Positions 1-42,906 of a stretch of DNA of 42,906 nucleotides are shown in pieces (within the stretch, counting starts at the first letter, position 1; each line of letters begins with the position of its first letter). The translations under genes and the position numbers were made by a program. The DNA is taken from assembly GCA_017458005.1 (NCBI GenBank), contig JAFTGH010000048.1, positions 1 through 42,906 of the forward strand. The letters are read 5' to 3'. This DNA is from Prevotella sp. GTDB taxonomy: Bacteria; Bacteroidota; Bacteroidia; Bacteroidales; Bacteroidaceae. Under the pieces are notes generated by a model. It was given only the letters and a program-made list of their open reading frames with translations, was not told the origin of the DNA and did not search any database.

Positions 1-66
1 AATTCTTTAACCATGCTCCTGAAGGCCGGAAACACACCTATACAGAGAAACGGCTGCACATCCCGT

Positions 67-226
67 GGTTAAAGAATCGTAGACTTCTCCGAGGAGTAGT
101 TGTAAATTCCGGGACGGCAGCCGTTAAGCTACACTTATAGTTTGGGCATCAAAAAACCCATCCTATATTAATAAGGTGGGGCGTTGTCCGTCACCCCTCG
201 GCGTGGTCTACCACGATTCTTTAACC
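67..226 (-). ncRNA. Candidate rod-shaped structured RNA (6S-like or retron-like), identity unresolved
   Basis: A canonical minus-strand promoter (232-263) would start transcription close to position 226. The 14 bases 226-213 are the exact reverse complement of 80-67, so the RNA would be closed by a 14-bp stem. Inside it further helices are visible: AGAC with GUCU, CCGAGGGGU with ACUCCUCGG (one G-U pair), then GACGG with CCGUC, leaving a bulge of about 15 nt on the 3' side. This is a long rod with an asymmetric central bubble, the general shape of 6S RNA. A retron msr-msd, which is also bounded by an inverted a1/a2 repeat, is the other reading, but its reverse transcriptase would lie left of the window. 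An internal hairpin followed by six U (about 180-150) could stop transcription early. A further copy of the arm (GGTTAAAGAAT) is at 13-3. No motif of tmRNA, SRP RNA or RNase P was recognised. Confidence 0.4.
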
Positions 227-231
227 GTTGG

Positions 232-263
232 CAAAATTACAAATAATAATTGAAACCACCAAA
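232..263 (-). promoter_or_regulatory. Bacteroidetes-type promoter of the structured RNA
   Basis: On the minus strand a TTTG -33 box (263-260) is followed after 20 bp by TAATTTTG (239-232), matching the Bacteroidetes TTTG / TAnnTTTG consensus. The predicted start falls at the first base of the inverted-repeat arm at about 226, which supports a dedicated RNA transcript. Confidence 0.55.
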
Positions 264-328
264 TATTTTATCAAAAAAATTTTGTTGCCTTGAAATGTTA
301 AATCATAACTCGTTGATTATCAGATACT

Positions 329-704
329 CCCAAAAAGTCGCAATTAATCCCAAAAAGTCGCAATAATTCGCCCCAATACCAGATTGGTCATAATTTGCTG
401 AAAATCAAGTAGTCCCAAAATGTCGGAAGATGCCATTTTAGCAGACTTTAAGACCATGTTAATTTTAACACTTTTGTAAGTCGCTGATAATCAAGTAGTC
501 CCAAAAAGTCGCATTTAATCCCAAAAAGTCGCAATAATTCGCCCCAATACCAGATTGGTCATAATTTGCTGAAAATCAAGTAGTCCCAAAATGTTGGAAG
601 ATGCCATTTTAGCAGACTTTAAGACCATGTTAATTTTAACACTTTTGTAAGTCGCTGATAATCAAGTAGTCCCAAAAAGTCGCATTTAATCCCAAAAAGT
701 CGCA
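329..704. repeat. 171-bp direct tandem repeat with CCCAAAA(A/T)GT sub-repeats
   Basis: Two nearly identical 171-bp units plus a partial third follow one another. CCCAAAAAGTCGCA begins at 329, 500 and 671, and again 20 bp later at 349, 520 and 691; a variant (CCCAAAATGTCGG or CCCAAAATGTTGG) occurs at 414 and 585. Each unit therefore carries three copies of the motif, two of them preceded by a shared segment ending in AATCAAGTAGT. Copies one and two differ by very few bases, so the duplication is recent or kept homogeneous. No open reading frame, poly-T terminator or transposase is associated. Unlike CRISPR, the unit is one long repeat with no unique spacers. Function unknown: protein-binding array, mobile-element remnant or integration hotspot are possible. 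Confidence 0.85.
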
Positions 705-753
705 ATTAATCGACCTATAAATACTTGAATACCAATACTTTCACTAAAAAGAC

Positions 754-806
754 TGCGAGTTGCTCGCACGCGCGCGATATATATAGATAGATATATACAT
801 ACATAT
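754..806. other. Small hairpin followed by alternating purine-pyrimidine tract
   Basis: TGCGAG (754-759) and CTCGCA (763-768) form a 6-bp hairpin with a TTG loop. It runs directly into a CG-alternating and then TA-rich, nearly strictly purine-pyrimidine alternating tract up to about 806. Such tracts are easily melted or Z-prone. Between 807 and 949 I see no gene or clear signal. Confidence 0.5.
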
Positions 807-949
807 CATTTACGGTGGGCTGGCTTTCGAATCTTCTTAATAGAGTCCTGAATTACGGCAGTAGTATTCGGTTTGGTTGATACCATTGAAAATACAAATG
901 ATGGGGGCTTTGAGTCACGATGGTTTTAAAATCACGGTGATTTATTAAA

Positions 950-980
950 AGTACAGCGTTGTGTACACAAAAACGTACAC
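950..980 (+). promoter_or_regulatory. Probable YefM-type operator: three GTACA boxes at 12-bp spacing
   Basis: GTACA occurs at 951-955, 963-967 and 975-979, exactly 12 bp apart, just upstream of the -33 box of the toxin-antitoxin promoter. The middle box sits in the palindrome GTGTACAC (961-968). The E. coli yefM-yoeB operator is known to consist of palindromes with a TGTACA core, so this is very probably the autoregulatory site of the antitoxin and the toxin-antitoxin complex. Confidence 0.6.
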
Positions 981-985
981 GAAAA

Positions 986-1017
986 TTTGGTGGTTTGGGA
1001 AATTATGCCTATCTTTG
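986..1017 (+). promoter_or_regulatory. Promoter of the toxin-antitoxin operon
   Basis: TTTG (986-989) and TATCTTTG (1010-1017) are separated by 20 bp, a near-perfect Bacteroidetes promoter. Transcription would start about 20 nt before the antitoxin ATG at 1043. Confidence 0.75.
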
Positions 1018-1042
1018 CACCCAGAACCAAACATTTTGAGTT

Positions 1043-1294
1043 ATGGCAGCATTGACAATGAGAGACTTCAGGAGCAACCTGGCCACTTCGTTTGACCGGG
1101 TTGACAGTGGTGAGCGTGTGTATATCCGCAGGAACAGCAAGCTCTATACACTTGTTCCCGTCGAAGAAGATGATCTGAGCATTACCCCTGCACTGGCGGC
1201 AAAGATAGAGAGGGCCAGGCAGGAGTACCGTGAGGGTAAAACAGTAAGTCTAAAGTCCCATGAGGACATTGACCAGTATTTTGAATCCATGTAG
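1043..1294 (+). CDS. yefM: Type II antitoxin, Phd/YefM family
   Basis: An 83-residue protein that should bind and neutralise the toxin encoded next and repress its own operon. The N-terminal half (residues 1-45) has the Phd/YefM pattern: start of beta strand MAALTMRDFRSNL, a helix through FDRVDSGE, then VYIRRNSKLYTLVPV. The C-terminal half is charged and probably unfolded until it wraps the toxin. The start is fixed by the promoter about 25 bp upstream and by the family length. The stop is 5 nt before the toxin ATG, so the two genes are co-transcribed and probably coupled. Regulation is likely by binding to the GTACA boxes at 951-979. Family assignment is firm; the gene symbol rests on pairing with a YoeB-type toxin. 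Confidence 0.85.
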   Translation: MAALTMRDFRSNLATSFDRVDSGERVYIRRNSKLYTLVPVEEDDLSITPALAAKIERARQEYREGKTVSLKSHEDIDQYFESM

Positions 1295-1299
1295 TAGTA

Positions 1300-1572
1300 A
1301 TGTACGAAATCAAGGTGTCTACGGAAGCCGACAAGGTTATCCGAAAATGGAAAAAGTCTAATCCGCAGCTCTGGAAGAAATACCAGAAGATTTATCACGA
1401 GCTCATGGATCATCCGCGCACAGGCCTCGGTCATCCAGAGGCACTGAAGGGAGGTCAGGATATCACCTGGTCGCGTCACATCACGGCTCATGACCGTATC
1501 ATCTATGACATCTATGATGATGTGGTCACTGTGCTTATCGCAGAGGTCGAGGGACACTACAAAGACAAGTGA
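1300..1572 (+). CDS. yoeB: Toxin, Txe/YoeB family mRNA endoribonuclease
   Basis: A 90-residue RelE-fold toxin. Members of this family cut mRNA in the ribosomal A site and arrest translation. The family hallmarks are all present: HPRTGLGHPEALKG (38-51), WSRHI (57-61), RIIYDIYDD (66-74) and the C-terminal GHYKDK. By comparison with E. coli YoeB (Glu46, Arg65, His83, Tyr84), the likely catalytic residues are Glu47, Arg66, His86 and Tyr87, so the enzyme appears intact. It is the second gene of the operon, 5 nt after the antitoxin. The next gene begins about 100 bp downstream and is not evidently part of the module. Confidence 0.92.
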   Translation: MYEIKVSTEADKVIRKWKKSNPQLWKKYQKIYHELMDHPRTGLGHPEALKGGQDITWSRHITAHDRIIYDIYDDVVTVLIAEVEGHYKDK

Positions 1573-1679
1573 ACCTGTCATATCCTACACTTTTCCTACA
1601 CCTTTTGAAACTTAAAAATGAGAAACTATACTGAATGACAATAAGTTATGAACATACTCCGATTCTCGGTCGGGGTACT

Positions 1680-2828
1680 ATGAAACCTATTGAAATCAAG
1701 AAAGTTAGCAGTACCAAGGACCTGAAGCAATTCGTTCAGTTCCACTATGACTTATACCGTGAATGTCCACAGGCAGTGCCGTTCCTCTATGCTGATGAGA
1801 TGAACACCCTGCGGAAGGATCGCAATGCGTGTTTTGACTTCTGTGAGGTCGACTATTTCATTGCCTTTCGCGGTGAGGAGATGGTAGGGCGTGTCGCCGC
1901 CATTATCAATCACCGTGCCAACGAGCGTTGGCAGAGGAAGCAGGTGCGCTTTGGATGGCTCGACTTCATCGATGACGAGGAGGTGAGCCGTGCGCTCATC
2001 GAGACGGTGGAGAAATGGGGTAAGGAGAAGGGCATGACAGAGATTGCCGGCCCTCTCGGCTTCACCGACATGGACCGTGAGGGCTTGCTGATAGAAGGTT
2101 TTGACGAGGATGCCACCATGTATATCAACTACAACTATCCGTACTATGTGCAGCATATCGAGCAGATGGGCGGGTTTGAGAAAGACAATGACTACATGGA
2201 GTACCGTGTCAAGGTGCCAGAGCGGGTGCCCGATAAGTTTCATAAAATCGCGGAGATGATCCGTAGCCGTTATAACCTGCAGGTGCGTAAGTTCACTCGC
2301 CAGGAGTTGATACAAGGCGGTAAGGGTAAGGAGATCTTCGACATCATCAATGCCACGTATAAGGACCTGTATGGCTATTCCCAACTCTCCGAGAAGCAGA
2401 TCAACCAATTGGTAGACCAATATATTAAGGTGGCAGACCTCAATCTGGTGACGGCGATTGAGGATTGGAGCACTCCTGAGCATAAGATGGTGGGATTCGG
2501 CATCACCTTCCCCTCATTCAACCAGGCGTTGCGGAAGACCCGTGACGGCAAGATGCTGCCCTTTGGATGGTGGCACCTGTTGAAAGTGCTGAAATGGCAC
2601 AAGACGGAGGTGGTCGACTTGCTGTTGATAGGTGTGCTGCCGGAATATCGTGCCAAAGGAGCCAACTCACTGATCTTCGACGACCTCATCCAGTGGTTCC
2701 AACGCTATGGCTTCAAATGGGCTGAGGCAATGCCACAGATGGAGGCTAACGAGCACATGCGTGGTCAGTGGCAGTACCTGGAGGCGACCCAGCACCGTCG
2801 CCATCGTTGCTATCGCAAACAATTATAA
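1680..2828 (+). CDS. GNAT-fold acetyltransferase-like protein
   Basis: A 382-residue soluble protein of a type common in Bacteroidetes. The segment LLLIGVLPEYRAKGANSLIF (about 300-319) matches GNAT motif A, where the acyl-CoA pyrophosphate loop lies (Q/RxxGxG/A-like), and an N-terminal segment (about 40-75, YFIAFRGEEMVGRVAAIIN) resembles a GNAT beta-strand core, so a double GNAT fold is plausible. Substrate unknown. The ATG at 1680 is preferred to an in-frame ATG at 1635, because the upstream 15 residues are not hydrophobic and look like translated leader. No signal peptide. It lies 23 bp upstream of nrdD on the same strand and may be co-transcribed, but nothing links it to nucleotide metabolism. 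What is certain is a conserved cytoplasmic protein; the acetyltransferase role is inference from motif A. Confidence 0.7.
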   Translation: MKPIEIKKVSSTKDLKQFVQFHYDLYRECPQAVPFLYADEMNTLRKDRNACFDFCEVDYFIAFRGEEMVGRVAAIINHRANERWQRKQVRFGWLDFIDDEEVSRALIETVEKWGKEKGMTEIAGPLGFTDMDREGLLIEGFDEDATMYINYNYPYYVQHIEQMGGFEKDNDYMEYRVKVPERVPDKFHKIAEMIRSRYNLQVRKFTRQELIQGGKGKEIFDIINATYKDLYGYSQLSEKQINQLVDQYIKVADLNLVTAIEDWSTPEHKMVGFGITFPSFNQALRKTRDGKMLPFGWWHLLKVLKWHKTEVVDLLLIGVLPEYRAKGANSLIFDDLIQWFQRYGFKWAEAMPQMEANEHMRGQWQYLEATQHRRHRCYRKQL

Positions 2829-2851
2829 TTAAAAACATAAAACTCAAGGAT

Positions 2852-5086
2852 ATGATACAGACTGTTGTAAAGCGCGACGGGCGCATTGTGGGATTTAACG
2901 AACAGAAAATCATGGCTGCCATCCGTAAGGCCATGCTCAGTACAGAGAAAGGCGAGGACGAGCGACTGCTCCAGACCATCACCGACCGTATCGCTGCCAA
3001 GGGCAATGCCCAGATGACGGTGGAGGAGATACAGGACTCGGTGGAGATGGAGTTGATGAAGTCGAGCCGTAAGGATGTGGCTCAGCGTTATATCGCCTAT
3101 CGTAACCAGCGTTCTATTGCCCGTAAGGCAAAGACCCGTGATGTGTTCCTCGATATCGTTAATATCAAGAACAACGATGTCACTCGTGAGAACGCCAACA
3201 TGAATGCCGACACTCCTGCCGGTATGATGATGAAGTTCGCCTCGGAGAGCACCAAGCCTTTCGTCGACGACTACCTGTTGTCGCCAGAGAGCCGTGATGC
3301 CGTAGAGCATAACTATCTGCATATCCACGACAAAGACTACTATCCCACAAAGTCACTGACCTGTGTGCAGCACCCGTTGGACAATATCCTGACCCAGGGC
3401 TTTATCGCAGGTCATGGTGCCAGTCGTCCTGCCAAGCGTATCGAGACAGCCGCCGTACTTGCCTGTATCTCCTTGGAGTGTGCGCAGAACGAGATGCACG
3501 GTGGACAGGCAATCCCTGCCTTTGACTTTTACTTGGCTCCTTATGTGCGCTCCTCCTATATCGAGGAACTCAAGGCTCTGGAGGACCTGAATGGCGAGGA
3601 CTATAGTGCGCTGTATGACGAGACGCTCCTCGACTATATCAAGCAACCGCTCGATCAGTTGAAGGGTATTGACCGTGTGCGCCAGCATGCCATCAATAAG
3701 ACGGTGGGGCGTGTCCATCAGGCGATGGAGGCTTTCATCCATAATATGAATACCATCCACTCACGTGGTGGTAATCAGGTGGTATTCTCTTCCATCAACT
3801 ATGGTACCGACACCTCTGCCGAGGGGCGTTGCATCATGCGTGAGTTGCTGAACAGCACCTATCAGGGTGTGGGTAATGGGGAGACGGCTATCTTCCCCAT
3901 CCAGATATGGAAGAAGAAGCGGGGCGTGAACTACCTGCCTGAGGATCCGAACTACGACCTCTACCAACTTGCCTGCAAGGTGACAGCACGTCGTTTCTTC
4001 CCCAACTTCCTGAACCTCGACGCTACCTATAACCAAGATAGTGAGTGGCGTGCCGACGATCCGAAGCGTTATATCCATGAGGTAGCCACCATGGGATGCC
4101 GTACCCGTGTCTTCGAGAACCGTTTCGGGCAGAAGACATCCATTGGTCGTGGTAACCTCTCGTTCACCACGATAAATATCGTACGTATCGCCATCGAGTG
4201 TATGGATGTGGAAGACAAGGAGGCGCGCATCGCCAAGTTCTTCGCCAAACTCGACGAGATGCTGGAGGTGGCTGCGAAACAACTCGATGAGCGTTTCCAG
4301 TTCCAGAAGACCGCCTTCGTCAAGCAGTTCCCCCTGTTGATGAGAAGTTTGTGGATTGGTGCGGATAAGTTGAAGCCTACTGATACCATCGAGAGTGTCA
4401 TCAACCAAGGCACACTGGGTATTGGTTTCATCGGACTTGCCGAGTGTCTCGTGGCACTGATCGGTAAGCATCATGGTGAGAGCGAGGAGGCACAGGAACT
4501 GGGATTGAAGATTGTGGGATATATGCGCCAGCGCATCAATGATTTCTGCGACCGCTACCAGCATAACTACTCTGTTCTTGCCACTCCTGCTGAGGGACTT
4601 AGCGGTAAGTTCACCAAGAAGGACCGTAAGGAGTTTGGCGTCATCCCAGGAGTCACCGACCGTGACTATTATACGAACTCCAACCATGTCCCCGTCTATT
4701 ATAAGTGCTCCGCGCGCCATAAGGCAGAGGTGGAGGCTCCTTACCATGAGATGACGCGTGGTGGTCATATCTTCTATGTGGAGATAGATGGTGACGCGAC
4801 ACATAACCCACAGGTCATCATGGGTGTCGTGGATATGATGGATAAGTTGAATATGGGCTATGGCTCTGTCAACCACAACCGTAACCGTTGTATGGACTGC
4901 GGTTATGAGAATGCGACACCTTCTTTGGAGGTTTGCCCGCAGTGTGGCAGCACCCATATCGACAAACTGCAGCGTATCACGGGTTATCTCGTAGGTACTA
5001 CCGACCGTTGGAATCACGGTAAACTCTGTGAACTCAACGACCGTGTGACACATATCGAGGGCTCGCAGCAGCAGGAACTCTTCTAG
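2852..5086 (+). CDS. nrdD: Anaerobic (class III) ribonucleoside-triphosphate reductase
   Basis: Reduces ribonucleoside triphosphates to deoxyribonucleotides under anaerobiosis with a glycyl radical. The 744-residue protein has an N-terminal ATP-cone (about 1-95, starting IQTVVKRDGRIVGFNEQKIM), a long barrel domain and a C-terminal radical domain. The Zn site is four cysteines at 680, 683, 695 and 698 (CMDC and CPQC). The radical glycine is Gly711 in RITGYL, followed by the family signature DRWNHGKLCELNDRVTHI. The start at 2852 replaces an upstream in-frame ATG at 2768, which lies inside the preceding gene and would add 28 unrelated residues. The activase gene nrdG follows 22 bp downstream, the usual arrangement. 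The ATP-cone makes it likely that dATP inhibits the enzyme. The gene points to a strictly anaerobic lifestyle. Confidence 0.97.
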   Translation: MIQTVVKRDGRIVGFNEQKIMAAIRKAMLSTEKGEDERLLQTITDRIAAKGNAQMTVEEIQDSVEMELMKSSRKDVAQRYIAYRNQRSIARKAKTRDVFLDIVNIKNNDVTRENANMNADTPAGMMMKFASESTKPFVDDYLLSPESRDAVEHNYLHIHDKDYYPTKSLTCVQHPLDNILTQGFIAGHGASRPAKRIETAAVLACISLECAQNEMHGGQAIPAFDFYLAPYVRSSYIEELKALEDLNGEDYSALYDETLLDYIKQPLDQLKGIDRVRQHAINKTVGRVHQAMEAFIHNMNTIHSRGGNQVVFSSINYGTDTSAEGRCIMRELLNSTYQGVGNGETAIFPIQIWKKKRGVNYLPEDPNYDLYQLACKVTARRFFPNFLNLDATYNQDSEWRADDPKRYIHEVATMGCRTRVFENRFGQKTSIGRGNLSFTTINIVRIAIECMDVEDKEARIAKFFAKLDEMLEVAAKQLDERFQFQKTAFVKQFPLLMRSLWIGADKLKPTDTIESVINQGTLGIGFIGLAECLVALIGKHHGESEEAQELGLKIVGYMRQRINDFCDRYQHNYSVLATPAEGLSGKFTKKDRKEFGVIPGVTDRDYYTNSNHVPVYYKCSARHKAEVEAPYHEMTRGGHIFYVEIDGDATHNPQVIMGVVDMMDKLNMGYGSVNHNRNRCMDCGYENATPSLEVCPQCGSTHIDKLQRITGYLVGTTDRWNHGKLCELNDRVTHIEGSQQQELF

Positions 5087-5108
5087 GAAAACTAGGAAAA
5101 ACCAGCAA

Positions 5109-5603
5109 ATGATATCTGTCCTTGACATCATAGAAGATACCATGGTAGACGGTCCGGGTTTCCGGACCTCTATCTATTGTGCGGGTTGCCGTCATGCCTG
5201 CCCTGGGTGCCATAACCCCCAGTCGTGGGACTTCAGTGGAGGGCATCCGATGTCTACCGAGGATATCATGCGGATCATCGAGGCTGACCCCTATGCCAAT
5301 GTCACTTTCACAGGGGGTGACCCAATGTATCAGCCGGAGGGCTTTGCTGAACTGGCTCGTGCCATCCGTGAGCGTACAAAGAAAGATATCTGGTGTTTTA
5401 CTGGTTTCACCTTCGAGACGTTGGTACATAACCCCCGCCATCGGCAGTTGCTCGAACTCATCGATGTCTTGGTCGATGGTCCGTTTATCAAGAAATTGCG
5501 TGATGAGCGTTTGTTGTTTCGGGGTAGCAGCAACCAGCGACTGATCGATGTGCCGGCATCGTTGAAGGCGGGGAAGGTGGTGCTCTTCCAGCCTGACGTC
5601 TGA
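5109..5603 (+). CDS. nrdG: Anaerobic ribonucleotide reductase activating protein (radical SAM)
   Basis: Generates the glycyl radical on NrdD by reductive cleavage of S-adenosylmethionine. The 164-residue length is typical. The radical SAM CX3CX2C motif is Cys27, Cys31 and Cys34 (CRHACPGC), preceded by DGPGFRTSIY (14-23), characteristic of activases. TFTGGDP (around residue 62) is the glycine-rich SAM-binding GGDP motif. It sits 22 bp after nrdD and is surely co-transcribed. The stop codon (5601-5603) abuts, with no spacer, the stop codon of the convergent gene ending at 5604, and no terminator hairpin is visible between them. Confidence 0.96.
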   Translation: MISVLDIIEDTMVDGPGFRTSIYCAGCRHACPGCHNPQSWDFSGGHPMSTEDIMRIIEADPYANVTFTGGDPMYQPEGFAELARAIRERTKKDIWCFTGFTFETLVHNPRHRQLLELIDVLVDGPFIKKLRDERLLFRGSSNQRLIDVPASLKAGKVVLFQPDV

Positions 5604-6602
5604 CTATCTTAGGATTTTCTCGATCTCCTCCTCTACCTTGTTAGCCTCTAGGTCGCGGGCAACGATGCGACCCTGTTTGTTGACGACCAGCATAGCAGGT
5701 ACGACATAGAGCCCCAGTTGTTGTACGAGGGGAGTCTGGAACAGTTGTCCGTCACAGATGATGAACCACTGCAGGGAGTCACGGTCTACTCGCTTCCGAC
5801 ACTCCCGCTTGTCGCCATCCAGACAGATACTCAGCAAGGCAAGGTCCTGAGCGTGTTTCTTCTGTAGTTTGCGCAGTCTGCGCTGAATCTCCAGACTGGG
5901 ATAGTGCCAGGTCGCCCATGTGGTGATAACACCCACCTTGTTCTTCAGCATACCGTTGTTTACCTTCTGTCCTTTCATGTCCGTGACGGAGAAAGCGGGA
6001 AGGGTGGCTTGCAGCCTGTTGTTCCTCAACCCGTCGAGTTGCTTTTTCAGTTTTCTCAACCTGCCGTTGTCTGGGTTCGCCTTGAGCATCAGACCGGCAA
6101 GGCGTTGCCCTTCCACATAGTCGGGGGTCTTCGCACTGACGAAATATTTGTCGAGCAGGTAGAGACTGACGATAGAGGTGGGCTCCTCCTCTATATATTG
6201 TGCGATAGCGGCGGGAATCTCAGGGGGTGTGAGTTTGTTGACACGCATGCGTAACTTCGTCAACTCATCGTTCTCGTCAGTGCCCTTGATGGTGATTTCC
6301 TTCAGATGGGTGGCGTCCCCCTTGATCTCGACCTCCTCCCCTGGGGCGGCAAAGATAGCCTGTTCACTGAAGTTCGGGAAGACAAGCATCAGGGTGATGT
6401 CATTACGCACCTCCCGCTCATAGGAGAAACGTCCGTTCTGTACTTTGATGGTGTCTATCCCGACGAAACCTCCGTCAGGGCTGTATACCAAGAACTGACC
6501 TTGGTTGATGTTACGCAGTCGACCAGAGAGACGGAACTTGTCGCCCTCCGGACCGCAACTTAAAAGTAAAAAGGTAAAAAGGTAAAAAGGTAAAAACCTC
6601 AT
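5604..6602 (-). CDS. Lipoprotein with DUF4369-like and redox-dead thioredoxin domains
   Basis: A 332-residue predicted lipoprotein: a short hydrophobic signal MRFLPFYLFTFLLLSC with the lipidated Cys at 16, then a beta-rich N-terminal domain (about 20-120) like DUF4369, then a TlpA/AhpC-type thioredoxin fold (about 205-332). In active relatives the sequence after WATW is CxxC; here it is HYPS (233-236), so disulfide chemistry is probably lost, although the cis-proline region VVP is kept. The start at 6602 is preferred to 6641, since it follows GAAGAAGG and gives a clean signal peptide. The signal core is encoded by an 8-bp microsatellite (6561-6598), so copy-number slippage would shift the frame. 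It is the second gene after the TPR lipoprotein (about 70 bp gap to this start). Role unknown; surface or periplasmic. Confidence 0.75.
   Translation of the reverse strand: MRFLPFYLFTFLLLSCGPEGDKFRLSGRLRNINQGQFLVYSPDGGFVGIDTIKVQNGRFSYEREVRNDITLMLVFPNFSEQAIFAAPGEEVEIKGDATHLKEITIKGTDENDELTKLRMRVNKLTPPEIPAAIAQYIEEEPTSIVSLYLLDKYFVSAKTPDYVEGQRLAGLMLKANPDNGRLRKLKKQLDGLRNNRLQATLPAFSVTDMKGQKVNNGMLKNKVGVITTWATWHYPSLEIQRRLRKLQKKHAQDLALLSICLDGDKRECRKRVDRDSLQWFIICDGQLFQTPLVQQLGLYVVPAMLVVNKQGRIVARDLEANKVEEEIEKILR
6561..6598. repeat. 8-bp microsatellite (AAAAAGGT) inside a signal peptide
   Basis: Three full AAAAAGGT octamers plus degenerate flanking copies. Read on the minus strand they encode the hydrophobic core FLPFYLFTFLL of the thioredoxin-fold lipoprotein. 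Eight is not a multiple of three, so loss or gain of one copy breaks the reading frame, whereas three copies add exactly eight residues. Confidence 0.85.
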
Positions 6603-6641
6603 CACCTTCTTCCGAAAAAGTCTCTGTAACAACACGACCAT

Positions 6642-6689
6642 CCTTTTTTTACTTTTTTGCCTTTTTACTTTTTTACCTTTTTACCTTTC
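6642..6689. repeat. Degenerate TTTTTACC microsatellite at a gene junction
   Basis: An array of TTTTTAC(C/T) and similar octamers fills the junction between the TPR lipoprotein gene and the next gene. It also encodes the last residues and the stop codon of the TPR protein (GKVKR, stop at 6673). The same repeat family recurs at 6561, 16214, 38607 and 38691. Confidence 0.8.
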
Positions 6690-8364
6690 CAAGTTCCAAA
6701 TCTTTTTCGGCATAACTCTTCAGCGAGGGATCTTTTTGCAGGGCACTGCGCAGGAAAGAGGCTGCGGCATCGTTATTGCCTTGGCGTGCTTGGACGATCG
6801 CAGCGAGATAGTCGGTCACCGCATCCCCGTTCTTCACATTCTTCAAAGTCTGCTGGGCACGGGCATAGTCTTTGTTCAACAACTGGGCGAGTGCCGCACT
6901 ATTGCTGGGGCGATAGCCGAAGTCCTGTTGGGCAAGGGCGTAGTTGCCTTGCGCAAGATGCAGGTTGCCTAAAGCCTCCGAGAGTCCAGAGGCACCAGCC
7001 GACTTGGCGATCAGGTTCTCGGCCTGTTGCAGGTCACCAGCCTGTAAGGCGAGCAGTCCGAGGTTGGCGCTGCTCTCTGGCAGTTGCTGTACCGTCTGAG
7101 CCTGTTGGAAGTATCGCTGTGCCTCCTCCTTCTTTCCCTGTTGCAGGGCGAGGACGCCGAGGTTGTTCAGTGCACGTGCGTCGTTAGCATACAGACGGTT
7201 GGTGGTCTTCAGGATATCCTCCTTCTCGCTGTCAGTACGGGCGATAGAGGCGGCATAGAGCAGTTCCTCGACACTCAGTTTCGAGGCATCCTGCTCGTAC
7301 TGACTGAATATCTGTTCGTCATCACGTCCGATGACCTCGTAGTTGATGGTCATACGGGCACGGCGCAGTTCGGGCAGGATACCGTCAGCGAGTTCCTTGA
7401 AGCCCTGACTGAGGTTCTTGATCTGCTGCTCACGCTCCTGGGGGTCTTGATACATGGAGAGGACACGCAGGATGACATCCTTGTCGGGGATATTGCTTGC
7501 CTTCACCAACTCCTGGAAACCTTCCCAGTCCTGTGCGGTATACTCGGAACTGACACCACCCTCTAGGTTGGCGTTCTTCATCTGCTGGCGCACATAACTC
7601 TCCGTGTTCTGCTGACGCTTGTTGGCTAGTTGCTCGTTGAGTTTCACACCACCGTCAGGAGAAGCATAGGCGGAGATCTCCACGTTGGAGAGGTTCAGTC
7701 CCTCTTGGTCACGGGCAATCTGCTGCAACAGTCTCACGAAGTCCTGCACGGAGTTCGACTGTAACTCGCTCTTCCGCAACTCCGCCTGCTGGATGAGGAA
7801 CTTCACGTTGGCATCGAGTCTCTGCTCGGTGATACGCTGGAAGGCATCGGGTGCCACACAAGGCTGTGCCGTAGCCACTGTCTGATGGTACAGTTCACTG
7901 GTGGCGACGACACCCTCGGCAATCTTCACGGCAGGCACCTTCACAGCCTTTTCGCCCACTTTCGCATCGAAAGTCAGGTAGAGATCACTCTGTTGCATCG
8001 CAGCCTCGTAGGGGAAGGCGGTCTTCATCGTGTAATGACCTCCTAGCAGGTAGGAGATGACTTGGTCGTTACCCATCACCTTCTCGCCTTGGAAGGTGGC
8101 TGACTGTCCTTTCGCCGTTTGCTGCACACCGTTCTGGGTGTAGCGCAACTCTGGGGTAACCGTCACCACAGCCTTGCGATTCATATACTGCTCAGGAAAT
8201 AGTCCGTTGATCGTTGCCAGTACCTGTCCTCCCTCAGCCTCTAAAGGGTTGGGGTCTACCTTGAAGTTATCGGCGGAAAGCGGTTTCAGTCCTCCGCCAC
8301 AGGATGTCACCAGTACCATGACTCCTGCCAGTAATATCTGTGTTTTTTTCATCTTCTTTTTCAT
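6673..8364 (-). CDS. TPR-repeat lipoprotein with an OmpA-like central region
   Basis: A 563-residue predicted outer-membrane or periplasmic lipoprotein. The signal MKKKMKKTQILLAGVMVLVTSC ends in a lipobox LVTSC followed by GGG. The N-terminal part (about 30-200) is beta-rich. A central region (about 215-290, EISAYASPDGGVKLNEQLANKRQQN) resembles the OmpA/MotB peptidoglycan-binding pattern (G-x-x-D...N..L...R). The C-terminal third has TPR-like helical repeats (ALNNLGVLALQQGKKEEAQRYF, SANLGLLALQAGDLQQAENL and others). The start at 8364 is preferred because the promoter -7 box lies at 8382-8375, downstream of the more upstream ATG at 8388. An internal ATG at 8352 is also possible. The last residues and the stop are encoded by the microsatellite at 6642-6689. 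Precise function unknown; cell-envelope assembly or scaffolding is a guess. Confidence 0.75.
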   Translation of the reverse strand: MKKKMKKTQILLAGVMVLVTSCGGGLKPLSADNFKVDPNPLEAEGGQVLATINGLFPEQYMNRKAVVTVTPELRYTQNGVQQTAKGQSATFQGEKVMGNDQVISYLLGGHYTMKTAFPYEAAMQQSDLYLTFDAKVGEKAVKVPAVKIAEGVVATSELYHQTVATAQPCVAPDAFQRITEQRLDANVKFLIQQAELRKSELQSNSVQDFVRLLQQIARDQEGLNLSNVEISAYASPDGGVKLNEQLANKRQQNTESYVRQQMKNANLEGGVSSEYTAQDWEGFQELVKASNIPDKDVILRVLSMYQDPQEREQQIKNLSQGFKELADGILPELRRARMTINYEVIGRDDEQIFSQYEQDASKLSVEELLYAASIARTDSEKEDILKTTNRLYANDARALNNLGVLALQQGKKEEAQRYFQQAQTVQQLPESSANLGLLALQAGDLQQAENLIAKSAGASGLSEALGNLHLAQGNYALAQQDFGYRPSNSAALAQLLNKDYARAQQTLKNVKNGDAVTDYLAAIVQARQGNNDAAASFLRSALQKDPSLKSYAEKDLELGKVKR

Positions 8365-8374
8365 TTCTCGTCTG

Positions 8375-8405
8375 CGAAGGTACAACATAATTTCTATATG
8401 GCAAA
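8375..8405 (-). promoter_or_regulatory. Promoter of the TPR lipoprotein operon
   Basis: On the minus strand TTTG (8405-8402) and TACCTTCG (8382-8375) are separated by 19 bp. The predicted start is at about 8368, giving an extremely short leader before the ATG at 8364, or about 16 nt if the ATG at 8352 is used. Confidence 0.6.
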
Positions 8406-8548
8406 GACTTTCACATCATTTAAGACAACAGGTAATCAAAAGAATGGCATCTGTATTTGGATAGATGCCCATCCTTTACGTTTACTAGTCCCTATGTATT
8501 CGATGTGAAGTGCCGTTGTAATCAATCGTTAGAAGCATCCTAACCACC

Positions 8549-8639
8549 GGTTGACTCCAGTCAACCGATCAGTCGACTCCAGTCAACCGATCAGCCGACT
8601 CTAAGTCAACCAATCTGTTGACTCTAAGTCAGCAGGTGG
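8549..8639. repeat. Four tandem 22-bp palindromic repeats
   Basis: Four units of 22-23 bp (starting 8551, 8573, 8595, 8618), each built on a palindrome of the form TTGACTnnAGTCAA or its degenerate variants. The first is perfect: GGTTGACT (8549-8556) and AGTCAACC (8559-8566) with a 2-nt centre. They lie in the 261-bp gap between the barrel protein gene ending at 8650 and the promoter at 8405. No poly-T follows, so a simple terminator is unlikely. Clustered operator sites or a mRNA 3' structure are possible. Confidence 0.75.
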
Positions 8640-8649
8640 GAATACATGA

Positions 8650-9786
8650 TTACTCATTCAGATGCAAGCGTACGCCAAACTGGATGGAAGGTGACAACGG
8701 GTGTTCTTTGTAGTAATGCTCTAATGAGGTGCCATCGTTGAAATAGTAGCCCAGGGACGGCTCCAGATAGAAACCTACCAGACGTGTGGCATGGTACTCT
8801 GCGCCTACTGCCGCATTGATAGACCACTGCCACGGCTTGTCATTAACGCATTTCTCCAGCATCGCACCACCAGAGACATACAGTTGGAAGCGACTTGCCG
8901 ACCATAGCCTGTACGACAAGCCAAGGGGTACGCCAAGATAGTGTAGTTTCTGGTTGTAAGTATCATTCGGATGGGACCTTGCGCTGAACTTTGAGTAAAG
9001 ATAGGTGTAGTTGACACCACTGTAGAGCATGAGACGGGGAGTCAACTGGTAATGCAGGTTTAGTCCGAAGCGGATGGGAAGATGGTGCTTCGATAGATAC
9101 TCTGTTTTATTTACATTCGTCTCTGTGCCACCATTCAAAGATGCGGGAATAGTGGGGTTAGAAGAATCCATAGCGCTATATACATTCGGCTGTCCAACGG
9201 CATTTGCCGCCAGGAGTCCACTCGACGTGTTGATCCCTAACGACCATTTATGCGAGGGCGTACGGGCAACCTCCTGCGTTTGCATGGCAGTTTCTTTCTT
9301 CTGTGCCTGTGCCATGACCTCCTCTTTCTGCACAATAACCTTCTCCTTCTGCTCAATGACCTTCTCTTCCTCCATTTGTGTCACTGTTTCCTGAACCATT
9401 GGCTTTGGCTCCTCTTGTTTTTTCTCCTCTTTTTCTATCTCATGATGAGGCTTGTTGGGCAGGACTTGGGCGAGGATAGGAGTATCCTTTGTAGGCTCTT
9501 TGATTACGGAGTCCGTTTTCTCTTGCTGTAGTGGTGCAGGCTGCTTTGTCACTTCTGCCTGTAAAGGCTGCTCGCTATCGGTGTGCTGATAGAGGACGAA
9601 GAAACCTGCCAGCAGCAGGATAGTGGCTGCCGCAGCCCAGAACCATCGGCGGGTGACCGCAGGCTGACGGACAGGTTCTGTGGAGAAGCCCATCTGTTTG
9701 CTGATGTCTTCCCAAAGTCCTGCAGGCGGTGTCTTCTCATGCCCTGCTAACTTCTGTCTGAGTTTTTCTGTCCAATCTTCTTTCAT
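8650..9786 (-). CDS. Anti-sigma-like inner-membrane protein with C-terminal outer-membrane barrel
   Basis: A 378-residue protein encoded directly after the ECF sigma factor with a 4-nt ATGA overlap, hence translationally coupled and the obvious candidate for its regulator. Residues 1-45 are a short cytoplasmic domain (WTEKLRQKLAGHEKTPPAGLW), as in Bacteroidetes anti-sigma factors. Residues 48-66 (RWFWAAAATILLLAGFFVL) form one transmembrane helix. Residues about 75-170 are a highly charged, Glu/Lys/Gln-rich linker, probably extended or coiled coil. Residues about 190-378 show alternating amphipathic strands ending in FGVRLHLN, typical of a porin-like 8-strand barrel (PorT/OmpW type). If the reading is right, one polypeptide spans both membranes. 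The anti-sigma role is inference from position; the barrel is inferred from the strand pattern. Confidence 0.75.
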   Translation of the reverse strand: MKEDWTEKLRQKLAGHEKTPPAGLWEDISKQMGFSTEPVRQPAVTRRWFWAAAATILLLAGFFVLYQHTDSEQPLQAEVTKQPAPLQQEKTDSVIKEPTKDTPILAQVLPNKPHHEIEKEEKKQEEPKPMVQETVTQMEEEKVIEQKEKVIVQKEEVMAQAQKKETAMQTQEVARTPSHKWSLGINTSSGLLAANAVGQPNVYSAMDSSNPTIPASLNGGTETNVNKTEYLSKHHLPIRFGLNLHYQLTPRLMLYSGVNYTYLYSKFSARSHPNDTYNQKLHYLGVPLGLSYRLWSASRFQLYVSGGAMLEKCVNDKPWQWSINAAVGAEYHATRLVGFYLEPSLGYYFNDGTSLEHYYKEHPLSPSIQFGVRLHLNE

Positions 9787-10325
9787 CGCTCCTCGTCCAT
9801 TTTCTCTTTGATTCTTCTTGCCAATAATTGTTTTGCGTGATAGAGTTGGGTGGCTGATGTGGCTTCTTTGATGCCCAGTAGTTCTGCAATCTTCCGATGG
9901 GAATAGCCCTCGAAGACGTAGAGGTTCACCACAGTACGATAGCCGTCGGGCAGTTCTCTGATCAACCGATGTAGATCGTCAGCAGTGATGTGCTCTATCT
10001 CTGGCTCGTCATCTGTTTCCTGGCTGACACTATCCTCTTGCAGGTCGGTAAACATCAGTTTCTTGCGGGCTCGCAGGAAGGTGAGTGCCTCGTTAGCCAC
10101 AGTCTTTGTCAAATACCCTTCGAACGACGGCTCGTCACGATACTCAAAGTTCTGCAACGCTGTGAATATCTTCACAAAACTATTCTGCAGCACGTCCTTC
10201 GCATCGTCTTCGTCAGGCACATAGCGATAGCAGACCGATGAGAGCCGCCCTACATACTGCTGGTAGAGTTCACTCATCGCCCGTTGGTCTTTCTGCTGTA
10301 TGCGCTCAACGAGTCGTTTTAGCAT
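9783..10325 (-). CDS. ECF-type RNA polymerase sigma factor
   Basis: A 180-residue extracytoplasmic-function sigma factor. Region sigma-2 is at about 10-75 (AMSELYQQYVGRLSSVCYRYV, DEDDAKDVLQNSFVKIF, the core-polymerase and -10 recognition helices) and region sigma-4 at about 115-170 (RELPDGYRTVVNLYVFEGYSHRKIAELLGI, the -35 recognition helix-turn-helix). Region 3 is absent, as in all ECF factors. It overlaps its candidate regulator by 4 nt. Upstream, a 13-bp inverted repeat is shared with the divergent serpin gene, suggesting the factor may control both itself and the serpin. The regulon is otherwise unknown. Confidence 0.93.
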   Translation of the reverse strand: MLKRLVERIQQKDQRAMSELYQQYVGRLSSVCYRYVPDEDDAKDVLQNSFVKIFTALQNFEYRDEPSFEGYLTKTVANEALTFLRARKKLMFTDLQEDSVSQETDDEPEIEHITADDLHRLIRELPDGYRTVVNLYVFEGYSHRKIAELLGIKEATSATQLYHAKQLLARRIKEKMDEER

Positions 10326-10365
10326 TACAAATTCTTATTCTCTACATTAATAATCCAAAAGTACG

Positions 10366-10426
10366 TAAATCTTGCATGACAAGACACGTTTTTTGGTTTC
10401 TTTAACGTTTCGCCATGCAAGATTTA
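10366..10426. promoter_or_regulatory. 13-bp inverted repeat between divergent sigma-factor and serpin genes
   Basis: TAAATCTTGCATG (10366-10378) and CATGCAAGATTTA (10414-10426) are perfect reverse complements 35 bp apart. Each gene therefore has the same CATGCAAGATTTA box reading towards it, preceded in both directions by AACGT (5 bp away on the plus strand, 7 bp on the minus strand). No good TAnnTTTG box is seen beside them. They may be twin ECF promoters or a looped operator. Confidence 0.5.
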
Positions 10427-10468
10427 GCCTGTTTCCCTGTTATAGGGACAGTTAAAACTCAAAACGAT

Positions 10469-11773
10469 ATGAAAAAGAATCTGTTATTATTGGTTGCCGT
10501 TGTGCTGACCTGCGGACTGCAATCTTGTTCCTCCTCAACAGATGAGGAGCCTTTTGGAAAGAAGACAGTTGTTAACATGCTATCGGATCCCGAACCGATA
10601 ACGTTGACAAGTGAACAGCAGGTGTTTGCCAACGACAACAATGGCTTCACGCTGAACTTCCTGAAGACGGTGAATGAGAAAGACCATAGTGGCAAGAGTT
10701 TCATCTATTCACCACTGAGCATCACCTATGTCCTGGGTATGGTGAACGATGCCGCTACAGGAACTACTGAGAAGGAACTCGAGCAGACGTTGGGATTCCA
10801 CGAGGGAGGTATTCAGGCGGTAAACGACTACTGCAAGAAACTGATTGACGGTTTACCGAAAGTTGATTCGAAGGTGACACTGAACATCGCCAATGCCATC
10901 TTCCTTAATAAGGAATATACCCTGAAGGAGCAGTTCCAAAAAGACATGCAGACCTATTACGATGCCAAGGCAGAGGCGCTTGACTTCAAGGCATCCAGTA
11001 CGCTCAGTCGTATTAACGGGTGGTGCAAAGAGAAAACCAACGGTATGATTCCAACCATTCTCGACAAGGTAGAGTCTAATATGGTGTCGTATCTGCTGAA
11101 CGCCATCTATTTCAAGGCAGACTGGACTTCTAAGTTCGATACGAAGAATACCAAGACGGAGGCCTTCACCACAGAGAGCGGTACTACCCAACTGCCTATG
11201 ATGCAACAGAACGTACTCATCAATTATCTAAAGAACGATACCTATGCTGCCGTCGAAATCCCTTATGGCAACCAATTCTGGAGTATGGAGGTGATGCTGC
11301 CAGAGGAGGGAAAGACCACAGATGATGTTATCAATTTGTTGGCGCAAAGAGGACTGTATACCAAAACTTATACAGGTGGTGAAGGAGAAATGCTTACCCC
11401 CCATGAGGTAGACTTGAAACTGCCACGCTATGAGACGGATTCTGATACAGATGGTCTAGACGGGAGTCTTATCGGTGTGCTGAAGGCGATGGGTATCCGT
11501 CTTGCCTTTGATAGTGATCTTGCAGAAATACCCAATATGAGTGAAAAGCCTGTCTATATCGCCATGATGCGACAAAAGGCAAAGATCAAAGTAAATGAGG
11601 AAGGATCGGAAGCCGCTGCTGTCACCGTTGCAGGTATGTATGAAACTACTTCTATAGGTGTGTCACCAACTTATCCCAAGGCAACGTTCCATGCCAACCG
11701 TCCCTTTGTCTATGTTATTAGGGAGGCTTCGTCTGGTGTCATCCTTTTTGTAGGAAAATTCACTGGGGAATAA
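10469..11773 (+). CDS. Serpin-family protease inhibitor lipoprotein
   Basis: A 434-residue serpin: a suicide inhibitor that traps serine or cysteine proteases when its reactive loop is cleaved. Signal MKKNLLLLVAVVLTCGLQSC with lipidated Cys20, so it should be anchored on the cell envelope. The hinge KVNEEGSEAAAVTV (374-387) matches the inhibitory consensus (P17 Glu377, P15 Gly379, P14 Ser380, P12-P10 Ala), and the C-terminal block FHANRPFVYVIREASSGVILFVGKF is the serpin signature. Counting from P17, the scissile bond would be near Thr393-Thr394, which suggests a target other than trypsin-like enzymes. The start at 10469 is chosen over an upstream ATG (10415), which lies in the inverted repeat and lacks a signal peptide. 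Divergent from the ECF sigma gene; convergent with the thiamine operon 13 bp away. Confidence 0.95.
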   Translation: MKKNLLLLVAVVLTCGLQSCSSSTDEEPFGKKTVVNMLSDPEPITLTSEQQVFANDNNGFTLNFLKTVNEKDHSGKSFIYSPLSITYVLGMVNDAATGTTEKELEQTLGFHEGGIQAVNDYCKKLIDGLPKVDSKVTLNIANAIFLNKEYTLKEQFQKDMQTYYDAKAEALDFKASSTLSRINGWCKEKTNGMIPTILDKVESNMVSYLLNAIYFKADWTSKFDTKNTKTEAFTTESGTTQLPMMQQNVLINYLKNDTYAAVEIPYGNQFWSMEVMLPEEGKTTDDVINLLAQRGLYTKTYTGGEGEMLTPHEVDLKLPRYETDSDTDGLDGSLIGVLKAMGIRLAFDSDLAEIPNMSEKPVYIAMMRQKAKIKVNEEGSEAAAVTVAGMYETTSIGVSPTYPKATFHANRPFVYVIREASSGVILFVGKFTGE

Positions 11774-11786
11774 AAGCGAGAAGGAT

Positions 11787-12386
11787 TTAGTGTACAGAAA
11801 AAGTACGGAATACCAGGTAGTAATCATTGGCATGGATGGTGAAGGAAGCCTCTAAGGCTTCATTCAACGTCCCCTGCCACCACTCAGTGGTGGGATAACA
11901 CTGCCATTTCAGTCCCTCGGACGACAACTCCGTACATCCGAAATTGAAAATACTGACCTGTTGACCAGAGGAAGTCTCGAAAGTCCTATCACCTTTCGCA
12001 GGGACAAAAAAGCCATGGTCAGTATACATCACCCCCTCCACTTGGTATTCCCGGAAATACCGCATGAGCAACGAGATGTTCCCGATGGTATGGTCTTCCC
12101 GCTTCCCCGTACAACCGAGGTAGGCAATCCTCCGCCACCCTTGTGCGATGCAATAGCGGGTCGCTTTCGTCAGGTCGTTGTCATCCTGCTCGTCAATCTG
12201 TATCAGTCGGTCGTGATAGGCTGAGGGTACGGAGTCGCCATCACCTATCACGATGTCCGCATGCGGATAGTGGGTGATGGCACCATCACAGCACACCACC
12301 CTGTCAGCCTCATGCAATACCTTGAGGGGGACGGCATGAGTAGGGAATGTCCCATTTGCTAAGATGACGGCATCAAACTTTCTCAT
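11787..12386 (-). CDS. thiN: Thiamine pyrophosphokinase
   Basis: Transfers pyrophosphate from ATP to thiamine, giving the cofactor TPP directly from imported vitamin. The 199-residue protein shows the N-terminal NTP-binding pattern VILANGTFP (7-15), CCDGA (32-36), IGDGDS (47-52) and DDNDLTKA (68-75), all diagnostic of the family, followed by GCTGKREDHTIGN, the thiamine-site region. The start at 12386 overlaps the end of the transporter gene by 14 nt. An 85-residue in-frame extension upstream lies inside the transporter gene and is not coding. Last gene of the TonB receptor, transporter, kinase operon, an arrangement known for thiamine salvage in Bacteroidetes (Omr1-PnuT-TPK) and controlled here by a TPP riboswitch. 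Confidence 0.93.
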   Translation of the reverse strand: MRKFDAVILANGTFPTHAVPLKVLHEADRVVCCDGAITHYPHADIVIGDGDSVPSAYHDRLIQIDEQDDNDLTKATRYCIAQGWRRIAYLGCTGKREDHTIGNISLLMRYFREYQVEGVMYTDHGFFVPAKGDRTFETSSGQQVSIFNFGCTELSSEGLKWQCYPTTEWWQGTLNEALEASFTIHANDYYLVFRTFSVH

Positions 12387-12960
12387 ACTCTGTGATTTTC
12401 GCCATCTTCTTCCATTTATAATAGCCTGCGATGGCAATAATGACATACAGTCCGTAAAGTCCCGCCTTGAAGGGAATGCCCTTCGTGATATAAAGATAGG
12501 TACATACGGCATCGACCACAATCCAGAACAGCCACTGCTCCAAGAACTTACGTGCCAAAGCCCATAGTCCCACGAAGGAGAGGGCATTGGTGAAAGCGTC
12601 CAATAAAGGTACGGTGGAGTTAGTCCAGGTGATAAGCACATAATACGTCAGTCCCCATGCCACGAGGAAAAAGGCGAGGGTGGGTAGATAATACTGCTTG
12701 GGCATGTGGATAATTGGCAAGGGCTTATGCTCCTTCTTGGTTTTCTTGAATCGCCAGACGGCAAAGCCATAGAGCGCAGCGACAGTATAGTACACTGCCA
12801 TACCAGCGTCCCCATAAAGTCCGTGCCGCCAATAGAGTACGATATCCAAGGCAGGCATCACCACACCGATGAGCCACAACCAGATACTGGCACGGTACTC
12901 GAGCCAGATATATACCAGCCCGAGTACCGTTGTCAATATGTCAAGCCAATCGAAGTCCAT
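12373..12960 (-). CDS. pnuT: PnuC/PnuT-family transporter, probably for thiamine
   Basis: A 195-residue inner-membrane protein with about seven hydrophobic segments (for example ILTTVLGLVYIWLEY, LWLIGVVMPALDIVLYW, LAFFLVAWGLTYYVLITW, LFWIVVDAVCTYLYI) and a C-terminal lysine-rich tail, the topology of the PnuC family, which facilitates diffusion of vitamins trapped by phosphorylation. Nicotinamide riboside is the textbook PnuC substrate. Here the flanking thiamine pyrophosphokinase and TPP riboswitch make thiamine (PnuT) far more likely. Its ATG (12958-12960) directly abuts the stop codon of the TonB receptor gene, and its end overlaps the kinase gene by 14 nt, so the three genes are translationally coupled. 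Confidence 0.88.
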   Translation of the reverse strand: MDFDWLDILTTVLGLVYIWLEYRASIWLWLIGVVMPALDIVLYWRHGLYGDAGMAVYYTVAALYGFAVWRFKKTKKEHKPLPIIHMPKQYYLPTLAFFLVAWGLTYYVLITWTNSTVPLLDAFTNALSFVGLWALARKFLEQWLFWIVVDAVCTYLYITKGIPFKAGLYGLYVIIAIAGYYKWKKMAKITEYEKV

Positions 12961-15267
12961 TTAGAAGTTTATCGACAGATGTGCCATGAGGTTGAAAGGA
13001 GCCGAGGGGGCGAAGCCTGCATAATAGAGTCCGTTGTCACGGTTCTTGACAAAATTGCCATTGCTGTCGTACTTGGCACCGTCCACAAAAGCGATAACCT
13101 GTCCACTGGCATCTCTCTTGTATCCAGGGGCTGCCCATCCGTTATTATCGTATTTCGTGCTGAAGAGATTGTAGAGTGTGACTCCTATCGTGGCGTCTTT
13201 TATGCCGAACTTCGGAAGTGAGACGTTGTAACTGAGATCAATATTAGTGGTGAAGTGTCCGTCAAGCATAGTGCTCACCTCCTGAGTCGTTCCGTCGGCA
13301 ACAATGGTGGAGAAACTCTTGAAGCCGGCATTGGTCATATACTGTTCACTGACATATTGGCTCTGGATACTTGCCTTGAGTCCCTTGTATGTGAAGGTGA
13401 ATATGTTGTTGGCAATCCAGTCTGGGGAGAAAGCAAGAGGCTGGTCGCCTAAATCAACCACATCGCCATTGTCCAACAGGACTGTGATGCCCTTTACACG
13501 GTTTTTCGACCATGTGCCGTTAATATCCCAGCGGAACCAGTCAACGGGCTTCCATGCTGCCTCCAGTTCCACACCGAGTCGGTAACTGTCAGGTATGTTG
13601 CGGGTGATAGCCTCGCCAATCTTGTCAATCTCACCAGTCAGCACAAACTGGTCTTTGTAGTCCATCCAATAGAGGTTGGCGCCTGCGGAGAATGTTGGGC
13701 TTTGGTATTTATAGCCTACTTCCAGATCGTTCAGCCGCTCTGCCTTTGGCATGGTAAGTTCAGCATTGATGTTATTCTCAAAATTGTTGCGTGTCGGTTC
13801 CTTATGGGCAATAGCGTATGAGGCATACACCTTATGGGCAGGGGTTATATCATAGTTTAACCCGAATTTAGGGTTGAAGAAGTCGAACGACTCTTTCATG
13901 TCATAGACAATACGTTTGTAGGTAGTCCAGTTGATTTCATCCGTAGGACCGTTCATCTTGATGCCCACATGGCGGTACTGTAGGTCGACGAAAGCATTCA
14001 GCCCAGGGAGGAGGTCGTAGGTCACTTTGCCATAGATGTTAAAATCAGTCTTCTTGGTATTGTTGTCATAGTATTGATGGTCAGGCAGTAATTCGTCAAC
14101 AGGATTCTTTACCCATGTCACCAGTCCGAAATGGTCGCCATCATACTTGTTCCAGCCGCCGCCAAAAGAGGCCTGCAGGTTGCGATGATTATTGTAGTTC
14201 AGCGAAGCCACTATGCCATAGAAGTCGTTTGCCATTTTTTTCTGTCGTACCAAATCGCTTTCTGCCCATGTCTGATTCTTATCCAGATCATACTCAAATA
14301 GTGTTCGTCCGCTTTTGTACTCCTCATAGTAGCCATCACCACGAGTATAGTGCAGGGCGGCATTCAGGTTGAACTCGTTGGTCAGCCGTTGGTTCCAGAT
14401 GAGTTGGTAGTTCTGCTGATGGTAGTTGTCCGTCTGGTTGTCGTAGTAATGTACATTCCCTTCCTCATCCCAGTATTCACCACAAGAGTTATAAGTGCGC
14501 CCATAGAGGCTTTGCTCATACTTTGAGGTATAGTTCCACGCATGGTAAGTCTCCTCCACACCATTCCATGTGATGAACTTCACCACGGTATTGTCGCCGA
14601 ACCAGCCTGCCTGTAGCAGGTAAGAGTTCAGTTTGGTGGAGGCACGGTCCAGGTAGCCCTTTGAGCCTATATTCGACAAGCGTCCCTGGATGCCCCAGTG
14701 ATTGTTAATCAGTCCTGTGCCAAAGCGAACTGTCTCTTTATGGGAATAGTAGGAGCCGCCACTGAAGTCCAGTCCGACAAACGGCTGGATGCCGATATTC
14801 TCTGTCAACATATTGATGGTGGCACCAAAGGCACCCGCACCATTCGTGGAGGTACCCACACCACGCTGTATCTGCATCGACTGGACGGATGAGGCGAAGT
14901 CACCCATGTTCACCCAGTAGAGTTGGGCACTCTCCGCATCATTCATCGGCACACCATTCGTTGTGATGTTGATACGGCTGGGGTCTGTACCACGTACACG
15001 GAGGGAGGTATAGCCGATACCATTACCTGCGTCAGAGGTCATCGTGATAGAAGGGGTCAGCGACAAGAGATACGGAATGTCCTGACCGTAGTTGACACTC
15101 TTCAACTGCTCTTTGCTCATGTTAGTAAAGGCAACAGGTGTCTTCTTCGTGGCACGAGTCGCCACCACCTGCACGTTCTGTAACTCCACACTCTTCAGTG
15201 TGTCTGTCTCTTCTGCCTGTGCTGTCATCGCAGCACCCAGCAGCATCATTAGAAATACTCTTCTCAT
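12961..15267 (-). CDS. TonB-dependent outer-membrane receptor, probably for thiamine
   Basis: A 768-residue receptor that should import thiamine across the outer membrane. Signal peptide MRRVFLMMLLGAAMTAQA; TonB-box-like region VELQNVQVVATRA (about 27-40); plug domain (about 45-160) with SLRVRGTDPSRINITTNGVPMNDAES; beta barrel to the C-terminal aromatic strand FNLMAHLSINF. No N-terminal carboxypeptidase-like domain, unlike SusC proteins. The first gene after the TPP riboswitch (15329-15407), followed with no gap by the transporter gene, so vitamin uptake and trapping are encoded in order. The substrate is inferred from the riboswitch and downstream genes. This corresponds to the receptor named Omr1 in Bacteroidetes comparative work. 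Confidence 0.9.
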   Translation of the reverse strand: MRRVFLMMLLGAAMTAQAEETDTLKSVELQNVQVVATRATKKTPVAFTNMSKEQLKSVNYGQDIPYLLSLTPSITMTSDAGNGIGYTSLRVRGTDPSRINITTNGVPMNDAESAQLYWVNMGDFASSVQSMQIQRGVGTSTNGAGAFGATINMLTENIGIQPFVGLDFSGGSYYSHKETVRFGTGLINNHWGIQGRLSNIGSKGYLDRASTKLNSYLLQAGWFGDNTVVKFITWNGVEETYHAWNYTSKYEQSLYGRTYNSCGEYWDEEGNVHYYDNQTDNYHQQNYQLIWNQRLTNEFNLNAALHYTRGDGYYEEYKSGRTLFEYDLDKNQTWAESDLVRQKKMANDFYGIVASLNYNNHRNLQASFGGGWNKYDGDHFGLVTWVKNPVDELLPDHQYYDNNTKKTDFNIYGKVTYDLLPGLNAFVDLQYRHVGIKMNGPTDEINWTTYKRIVYDMKESFDFFNPKFGLNYDITPAHKVYASYAIAHKEPTRNNFENNINAELTMPKAERLNDLEVGYKYQSPTFSAGANLYWMDYKDQFVLTGEIDKIGEAITRNIPDSYRLGVELEAAWKPVDWFRWDINGTWSKNRVKGITVLLDNGDVVDLGDQPLAFSPDWIANNIFTFTYKGLKASIQSQYVSEQYMTNAGFKSFSTIVADGTTQEVSTMLDGHFTTNIDLSYNVSLPKFGIKDATIGVTLYNLFSTKYDNNGWAAPGYKRDASGQVIAFVDGAKYDSNGNFVKNRDNGLYYAGFAPSAPFNLMAHLSINF

Positions 15268-15274
15268 TTCTTTT

Positions 15275-15304
15275 CCTTTAATTTTTAAACACTAAAAATA
15301 AAGG
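15275..15304 (-). promoter_or_regulatory. Hairpin sequestering the ribosome-binding region of the thiamine receptor gene
   Basis: In the leader RNA, CCUUUA pairs with UAAAGG and UUUUUA with UAAAAA, separated by a 1-nt bulge, with a 5-nt loop. The 3' arm contains AAAGG, 7 nt before the ATG at 15267. It lies between the TPP aptamer and the start codon and could be the riboswitch expression platform acting on translation. No terminator hairpin with a clean poly-U tail is seen. Confidence 0.5.
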
Positions 15305-15328
15305 GGGTCTTTGTTGAATCTCGAACTC

Positions 15329-15407
15329 TATCATCCCTACGTCGGTATTGCCCGCATCAGGTTAAGAGGGTATCATCTCAGCCGCCAACAGGCGGCACCC
15401 CTTGATA
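15329..15407 (-). promoter_or_regulatory. TPP riboswitch (THI element)
   Basis: The minus-strand leader contains the conserved aptamer core in order: GGGGUGC, GGCUGAGA, ACCC, UUAACCUGAU, GGGCAAUACC, CGUAGGGA. P1 is formed by UAUCA (15407-15403) with UGAUA (15333-15329). It should bind thiamine pyrophosphate and repress the thiamine uptake operon when the vitamin is plentiful. The aptamer starts about 10 nt after the promoter. Confidence 0.95.
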
Positions 15408-15416
15408 ATTCGGGTG

Positions 15417-15447
15417 CGAAGGTACAACAAAAAAAAGACATAGCAAA
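15417..15447 (-). promoter_or_regulatory. Promoter of the thiamine operon
   Basis: TTTG (15447-15444) and TACCTTCG (15424-15417), 19 bp apart on the minus strand. The -33 box is inside the stem of the terminator of the preceding gene (15429-15473), so terminator and promoter share DNA. Confidence 0.7.
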
Positions 15448-15473
15448 GAAAAACCTAGATTTTCTTTGCTATG
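15429..15473 (-). terminator. Rho-independent terminator of the nucleotidyltransferase operon
   Basis: Just after the stop codon at 15482 the minus strand reads a perfect 14-bp stem (CATAGCAAAGAAAA with TTTTCTTTGCTATG, arms 15473-15460 and 15452-15439), a 7-nt loop, then TCTTTTTTTT. A textbook intrinsic terminator, separating this transcript from the thiamine operon. Confidence 0.85.
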
Positions 15474-15481
15474 AGGTCTCC

Positions 15482-16213
15482 TTATCCAAATTTCTCGACC
15501 GCCTCATAATAAGTATCAAGGCTGCCGATGTCGAAACGCCCTGCCGTCATCTGCCATGCATGCATCGTGGTATGGTCGACCATATAATGGGCGAGGTTGC
15601 CTGGGGCATCCTTGCCACATCCGTTCTCCACGGAATGGCGCACAAGGTCGAGGTTTTTCTTTAAATAGATATAGAAAGGAGGCACCGCCCAATGACTCTT
15701 CGGCTCCTGTGGTTTCTCCTCCATATTCAGTACCTTCATTTGGTCGTCCACGACGATGACACCCGTACGCTGCAACTTCTCGACAGAAGGTTGCTCATGG
15801 CACATGATGCAACTCGTCTGCTTCGCCTTGGCAAAGTCGACAAACTCTTGGAAAGAGAAGAACAGCAGGTTGTCGGCGGCAACGACCAGCATATCGTCAT
15901 CGATATGGAGTTGCTCCATGGCAAACAACAGGTCACAGACAGCACCTAAGCGAGTCTCATTTGTCGATGTGCCATCATCGATGATGGTAATGGGTTTGGT
16001 GTACTGCTGCTGAGCAGCCCATTCCTCAAAGATTGGCGCAAACTTATGGTTGGTGACTATCACATGCTCGTCGATCTCGGGTATCTGGTCGATGTCATCG
16101 AGCATACGACCTAAGATGGTGCTCTGTCCAATCTTCAACAATGGCTTCGGGAAATTCTTCGTCAGTTCTCCCAGTCGGGTGGCATAGCCTGCCGCAATCA
16201 CGATATTCTTCAC
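15482..16213 (-). CDS. Sugar-1-phosphate nucleotidyltransferase
   Basis: A 243-residue enzyme of the NTP-transferase superfamily that joins a sugar 1-phosphate to an NTP. The N-terminal signature AAGYATRLGELTKNFPKPLLKIG (positions about 7-29, nucleotide-binding loop and KP motif) and VVAADNLL (the metal-binding Asp region, about residue 112) are clear. A further active-site segment is NMEEKP (about 168-173). The start is GTG at 16213; the region upstream is entirely microsatellite, with A/G-rich AAAGAA just before it. It lies 42 bp after a galacturonokinase-like kinase and is followed by a strong terminator, so the two form a two-gene unit: kinase then nucleotidyltransferase, a salvage route from free sugar to nucleotide sugar. 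UDP-galacturonate is a candidate product; the sequence alone does not fix the sugar or base. Confidence 0.85.
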   Translation of the reverse strand: MKNIVIAAGYATRLGELTKNFPKPLLKIGQSTILGRMLDDIDQIPEIDEHVIVTNHKFAPIFEEWAAQQQYTKPITIIDDGTSTNETRLGAVCDLLFAMEQLHIDDDMLVVAADNLLFFSFQEFVDFAKAKQTSCIMCHEQPSVEKLQRTGVIVVDDQMKVLNMEEKPQEPKSHWAVPPFYIYLKKNLDLVRHSVENGCGKDAPGNLAHYMVDHTTMHAWQMTAGRFDIGSLDTYYEAVEKFG

Positions 16214-16255
16214 TTCTTTACCTTTTTACTTCTTTACCTTTTTACTTTTTTACCT
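16214..16255. repeat. Octamer microsatellite between kinase and nucleotidyltransferase genes
   Basis: The whole 42-bp spacer consists of (G)TAAAAAG and GTAAAGAA-like octamers on the minus strand, the same family as at 6561, 6642, 38607 and 38691. It supplies the A/G-rich translation-initiation region for the GTG start at 16213, so copy-number changes could tune expression. Confidence 0.8.
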
Positions 16256-17398
16256 TTATAAAAACCTCGCTCCATCGTCTGGTTTTACCCAGAACACTTT
16301 AAACGTCTTCTCATACTCAGGGAACTCCTCCAGATAGCGATGGGTGAGTTCCTTCTCTATCTCCTCCTTATGGGCAGGATCCACAAGGGCGATACAGGCA
16401 CCCTTGAAGCCAGCACCACTGAATCTGCCACCGTAGACACCGGGTAATGAGCGCATGATCTCATAGATGGCAATCAATTCTGGACTGCCACACTCGTAGT
16501 TATGGATGCTACTCTCGCAGGAGTCAAACGACAGTTTGCCGAAGAGTTTCAGGTTACCAGTCTCCCATGCCGTCACACCTTGGCGCACTCGACGATACTC
16601 CGAATAGAAATGCTCGGCACGGCGGGCAAAGCGGGCAGGCATGGCGATGCGTGTCTTCTCAAATGTCGCCTTGGGGATATCCCGCAGGAACGTCTTATCG
16701 AAGGTTTTCAGGGGCTGGTCGGTATAGGCGAGCATATTCCATGCCGCCGTTTTACACTCACTGACACGCAGGTTATAGTCGGAGTTCACCAGTGAGCGGG
16801 TCAGTCCTGAGAAGAAGATGCCGATCTCAAAGTCGGGCATATCGGGATGCCGCTTGATGATACGGTAGTCGTTGCTGTCGCAGTCGAGGAAGAGCAGACC
16901 GTCTTTCTTGCCCAGTGCGATACAAGCCTGATCCAGCAGACCGTTGTTCAGTCCGATATACTCCCGTTCCGCCTCAGAGGCGATCTTCACCACCTCGAAA
17001 GGTTGTAACGTGATATCGTTTGCCTTGGCAAATGCCATCACATAGGCAATCAATACGGCTGCCGAAGATGACAGACCTCCTACAGGCAGTGATCCTTGTA
17101 GCACACCTTCGACACCCCGTTTCAGTTCGAAACGCTTCTTCAACGCATACTTGGCTCCTCGGGCGTAGTCGCCCCAGTGGTGCTCCCTTACCTGTGAGGG
17201 AGTGTCCACATGAAATTCCACATCGCCCTCAAAGGTGCGTGACGACAATTTCACCAGACTGTCTTCCCTGATGTTAAACCACAGGTCGACACCCTTGTCA
17301 ATGGCAAAGCCTGTCACCAGTCCGTGCTGGTGATCCACATGTGCTCCCAGCGGACAAACCCGATAGGGCGCAAAGATATGATACTGATATTTTTCCAT
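16256..17398 (-). CDS. GHMP sugar kinase, galacturonokinase-like (galactokinase family)
   Basis: A 380-residue sugar-1-kinase. Motif 1 is APYRVCPLGAHVDHQHG (10-26), motif 2 the ATP loop GSLPVGGLSSSAAV (102-115), motif 3 GVYGGRFSGAGFKGACIAL near the C-terminus. In galactokinases motif 1 normally reads GRVNLIGEHTDY; here the Glu is replaced by Ala and the motif matches, as I remember it, plant galacturonokinase (PYRxCPLGAHIDHQGG). Other blocks also resemble the plant enzyme (WGDYARGAKYAL, YNLRVSECKTAAWNML, FSGAGF). I therefore favour galacturonate 1-kinase over galactokinase, as inference. The start at 17398 is chosen because an upstream in-frame ATG (17449) lies in the terminator of the preceding gene and upstream of this gene's promoter. 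The sugar nucleotidyltransferase follows. Confidence 0.8.
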   Translation of the reverse strand: MEKYQYHIFAPYRVCPLGAHVDHQHGLVTGFAIDKGVDLWFNIREDSLVKLSSRTFEGDVEFHVDTPSQVREHHWGDYARGAKYALKKRFELKRGVEGVLQGSLPVGGLSSSAAVLIAYVMAFAKANDITLQPFEVVKIASEAEREYIGLNNGLLDQACIALGKKDGLLFLDCDSNDYRIIKRHPDMPDFEIGIFFSGLTRSLVNSDYNLRVSECKTAAWNMLAYTDQPLKTFDKTFLRDIPKATFEKTRIAMPARFARRAEHFYSEYRRVRQGVTAWETGNLKLFGKLSFDSCESSIHNYECGSPELIAIYEIMRSLPGVYGGRFSGAGFKGACIALVDPAHKEEIEKELTHRYLEEFPEYEKTFKVFWVKPDDGARFL

Positions 17399-17406
17399 AG
17401 TGGGGT

Positions 17407-17437
17407 CAAAGATACGAAAAAAAGTGGAATAATCAAA
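17407..17437 (-). promoter_or_regulatory. Promoter of the kinase-nucleotidyltransferase operon
   Basis: TTTG (17437-17434) and TATCTTTG (17414-17407) are 19 bp apart on the minus strand; predicted start about 17400, almost at the ATG (17398). The -33 box is in the loop of the preceding terminator hairpin (17418-17455). Confidence 0.7.
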
Positions 17438-17455
17438 TTTATATTCCACTTTTTT
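17418..17455 (-). terminator. Terminator after the TonB-dependent outer-membrane protein gene
   Basis: A 14-bp perfect stem, AAAAAAGTGGAATA (17455-17442) with TATTCCACTTTTTT (17431-17418), and a 10-nt loop, immediately after the stop codon at 17461. The U-rich 3' arm lets it act on the minus-strand transcript; by symmetry it could also work on the other strand. Confidence 0.75.
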
Positions 17456-17460
17456 ATCTT

Positions 17461-20019
17461 TTACTCTTCTCCACCACCAGATTGGAAGTCCTGTTGCGGC
17501 TGCTCGTTCTGTCGTTGCTGCTGGTTATTTTGCTGCTGCTGGTCATTGTCTTGGAGCAGTTCCTCACGGTCGCCACCTCGTCGCTGGTTATTGTTCATAT
17601 TGCCGAAGTTCCATGTCACTTGGAGATTGACCATGGGGTCGCGCCAGTTCTTCTGGTGACGCCAGAAGGTGTCACTCTCGGTATAGTTCTCCCAATGGCG
17701 GGAGTTAAAGACGTCACGCCAGTTGAAGGCAACGGCAAGTTTCTTGTTGAAGAAGTTCTTGCGGATGCCCAGGTCGAGGGAGGCGTTAGGCTTGCGATAA
17801 CCTTGCGTGATCACGCCACGAGAGCGGTAGTTGCCCGTCAACTGCACAGAGATATCGTAAGGCAGGATGAGGGAGGCGAGCATGCGGGCATCCCATGAGA
17901 AACTCTTGTCGCCCTCACCAGTGACTGTCTGTCCGTCGATGATATAGGTGAAGCCATCGAGTTTGTTATAGTATCCATTGACGGTCGTCGTGAGGTCGAG
18001 GATGCGGAAGAGTTTGTTCTTGCCAATCAACTCCACACCGAGACTCTGCCGCTTGGTGAGGTTCATCGTGGTCATATACATTAGTCCGTCGTCCGCATTC
18101 TGATAGCGGATGCGCTGCATCACATCGGTGGTGGGGCGATAGTAGGTGGAGATGCTCAGGGTATGCTCTGCCCATGTCTTCAGGAAGTTGAGCGAGATAG
18201 AATGGGTATATTCCGGAGTCAACTCGGGATTACCGAACTGTACCATCGAGGCATCACTGGTGTTGCGGAACGAGTTGAGTTGTCCACCCCAGGGGCGACG
18301 CAGGCGGTAGGTATAGTTCAACTGCAGTTGTGCACTCTCTGTCAACTCATAGTTTAGGAACAGCGAGGGGAAGAGTTTGAAGAAATCCTTTTTGTAAGGC
18401 TCCTCCTTAGTAGCCGTACCGTGCTCTTGGGCGTAGTCGTAACTCTCTGTGTCCACCTTCCAGTATTCGCCACGCAAACCAGCCATGATTCCGAGTTTGC
18501 CAACTTTTCCGTTGACAGTGGCATAGAGGGCATGGGTGTCCATCGAGTAGATGAAGCGGTTATAGTAGAGCGCATCCTCCACCAGTCCTGTCCCCTCCCA
18601 GTTGCTGGCAAACCATGACTCCTGTGGGGTGTTCTCGTGTGACCAGCGTCCGTTATAGCCAGCCTCTATCTTGAAGTTCTCCGTGATCTGGTTCTCGTAG
18701 TCGAGTTTTGCCTCCCACGAGCGGTTGCGGATATACATGGGGCGGTATTGGTAGGAGTAGGTTGTTTGTTGCTGTGGCACGTTTGTTTGTTGCTGTGGCA
18801 CAGCAACATACCAGATGGAGTCTTGGTAGGTGTTGTCGTTATCGCTCATCCAGCGGTTATACTCCACATGGGCGGTTATTTTGTGGTTATCCCTCCAGCG
18901 GTGCTCATAGCCGAACTCAGCATGATACATCTGCATGTCGCCATCACCCTTGTTCAGGCGGAACATCTGGTAAGCGTCTTGGGTGGCGCCAATCGTTCCA
19001 TAGTGATAGGGAGTCTCGGTAGTGCTCTTATGGTTGCCCTGTAGCGTCATACCTCCTAACGAGAGGTCGTCGTTCTTGGTGAAATGCCAGGTGAGACCCA
19101 TACGAGCGAAGAGTCCACCGCCACGGCGTTTCTCCTCACTTTCGTAGTTCTGGTATTCGTTGGTCTGTTTGTAGTTCTGCTGGCTCTCACTGCCTCCCTG
19201 GTTCTTACGGCGGCGATAGCCAAGGTTGGCATAAGCGTCAAGCACCCCACTCGAGTAGTTGATGTTCGCTCCCGTATTCCATCCGCCATAGATGTTCGCA
19301 CCGACACGCAGTGAACCATAGTAACCTGCCTTGCGGTCGCGCTTTAGCACGATATTGATGATACCTGCCGAGCCTTCAGGAGAATATTTCGCAGAGGGGT
19401 TGTCAATGACCTCGATACGCTCGATGCTCTCCGCAGGAATCTGTTGCAGAATCTCCGCACGGTTGTCAGTCGTCAGTCCACTCGCCTTACCGTTGATCCA
19501 TACCTCCACACTGCTATTGCCACGTAGCGAGATCTCCCCATCGGTGGTCACCTCTACACTGGGGATATTCTCCAACAGGTCACTTGCGGAGCCTCCTGCA
19601 GCGGCAAGAATCTGGTCGACAGAGAAGACCTTGCGGTCGACCTCCAGTTTCATCTGTGAGCGTTGCCCAGTGACTTGGACCTCACCCAGCACCTTCGCAT
19701 CCTCCGCGAGGTAGAGTGTCTTATATTGCTGTTGGCGGTTCTGTGCGGACAGCGTAAACTGGCGGGTCAACGTCTTATAACCCACGAAAGAGACCTGTAA
19801 CTGATAGTTACCATCTTTTAGTCCTGTGATATGAAACTGTCCGTCAACATCCGTGATAGCCCCTTTGACGAGTTTGCCTGCTGGAGTCTCCACCACGACA
19901 TTGACAAACTCCATGACCTCATCCGTCTGCTTGTCTAGAACTTTACCTCTCACTGAGCCTTGTGCTAAGGCTACAAGAGTACCCATAAATAATAGGGCGA
20001 TAACTATAATTCTTTTCAT
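17461..20019 (-). CDS. TonB-dependent outer-membrane protein (OMP beta-barrel type), non-SusC
   Basis: An 852-residue outer-membrane protein. Signal MKRIIVIALLFMGTLVALAQG; a carboxypeptidase-regulatory-like beta domain (about 22-105, VRGKVLDKQTDEVMEFVNVVVETPAG); a plug (about 115-235) with LRGNSSVEVWINGKASGL and SAGIINIVLKRDRKAG; then a long barrel of the kind seen in Bacteroidetes 'outer membrane beta-barrel family 3' proteins. The C-terminus is unusual: after the last strand (VNLQVTWNFGN) come about 45 hydrophilic, Gln/Asn-rich residues, so the barrel does not end on an aromatic residue. No SusD partner. The start codon lies in the loop of a long inverted repeat (19989-20044). It lies about 50 bp after the SASA esterase gene and could be read from that transcript. 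Substrate unknown. Confidence 0.85.
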   Translation of the reverse strand: MKRIIVIALLFMGTLVALAQGSVRGKVLDKQTDEVMEFVNVVVETPAGKLVKGAITDVDGQFHITGLKDGNYQLQVSFVGYKTLTRQFTLSAQNRQQQYKTLYLAEDAKVLGEVQVTGQRSQMKLEVDRKVFSVDQILAAAGGSASDLLENIPSVEVTTDGEISLRGNSSVEVWINGKASGLTTDNRAEILQQIPAESIERIEVIDNPSAKYSPEGSAGIINIVLKRDRKAGYYGSLRVGANIYGGWNTGANINYSSGVLDAYANLGYRRRKNQGGSESQQNYKQTNEYQNYESEEKRRGGGLFARMGLTWHFTKNDDLSLGGMTLQGNHKSTTETPYHYGTIGATQDAYQMFRLNKGDGDMQMYHAEFGYEHRWRDNHKITAHVEYNRWMSDNDNTYQDSIWYVAVPQQQTNVPQQQTTYSYQYRPMYIRNRSWEAKLDYENQITENFKIEAGYNGRWSHENTPQESWFASNWEGTGLVEDALYYNRFIYSMDTHALYATVNGKVGKLGIMAGLRGEYWKVDTESYDYAQEHGTATKEEPYKKDFFKLFPSLFLNYELTESAQLQLNYTYRLRRPWGGQLNSFRNTSDASMVQFGNPELTPEYTHSISLNFLKTWAEHTLSISTYYRPTTDVMQRIRYQNADDGLMYMTTMNLTKRQSLGVELIGKNKLFRILDLTTTVNGYYNKLDGFTYIIDGQTVTGEGDKSFSWDARMLASLILPYDISVQLTGNYRSRGVITQGYRKPNASLDLGIRKNFFNKKLAVAFNWRDVFNSRHWENYTESDTFWRHQKNWRDPMVNLQVTWNFGNMNNNQRRGGDREELLQDNDQQQQNNQQQRQNEQPQQDFQSGGGEE

Positions 20020-20044
20020 AATGTATAGTTAGACGCCCTATTAT
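19989..20044 (-). promoter_or_regulatory. Long hairpin with the start codon in its loop
   Basis: The mRNA start region folds as ATAATAGGGCG (20044-20034) with CGCCCTATTAT (19999-19989), then a small 2x1 internal loop, then TAACTATA (20031-20024) with TATAGTTA (20008-20001). This gives 19 bp closing a 15-nt loop (20023-20009) that contains the ATG (20019-20017). The 3' arm is the first coding sequence. There is no poly-U tail, so it is not a terminator. It may control translation initiation or, as DNA, act as an operator. Confidence 0.7.
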
Positions 20045-20069
20045 ATGAATGGTTTAATACTGTTGAAAT

Positions 20070-21836
20070 TTATCTTATAACAATTTTACCGTTGACAATA
20101 TAAACACCGTGGGGCAGGGTGCTCCAGTCGTTGGCAGTACCTACCTTAATACCCTGCAGGTTATAGACGGTACCATCTGTCTTGACAGGCTGGCGGAGAA
20201 GTTCGATGCCTGCGGTGGTGTCCTCTTGAATGGAAAGAGATTGGTTTCTCCAAGAAAGGATAGACCAGTTAGAGATATTGTCAGATTCGAAATCACCGTT
20301 GGTAATCATTTCTGTGGTACCACCTTGTTCGATGCAAGACAAATCATCGAAATAGACGTTGCCTTTTAGATGACCAAGGCAGAAAATCAACTCATCATGT
20401 GGGTAGGTAGCAGTGCATGTCCACTCGAAATCTTGGTAGGTTGTGACGACATTTTTTGTGGGAAGGTTATATTGTACGTCAGCACTATTGCCCCATTGGT
20501 CTCGATTTGTGCTGGCACCAAATCGGGGCCATAAGGCAATTTCACCCGCCTGATCGGCACGCATAGTAACACGGACGGTGTATGTCTTACCGGCCACCAT
20601 CGGCGTGGCAAGTTCGCAGATAGCCTCGTTGCCATAAATGTCAGTACTGGCATTTGGATTATTCACCACCAGCACATGGTTAGGACCTTGGTCAGATACT
20701 GTGACATTGATATCTAAGGTATGAGTAACACCCAGGAAGTCGGTATAGGATGCCTTGACGATACCAGTCTTCTCCTCAGTACCTATCACGGCTCCGTCTT
20801 TGATGGTGAAGTCATCGCTGGTGAAGGTCGCCTCGTTGATAAGGTCTTCCTCATGTCCGTCAGCGAAGGTTCCCCTGAGAGTCAGCACCTTACTGCCCCC
20901 CTTACGGATGTTGATATCCGCGATCTCGTTGAGTTTGCTGAGGCTATAGACTTTCTTCAGGTCGGCATTCCAATTGTAGTCTTCCTGTGCCTTTGTCTCC
21001 TTACCCATCACCTTCAGTGCCTCATAGGCATAGCGTTTGCCCATTGTGCGATAGCCCGAAACAGTGAAGTGAATATTGTCGGAGGCACAGGGACATCCAT
21101 TGGAGTGAATCACATGGGCAGTGGGGATGACACTGGGCAGTTGGGCTATGATGGTGTTGTGATACGAGCAGACACCGCCAACATCGGCATTGACCGTCTC
21201 ACCAGCGAAGAGGGGAACATCAGCGGCATTGAGACCGAGGTCTGCCAACAGGTGCTCGTAGATGTTCTTAACCTTGTCGAGCCACACCTGCTGTCCGTTA
21301 TCTGACTCACCTTGATGCAATAGGATGCCCTTGATGACACCTGACTGCTGGGCGATCTTTGCCATGTCTACCAGCCGTTGGTAGGGGAAATCGTCGTACT
21401 GTTTAGCGGAGTTCTGCAACCATGTCTCTGTGGTCGCCAGATAGTTGTCTACTGTCGTCTTGTCAGGCGAGAAACCGTCAATGGCAATACCGCCAATAGC
21501 GACATCGACGACACCGACTTTTACATTGGAGGGGAGGGCGGCTACCATGGTACGCCCGAAATAGTCTGCCATACCGATATTGGTCCAGTCGCGGACAATA
21601 GGACAGTTGGCAGGATACCATTGTCCCTTGGTGCGCTTAGGAGTTGTGGTGTTGAAATCTACACAGGCTAGCGCTTGAAAGCGGTCGTCAACGGTCTTGT
21701 CGACAGTCTCTGCCTGTGCCTGTCCCTCCATGTTCGACTGTCCGAAACATAGATAGATGTAGAAGTTTGGATCTACTGCAGCGCTCATTCTCATGGCGAG
21801 GGTAAGCAGCATACTAATAAGTAATGTTCTTTTCAT
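20070..21836 (-). CDS. Secreted SASA-family (CE6-like) carbohydrate acetylesterase with CBM-like domain
   Basis: A 588-residue secreted esterase that should remove acetyl groups from xylan or similar glycans. Signal peptide MKRTLLISMLLTLAMRMSAA. The catalytic domain (about 22-275) is SASA/SGNH type: nucleophile Ser34 in GQSNMEG, then GGIAIDGF, LLHQGESDNGQ and the C-terminal DNIHFT block with the catalytic Asp/His. An Ig-like segment (about 300-385) follows, then a jelly-roll carbohydrate-binding-like domain (about 390-510, TPMVAGKTYTVRVTMRAD, FDDLSCIE). The last 35 residues (VYNLQGIKV...GVYIVNGKIVIR) resemble T9SS sorting tails. The N-terminal module is a paralogue of the CE6 module of the gene at 31683-33605. 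It has its own promoter (21874-21904). Confidence 0.85.
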   Translation of the reverse strand: MKRTLLISMLLTLAMRMSAAVDPNFYIYLCFGQSNMEGQAQAETVDKTVDDRFQALACVDFNTTTPKRTKGQWYPANCPIVRDWTNIGMADYFGRTMVAALPSNVKVGVVDVAIGGIAIDGFSPDKTTVDNYLATTETWLQNSAKQYDDFPYQRLVDMAKIAQQSGVIKGILLHQGESDNGQQVWLDKVKNIYEHLLADLGLNAADVPLFAGETVNADVGGVCSYHNTIIAQLPSVIPTAHVIHSNGCPCASDNIHFTVSGYRTMGKRYAYEALKVMGKETKAQEDYNWNADLKKVYSLSKLNEIADINIRKGGSKVLTLRGTFADGHEEDLINEATFTSDDFTIKDGAVIGTEEKTGIVKASYTDFLGVTHTLDINVTVSDQGPNHVLVVNNPNASTDIYGNEAICELATPMVAGKTYTVRVTMRADQAGEIALWPRFGASTNRDQWGNSADVQYNLPTKNVVTTYQDFEWTCTATYPHDELIFCLGHLKGNVYFDDLSCIEQGGTTEMITNGDFESDNISNWSILSWRNQSLSIQEDTTAGIELLRQPVKTDGTVYNLQGIKVGTANDWSTLPHGVYIVNGKIVIR

Positions 21837-21873
21837 TGTTTGTTGTGTTTTTATTGGTTCGTACTAGTGTTTG

Positions 21874-21904
21874 CAAAGGTACATCATTTATTTCAAAGTG
21901 CAAA
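21874..21904 (-). promoter_or_regulatory. Promoter of the SASA esterase gene
   Basis: TTTG (21904-21901) and TACCTTTG (21881-21874) are separated by 19 bp on the minus strand. It lies at the end of the broken gene, so the last esterase gene can be expressed independently of the upstream operon. No TGTTAC boxes were seen here. Confidence 0.65.
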
Positions 21905-22259
21905 ATATGACAAAAACTTCTTGTGCGACTCTCGTATGAAGACGGGGATGTAGGTCTTGTCCTCCACTTTATTAAAATACAGGATGGGTTGGTCACCATT
22001 CGCCAACTCAGCAGCGAGGTGATGATGACCCGCCTCTAAGTGTACAATCTTTGAGCCAGTCGGGCAAGGTGCTTGTCGCACCAGGCTCCGCATATCGGAT
22101 CCGTACAGCATTGCTTGCCACATATTCTACGGTCAGTTCGGGGACAGCCTCCACCACCATGCGTCGTCCGTTAGGTGACTGTGCCTGCCATGCCGATACA
22201 GATAGACTAGTGAGCAGACTTGCTGTCAGGGTGAAGAGGAGACGGTGGTGCATATACAT
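21893..22259 (-). pseudogene. Remnant of a secreted protein gene, frame broken
   Basis: The segment begins with a good signal peptide (MYMHHRLLFTLTASLLTSLSVSAWQAQ) and a beta-rich stretch (VEAVPELTVEYVASNAVRIRYAEPG) that recalls the N-terminal domain of some glycoside hydrolases. After TLPDW the frame degenerates and stops (CTLRGGSSSPRC, stop about 22008). Another frame continues from about 22050 with plausible protein sequence (IVHLEAGHHHLAAELANGDQPILYFN, then YIPVFIRESHKKF) and stops at 21893. Together they look like about 110 residues of a much longer ancestral gene, frameshifted and deleted. It lies 6 nt after the double-esterase gene, in operon position. Too short to identify the family; GH31 is only a possibility. 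Confidence 0.5.
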
Positions 22260-22265
22260 AGATGA

Positions 22266-24017
22266 TTATTTACCGAATTTCTTGTTTTTCTCTATCGTCC
22301 AGTCTTTACGCTGTAGGATACCGCAGTTCTTTCCTTTGAACATAGCCGCAGCCTTTTGGTCACCCTTCAGTTGCCAGTCGAGCCAGGCAATGGCAATGGG
22401 ACTGAACTCGCCACCATGGGGATGGCGGTAGGTGCCACCATGACCAACGGGGTAGTTGACAGCACAGGCAGGAACATGGTTGATGCGATGGAAGTCATCC
22501 ATGCCATTCTCGTAGGCGATATCCTCTTTGCCGCCAAGGATATAGATGACTGGTGTGTGAATCTCTGTCAACTTCTCTTTGGGAGGCATGGGCATGCCGC
22601 CTACCGCCTGAGCGGCATTGGATGGCTTGAAGAGTCCGCTGTTGCAAATCATGAGGGTAGTGATACGAGGGTCTGCACAGTTGAAGAGCGTCTGCAGTCC
22701 ACCGCATGACATACCGGCGGCACAGATGTTCCTCACGTCAATCTTCTGATAATAGGGTGACTGGGGATTGGCATTCTGAGCCACTGCCCAGTCGATGCTC
22801 TCTATCTGCTGCTGGGTGGTAGACATCGGACCCTGATAAGGCTCTTCCTCCATGGGGATATAGCCTGTGGCGATGACGAGGTAACCGTGGGAGGCTATCT
22901 CGTTGAGGAACTTGAAATGCTCCCATGGGGAGTTAGTGCAGGCACCGTTACCCCATACCAAAACGGGAAGCGGATGCTCCTGACTGAAGGCGGAGAGGTT
23001 CTGCGGCGCGAAGATGGTATGGGCAGGGAGAGAGGCATCCTCTCTCATCACTGCCTTATAGGCACCAGTGCCACCCTCCTCGACAACCTTTTCCTTTACG
23101 GACTCTTTGAGGAAGAAATCAGTCATCCGACGGAAGGTGCTCTCATTGAAGGTCACAGGACCATGTTGTCCGTCAGGAACGGAGATAAAGTCTTCCAAAC
23201 GACCGCATTTCCTGAGAGCATTGGAGAAATTGACGCCCTGGCAGTGGGGTACCACATTGTCTGCCTCGCCATGGAGTACCAGGAAGCGTGGGTTACTGGC
23301 ACTGACATAGGTGATGGGACTGATGAGTGCCACCATGTCGGGAAGGTTGGCGGGCGCTCCACCGATGAGGGCTGCCTCAGGCGATTTCTCGTCGTTCACC
23401 GTCTCACATTTGTTCATGTGTGCCATGTCTACGGGACCGAACCAGTCGACGACGGCATCTACCGTACTCTTATAGTCGAGGTTGCCGCCGACGGTGCCTT
23501 CCAGATCAAGGGAGGTATTGCCCACCGTATATTTGCGGATACCATTGGTGACACCAGCCAGAGAGGCAAGATGTCCGCCAGAGGAGAATCCCGTGATACC
23601 GATGAACGAGGTGTCGAGTTTGTATTCCGCCGCATGGGCGCGGATGAAGCGAAGGGCAGCCTTCACGTCATGGATCTGAGCGGGAAACTTAGCGTCACCA
23701 CTGGCACGGTGGTTGATGCAGACGACGGCGAAGCCCGCCTCTACCAACGGCTTGCCAATTGAGAGGTAAGTCATAGCCTTCATGTTATTGGCGAACCAGG
23801 CACTGCCATAGATGGCGACGATGACTTTATAACTGGTCTGTTTCGTGTCTGGTAGGTAGATATCCATGCGGTGCGCCTCCATGTCGTCACCCGCATAGTT
23901 GATATCCTTGTAAGTCGCATTCGTCTCGGGCATCTGAAAACCTCCGAAACCGCCTGGCTGTGCCTCTGCGATGATTCCTGCAAAGGTAAAAAGCATAGTA
24001 ATGATAGTTTTTCTCAT
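22266..24017 (-). CDS. Secreted protein with two fused alpha/beta-hydrolase (esterase) domains
   Basis: A 583-residue secreted enzyme. Signal peptide MRKTIITMLFTFAGIIAEA. The first alpha/beta-hydrolase module (about 35-305) resembles BD-FAE/acetyl-esterase enzymes: oxyanion region YGSAW, nucleophile Ser145 in GFSSGG, probable acid Asp253 (HGEADNVVP) and His285 (DGQHG). The second module (about 325-583) is of dienelactone-hydrolase/chlorophyllase type: WGNGAC, nucleophile Ser437 in GMSCGG, and a C-terminal GHGGTY His. Both triads look intact, so the protein probably carries two active sites, perhaps for acetyl and hydroxycinnamoyl or other esters. It lies 19 nt downstream of the tandem GH43 gene. 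Exact substrates cannot be read from sequence. Confidence 0.85.
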   Translation of the reverse strand: MRKTIITMLFTFAGIIAEAQPGGFGGFQMPETNATYKDINYAGDDMEAHRMDIYLPDTKQTSYKVIVAIYGSAWFANNMKAMTYLSIGKPLVEAGFAVVCINHRASGDAKFPAQIHDVKAALRFIRAHAAEYKLDTSFIGITGFSSGGHLASLAGVTNGIRKYTVGNTSLDLEGTVGGNLDYKSTVDAVVDWFGPVDMAHMNKCETVNDEKSPEAALIGGAPANLPDMVALISPITYVSASNPRFLVLHGEADNVVPHCQGVNFSNALRKCGRLEDFISVPDGQHGPVTFNESTFRRMTDFFLKESVKEKVVEEGGTGAYKAVMREDASLPAHTIFAPQNLSAFSQEHPLPVLVWGNGACTNSPWEHFKFLNEIASHGYLVIATGYIPMEEEPYQGPMSTTQQQIESIDWAVAQNANPQSPYYQKIDVRNICAAGMSCGGLQTLFNCADPRITTLMICNSGLFKPSNAAQAVGGMPMPPKEKLTEIHTPVIYILGGKEDIAYENGMDDFHRINHVPACAVNYPVGHGGTYRHPHGGEFSPIAIAWLDWQLKGDQKAAAMFKGKNCGILQRKDWTIEKNKKFGK

Positions 24018-24036
24018 ATCGTTGTTATTTTAATGA

Positions 24037-26748
24037 TCATTCAAACTTCCACCAGTCGAGACGGGTCTCTCCACGGGTATTGCTAAAGCAGATGTAGAGG
24101 TCGTGGACACCAGTGGCGTTCTTTACTTTGGCGACAAAGGAGCGGTAGCGGTCTACTGATTTCGTGTCGCTGAGGGCAAGTGTTCCGACGACAGGACCGT
24201 TGGCACCGTCGAGACGCAGGATGATGGTACAGTTGCCTGTGCAGGCTGCCGTTACGTTGAATTTCCTGGCACCAGCCTTGAAGTCGACACCACGCAGACG
24301 GATATACTCGCCGTCGTTGATGTCAAAGACATACATGTTACGCTTGCCAGTAGACAGGGGCATGTCGGCAACGACGCCCGTATTCTCGATACCCATCTTC
24401 GCAGTCTTCAGCCCATAGCCCCATGCCATGGTCTCAGCCTCCACCCGCTGGTAGGGATTGAGCCAGCGCAGTTGTTTGACGGGCTCCTGGTCGAGCCAGT
24501 AGGGAATCTCCTCGATGGTGCCGTCCTGCCGATAGGTGATCTCCTGGGCGGATACACTGCGGCGCTCATGGTGTACGAAGGTCTCGAGGTGCATGAGGTC
24601 GTAGTTCTGTCCGAAGACATACGAGTGACCTTGATAGTCTACGATGCCAGGGTGGTTGCCACGGTCACGCTCTGTGGGTCGCATGATATAGCCTTTGCTC
24701 TCCCATGGTCCTGTCGGTGAGTCGCTCATGGCATACCCTAATGCCTCCGGGCAACAGGTGGAGGCATAGCCGAGGTAGTAGTGTCCGTTACGCTTATAGA
24801 ACCAAGGTCCCTCCTGATAATGCTCGATGTGATAGGGTAGTCTGACCACACTGTCTCTCAGGGAGATCATGTCATTGTTCAGACGGGCATAGAAGGTATA
24901 GGGATTGCCCCAGTACATATACGCCTGTCCGTCATCATCTGTAAAGACAGAGGGGTCGATATCGAACCAGTTGCTCTGGTCCCATACCAATGGTTTTCCC
25001 AAGGGGTCTTTGAAAGGTCCATAAGGGGAGTCGCTGGTCAGCACGGCGATACCGTGTCCGTGGAGTGGGGCATAGAGGTAGTATTTGCCATTGCGCTCCA
25101 CCGTCTGAATCGCCCAGGCACCATTCTCCCTGGATCGCCAGGGGATATCCTTCAGAGAGGCGACGGCGCCATGCTCCGTCCAGTTGACCATATCCGTCGT
25201 TGACCATAACAGCCAGTCATACATGAAGAAACCCGCAGCACTCTTCTCGTTCTCGTCAGGGATATCCTCTGGTGAGGCATCATGCGAGGTATACAGGAAC
25301 AGCGTGTCGCCTACTACCAGTGGCGCAGGGTCGGCAGTGTACTTCGTCTGGAAGAGGGGCATGTTCACCTGTTCCAGTCCACGCATCTCCCACCAGTCGA
25401 AGTTAAAGAGTTTCGGACCCTTCCTTCCTGTGAATACCAGATAGAGGTCGTGGGTACCTGTGGCTATAGTAGTCAGGTCGGCAGTCAGTGTCTGCCATCG
25501 TTCCCAGCCTCCCGTGGCAGGAACGGCAAGTGTGCCTATCTGCTGTCCTTTGATGCTGTCGAGGTGGAGTTCTATCTGTCCGCCGCGCAGTCCACTTGCC
25601 ACCTGAGCCGTGAAGGTGCGGGGCAGTTTGCCTGCGAAGTTGACCGCCTGTAACTTGATATAGTCACCGTGATGGATGTCTGTCACATAGACACCAACCT
25701 CCTCGTTCTGTTCTGTCTTTACCCCTTGCGAGAACGCCATGGTCTCTGCCTCCACCTTCCGATAGGGATTGAAGTTGGCGATAGGGCTCACACCCTCATC
25801 CGTAGGCATGATCTTGGGGAAACTGCCGTCAGTGTTGTATTGGAACTCCTCCACGGCGACACTGCGTCCGAAACCTCCTCCACCAGGCAACTTCCCTGTG
25901 TGGTAGAAGAAATAACTATGTCCTTTGTAGTCGGCGACACCACAGTGGTTGGTGAAGGAACCCGTATCGCAGAGGGGCATGATCTCGCCAGCGTAAGTCC
26001 ATGGACCAGTAGGCGAGGGTGCCGTGCTGTATGCGATATGCTCTGGCACACCACCGGCGGCATAAAGCAACTGGTAGGTGCCATTGCGTTTGGTCAGCCA
26101 AGGACCTTCCACATAACTGTCTTTGTATTGCTTACCCTTCTCCCGCTTGCTCATGATGGGACCGCCGAAGGCCTCCTCCGTCATGTCGAGGCGTCCTAAC
26201 TCGCCACTGTACGATATCATGTCCTCGTTCAGTCTTAGGTAGTAGCACTGGGGATTGCCCCACATCAGCCATGCCTGTCCATCGTCATCAATCATCACCG
26301 TGGGGTCGATATGGTCCCAACTGCCATTCTCGAACAACGGTTTCCCAATAGCGTCATGGAACGGTCCCGTCGGCGTGTCACCCACGGCGACCCCGATCGC
26401 CATGCCGTTGGATATCTTGGAGTGGGCACAGATATACCAGTAGAACTTACCGTTGCGCTCGATACACTGACTAGCCCATGCACGGTCGTCAGCCCAAGAG
26501 AAACTCTCCAAGGCAAGAGGCGAGCCATGATCCGTCCAGTTCACCATATCCTGTGTGCTGTAAATACGCCACTCCTGCATCCAGAAGAAGTCCGCCTTGT
26601 CCTCGTCATGTCCTGTATAGACATACATCGTCCCGTTGTGAACCATCGGGGCGGGGTCGGAGGTACACCATGTCTGCACAAAAGGATTCTGGGCAAGACA
26701 GCAGGTTGTTGTCACTAATGTGACCCAAAAAGCAATACCTTTTTTCAT
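24037..26748 (-). CDS. Tandem GH43-CBM6-GH43-CBM6 enzyme
   Basis: A 903-residue secreted glycosidase that is an internal duplication. Signal MKKGIAFWVTLVTTTCCLA. Unit 1: GH43 five-blade propeller (about 22-320) with catalytic Asp31 (TSDPAP), a second Asp in DHIDPTVMIDDDG and the acid Glu in VEGPWLTKRNG; then a CBM6-like module starting YRKVEAETMA. Unit 2 (about 470-903) repeats the order: TADPAPL, FDIDPSVFTDDDG, QEGPWFYKRNG, then YQRVEAETMA. All three catalytic residues are kept in both propellers, so two active sites are expected, probably arabinofuranosidase or xylosidase. The units are diverged, indicating an old duplication with possible specialisation. It follows the next upstream gene by 3 nt. 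Confidence 0.9.
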   Translation of the reverse strand: MKKGIAFWVTLVTTTCCLAQNPFVQTWCTSDPAPMVHNGTMYVYTGHDEDKADFFWMQEWRIYSTQDMVNWTDHGSPLALESFSWADDRAWASQCIERNGKFYWYICAHSKISNGMAIGVAVGDTPTGPFHDAIGKPLFENGSWDHIDPTVMIDDDGQAWLMWGNPQCYYLRLNEDMISYSGELGRLDMTEEAFGGPIMSKREKGKQYKDSYVEGPWLTKRNGTYQLLYAAGGVPEHIAYSTAPSPTGPWTYAGEIMPLCDTGSFTNHCGVADYKGHSYFFYHTGKLPGGGGFGRSVAVEEFQYNTDGSFPKIMPTDEGVSPIANFNPYRKVEAETMAFSQGVKTEQNEEVGVYVTDIHHGDYIKLQAVNFAGKLPRTFTAQVASGLRGGQIELHLDSIKGQQIGTLAVPATGGWERWQTLTADLTTIATGTHDLYLVFTGRKGPKLFNFDWWEMRGLEQVNMPLFQTKYTADPAPLVVGDTLFLYTSHDASPEDIPDENEKSAAGFFMYDWLLWSTTDMVNWTEHGAVASLKDIPWRSRENGAWAIQTVERNGKYYLYAPLHGHGIAVLTSDSPYGPFKDPLGKPLVWDQSNWFDIDPSVFTDDDGQAYMYWGNPYTFYARLNNDMISLRDSVVRLPYHIEHYQEGPWFYKRNGHYYLGYASTCCPEALGYAMSDSPTGPWESKGYIMRPTERDRGNHPGIVDYQGHSYVFGQNYDLMHLETFVHHERRSVSAQEITYRQDGTIEEIPYWLDQEPVKQLRWLNPYQRVEAETMAWGYGLKTAKMGIENTGVVADMPLSTGKRNMYVFDINDGEYIRLRGVDFKAGARKFNVTAACTGNCTIILRLDGANGPVVGTLALSDTKSVDRYRSFVAKVKNATGVHDLYICFSNTRGETRLDWWKFE

Positions 26749-26751
26749 ATC

Positions 26752-29745
26752 TTATTTTTTAGTATATTCGAAATTGTCGATATCCACATAGCCGCCTTTC
26801 TTCTTGGTGGCGTAACAGAAGATGCCGAATTTTGTCCCCATAAAGAAACGACGGTAGTCGAAGATCATACGATAGTCGGAGCCGATCTTTGTCCATTGCT
26901 CACCGTCAAGACTGTAATAGAAAGTGGCAAGATCCTGTCCGCCGCCATGCCCGTTCGGACGGAAATCACCGTCAACACGGAGCCAGATCTTAGAAGTGGT
27001 TAGCGGCATACTCTCTATCTCCTTTGTCTTGACATCCGTCACCTGCTTCTCCCTTTCAGTCAGACTGACCGATTGCTCTGTCATGGAGAGGGTCAGTCGC
27101 TTACCGCTCTTCTTGACAGTCAGCACACCAGCGTCTCCGTTGAAGGCGGCAAGACCAGCACAGTCGCCATCCTGCATCTTAGAGAGGTCCATCACGATAG
27201 CGCCGCTACAGGTGGGGCCCTCCATTCGTTGTGTCAGGGTGTTGGGAGCCTCATAGAGATTTGTCACTATTCGATTGGTCTTCAGGCGGAGATAGCCAGG
27301 ACGCTCCGTGAGCGACCATGCGTCATCGATGGGATTGTGGTTCCATTGCCAGTGCAGTCCGAGTGTCGGGTCAGCGAAGTCGTCACTTTTCACGATATGG
27401 GTCTCTGGCTGTCCGCAGACCACAGGGCGTACCGTCTCCGGCACCTTGCCGTTCTCGTCGCCTAACATCGGCCATCCGTTGATCCAGCGGCAAGGCATCA
27501 CTGTCAACACACGTCCTACACCGCCACGGTCCTGGAAGATGATGCCATACCAGTCACCATCCTGTGTATCCACGATAGTACCCTGTGCCTCATAGGGGAA
27601 GCCACCAAACTCTGATTCGAGGATCACCTGTTTCTCGTAGGGTCCGTGGATGTCATCGGCGCGATAGCATACCTCACGGCGATGCCTGCCTGGAGCCCAT
27701 ACATGTGAGATCATGAGGAGATAGTATTTCCCGTTATGCTTGATCATCCTGCTGCCCTCCAAGAGTCCTGTCTCGTCTTCCTCCCGTTGGAATATCTGCT
27801 GGTGTGTTCCCTCGATGACATCCGAGAGATCGGGTTTCAGTTCCATCATCTCGCCAGTGCCATAGATGACATACACCCGGTCATCGTCATCGAAGAACAA
27901 GGAGCAGTCGTGGAAATGGCGCATGCGTGACACCAGTGTCCATGGACCTCTCGCCTTCTCTGCGGAGAAGATATAGGTGTCGCCCATGGCTCCTGCCTCG
28001 TTAGGGGCTAAGAGCGCATAGAATTTTCCGTTGTGGTATTTCAGGGAGGTAGCCCATTGCCCACGACCATAGACAGAGCCTTGTTGGAGGTCATATTTTG
28101 GAGAGTCTGTCAGACGGTCGAAGATATATCCTACCGTCTCCCAGTTCTTCAGGTCTTTCGACTGCATGATGGGGGCGCCAGGCATCAGGTGCATCGTGGT
28201 AGACACCAGATAGAAAGTGTCGTCCACACGGATGATATCGGGATCGGGTACATCCGCCCAGAGCATCGGGTTCTGGATGACAGATAAGGTGTTTTGTGGC
28301 TGTTGTTTGAAATTCCATTTGGAGTTATCACTCTGGAAGTCATATTTGGCGAGGGTGGGCGTGCTGTCACCTGCTGAGTAGAGACAGTATTCCTTGTTGT
28401 TCCCTTCTTGTCCAGGGATGGCGAAAGGCATGATGCGGTAGGTGCCATCAGTCAACTGCTCTATCCACCATAACTGACTGTCCTGACCCTCAAACGCTTT
28501 GGCAGAGACCTGCAGGTCAGCAGTTGCCGTCAGCGCACGGTTGGTGCCCTCGATATAGATTTCATAGAGCGGACCAGTGAGTCTTCCACCCGCCTGTGGT
28601 ACAGGCTTGATATGCCAATGCTGCCAAGGACGGAACATATAGTTGCTGCAACGGACAGCAATCTCACCTTCGGGCCAGGTACCGATGACATCTTCCAGTT
28701 TCTGGTTAGGAATAGCCTTCACAGGCTCGTTGGGATCCATCTGCCAGAAACGCTGGCGTTCCTGTTCCATACGGACAAAATCAACACCCAGTTCCAGACT
28801 ATAGCCACGACGCTCAGAGAGAATAGCAAAGGTACCTTCTTTGAGTCGTTCACCAGCCACAGGCCATCCGTTCTTCCACAACAGAGGGAGAATGCCTAAT
28901 ACAGAACGACCGCTGCGGTCGAAGTCTGCCTCGAAATGACAAGACATGACCTCCACACCCTCATCGACAATGGTACGTCCGAAATGTCCGGGTCCCGTCT
29001 TACGGTCGCCAGCGGCAATCACCATCCTGCCTCCACCATGGAACATGTCACGTCCTACATTGTCCATATAAGGACCCTCTACACTGCGAGAGCGTCCTAC
29101 GACGATATTATAAGTGGAGTTGACACCATCACAGCAGGTGCCGTGCGTTCCTAACAGGTAATACCAGCCGTCCCTATACAACAGGTCTGTTGCCTCACAG
29201 TCGATGGCGATGTCTTTCTCCTTATTGCCTTTCATCCTTTCCCCCGTAGTAGGATCCAGTTCGATGAGGCGTATAGTACCGAAATAAGTACCGTAACTCA
29301 CCCATAGCCTTCCTGTGGTAGGGTCGAGCAATAACCCTGGGTCAATAGCATCCTGGTCCTCCATGCCATCCGAGGAGCACACCTCGACAGGGGTGGTCCA
29401 TTTGAAATCGGGTGATTTCGGATCCAGTGTCTTGTTCCACATCGTCAGAATGCGACCGTTGTGTCCTCCCCCCAGTCCACCGCCAGTGGCGCCATAGATA
29501 CAGAGGTATCGGTCTCCTATCTTCAGCACATCAGGAGCAGCGCCGCCACCTGGGCGTTCCGCACCACTATGCCAGTTCCAGCCGTCTTCACTGATGAGTC
29601 CGCCGCCACCCGTTCCGAAGGTATAGTATTTCCCCTCGCACTCCGCAATGGTGGAGGGGTCATGAATATAGGGAGCACCCGTTTGTGCGTTTGCCGATAC
29701 GGCAAGGGTTAGTGCTGTGAGGATATGATATACGCTTTTCATCAT
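26752..29745 (-). CDS. Bifunctional GH43 - ricin-type lectin - GH43 enzyme
   Basis: A 997-residue secreted enzyme with two different GH43 propellers. The first (about 22-350) is arabinanase-like: APYIHDPSTI with base Asp29, Asp135 in QDAIDPG and acid Glu184 in CEATDLLYRDGWYYL. The middle (about 365-480) has a ricin-B-like lectin pattern (LTATADLQVSAKAFEGQDSQLWW). The second propeller (about 490-790) begins WADVPDPDIIRVDDTFYLVST, typical of arabinofuranosidase/xylosidase GH43 enzymes, and is followed by a concanavalin-like C-terminal domain (about 800-997, FADPTLGLHWQWNHNP, FYYSLDGEQWTKIG) seen in beta-xylosidases. The start codon overlaps the stop of the upstream GH43 gene by one base (TAATG), giving translational coupling; a second ATG three bases later would also do. 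Confidence 0.9.
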   Translation of the reverse strand: MMKSVYHILTALTLAVSANAQTGAPYIHDPSTIAECEGKYYTFGTGGGGLISEDGWNWHSGAERPGGGAAPDVLKIGDRYLCIYGATGGGLGGGHNGRILTMWNKTLDPKSPDFKWTTPVEVCSSDGMEDQDAIDPGLLLDPTTGRLWVSYGTYFGTIRLIELDPTTGERMKGNKEKDIAIDCEATDLLYRDGWYYLLGTHGTCCDGVNSTYNIVVGRSRSVEGPYMDNVGRDMFHGGGRMVIAAGDRKTGPGHFGRTIVDEGVEVMSCHFEADFDRSGRSVLGILPLLWKNGWPVAGERLKEGTFAILSERRGYSLELGVDFVRMEQERQRFWQMDPNEPVKAIPNQKLEDVIGTWPEGEIAVRCSNYMFRPWQHWHIKPVPQAGGRLTGPLYEIYIEGTNRALTATADLQVSAKAFEGQDSQLWWIEQLTDGTYRIMPFAIPGQEGNNKEYCLYSAGDSTPTLAKYDFQSDNSKWNFKQQPQNTLSVIQNPMLWADVPDPDIIRVDDTFYLVSTTMHLMPGAPIMQSKDLKNWETVGYIFDRLTDSPKYDLQQGSVYGRGQWATSLKYHNGKFYALLAPNEAGAMGDTYIFSAEKARGPWTLVSRMRHFHDCSLFFDDDDRVYVIYGTGEMMELKPDLSDVIEGTHQQIFQREEDETGLLEGSRMIKHNGKYYLLMISHVWAPGRHRREVCYRADDIHGPYEKQVILESEFGGFPYEAQGTIVDTQDGDWYGIIFQDRGGVGRVLTVMPCRWINGWPMLGDENGKVPETVRPVVCGQPETHIVKSDDFADPTLGLHWQWNHNPIDDAWSLTERPGYLRLKTNRIVTNLYEAPNTLTQRMEGPTCSGAIVMDLSKMQDGDCAGLAAFNGDAGVLTVKKSGKRLTLSMTEQSVSLTEREKQVTDVKTKEIESMPLTTSKIWLRVDGDFRPNGHGGGQDLATFYYSLDGEQWTKIGSDYRMIFDYRRFFMGTKFGIFCYATKKKGGYVDIDNFEYTKK

Positions 29746-31676
29746 TATTGTGCTTTAATCAAATAGTTCGTAACAGGTTTTCCTTTCTCATCGATGAAAC
29801 GGGCGCACATGTCACTCAGTCCAGGTCCGTTGACGACGGCAACACGCAGGATGTTACGTCCTTTCTTCAGTGTCAGGCGTCCGGACATGCCGTCGTCCTC
29901 CACCATACGGCGGTCGCCTTCGAGCAGCAAGACCTCCTCTCCGTTGAGCCACCACATCGAGGCACCGTTAGAGCCACACGCCAATCGGATGTTCTGCATC
30001 TCCTCGGAACAGTCGATGACCGTCTCGCACCAGTAGAAGGAGCCGTAGGTCTGCTTGCCGTACTTCTTGGCGAAGCGGAACAGTTTCATGTTATAGGTCT
30101 CACTGTCCAAGGCATACCATTTCCCTTTCTGTTTCGGCAATTTGGCAAGTTCGTTGCTGAACTTGTCGCGTAGCCATGAGTAGGTGAAGATGACGTTGGA
30201 GCGCACATCGACAGCGATAGGCTCCAACAACCGCCAGCGGCGGATAAAGCCGTCGTTGTCAGGTTGTGCCGTTGTCGTCGTGGCGGGAGCGAAATACTTG
30301 GGGCGGTTCTTGAACTGGAGCCAGTTGACGCTGACCGCCGCATTACCCTCATTGGTGATGACAATGTCTGTCACTCCCTTTGGAAGGTCTTCCAGTGATG
30401 CCGTCATCGTAAGCCACTGGTTGCTTTGGTCACGGCGGAAGGGTGTTGACATGCCAAGGAATCTCGTCTCGCTCTTGACCGTCATGGGGACCTTTGCGAT
30501 GATCTTGCCTTTCGCAGACTTCTGACGAACGTAAAACTCCGTATTGTCGGAAGCCTTGACATTGACGACGAGATAGCCGTCTGTCACAGCACTGAAATCC
30601 ACGTCGTTATAGCGGAGCCAACTGCCTTTTTGAGGGAGTGTCGCCTCTAAACCTAAGAAGGTGTTGACCGTATCAATGAGTTGTGTGGTCACATCACCGC
30701 TTGCCGTGCTATAGCGGTCTATCTCGACTCTCTCTGTGGCATGGTTGATGCCTACGCCACGTAGGGTGGGCTTCACCTCCTGTATCGTGCCGTCGGTATT
30801 GAAGGATACCTTCTCGATGCAGGCGGAACGCCGCTTGTCCATACTGGGTGAGAAGGTGTTATGATGGTAGAAGATATACCATTGACCCTGATATTGGAGG
30901 ATGCTGTGGTGGTTGGTCCAGCAGCCATTGGCATGCTCCGCCATGATGATACCTTTGAAGTCCCAAGGACCAAGCGGGGATTTTGACATCGCATAGGCAA
31001 GTGTCTCCGTCCCGTTCTCCTTGCGAACCCAAGGGAAAGTCAGGTAATACCAACCGTTGCGCTTAAAAGCGAAGGGACCTTCCTTGAAACCGTCAGGAAG
31101 ACCTTCCATCACCTGTCCGCCTACCTCTAACTCCACCATGTTCTCCTTTAGTCTCGCTCCTCTGATACCCATACCACTCCAATAGATATAGGCAGCACCA
31201 TCCTCATCGACGAGGACGCAGGGGTCGATACCTAATACCCCTTTGATGGGCTCAGCCAAACAGGTGAAAGGCCCCTCAGGGCTGTCGGCTGTCGCCACAC
31301 CGATGGCAAAGCCACGTCCGTTCTTGGGCGCATTAGGGAAGAAGAAATAGTATTTTCCGTTCTTGTAGACACAATCGGGTGCCCACATCGAATAGGCACT
31401 GGGATTTCCCCAGGGCACCGCCTCTTGTGAGAGGATCGTGCCGTGGTCTGTCCATGCTGTCAGGTTCTCAGAGGAGAAGACATGATAGTCTGCCATGCAG
31501 AACCAGTCCTGTCGTTGACCTTCTGGAGCGGGAATGTCATGGGAGGGGTAAACATATACCTTATTATTAAATACACGCGCAGTAGGATCAGCGGCAAACT
31601 GATCCCTGATGATGGGGTTTTGCGCTGATACTACCGCCGTGGTGAGTAATAATAAAGTCGAAATAGTTATTCTCAT
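29745..31676 (-). CDS. GH43 glycosidase with CBM6-like and C-terminal beta domains
   Basis: A 643-residue secreted glycosidase. Signal peptide MRITISTLLLLTTAVVSA. GH43 propeller (about 20-310) with the full catalytic triad: Asp30 (AADPT), Asp151 (GIDPCVLVDEDG) and Glu199 (KEGPFAFKRNG). A CBM6-like module (about 320-460) has VEIDRYSTASGDVTTQ and VSVNWLQFKN. The last part (about 475-643, RRWRLLEPIAVDVRSN, ACGSNGASMWWLNGEEVL) resembles galactose-binding-like beta domains in plant-polysaccharide enzymes. Probable alpha-L-arabinofuranosidase or beta-xylosidase acting on side chains. It begins 6 nt after the CE6-CE1 gene and its stop overlaps the next start by one base. Confidence 0.88.
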   Translation of the reverse strand: MRITISTLLLLTTAVVSAQNPIIRDQFAADPTARVFNNKVYVYPSHDIPAPEGQRQDWFCMADYHVFSSENLTAWTDHGTILSQEAVPWGNPSAYSMWAPDCVYKNGKYYFFFPNAPKNGRGFAIGVATADSPEGPFTCLAEPIKGVLGIDPCVLVDEDGAAYIYWSGMGIRGARLKENMVELEVGGQVMEGLPDGFKEGPFAFKRNGWYYLTFPWVRKENGTETLAYAMSKSPLGPWDFKGIIMAEHANGCWTNHHSILQYQGQWYIFYHHNTFSPSMDKRRSACIEKVSFNTDGTIQEVKPTLRGVGINHATERVEIDRYSTASGDVTTQLIDTVNTFLGLEATLPQKGSWLRYNDVDFSAVTDGYLVVNVKASDNTEFYVRQKSAKGKIIAKVPMTVKSETRFLGMSTPFRRDQSNQWLTMTASLEDLPKGVTDIVITNEGNAAVSVNWLQFKNRPKYFAPATTTTAQPDNDGFIRRWRLLEPIAVDVRSNVIFTYSWLRDKFSNELAKLPKQKGKWYALDSETYNMKLFRFAKKYGKQTYGSFYWCETVIDCSEEMQNIRLACGSNGASMWWLNGEEVLLLEGDRRMVEDDGMSGRLTLKKGRNILRVAVVNGPGLSDMCARFIDEKGKPVTNYLIKAQ

Positions 31677-31682
31677 AGGGGG

Positions 31683-33608
<1,926 letters not shown>

Positions 33609-33638
33609 TCAATTTTTGTATGGTTTTTAATTATGATG

Positions 33639-33704
33639 CAAAGTTATCACTTTTTAGGCAGATATCAGTCATCAAATGTAATATAAATTTTGTGTGGTGT
33701 AACA
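33639..33704 (-). promoter_or_regulatory. Promoter and operator of the leftward esterase/GH43 operon
   Basis: On the minus strand TGTTAC (33704-33699), 15 bp, TATTAC (33683-33678), 31 bp, then the -7 box TAACTTTG (33646-33639). Box spacing (21 bp) and distance to the -7 box (37 bp) are identical to the promoters at 33727 and 35312. No TTTG at the -33 position, consistent with an activator-dependent promoter. Confidence 0.7.
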
Positions 33705-33726
33705 TTTTCGACCTCTTGGAACAAGA

Positions 33727-33792
33727 TGTTACACACGAAAAGTTTCGTGTTACTTCAGAACTTGCAACTTTCATAAATGAAGTGTAATTTTG
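33727..33792 (+). promoter_or_regulatory. Promoter and operator of the GH5 gene
   Basis: TGTTAC (33727-33732), 15 bp, TGTTAC (33748-33753), 31 bp, TAATTTTG (33785-33792). A weak TTG (33762-33764) is the only -33 candidate. Transcription should start near 33799, giving a leader of about 140 nt before the ATG at 33938. Confidence 0.75.
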
Positions 33793-33875
33793 CACCAGAA
33801 AACAGAAAAGCATTAATCAGCTTAGGTTAGATTTGAAATATTTGATTAGTAGTTATGCTAGTTATGGTTTTAGTC

Positions 33876-33905
33876 ATGGGGGGCTGACGTGAGTCACCTC
33901 CCCAT
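33876..33905 (+). promoter_or_regulatory. Stable hairpin in the GH5 leader RNA
   Basis: ATGGGGGG (33876-33883) pairs with CCTCCCCAT (33897-33905), and TGAC (33885-33888) with GTCA (33893-33896) around a GTGA tetraloop, leaving one C and one base unpaired. It lies 32 nt before the start codon and has no poly-U, so it is more likely an mRNA-stability or translation element than a terminator. Confidence 0.55.
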
Positions 33906-33937
33906 TTATATTGAAAACAATGTAAAATCAAAATAAG

Positions 33938-35323
33938 ATGAATAACTTGAAACGTAAAGCGCAGTTGCTATGTATGTTGCTGTTCCTCGGATGTGGGATG
34001 GCAATGTCCCAGTCGCTCCCAGCCTTGCATGTGGAGGGACAGTTCTTTGTTGACGCCAATGGGAAGCGAGTCAACCTCCATGGGTTTGCTCAGACCTTCA
34101 GCCCTTGGTTTAATGAGCAAGGTACTAAGTGGACAAACTATGATGTGAACGGATGCCTGAATTACAATAAAGGTATCATTGATAAGATTATGGCGGCTGG
34201 CTGGAAGATGACCTTCGTCCGTCAGCACATGGACCCCTATTGGAGTAATAATGTTCCTGCTGGCGTGTATTATGTTCCAGAGAGCGACATCCAGTATTTT
34301 GACTTTAACCGCTTCAAGCAATATTTGGATCAGGTCTTTGTCCCCATGGCGGAGTATGCCATTTCCAAAGGATTGTATGTGGTCATGCGCCCGCCTGGCG
34401 TCTGTCCTGACAATATCTCGGAGGGCGATGCCTACCAGCAGTATTTGCTGAAGGTATGGGGCTATGTGGCACAACATCCTAAGTTGAGGAACAATGGTGC
34501 TGTTCTCTTTGAACTTGCCAACGAGCCTATTAATATTATATATAATAGTGGTACGCGCGATGAGGCGATGACGAGGTATTTTCAGAAGATTGTCGATGAG
34601 ATGCGCAAGTACTGTAATAATATCCTGTTGATTCCAGGACTGGGCTGGCAGTCACAATACGCGGGATTTGCCAAATATCCGATACAAGGTGAGAACATCG
34701 GTTATGCCGTGCACTGCTATCCGGGTTGGTATAACGGTGGTCATGGCGATGATGATGTTGTCGTCAACTACAAAGATTTCAAGCGTGGATGGGAGGCGCA
34801 GATAGGTCCTGTCGCCGAGATGGCTCCTGTGGTGGTCACGGAAATGGACTGGGCTCCTTCAAAGTATAATTCCTCATGGGGAAAGTCCAATACCGGTGTG
34901 GCTGGCGGTGAGGGCTTCGGTGCCAATTTCATTCGTATAGCCGATGAGACATGTAATGTCAGTTGGCTGTTGTTTACCGATGGCAACTTGTTGGCAAACT
35001 ATAATGATGCCGCAGCCGATGGCAATACCTTCCTGACTGACCCGGAGGCATGTCCACGTCCCTGTTATCGTCGATTCCAATATTACGCCACGCAGGAGTA
35101 TAGTGACATGATCAATGATCCTGACTATGGGTATAAGCACGGGGAAGATCCTTCATCCTCCTTGGATGCTGATTTGAATGTGGATGGCGTTGACGAGATT
35201 GTCAGTCGGGAATACTTTACCCTTTCAGGTGCTCGGATTGTAACACAGCCCCATGGTATTTGTATCATTCGGGAGGTTACAAAGTCAGGAAAAACGCTTG
35301 TTTCCAAAAGATGTTACAAATAA
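33938..35323 (+). CDS. Secreted GH5-family glycoside hydrolase
   Basis: A 461-residue secreted endo-acting glycosidase of the (beta/alpha)8 GH5 family. Signal peptide region MNNLKRKAQLLCMLLFLGCGMAMSQ. Catalytic residues: acid/base Glu196 in FELANEP and nucleophile Glu302 in VVVTEMDW; HGF (48-50) and VHCYPGW (258-264) are further GH5 blocks. After the barrel (about residue 400) come a short acidic linker and a tail, EYFTLSGARI...GICIIREV...GKTLVSKRCYK, resembling T9SS sorting tails of Prevotella enzymes. The substrate (xylan, mannan or glucan) cannot be fixed from sequence; context favours hemicellulose. It has its own promoter with the TGTTAC operator. The last Cys-Tyr codons are themselves the distal TGTTAC box of the SusC promoter downstream. 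Confidence 0.9.
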   Translation: MNNLKRKAQLLCMLLFLGCGMAMSQSLPALHVEGQFFVDANGKRVNLHGFAQTFSPWFNEQGTKWTNYDVNGCLNYNKGIIDKIMAAGWKMTFVRQHMDPYWSNNVPAGVYYVPESDIQYFDFNRFKQYLDQVFVPMAEYAISKGLYVVMRPPGVCPDNISEGDAYQQYLLKVWGYVAQHPKLRNNGAVLFELANEPINIIYNSGTRDEAMTRYFQKIVDEMRKYCNNILLIPGLGWQSQYAGFAKYPIQGENIGYAVHCYPGWYNGGHGDDDVVVNYKDFKRGWEAQIGPVAEMAPVVVTEMDWAPSKYNSSWGKSNTGVAGGEGFGANFIRIADETCNVSWLLFTDGNLLANYNDAAADGNTFLTDPEACPRPCYRRFQYYATQEYSDMINDPDYGYKHGEDPSSSLDADLNVDGVDEIVSREYFTLSGARIVTQPHGICIIREVTKSGKTLVSKRCYK

Positions 35324-35377
35324 CAAAATCCGTGTTACATACGAGAAAAGGCAAATATATAAATATGTTTAATTTTG
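35312..35377 (+). promoter_or_regulatory. Promoter and operator of the SusC/SusD operon
   Basis: TGTTAC (35312-35317), 15 bp, TGTTAC (35333-35338), 31 bp, TAATTTTG (35370-35377), the same geometry as at 33727 and on the minus strand at 33704. The distal box lies in the last codons of the GH5 gene, before its TAA stop (35321-35323). No -33 TTTG. Start near 35384, about 73 nt before the SusC ATG. Confidence 0.75.
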
Positions 35378-35456
35378 CACTCGCAATGTTAAATGTAAAG
35401 TAAAAAGTCACATTAACACTAACAAAATATAAACCGATGAATCAAATTTAGTAACA

Positions 35457-38400
35457 ATGAGAAATCTAAAGCAATTGATCAAAAGGGCTGTCCCTACGGT
35501 GATGATGCTGATGGCATTTGTGCTTCAGATGCAAGCGCAAGGCGGTATCAAAGTCAAGGGTACAGTCGTTGACAACAACGCGGAGCCTCTGATAGGAGCC
35601 TCGGTTGTAGTGAAGGGAAACACTTCCCTTGGAACAGTGACTGATTTCGATGGTAACTTTGCTTTGACGGTTCCTTCTGAGTCTACGGTACTCGTAGTAT
35701 CGTATGTCGGAATGACCTCACGTGAAGTGAAAGTGGGCAAGGAGCGTAACCTTCGGATTACACTTCAAGATGACACTGAACTGGAAGAAGTCATCGTAGT
35801 AGGTTACGGTCAGCAGAAGAAAGCGTCTGTAGTAGGTGCTATCACCCAGACAACGGGTGAGACACTGCAGCGCGCCGCTGGTATTACAGACATTGGCTCT
35901 GCCCTGACGGGTAACTTGCCAGGTGTCGTAACAACAGCCTCTTCTGGTATTCCTGGTGAGGAAGACCCACAGATTATCATCCGTGGTCAGTCTTCATGGA
36001 ACAACTCTTCTCCACTGATCCTGGTGGATGGTATTGAGCGTCCGATGAGTAGTGTCGACATCCAGTCGGTGGCTACTATCTCTGTGTTGAAGGATGCCTC
36101 TGCCACTGCCGTTTATGGTGTGAAGGGTGCTAATGGTGTTATCCTGATTACCACCAAGCGTGGTACTGAAGGTAAGGCACAGATTGGTGTGACTGCTAAT
36201 GTCATCATGAAGATTCCTTCTATGTTGCCCGACAAGTATGACTCCTATGATGCCATGGTTGCTCGCAACGTAGCCGTAGAGCATGAGTTGAACCTCAATC
36301 CTGAGAGTTTTGCTTACATGAAGCCGATGAGTTTCATCGAGAACTATCGTAACCAGACCACGGTGGAGCAGCGCGAGCGTTATCCGAATGTTGACTGGCA
36401 GCGTGCGATGTTCAAGGATTATACCATGTCTTATAATGCTAACTTGAACGTATCAGGTGGTACGAAGTTCGTGAAGTACTTCGCTTCTGTCGATTTCGTC
36501 AGCGAGGGTGACCTGTTCAAGAGTTTCCCCACTGGTCGTCATTACGATCGTTCTATCTCATTTAATCGCGTGAACGTGCGCTCGAACCTTGACTTTAATA
36601 TCACCAAGACGACTGTCCTGAAAGTGAATATCGCTGGTTCGAATGGTAAGCAGACCAACCCTTGGGAGCGTGGTCACGAGTGGGATAATGGTTCTTCGCT
36701 GGGTTGGCAGATGTCTCAGATGTGGGCAGGTGTCTATAACATCTCTCCTGATGCTTTCTTGCCACAGTATAGTGATGGCTCTTGGGGCTTCCTGCCTGGT
36801 TCTACCAATGTCAGCAACTCCGCGCAGACCTCTTCTATCGGTGGTGTGCAGACCATCACGACAACCCGTATTAATACCGACTTCGTTCTGGAGCAGAAAC
36901 TCGATTTCATCATCAAGGGTCTGTCTATGCGTGGCATGGTTGCTTGGGATAACGTGTTTGTGGAGGATCGTCGCGGTATCGCCGACTTGTATAACGACCC
37001 ACAGTTGAAGTGGATCGACCCAGAGACGGGTATTGCCCAGTATAAGCAGCCTTATGAGGGTTACGACCGTTTCGACTACACCATGGGTAACAAGTGGAGT
37101 ACACAAGGTGGTGAGGTTAACGACTGGCGTACGCAGCGCAACCTGAACTATCAACTCCAACTCAACTGGGGTCGTCAGTTCGGACTCCATGATGTCACGG
37201 CGATGGTCAACTGGGGTCGTCAGGAATACGCACAGGGTTCTATGATTCCAAGTTATCGTGAGGACTGGGTATTCCGTGCTACTTATAATTACGCAGGTAA
37301 ATACTCTTTCGAGTACAACGGTGCCTATAACGGTTCTGAGAAGTTCTCGAAGGACAACCGTTTCGCATTCTTCCATTCAGGTGCTATCGGCTGGACCATC
37401 AGTGAGGAGCCGTTCATGAAGTACCTGCGTGAGAAGCATATCATCGACATGTTGAAGTTCCGTACTTCTTATGGTGAGATCGGTGATGACAATGTCAATG
37501 CTCGTTTCATGTACATGACACAGTGGGCATACGGTGGACATACCTCTCTGGATGTCACTCAGGGTGAGTCGCCTTATGAGTGGTATCGTGAGGCTACTGT
37601 AGGTAACCCCAATGTGCACTGGGAGAAAGTGAAGAAGTTCAACTTTGGTATTGACTATGGTTTCTTGGGTGGTTTGATCGCTGGTTCGTTCGATATCTTC
37701 CGTGACAAGCGTGTGGATATTCTGGTAGCGGGCTCCCGTCAGGTTCCCACTTACTTTGGTCAGGCTGCCGCTTTGGTAAACCAGGGCGAGGTAAAGACAC
37801 ATGGTTATGAGTTGGAGGTTCGCTTCAACAAGGTGTTCGCCAACAAGATGCGTCTGTGGGCAAACATGAGCATGACCCATGCCACCAACGAGGTGATCAT
37901 GCGTGATGACCCTGCTTTGCTGCCCAGTTATCGTAAGCAGGAGGGCTATGCTATCGGTCAGACTCATTCATTCATCGACAAGGGTATGATGCAGACCTAT
38001 GATGACCTGTACGGCTCACCAAAGCATGATACCAGTGATGGTCAGAAACTGCCTGGTGACTACTACATCGTAGACTTCAACGGTGATGGTGTCGTCGACA
38101 ACACGAATGATAATGTGCCTTATGGCTTCACAGGTTCTCCACAGAACACCTATAACGCCACGATTGGTTTTGAGTGGAAGGGCTTCAGTTGCTTCGCACA
38201 GTTCTATGGTGTTACCAACGTAACCCGTGACGTGACGATGATCAGTCTGTCTGACCCAATGCTTGCCAATGTCTATGATCAGGGAACATGGTGGAGCACT
38301 GACCACGCTAATGCAGAGGTGCTGACCCCACGTTTCAACTCTAAACCCTCTTATTATTATGGTACGCAGTATCTTTGCGACGGTAGTTATATCCGTCTGA

Positions 38401-38609
38401 AGAACGTCGAGGTAGCCTATACCTTCACACAGCCTTGGGTTCGTAAGTTGGGTATCAAGGACCTGAAAGTCTATGTCAGTGGTAACAACCTCTGGCTCTG
38501 GACCCGCATGCCTGATGACCGTGAGTCGAACTTCTCAAGTAATGGTGGTGCCACGGGTGCTTATCCAACCGTGAAGCGTATCAACTTTGGTGTAAAGTTC
38601 AACCTGTAA
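35457..38609 (+). CDS. susC: SusC/RagA-family TonB-linked outer-membrane glycan transporter
   Basis: A 1050-residue outer-membrane importer of oligosaccharides that works with the SusD lipoprotein encoded next. Signal peptide to about residue 28 (MLMAFVLQMQAQG). Carboxypeptidase-regulatory-like domain (about 30-112, VKGTVVDNNAEPLIGASVVVKG). TonB box/linker LEEVIVVGYGQQKKASVVGAI (about 117-137), the typical SusC signature. Plug to about 240 (GQSSWNNSSPLILVDGIERP, LKDASATAVYGVKGANGVILITTKRG), then a full barrel to the C-terminal VKRINFGVKFNL. Full length and intact. Driven by the TGTTAC-type promoter. With the following SusD and SusC-like genes it matches the order of the xylan utilisation system xusA-xusB-xusC, a plausible but unproven identity. 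Confidence 0.95.
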   Translation: MRNLKQLIKRAVPTVMMLMAFVLQMQAQGGIKVKGTVVDNNAEPLIGASVVVKGNTSLGTVTDFDGNFALTVPSESTVLVVSYVGMTSREVKVGKERNLRITLQDDTELEEVIVVGYGQQKKASVVGAITQTTGETLQRAAGITDIGSALTGNLPGVVTTASSGIPGEEDPQIIIRGQSSWNNSSPLILVDGIERPMSSVDIQSVATISVLKDASATAVYGVKGANGVILITTKRGTEGKAQIGVTANVIMKIPSMLPDKYDSYDAMVARNVAVEHELNLNPESFAYMKPMSFIENYRNQTTVEQRERYPNVDWQRAMFKDYTMSYNANLNVSGGTKFVKYFASVDFVSEGDLFKSFPTGRHYDRSISFNRVNVRSNLDFNITKTTVLKVNIAGSNGKQTNPWERGHEWDNGSSLGWQMSQMWAGVYNISPDAFLPQYSDGSWGFLPGSTNVSNSAQTSSIGGVQTITTTRINTDFVLEQKLDFIIKGLSMRGMVAWDNVFVEDRRGIADLYNDPQLKWIDPETGIAQYKQPYEGYDRFDYTMGNKWSTQGGEVNDWRTQRNLNYQLQLNWGRQFGLHDVTAMVNWGRQEYAQGSMIPSYREDWVFRATYNYAGKYSFEYNGAYNGSEKFSKDNRFAFFHSGAIGWTISEEPFMKYLREKHIIDMLKFRTSYGEIGDDNVNARFMYMTQWAYGGHTSLDVTQGESPYEWYREATVGNPNVHWEKVKKFNFGIDYGFLGGLIAGSFDIFRDKRVDILVAGSRQVPTYFGQAAALVNQGEVKTHGYELEVRFNKVFANKMRLWANMSMTHATNEVIMRDDPALLPSYRKQEGYAIGQTHSFIDKGMMQTYDDLYGSPKHDTSDGQKLPGDYYIVDFNGDGVVDNTNDNVPYGFTGSPQNTYNATIGFEWKGFSCFAQFYGVTNVTRDVTMISLSDPMLANVYDQGTWWSTDHANAEVLTPRFNSKPSYYYGTQYLCDGSYIRLKNVEVAYTFTQPWVRKLGIKDLKVYVSGNNLWLWTRMPDDRESNFSSNGGATGAYPTVKRINFGVKFNL

Positions 38610-38642
38610 AAAGGTAAAAAAGTAAAAAAGTAAAAGAGTAAA
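38607..38642. repeat. Octamer microsatellite between susC and susD
   Basis: Starting in the stop codon of SusC, the spacer is made of AAAAAGGT, AAAAAAGT and AAAAGAGT octamers. It provides the purine-rich region just ahead of the SusD ATG (38646). Same family as at 6561, 6642, 16214 and 38691. Confidence 0.85.
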
Positions 38643-38645
38643 GTT

Positions 38646-40631
38646 ATGAGAACAAATATATTATATGAGGCAAAAAGGAGGGTAAAGGTTGTTTTACCTT
38701 TTTACCTTCTTACCTTTTTACCTTTGGTATCTTGCTCCGATTACTTGGACAAGACACCAGACTCGGACGTGAACCCTGAGATGGCATTCCAGAACTTCAC
38801 CAGTTTCCAGGGCTTTGTAGAGGAGTCTTACAACTGTATTCCCAACAAGGAGTCAAACTACTGGTGCTGTACTTTCAACTGGGGTGAGGACGAGTTGATG
38901 AACACTGGTGGTGGCGACACCCATGTGACCGCTCACTTTGACTTAGGTGACTATCGTAACTGGTATTCAAACGATCAGAGTTATCTGCATCGTACTGCCA
39001 GTGAGTTAAACTCTACGAAGACAGATAAGTTTGCCCACTCTTTGGAGCATGCATGGTATTGCATCCGTAAGATGAACCTCGGTTTGGAGAATCTGGACAA
39101 GATGACCAATGCGACACAGGAGGAGAAGAACCTTATCAAAGGTCAGTTGCTCTTCTTCCGTGCTTGGTGGCATTTGGAGCAGATGGTATGGTTCGGTGGT
39201 CTGCCTTATGTTGATCATACGATTGCCGCTGATGGTCCTTTCGACCTGCCACGTCTCTCCTTCCAGGAATGTGCGGAGAAATGTGCGGAGGATTTCCGTG
39301 CCGCTGCCGACCTGCTGCCCGACAACTGGGAGAACACTGCCACAGGCAAGCGTACACCGGGTCACAACGACCTGCGTATCACGAAAGTTTGCGCTCTTGC
39401 CTATATGGGTAAGGCTCTCTTGTGGTCTGCCTCTCCATTGAATGAGATTGGCGCACAGACAGGTGCTTCTAAGAATGGCAAGACTTACCAGTATAATGCA
39501 CAAATTGCTGGACGTGCTGCTGATGCGCTCGCTGAGGCAATCGCTGATATTGAGAGTGGTAAGACTCCTTACGCTCTTGCTGAGTATAAGTATGAGGATA
39601 TCTACAATCATGTTAGAGACAAGAGTTCTAACTCTAACTACTCTGATATTTTCTATACGACCGGTCAGAGTTGGAGAATGCCTGGTGGCGTAGAGGCTGT
39701 CATGCGTGGTCCGATGCCTGATATCAATGGCTCTAACTGGAACTTCGCTAAGTTGTGGGGTCCGAAGGTGAACAACCTCGTAGAGCACGACGCTATCATC
39801 CACATGCCAACAGCAAACTATATTAACTATGCTTATGGTATGGAGAACGGTCTGCCTTTGGACGACCCAGACTCTGGTTTCGACCCGACACATCCATTTA
39901 AGAACCGTGACCCACGTTTCTATCATGACATCATGTTCGACGGCTTTAAGTTCCTGAACACCACACCATCAGATGCCGATAAAGGCTTCCAGTACCTGGA
40001 GATGTTTACGGGTGGTAACATGGTTCCTACAGGTAATCCTGCCCGTTCAGCCGATGGTAGCCGTACAGGTTACTTCTGCCAGAAGTTGGTTCCCCACCAG
40101 TGTAACAAGTACGATGGTATGTACAACTGGGGTGGTGCTCTGCAGACCTATCTGCCTTACCTCCGTGTAGCAGACATCTATCTAATGTATGCAGAGGCTT
40201 GCGCAGCCGCAGGTGGTGCTTCTTATAAGAGCAGCAAATGCTCTCTTACCGCTGCTGATGCGATCAACGTGCTTCGTGACCGTGTAGGTGCAAGACATGT
40301 TGCCGACAAGTTCCTTTCCGATAAGAATAAGTTCATGGACGAGGTTCGTCGTGAGCGTGCTTGTGAACTTGCCTTCGAGGGCTTCCGCTGGAATGACTTG
40401 CAGCGTTGGCTGCTCCTCACAGAGGCTCCTTACAATGTCAAGACCCGTCAGGAGTTCCGTCGTGTGGGTAACTTCGACTATACGAAGGATGATCCTCGTG
40501 ATGCTGAGGTTTCTGGTTGGAGCGAGACAACTATCGTGGAGCGTTCCTTCGGAACTAAACACTATCTGCTGCCTCTGAAGGATGATGAGACATTCCTCTA
40601 TGATGAGTATCCTCAGAATCCTGGATGGTAA
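38646..40631 (+). CDS. susD: SusD/RagB-family outer-membrane glycan-binding lipoprotein
   Basis: A 661-residue surface lipoprotein that binds oligosaccharide and caps the SusC barrel. The signal peptide is odd: a long n-region MRTNILYEAKRRVK, then VLPFYLLTFLPLVSC with lipidated Cys30, encoded by the TTTTTACC microsatellite. After the Cys come SDYLDKTPDSDV (typical SusD start), an N-terminal SusD-like domain with TPR helices (about 45-260, LIKGQLLFFRAWWHLEQM) and the RagB/SusD C-terminal domain (about 350-661) with LRVADIYLMYAEACAAAGG and RRERACELAFEGFRWNDLQRWL, both diagnostic. Some 36 bp separate it from SusC. Confidence 0.95.
   Translation: MRTNILYEAKRRVKVVLPFYLLTFLPLVSCSDYLDKTPDSDVNPEMAFQNFTSFQGFVEESYNCIPNKESNYWCCTFNWGEDELMNTGGGDTHVTAHFDLGDYRNWYSNDQSYLHRTASELNSTKTDKFAHSLEHAWYCIRKMNLGLENLDKMTNATQEEKNLIKGQLLFFRAWWHLEQMVWFGGLPYVDHTIAADGPFDLPRLSFQECAEKCAEDFRAAADLLPDNWENTATGKRTPGHNDLRITKVCALAYMGKALLWSASPLNEIGAQTGASKNGKTYQYNAQIAGRAADALAEAIADIESGKTPYALAEYKYEDIYNHVRDKSSNSNYSDIFYTTGQSWRMPGGVEAVMRGPMPDINGSNWNFAKLWGPKVNNLVEHDAIIHMPTANYINYAYGMENGLPLDDPDSGFDPTHPFKNRDPRFYHDIMFDGFKFLNTTPSDADKGFQYLEMFTGGNMVPTGNPARSADGSRTGYFCQKLVPHQCNKYDGMYNWGGALQTYLPYLRVADIYLMYAEACAAAGGASYKSSKCSLTAADAINVLRDRVGARHVADKFLSDKNKFMDEVRRERACELAFEGFRWNDLQRWLLLTEAPYNVKTRQEFRRVGNFDYTKDDPRDAEVSGWSETTIVERSFGTKHYLLPLKDDETFLYDEYPQNPGW
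38691..38726. repeat. Octamer microsatellite encoding the SusD signal-peptide core
   Basis: TTTTTACC-type octamers on the plus strand encode VLPFYLLTFLPL. The same octamer encodes FLPFYLFTFLLL in the unrelated lipoprotein at 5604-6602. A gain or loss of one copy would frameshift SusD before its lipobox. Confidence 0.85.
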
Positions 40632-40661
40632 ACAAACATGTAGAAATTAGAAAAAAGTATT

Positions 40662-42848
40662 ATGATTACCAAAAATATTAAATATGCCTCATTGGCTCTC
40701 TGTCTGACAGTCGCTTTACCTGCTGCGGCTCAGATTGAGACTGGCACGGACTCACTCGTCAATGTTGCTTTCCGCAAGGTGGCACAGGATGATGTGCTGG
40801 GTGGTGTCTCGTCCATCAACTACCGAGAACTGATGAAGAAGAACTATAATACGTATAGTCTTGATAATATGCAGGGCTATGTGGCTGGTTTCACTGGTGC
40901 AGGTCTGTGGGGTCTTGAAGGTTCTTCCGACTATAGTTCCGACAATGTCCCCAATGGTATGCTGGTTTTGATTGACGGTGTGCCTCGTGCTGCTAATAAC
41001 GTGAAACCTGATGAGATTGAGGACATCACCTTCTTGAAAGGTGCGCAGGCTGTGGTGCTCTATGGTAGCCGTGCTGCCAAGGGTGTTGTGTTGATTACCA
41101 CCAAGCGTGGTCAGGTGACAGACGGTCTGCATGTCAATGTCCGTGCCAACACTGGTTGGGCAGTGGCTAAGAGTTATCCTGAGTACCTGGGCTCCGCAGA
41201 GTATATGACCCTTTATAACGAGGCTCGTCTGAACGACGGAATGGATGCGCTCTATTCCCAGGAGGACATCTATAACACGGCAACGGGTTTGAATCCTTAT
41301 CGCTATCCGAACGTGAATTTCTATTCTTCTGATTTTATCAAGAAGTCATACAACCGTTCTGATGTGACAGCGGAGATAGAGGGTGGTAACGATCGCGCCA
41401 AGTTCTATGCCAACGTCAGTTACTATCGTCAGGGTGACTTCCGTAACTTCGGTGAGGCAGAGAACAATTTCGTTGACCGTTTCAATGTACGTGGTAACGT
41501 GGACATGAAGATCAAAAACTTCATTACGGCCTTTGTCAATGCCAATGCCACTTACTATAACTCTCGCGGTACCAATGGCGCAGGTTTCTGGTCACAGGCT
41601 GCCACGATGCGTCCTAACCGTATCAGTCCGCTGATTCCACTGAGTTATCTGGATGAGAACGCTGTTGCCGCTAAGACGATGCTTGCTGCATCCAACAACA
41701 TTATCAATGGCTGTTTCCTTGCAGGATCACAGACCGATCGCACCAACGTGTTCGCGGATATGTATTCTGCTGGTTACAATACATGGACCAGCCGTCAGTT
41801 CCAGTTTGACGCAGGTGTGAATGTTGACTTGGGCTCTCTGCTGAAAGGCTTGAGTTTCCATGCATTGGTAGGTGTTGACTATGCTACTACTTATTCGACA
41901 TCGTTTAATAACACCTATGCTACCTATGAGCCAACATGGAGCACCTATAACGGACAGGATGTGATTGTTGCTTTGAACAACCATGAGACGAAGGATGAGA
42001 AATCTGGTGTGCAGAACATCAGTGGCTCTACTGATAACCAGATGATAGCCTTTAACGCTCACTTCGATTACAACCGTACGTTTAATGACGTTCATAATGT
42101 CAGTGCGATTGCCGTTGTCAATGGATGGCAGCAGACCGTCTCTGGTGTTTACCACAAACTGAGCAACGCCAACTTAGGTTTCCAGGCTTCTTATAACTAC
42201 GCCAAGAAATACTATGCCGACCTTGCTATCGCCGCTCCATGGTCAGCACGTCTGCCAGAAGGTCATCGTGCTGGTGTCTCTCCCTCTTTCACCTTAGGTT
42301 GGAACATCGCCAAGGAGCGTTTCATGGAAAGCCAGAGCATCTTCGATGAACTGAAGATCAGTGCCAGTTACAGTGACCTGAAGACTGATTTGGGTATTAA
42401 TGATTACTACATGTATCTTGCTAACTACCAGAGTGGTGGTTGGTGGGACTGGAATGGTGAGACAGGTCACTCTGCCGTGCAGTCAAAGCGTGGTGGTAAC
42501 GACGACTTCACCTATCTCCATCGCAAGGAGTTCTCCGTTAGTTTGCATGCCGCTTTGTTGAAGCGTGCGTTGACAGCCGACTTCTCTTTCTTCACCAATA
42601 AGATTACTGGTGGAATCATTACCGCAAGTAACCAGATGCCAAGTTACTTCAAGGTGTACTATCCTGAGTCCTCTTTCCTGCCATACATCAACTTCAACGA
42701 GGACAGCCGCACAGGTTTCGACCTTGCCCTGAACTATAAGAAGGATTTTGGTAAGGACTTCGGAATGGGCTTATTGGTCATTTTGAGTGGTGAAATCTTT
42801 GGAAACGTCGATAAATACTTACCTTTGCAGCATTTATTATTAATATGA
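40662..42848 (+). CDS. Second SusC-like TonB-linked receptor, 3' end replaced (truncated)
   Basis: A 728-residue reading frame of SusC type, 30 bp after SusD. Signal MITKNIKYASLALCLTVALPAAA. It lacks the N-terminal carboxypeptidase-regulatory domain and passes directly to a plug (about 45-160, SSDYSSDNVPNGMLVLIDGVPRA, LKGAQAVVLYGSRAAKGVVLITTKRG), a form often found as the third gene of a SusC-SusD-SusC-SusD operon. Barrel strands continue normally to about residue 705 (LALNYKKDFGKDFGMGL). After that the sequence is unlike SusC (LVILSGEIFGNVDKYLPLQHLLLI) and stops about 200-300 residues short of the family length. The downstream DNA holds a promoter-like signal, so the gene was probably interrupted by an insertion or rearrangement. 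The product would lack the last strands and is likely non-functional. Confidence 0.8.
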   Translation: MITKNIKYASLALCLTVALPAAAQIETGTDSLVNVAFRKVAQDDVLGGVSSINYRELMKKNYNTYSLDNMQGYVAGFTGAGLWGLEGSSDYSSDNVPNGMLVLIDGVPRAANNVKPDEIEDITFLKGAQAVVLYGSRAAKGVVLITTKRGQVTDGLHVNVRANTGWAVAKSYPEYLGSAEYMTLYNEARLNDGMDALYSQEDIYNTATGLNPYRYPNVNFYSSDFIKKSYNRSDVTAEIEGGNDRAKFYANVSYYRQGDFRNFGEAENNFVDRFNVRGNVDMKIKNFITAFVNANATYYNSRGTNGAGFWSQAATMRPNRISPLIPLSYLDENAVAAKTMLAASNNIINGCFLAGSQTDRTNVFADMYSAGYNTWTSRQFQFDAGVNVDLGSLLKGLSFHALVGVDYATTYSTSFNNTYATYEPTWSTYNGQDVIVALNNHETKDEKSGVQNISGSTDNQMIAFNAHFDYNRTFNDVHNVSAIAVVNGWQQTVSGVYHKLSNANLGFQASYNYAKKYYADLAIAAPWSARLPEGHRAGVSPSFTLGWNIAKERFMESQSIFDELKISASYSDLKTDLGINDYYMYLANYQSGGWWDWNGETGHSAVQSKRGGNDDFTYLHRKEFSVSLHAALLKRALTADFSFFTNKITGGIITASNQMPSYFKVYYPESSFLPYINFNEDSRTGFDLALNYKKDFGKDFGMGLLVILSGEIFGNVDKYLPLQHLLLI

Positions 42849-42906
42849 TGCAAAAAATGCTTTTTCTGCGGTTCAAATTCTACGATAAAGTATGGTAAGC
42901 GTGACG
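42771..42906. other. Probable foreign DNA joined to the second SusC-like gene
   Basis: From about 42771 the reading frame departs from SusC sequence. Within it TTTG (42798-42801), 18 bp, TACCTTTG (42820-42827) form a good plus-strand promoter, followed by an AT-rich leader and a run of possible start codons (from 42847), none opening a long frame before the window ends. This is the look of the left end of an insertion sequence or of a rearranged locus. No transposase is visible, so the type of element is unknown. Confidence 0.45.

Follow-up and report, generated by a model that had tools for sequence, protein, structure and literature searches.

A tandem HTCS-type operator at three promoters of a Prevotella xylan-type locus, one of them preceding a conserved candidate small RNA

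The window, by which we mean the whole 42,906-nucleotide stretch analysed (all of contig C21 of a Prevotella sp. assembly of 3,052,525 bp in 66 contigs), contains three copies of one operator-promoter geometry in a xylan-type polysaccharide utilisation locus. We consider it probable that a single hybrid two-component (HTCS) activator acts on the three operators and would thereby switch enzymes, SusC/SusD and a trans-acting small RNA together. As an example of a known architecture, the operator is well supported. What appears to be added here, judged from sequence, is its placement ahead of a conserved gene for a non-coding RNA within a xylan-type locus; in the open-licence PMC literature, a scope outside which the Segatella copri RNA atlas lies, we found no description of such an arrangement. 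The features of the locus are as follows.

20070..31676, minus: rest of the leftward cluster, with GH43-CBM6, GH43-GH43_C2, GH43-CBM6, BD-FAE esterase and SASA esterase (Pfam); the leftward operon would extend over this stretch
31683..33605, minus: two-domain esterase (SASA + Esterase; CE6-CE1 in the preliminary description), first gene of the leftward operon (Pfam)
33639..33704, minus: CE6-CE1/GH43 operator and promoter (sequence, genome pattern search; conserved upstream of CE6-CE1 relatives); distal box 33704-33699, proximal box (TATTAC) 33683-33678, -7 box TAACTTTG 33646-33639
33727..33792, plus: operator and promoter of the small RNA (and GH5) (sequence, genome pattern search, relatives); distal box 33727-33732, proximal box 33748-33753, -7 box TAATTTTG 33785-33792
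33793..33916, plus: conserved non-coding RNA (relatives, fold, covariation), probably starting at about 33796; conserved body 33818-33876, GUGA-capped hairpin 33876-33905, loop 33889-33892
33938..35323, plus: GH5 (Cellulase family) gene (Pfam)
35312..35377, plus: SusC/SusD operator and promoter (sequence, genome pattern search, relatives); boxes 35312-35317 and 35333-35338, -7 box TAATTTTG 35370-35377
35437..35451, plus: short upstream ORF (ATG AAT CAA ATT TAG) before susC (sequence)
35457..38609, plus: SusC-like TonB-dependent transporter (Pfam)
38646..40631, plus: SusD-like protein (Pfam)
40662..42848, plus: second TonB-dependent-receptor-like ORF (Plug domain), near the contig end

The preliminary description had reported three pairs of boxes 21 bp apart, with the proximal box starting 37 bp before a TAnnTTTG box, and direct reading of the sequence showed all three copies, each with an A before and after the distal box. 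The exact pattern TRTTAC-N15-TRTTAC-N31-TAnnTTTG occurs in the genome only at these three sites, all in the xylan locus, and the reversed pattern has no exact match in these 3.05 Mb; by chance, 1.9e-4 matches are expected on both strands of the whole genome under a first-order Markov model of the window. Own-genome copies with one mismatch are absent and those with two mismatches number two, while at up to three mismatches the pattern and its reverse give 19 matches each. A relaxed pattern for finding further regulon members in this genome was therefore rejected as noise beyond two mismatches. One two-mismatch site, at C17:113823-113758 on the minus strand, lies about 56 bp before a CE1-like esterase gene and, judged by its place, is a plausible candidate member of the regulon.

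Across 200 genomes of the genus, the pattern at up to one mismatch is present in 82, with 163 matches against 19 for the reversed pattern (a hand count); because these genomes are related, matches across them are not independent trials. When the distance to the -7 box was left free between 16 and 46, 59 of the 74 exact tandem sites had N31, five had N32 and ten fell elsewhere, and the reversed control gave nine sites, again counted by hand. A 59-site profile of the genus shows no TTTG-like signal at the -33 position, which agrees with the earlier remark that none of the three promoters has a good -33 box. Several columns that were not part of the search pattern are conserved in the 59 sites, namely A7 (47/59), A14 (52/59), A15 (53/59), A16 (48/59), A28 (53/59) and A36 (41/59), and the operator unit is therefore TGTTACA-N6-AAAgT-N3, repeated after 21 bp. 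The repeat had been read as two half-sites for an AraC-type domain. The tandem AraC-type operator stands, but the single box per unit does not, as each unit has two, TGTTACA and AAAgT. A spacing of about one helix turn between the boxes would match the paired helix-turn-helix motifs of a single AraC domain, and the two tandem units would match a dimer. With the -7 box taken as -11 to -4, the proximal unit would reach from about -48 to -33, and this may be why the -33 element is missing.

The HTCS operators of Bacteroides thetaiotaomicron are direct repeats of 21 bp on average, placed upstream of polysaccharide-locus operons; the portion of the source covered here gives this tandem architecture for 16 of 36 HTCSs and reads it as a dimer on one DNA face (PMC3878776). 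Two conserved direct-repeat sites about 21 bp apart are also what we found at the three promoters. The likeness drawn here is one of architecture, and, set against that portion of the B. thetaiotaomicron account, the sites here differ in the fixed 37 bp to the -7 box, the two-box unit and the small RNA target. The fixed operator-to-promoter distance gives a simple criterion by which HTCS regulons of this lineage can be predicted.

All three sites are kept in two relatives (L072 and L073), in which the divergent operator pair is 23 and 22 bp apart, respectively, compared with 23 bp in the window. For a broader view, we scanned the promoters of CE6-CE1 relatives in named genomes (the best 80 of 163, titled mostly as Prevotella or Prevotellaceae from ruminants), allowing N30-32 and setting aside one of the 80 loci for too little upstream sequence. 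Within these best 80 of 163, the operator at up to three mismatches was found at 26 of 79 CE6 promoters, against 0/79 for the reversed pattern, and on the divergent side at 11/79 against 1/79; the other 53 of 79 CE6 promoters have no operator at three mismatches. The expectation that the boxes are conserved at orthologous loci thus held for one part of the clade (the 26 promoters, and all three sites in L072 and L073) but not for the rest (the 53), and the operator appears to have been lost or altered there. Conservation upstream of orthologous glycan operons, a mark of HTCS operators, is accordingly present in part of the clade.

The SusC operator overlaps, at 35312-35323, the last codons and stop of the GH5 gene, and it does so in the same register in L072, L073 and L080. 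A coding constraint of the GH5 C-terminus was considered as the source of this conservation and rejected, because the operator persists in four loci without a preceding GH5 (L082, L083, L164 and L167).

The regulator gene had been placed outside the window. This was confirmed, in that no HTCS is present among the window ORFs examined and none of the HTCS-type matches in the genome falls on C21. The locus is adjoined in four relatives (L079, L080, L082 and L083) by an ORF of 1331-1354 aa in divergent orientation, and that of L080 carries Reg_prop, Y_Y_Y, HisKA, HATPase_c, Response_reg and HTH_18 domains; an HTCS gene lies beside the locus in these four and in L164, L167 and L170, while the own copy is on contig C17. 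This copy (C17:94434-98427, minus; L084 4420-8428, minus) is divided between two reading frames whose ORFs overlap, one encoding a 1104-aa sensor-kinase and the other a 277-aa receiver-DBD; this may reflect a true split or an assembly error. Its DBD is identical to that of L080 at 106/126 residues, and it carries the SHIP form of the S/CHIP motif, which is described for HTCS receivers in the section of PMC11253607 covered.

In all 22 genomes of an ortholog test, which were chosen for having a site, we found one clear receiver-DBD ortholog with 67-100% identity; the next best matches reach 58% (one match) and otherwise 49% or less. In the 200 genus genomes, 87 have the ortholog (E <= 1e-85), 82 the operator and 70 both (odds ratio 35), and in a stricter set of 67 orthologs 59 co-occur with the operator (odds ratio again 35), although general richness in glycan loci is an uncontrolled confounder of these figures. 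From such sequence comparisons, the HTCS ortholog on contig C17 is the most likely regulator predicted for the three operators. Nine of the 22 ortholog loci have sites at up to one mismatch (10 in 370 kb, against none for the reversed pattern), and the remaining 13, the own locus included, have none nearby. The 20 paralog loci contain four sites at this threshold (298 kb), three of them by the 58%-identical paralog, and one-mismatch matches adjoin both this paralogous HTCS and a 46%-identical one. Between the own C17 HTCS and the next susC there is a perfect tandem pair, but it is 84 bp from the -7 box. The earlier claim of one HTCS-type activator for the locus is thus supported by the co-occurrence in 70 of 200 genomes, whereas a box exclusive to one regulator is not what we observed. 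As a separate observation, L171 (G106:C15) has four near-identical variant sites (TGTTACAAATGAATAG type) at 9223, 12932, 15474 and 16694 by the 58%-identical paralogous HTCS, which possibly represent a sister specificity.

The sites might also be explained by more than one regulator, or by one other than the C17 HTCS, if several HTCS paralogs share TGTTAC half-sites. The one-mismatch sites by the 58%- and 46%-identical paralogs are what this would predict, and the split of the C17 gene and the 12 of 82 operator-bearing genomes without an ortholog at E <= 1e-85 point the same way. We nevertheless think it unlikely, given the one clear ortholog in each of the 22 genomes (67-100% identity, against 58% and then 49% or less for the next matches), the strong co-occurrence of operator and ortholog (glycan-locus richness being uncontrolled), and the presence of the ortholog in all 18 genomes with a strong match to the RNA described below. 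That the pattern is a chance alignment of AT-rich repeats is hardly credible: the equal counts of 19 at up to three mismatches in the own genome are in its favour, against which stand three exact copies in one locus where 0.0002 were expected, the 163 versus 19 matches in the genus and the retention of the sites at orthologous promoters.

The middle promoter had been assigned to the GH5 gene. GH5 does lie downstream of it, but a conserved non-coding RNA comes first and GH5 is an optional downstream gene: it follows the RNA in L221, L222, L223, L257, L271, L072, L075 and L080, and the RNA occurs with no GH5 downstream in L226, L079, L082, L083 and L167. The stretch downstream of the -7 box at 33785-33792 recurs in relatives. 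In eight relatives picked for having the RNA, its body is identical at 56-59/58-59 positions in seven (58/59 in L226, Prevotella sp. tf2-5) and at 32/52 in L271. With the near-clone L221 and also L271 left out, the same loci show 31-33/45 at the CE6 coding start and 5-10/21-22 in the inter-operator spacer, and the GH5 start, where GH5 follows the RNA (L222, L223, L257 and L072), reaches 30-35/49-58. Among the best 80 of 163 CE6-CE1 relatives, the RNA occupies the divergent position in seven loci (E < 2e-9), and weaker matches lie on the opposite strand in a further two. In L250, the match (5806-5912, plus) immediately precedes the CE6-CE1 gene and shares its strand instead of diverging from it. 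A small ORF in the RNA was considered and rejected, as ten sequences show no conserved frame, and the RNA has no match in Rfam.

Compared with 200 shuffles, the fold of the RNA has a z of -3.75 in the window, -1.48 in L079, -2.36 in L080, -2.51 in L082 and -2.64 in L083; that of L075 does not improve on its shuffles (-0.59). In the terminal hairpin, 93.2% of cells are paired over 21 sequences; three of 24 (L194, L196 and L200) had been mis-anchored on another loop. Six of seven hairpin pairs are changed on both sides, a value reached in 38 of 500 shuffles, and the 27 cells changed on both sides and the covariation of 0.636 (shuffles, 0.254 +/- 0.033) were each reached in none of 500; the alignment used in this test had also served to derive the structure. 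With respect to the layout of small RNAs, a covarying terminal hairpin is present and the RNA body of the window is itself folded. A terminator scan found no T-tailed terminator in the window, and the GH5 gene starts there 22 nt past the first T-rich run beyond the hairpin.

The association of this RNA with the operator was examined with a covariance model (R1) that contains no operator sequence. Of 200 genus genomes, 42 match it at E <= 0.01, and 18 loci do so at E < 1e-6; in 17 of these 18 strong loci the operator, at 0-4 mismatches, lies by the RNA start, at an offset of 0 or -1 except in L199 (24), L208 (6) and L202/L301 (-5). The remaining strong locus, L196, has only a degenerate operator with seven mismatches. 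Ten training loci of R1 had been found partly through the operator; all eight strong loci outside the training set have it, with 0, 1, 1, 2, 2, 2, 3 and 4 mismatches, and the four of L200 are close to the 5-8 mismatches of loci counted as lacking it. Among 12 weaker matches, L212 has the operator at one mismatch and 11 show 5-8 mismatches. The weak match of L209 (plus strand) has a four-mismatch site 18 nt further upstream, and in G127 the operator overlaps the weak match itself. The HTCS ortholog is present in all 18 genomes with a strong RNA match.

The RNA is a member of a wider family, most other members of which are without the operator. The weaker matches have UUAG-rich bodies and GUGA-capped hairpins in common, and several show a TAnnTTTG box at their start with the operator absent; among 14 further matches, the operator is found only in L301, while L309 has four mismatches. 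A second model (R2) finds 1-6 copies in each of 73 out of 100 genus genomes at E <= 0.01 and, in a family-wide draw, matches 20 of 201 genomes at E <= 0.001, ten in the own genus and ten in six other genera. Some of the weak family matches will be due to chance. The own genome has a second member at C9:6581-6680 (L318), with a plain TAACTTTG box and no operator. L211, L215, L216 and others form a second, almost invariant subfamily with a GTCGTGAGAC-type hairpin, which adjoins a tRNA gene in these three loci, and the L211 and L216 RNAs show sub-threshold similarity to Bacteroides BTnc231; the scores of two wider-family loci against this Rfam entry were 29.9 and 23.8 bits, below the cut-off of 80.4.

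An alternative is that the RNA is a cis-acting leader or attenuator of GH5, in which the hairpin would serve as a conditional terminator within the GH5 mRNA. The short distance of 22 nt between the post-hairpin T-rich run and GH5, the eight relatives with GH5 after the RNA and the want of a strong T tail all fit such a leader, but five relatives have the RNA with no GH5 downstream and conservation is much stronger in the RNA body than at the start of GH5, so that we regard the leader as doubtful. Still less probable, and in our judgement very unlikely, is that the stretch after the middle promoter acts as DNA, carrying binding sites of another regulator. Its body is almost invariant in the close clade and therefore holds no covariation information there, as a DNA element might; the hairpin, however, covaries (six of seven pairs changed on both sides) with its GUGA loop kept, and related RNAs elsewhere in the genus share the layout.

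In the circuit that we propose, with a trans-acting RNA, a dimer of an AraC-type hybrid two-component activator would bind the two tandem 21-bp units, TGTTACA-N6-AAAgT-N3. The proximal unit would end approximately where the missing -33 element would lie, and the bound protein would replace that contact and recruit RNA polymerase to TAnnTTTG. When a xylan oligosaccharide is sensed, two operons (CE6-CE1/GH43 and SusC/SusD) and a structured small RNA of about 115 nt would be turned on together, and GH5 would be expressed by read-through past the terminal hairpin of the RNA, at which transcripts would otherwise end. Like FopS and GibS, the RNA itself probably base-pairs with targets in trans. The simplest guess is a feedback or timing role on the same locus. 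We give about even chances to the broader proposal that xylan-sensing HTCSs of ruminant-gut Prevotella directly command a nearly invariant small RNA, the operator having been captured by a genus-wide RNA family (UUAG-rich body, GUGA-capped hairpin) that works with no RbpB-type protein. If this is true, the small RNA would be a built-in post-transcriptional arm of a polysaccharide locus; in the literature covered here, post-transcriptional tuning of Prevotella glycan loci is little known. The operator, the candidate activator and the small RNA gene can be read together from the sequence, which yields a testable circuit of signal, HTCS, and enzymes with small RNA, and the covariance models find the RNA across the genus.

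By its anatomy, the RNA resembles FopS, GibS and perhaps SrcF, and may be regarded as a candidate relative only. In B. theta, according to the part of PMC11697453 covered, FopS RNAs act as repressors of SusC translation, and the RRM protein RbpB antagonises them. The likeness to FopS, as that part presents it, lies in a paralogous small RNA family with a 5' stretch and a terminal hairpin that is tied to polysaccharide loci; FopS RNAs, however, have canonical promoters, pair with susC starts and have RbpB as a partner, whereas here we observed an HTCS-type operator, no significant susC pairing, no RRM_1 protein and no Rfam match (PMC11697453). GibS of B. thetaiotaomicron is likewise a sugar-responsive small RNA with a non-canonical promoter and a terminator, but its promoter PM2 is a -10/-30 motif and not a tandem 21-bp operator; it is likened here by its description in the excerpt covered (PMC7366714). 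Among rumen Prevotella, XynR of Prevotella bryantii is, by the title of its report, a multidomain positive regulator of xylanase genes. The small RNA SrcF of Segatella copri, a close relative, is reportedly controlled by fructans. A review describes SrcF (the RNA of El Mouali 2024), also likened here by a partial description, as affecting nutrient-uptake genes, polysaccharide loci included.

The search for targets of the RNA covered susC and the other gene starts. Complementarity to susC had been seen by eye, and susC was rejected as a target: in duplex folding against 500 shuffles and 129 gene starts, the pairing was not significant in eight of nine loci (p > 0.2), with L167 at p 0.03, and among the 129 starts that of susC took ranks between 14 and 125. 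A seed scan gave an 11-nt susC match with G-U pairs in five of six loci, below the 95% null (17.9 versus 18.6). In the CE6 5' leader, the same scan found a perfect 9-nt match in the window and in the near-clone L221 (score 20, above the 95% null); the match is 7 nt and below the 95% null in L222, L226 and L257, other sites appear in L223, L072 and L271, and it is not significant over all genes scanned. The CE6 leader is thus only a possible lead to a target. No RRM_1 protein was found in the own 92%-complete genome by a search that finds one in Bacteroides ihuae.

Several observations concern the genes around the operators. A short upstream ORF precedes susC, and an ATGAATCAAA-type leader recurs in relatives; several of them have a ATGAATCAAAATCTGTCAAAATGA-type leader, the stop of which overlaps the susC start and suggests translational coupling. 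The second TonB-receptor ORF may be truncated, because its stop lies 58 bp before the contig end and it is shorter, at 728 aa, than its counterparts of 931-1006 aa in relatives. At 10415-11773, the window also contains a gene of the serpin (protease inhibitor) family, as assigned by Pfam.
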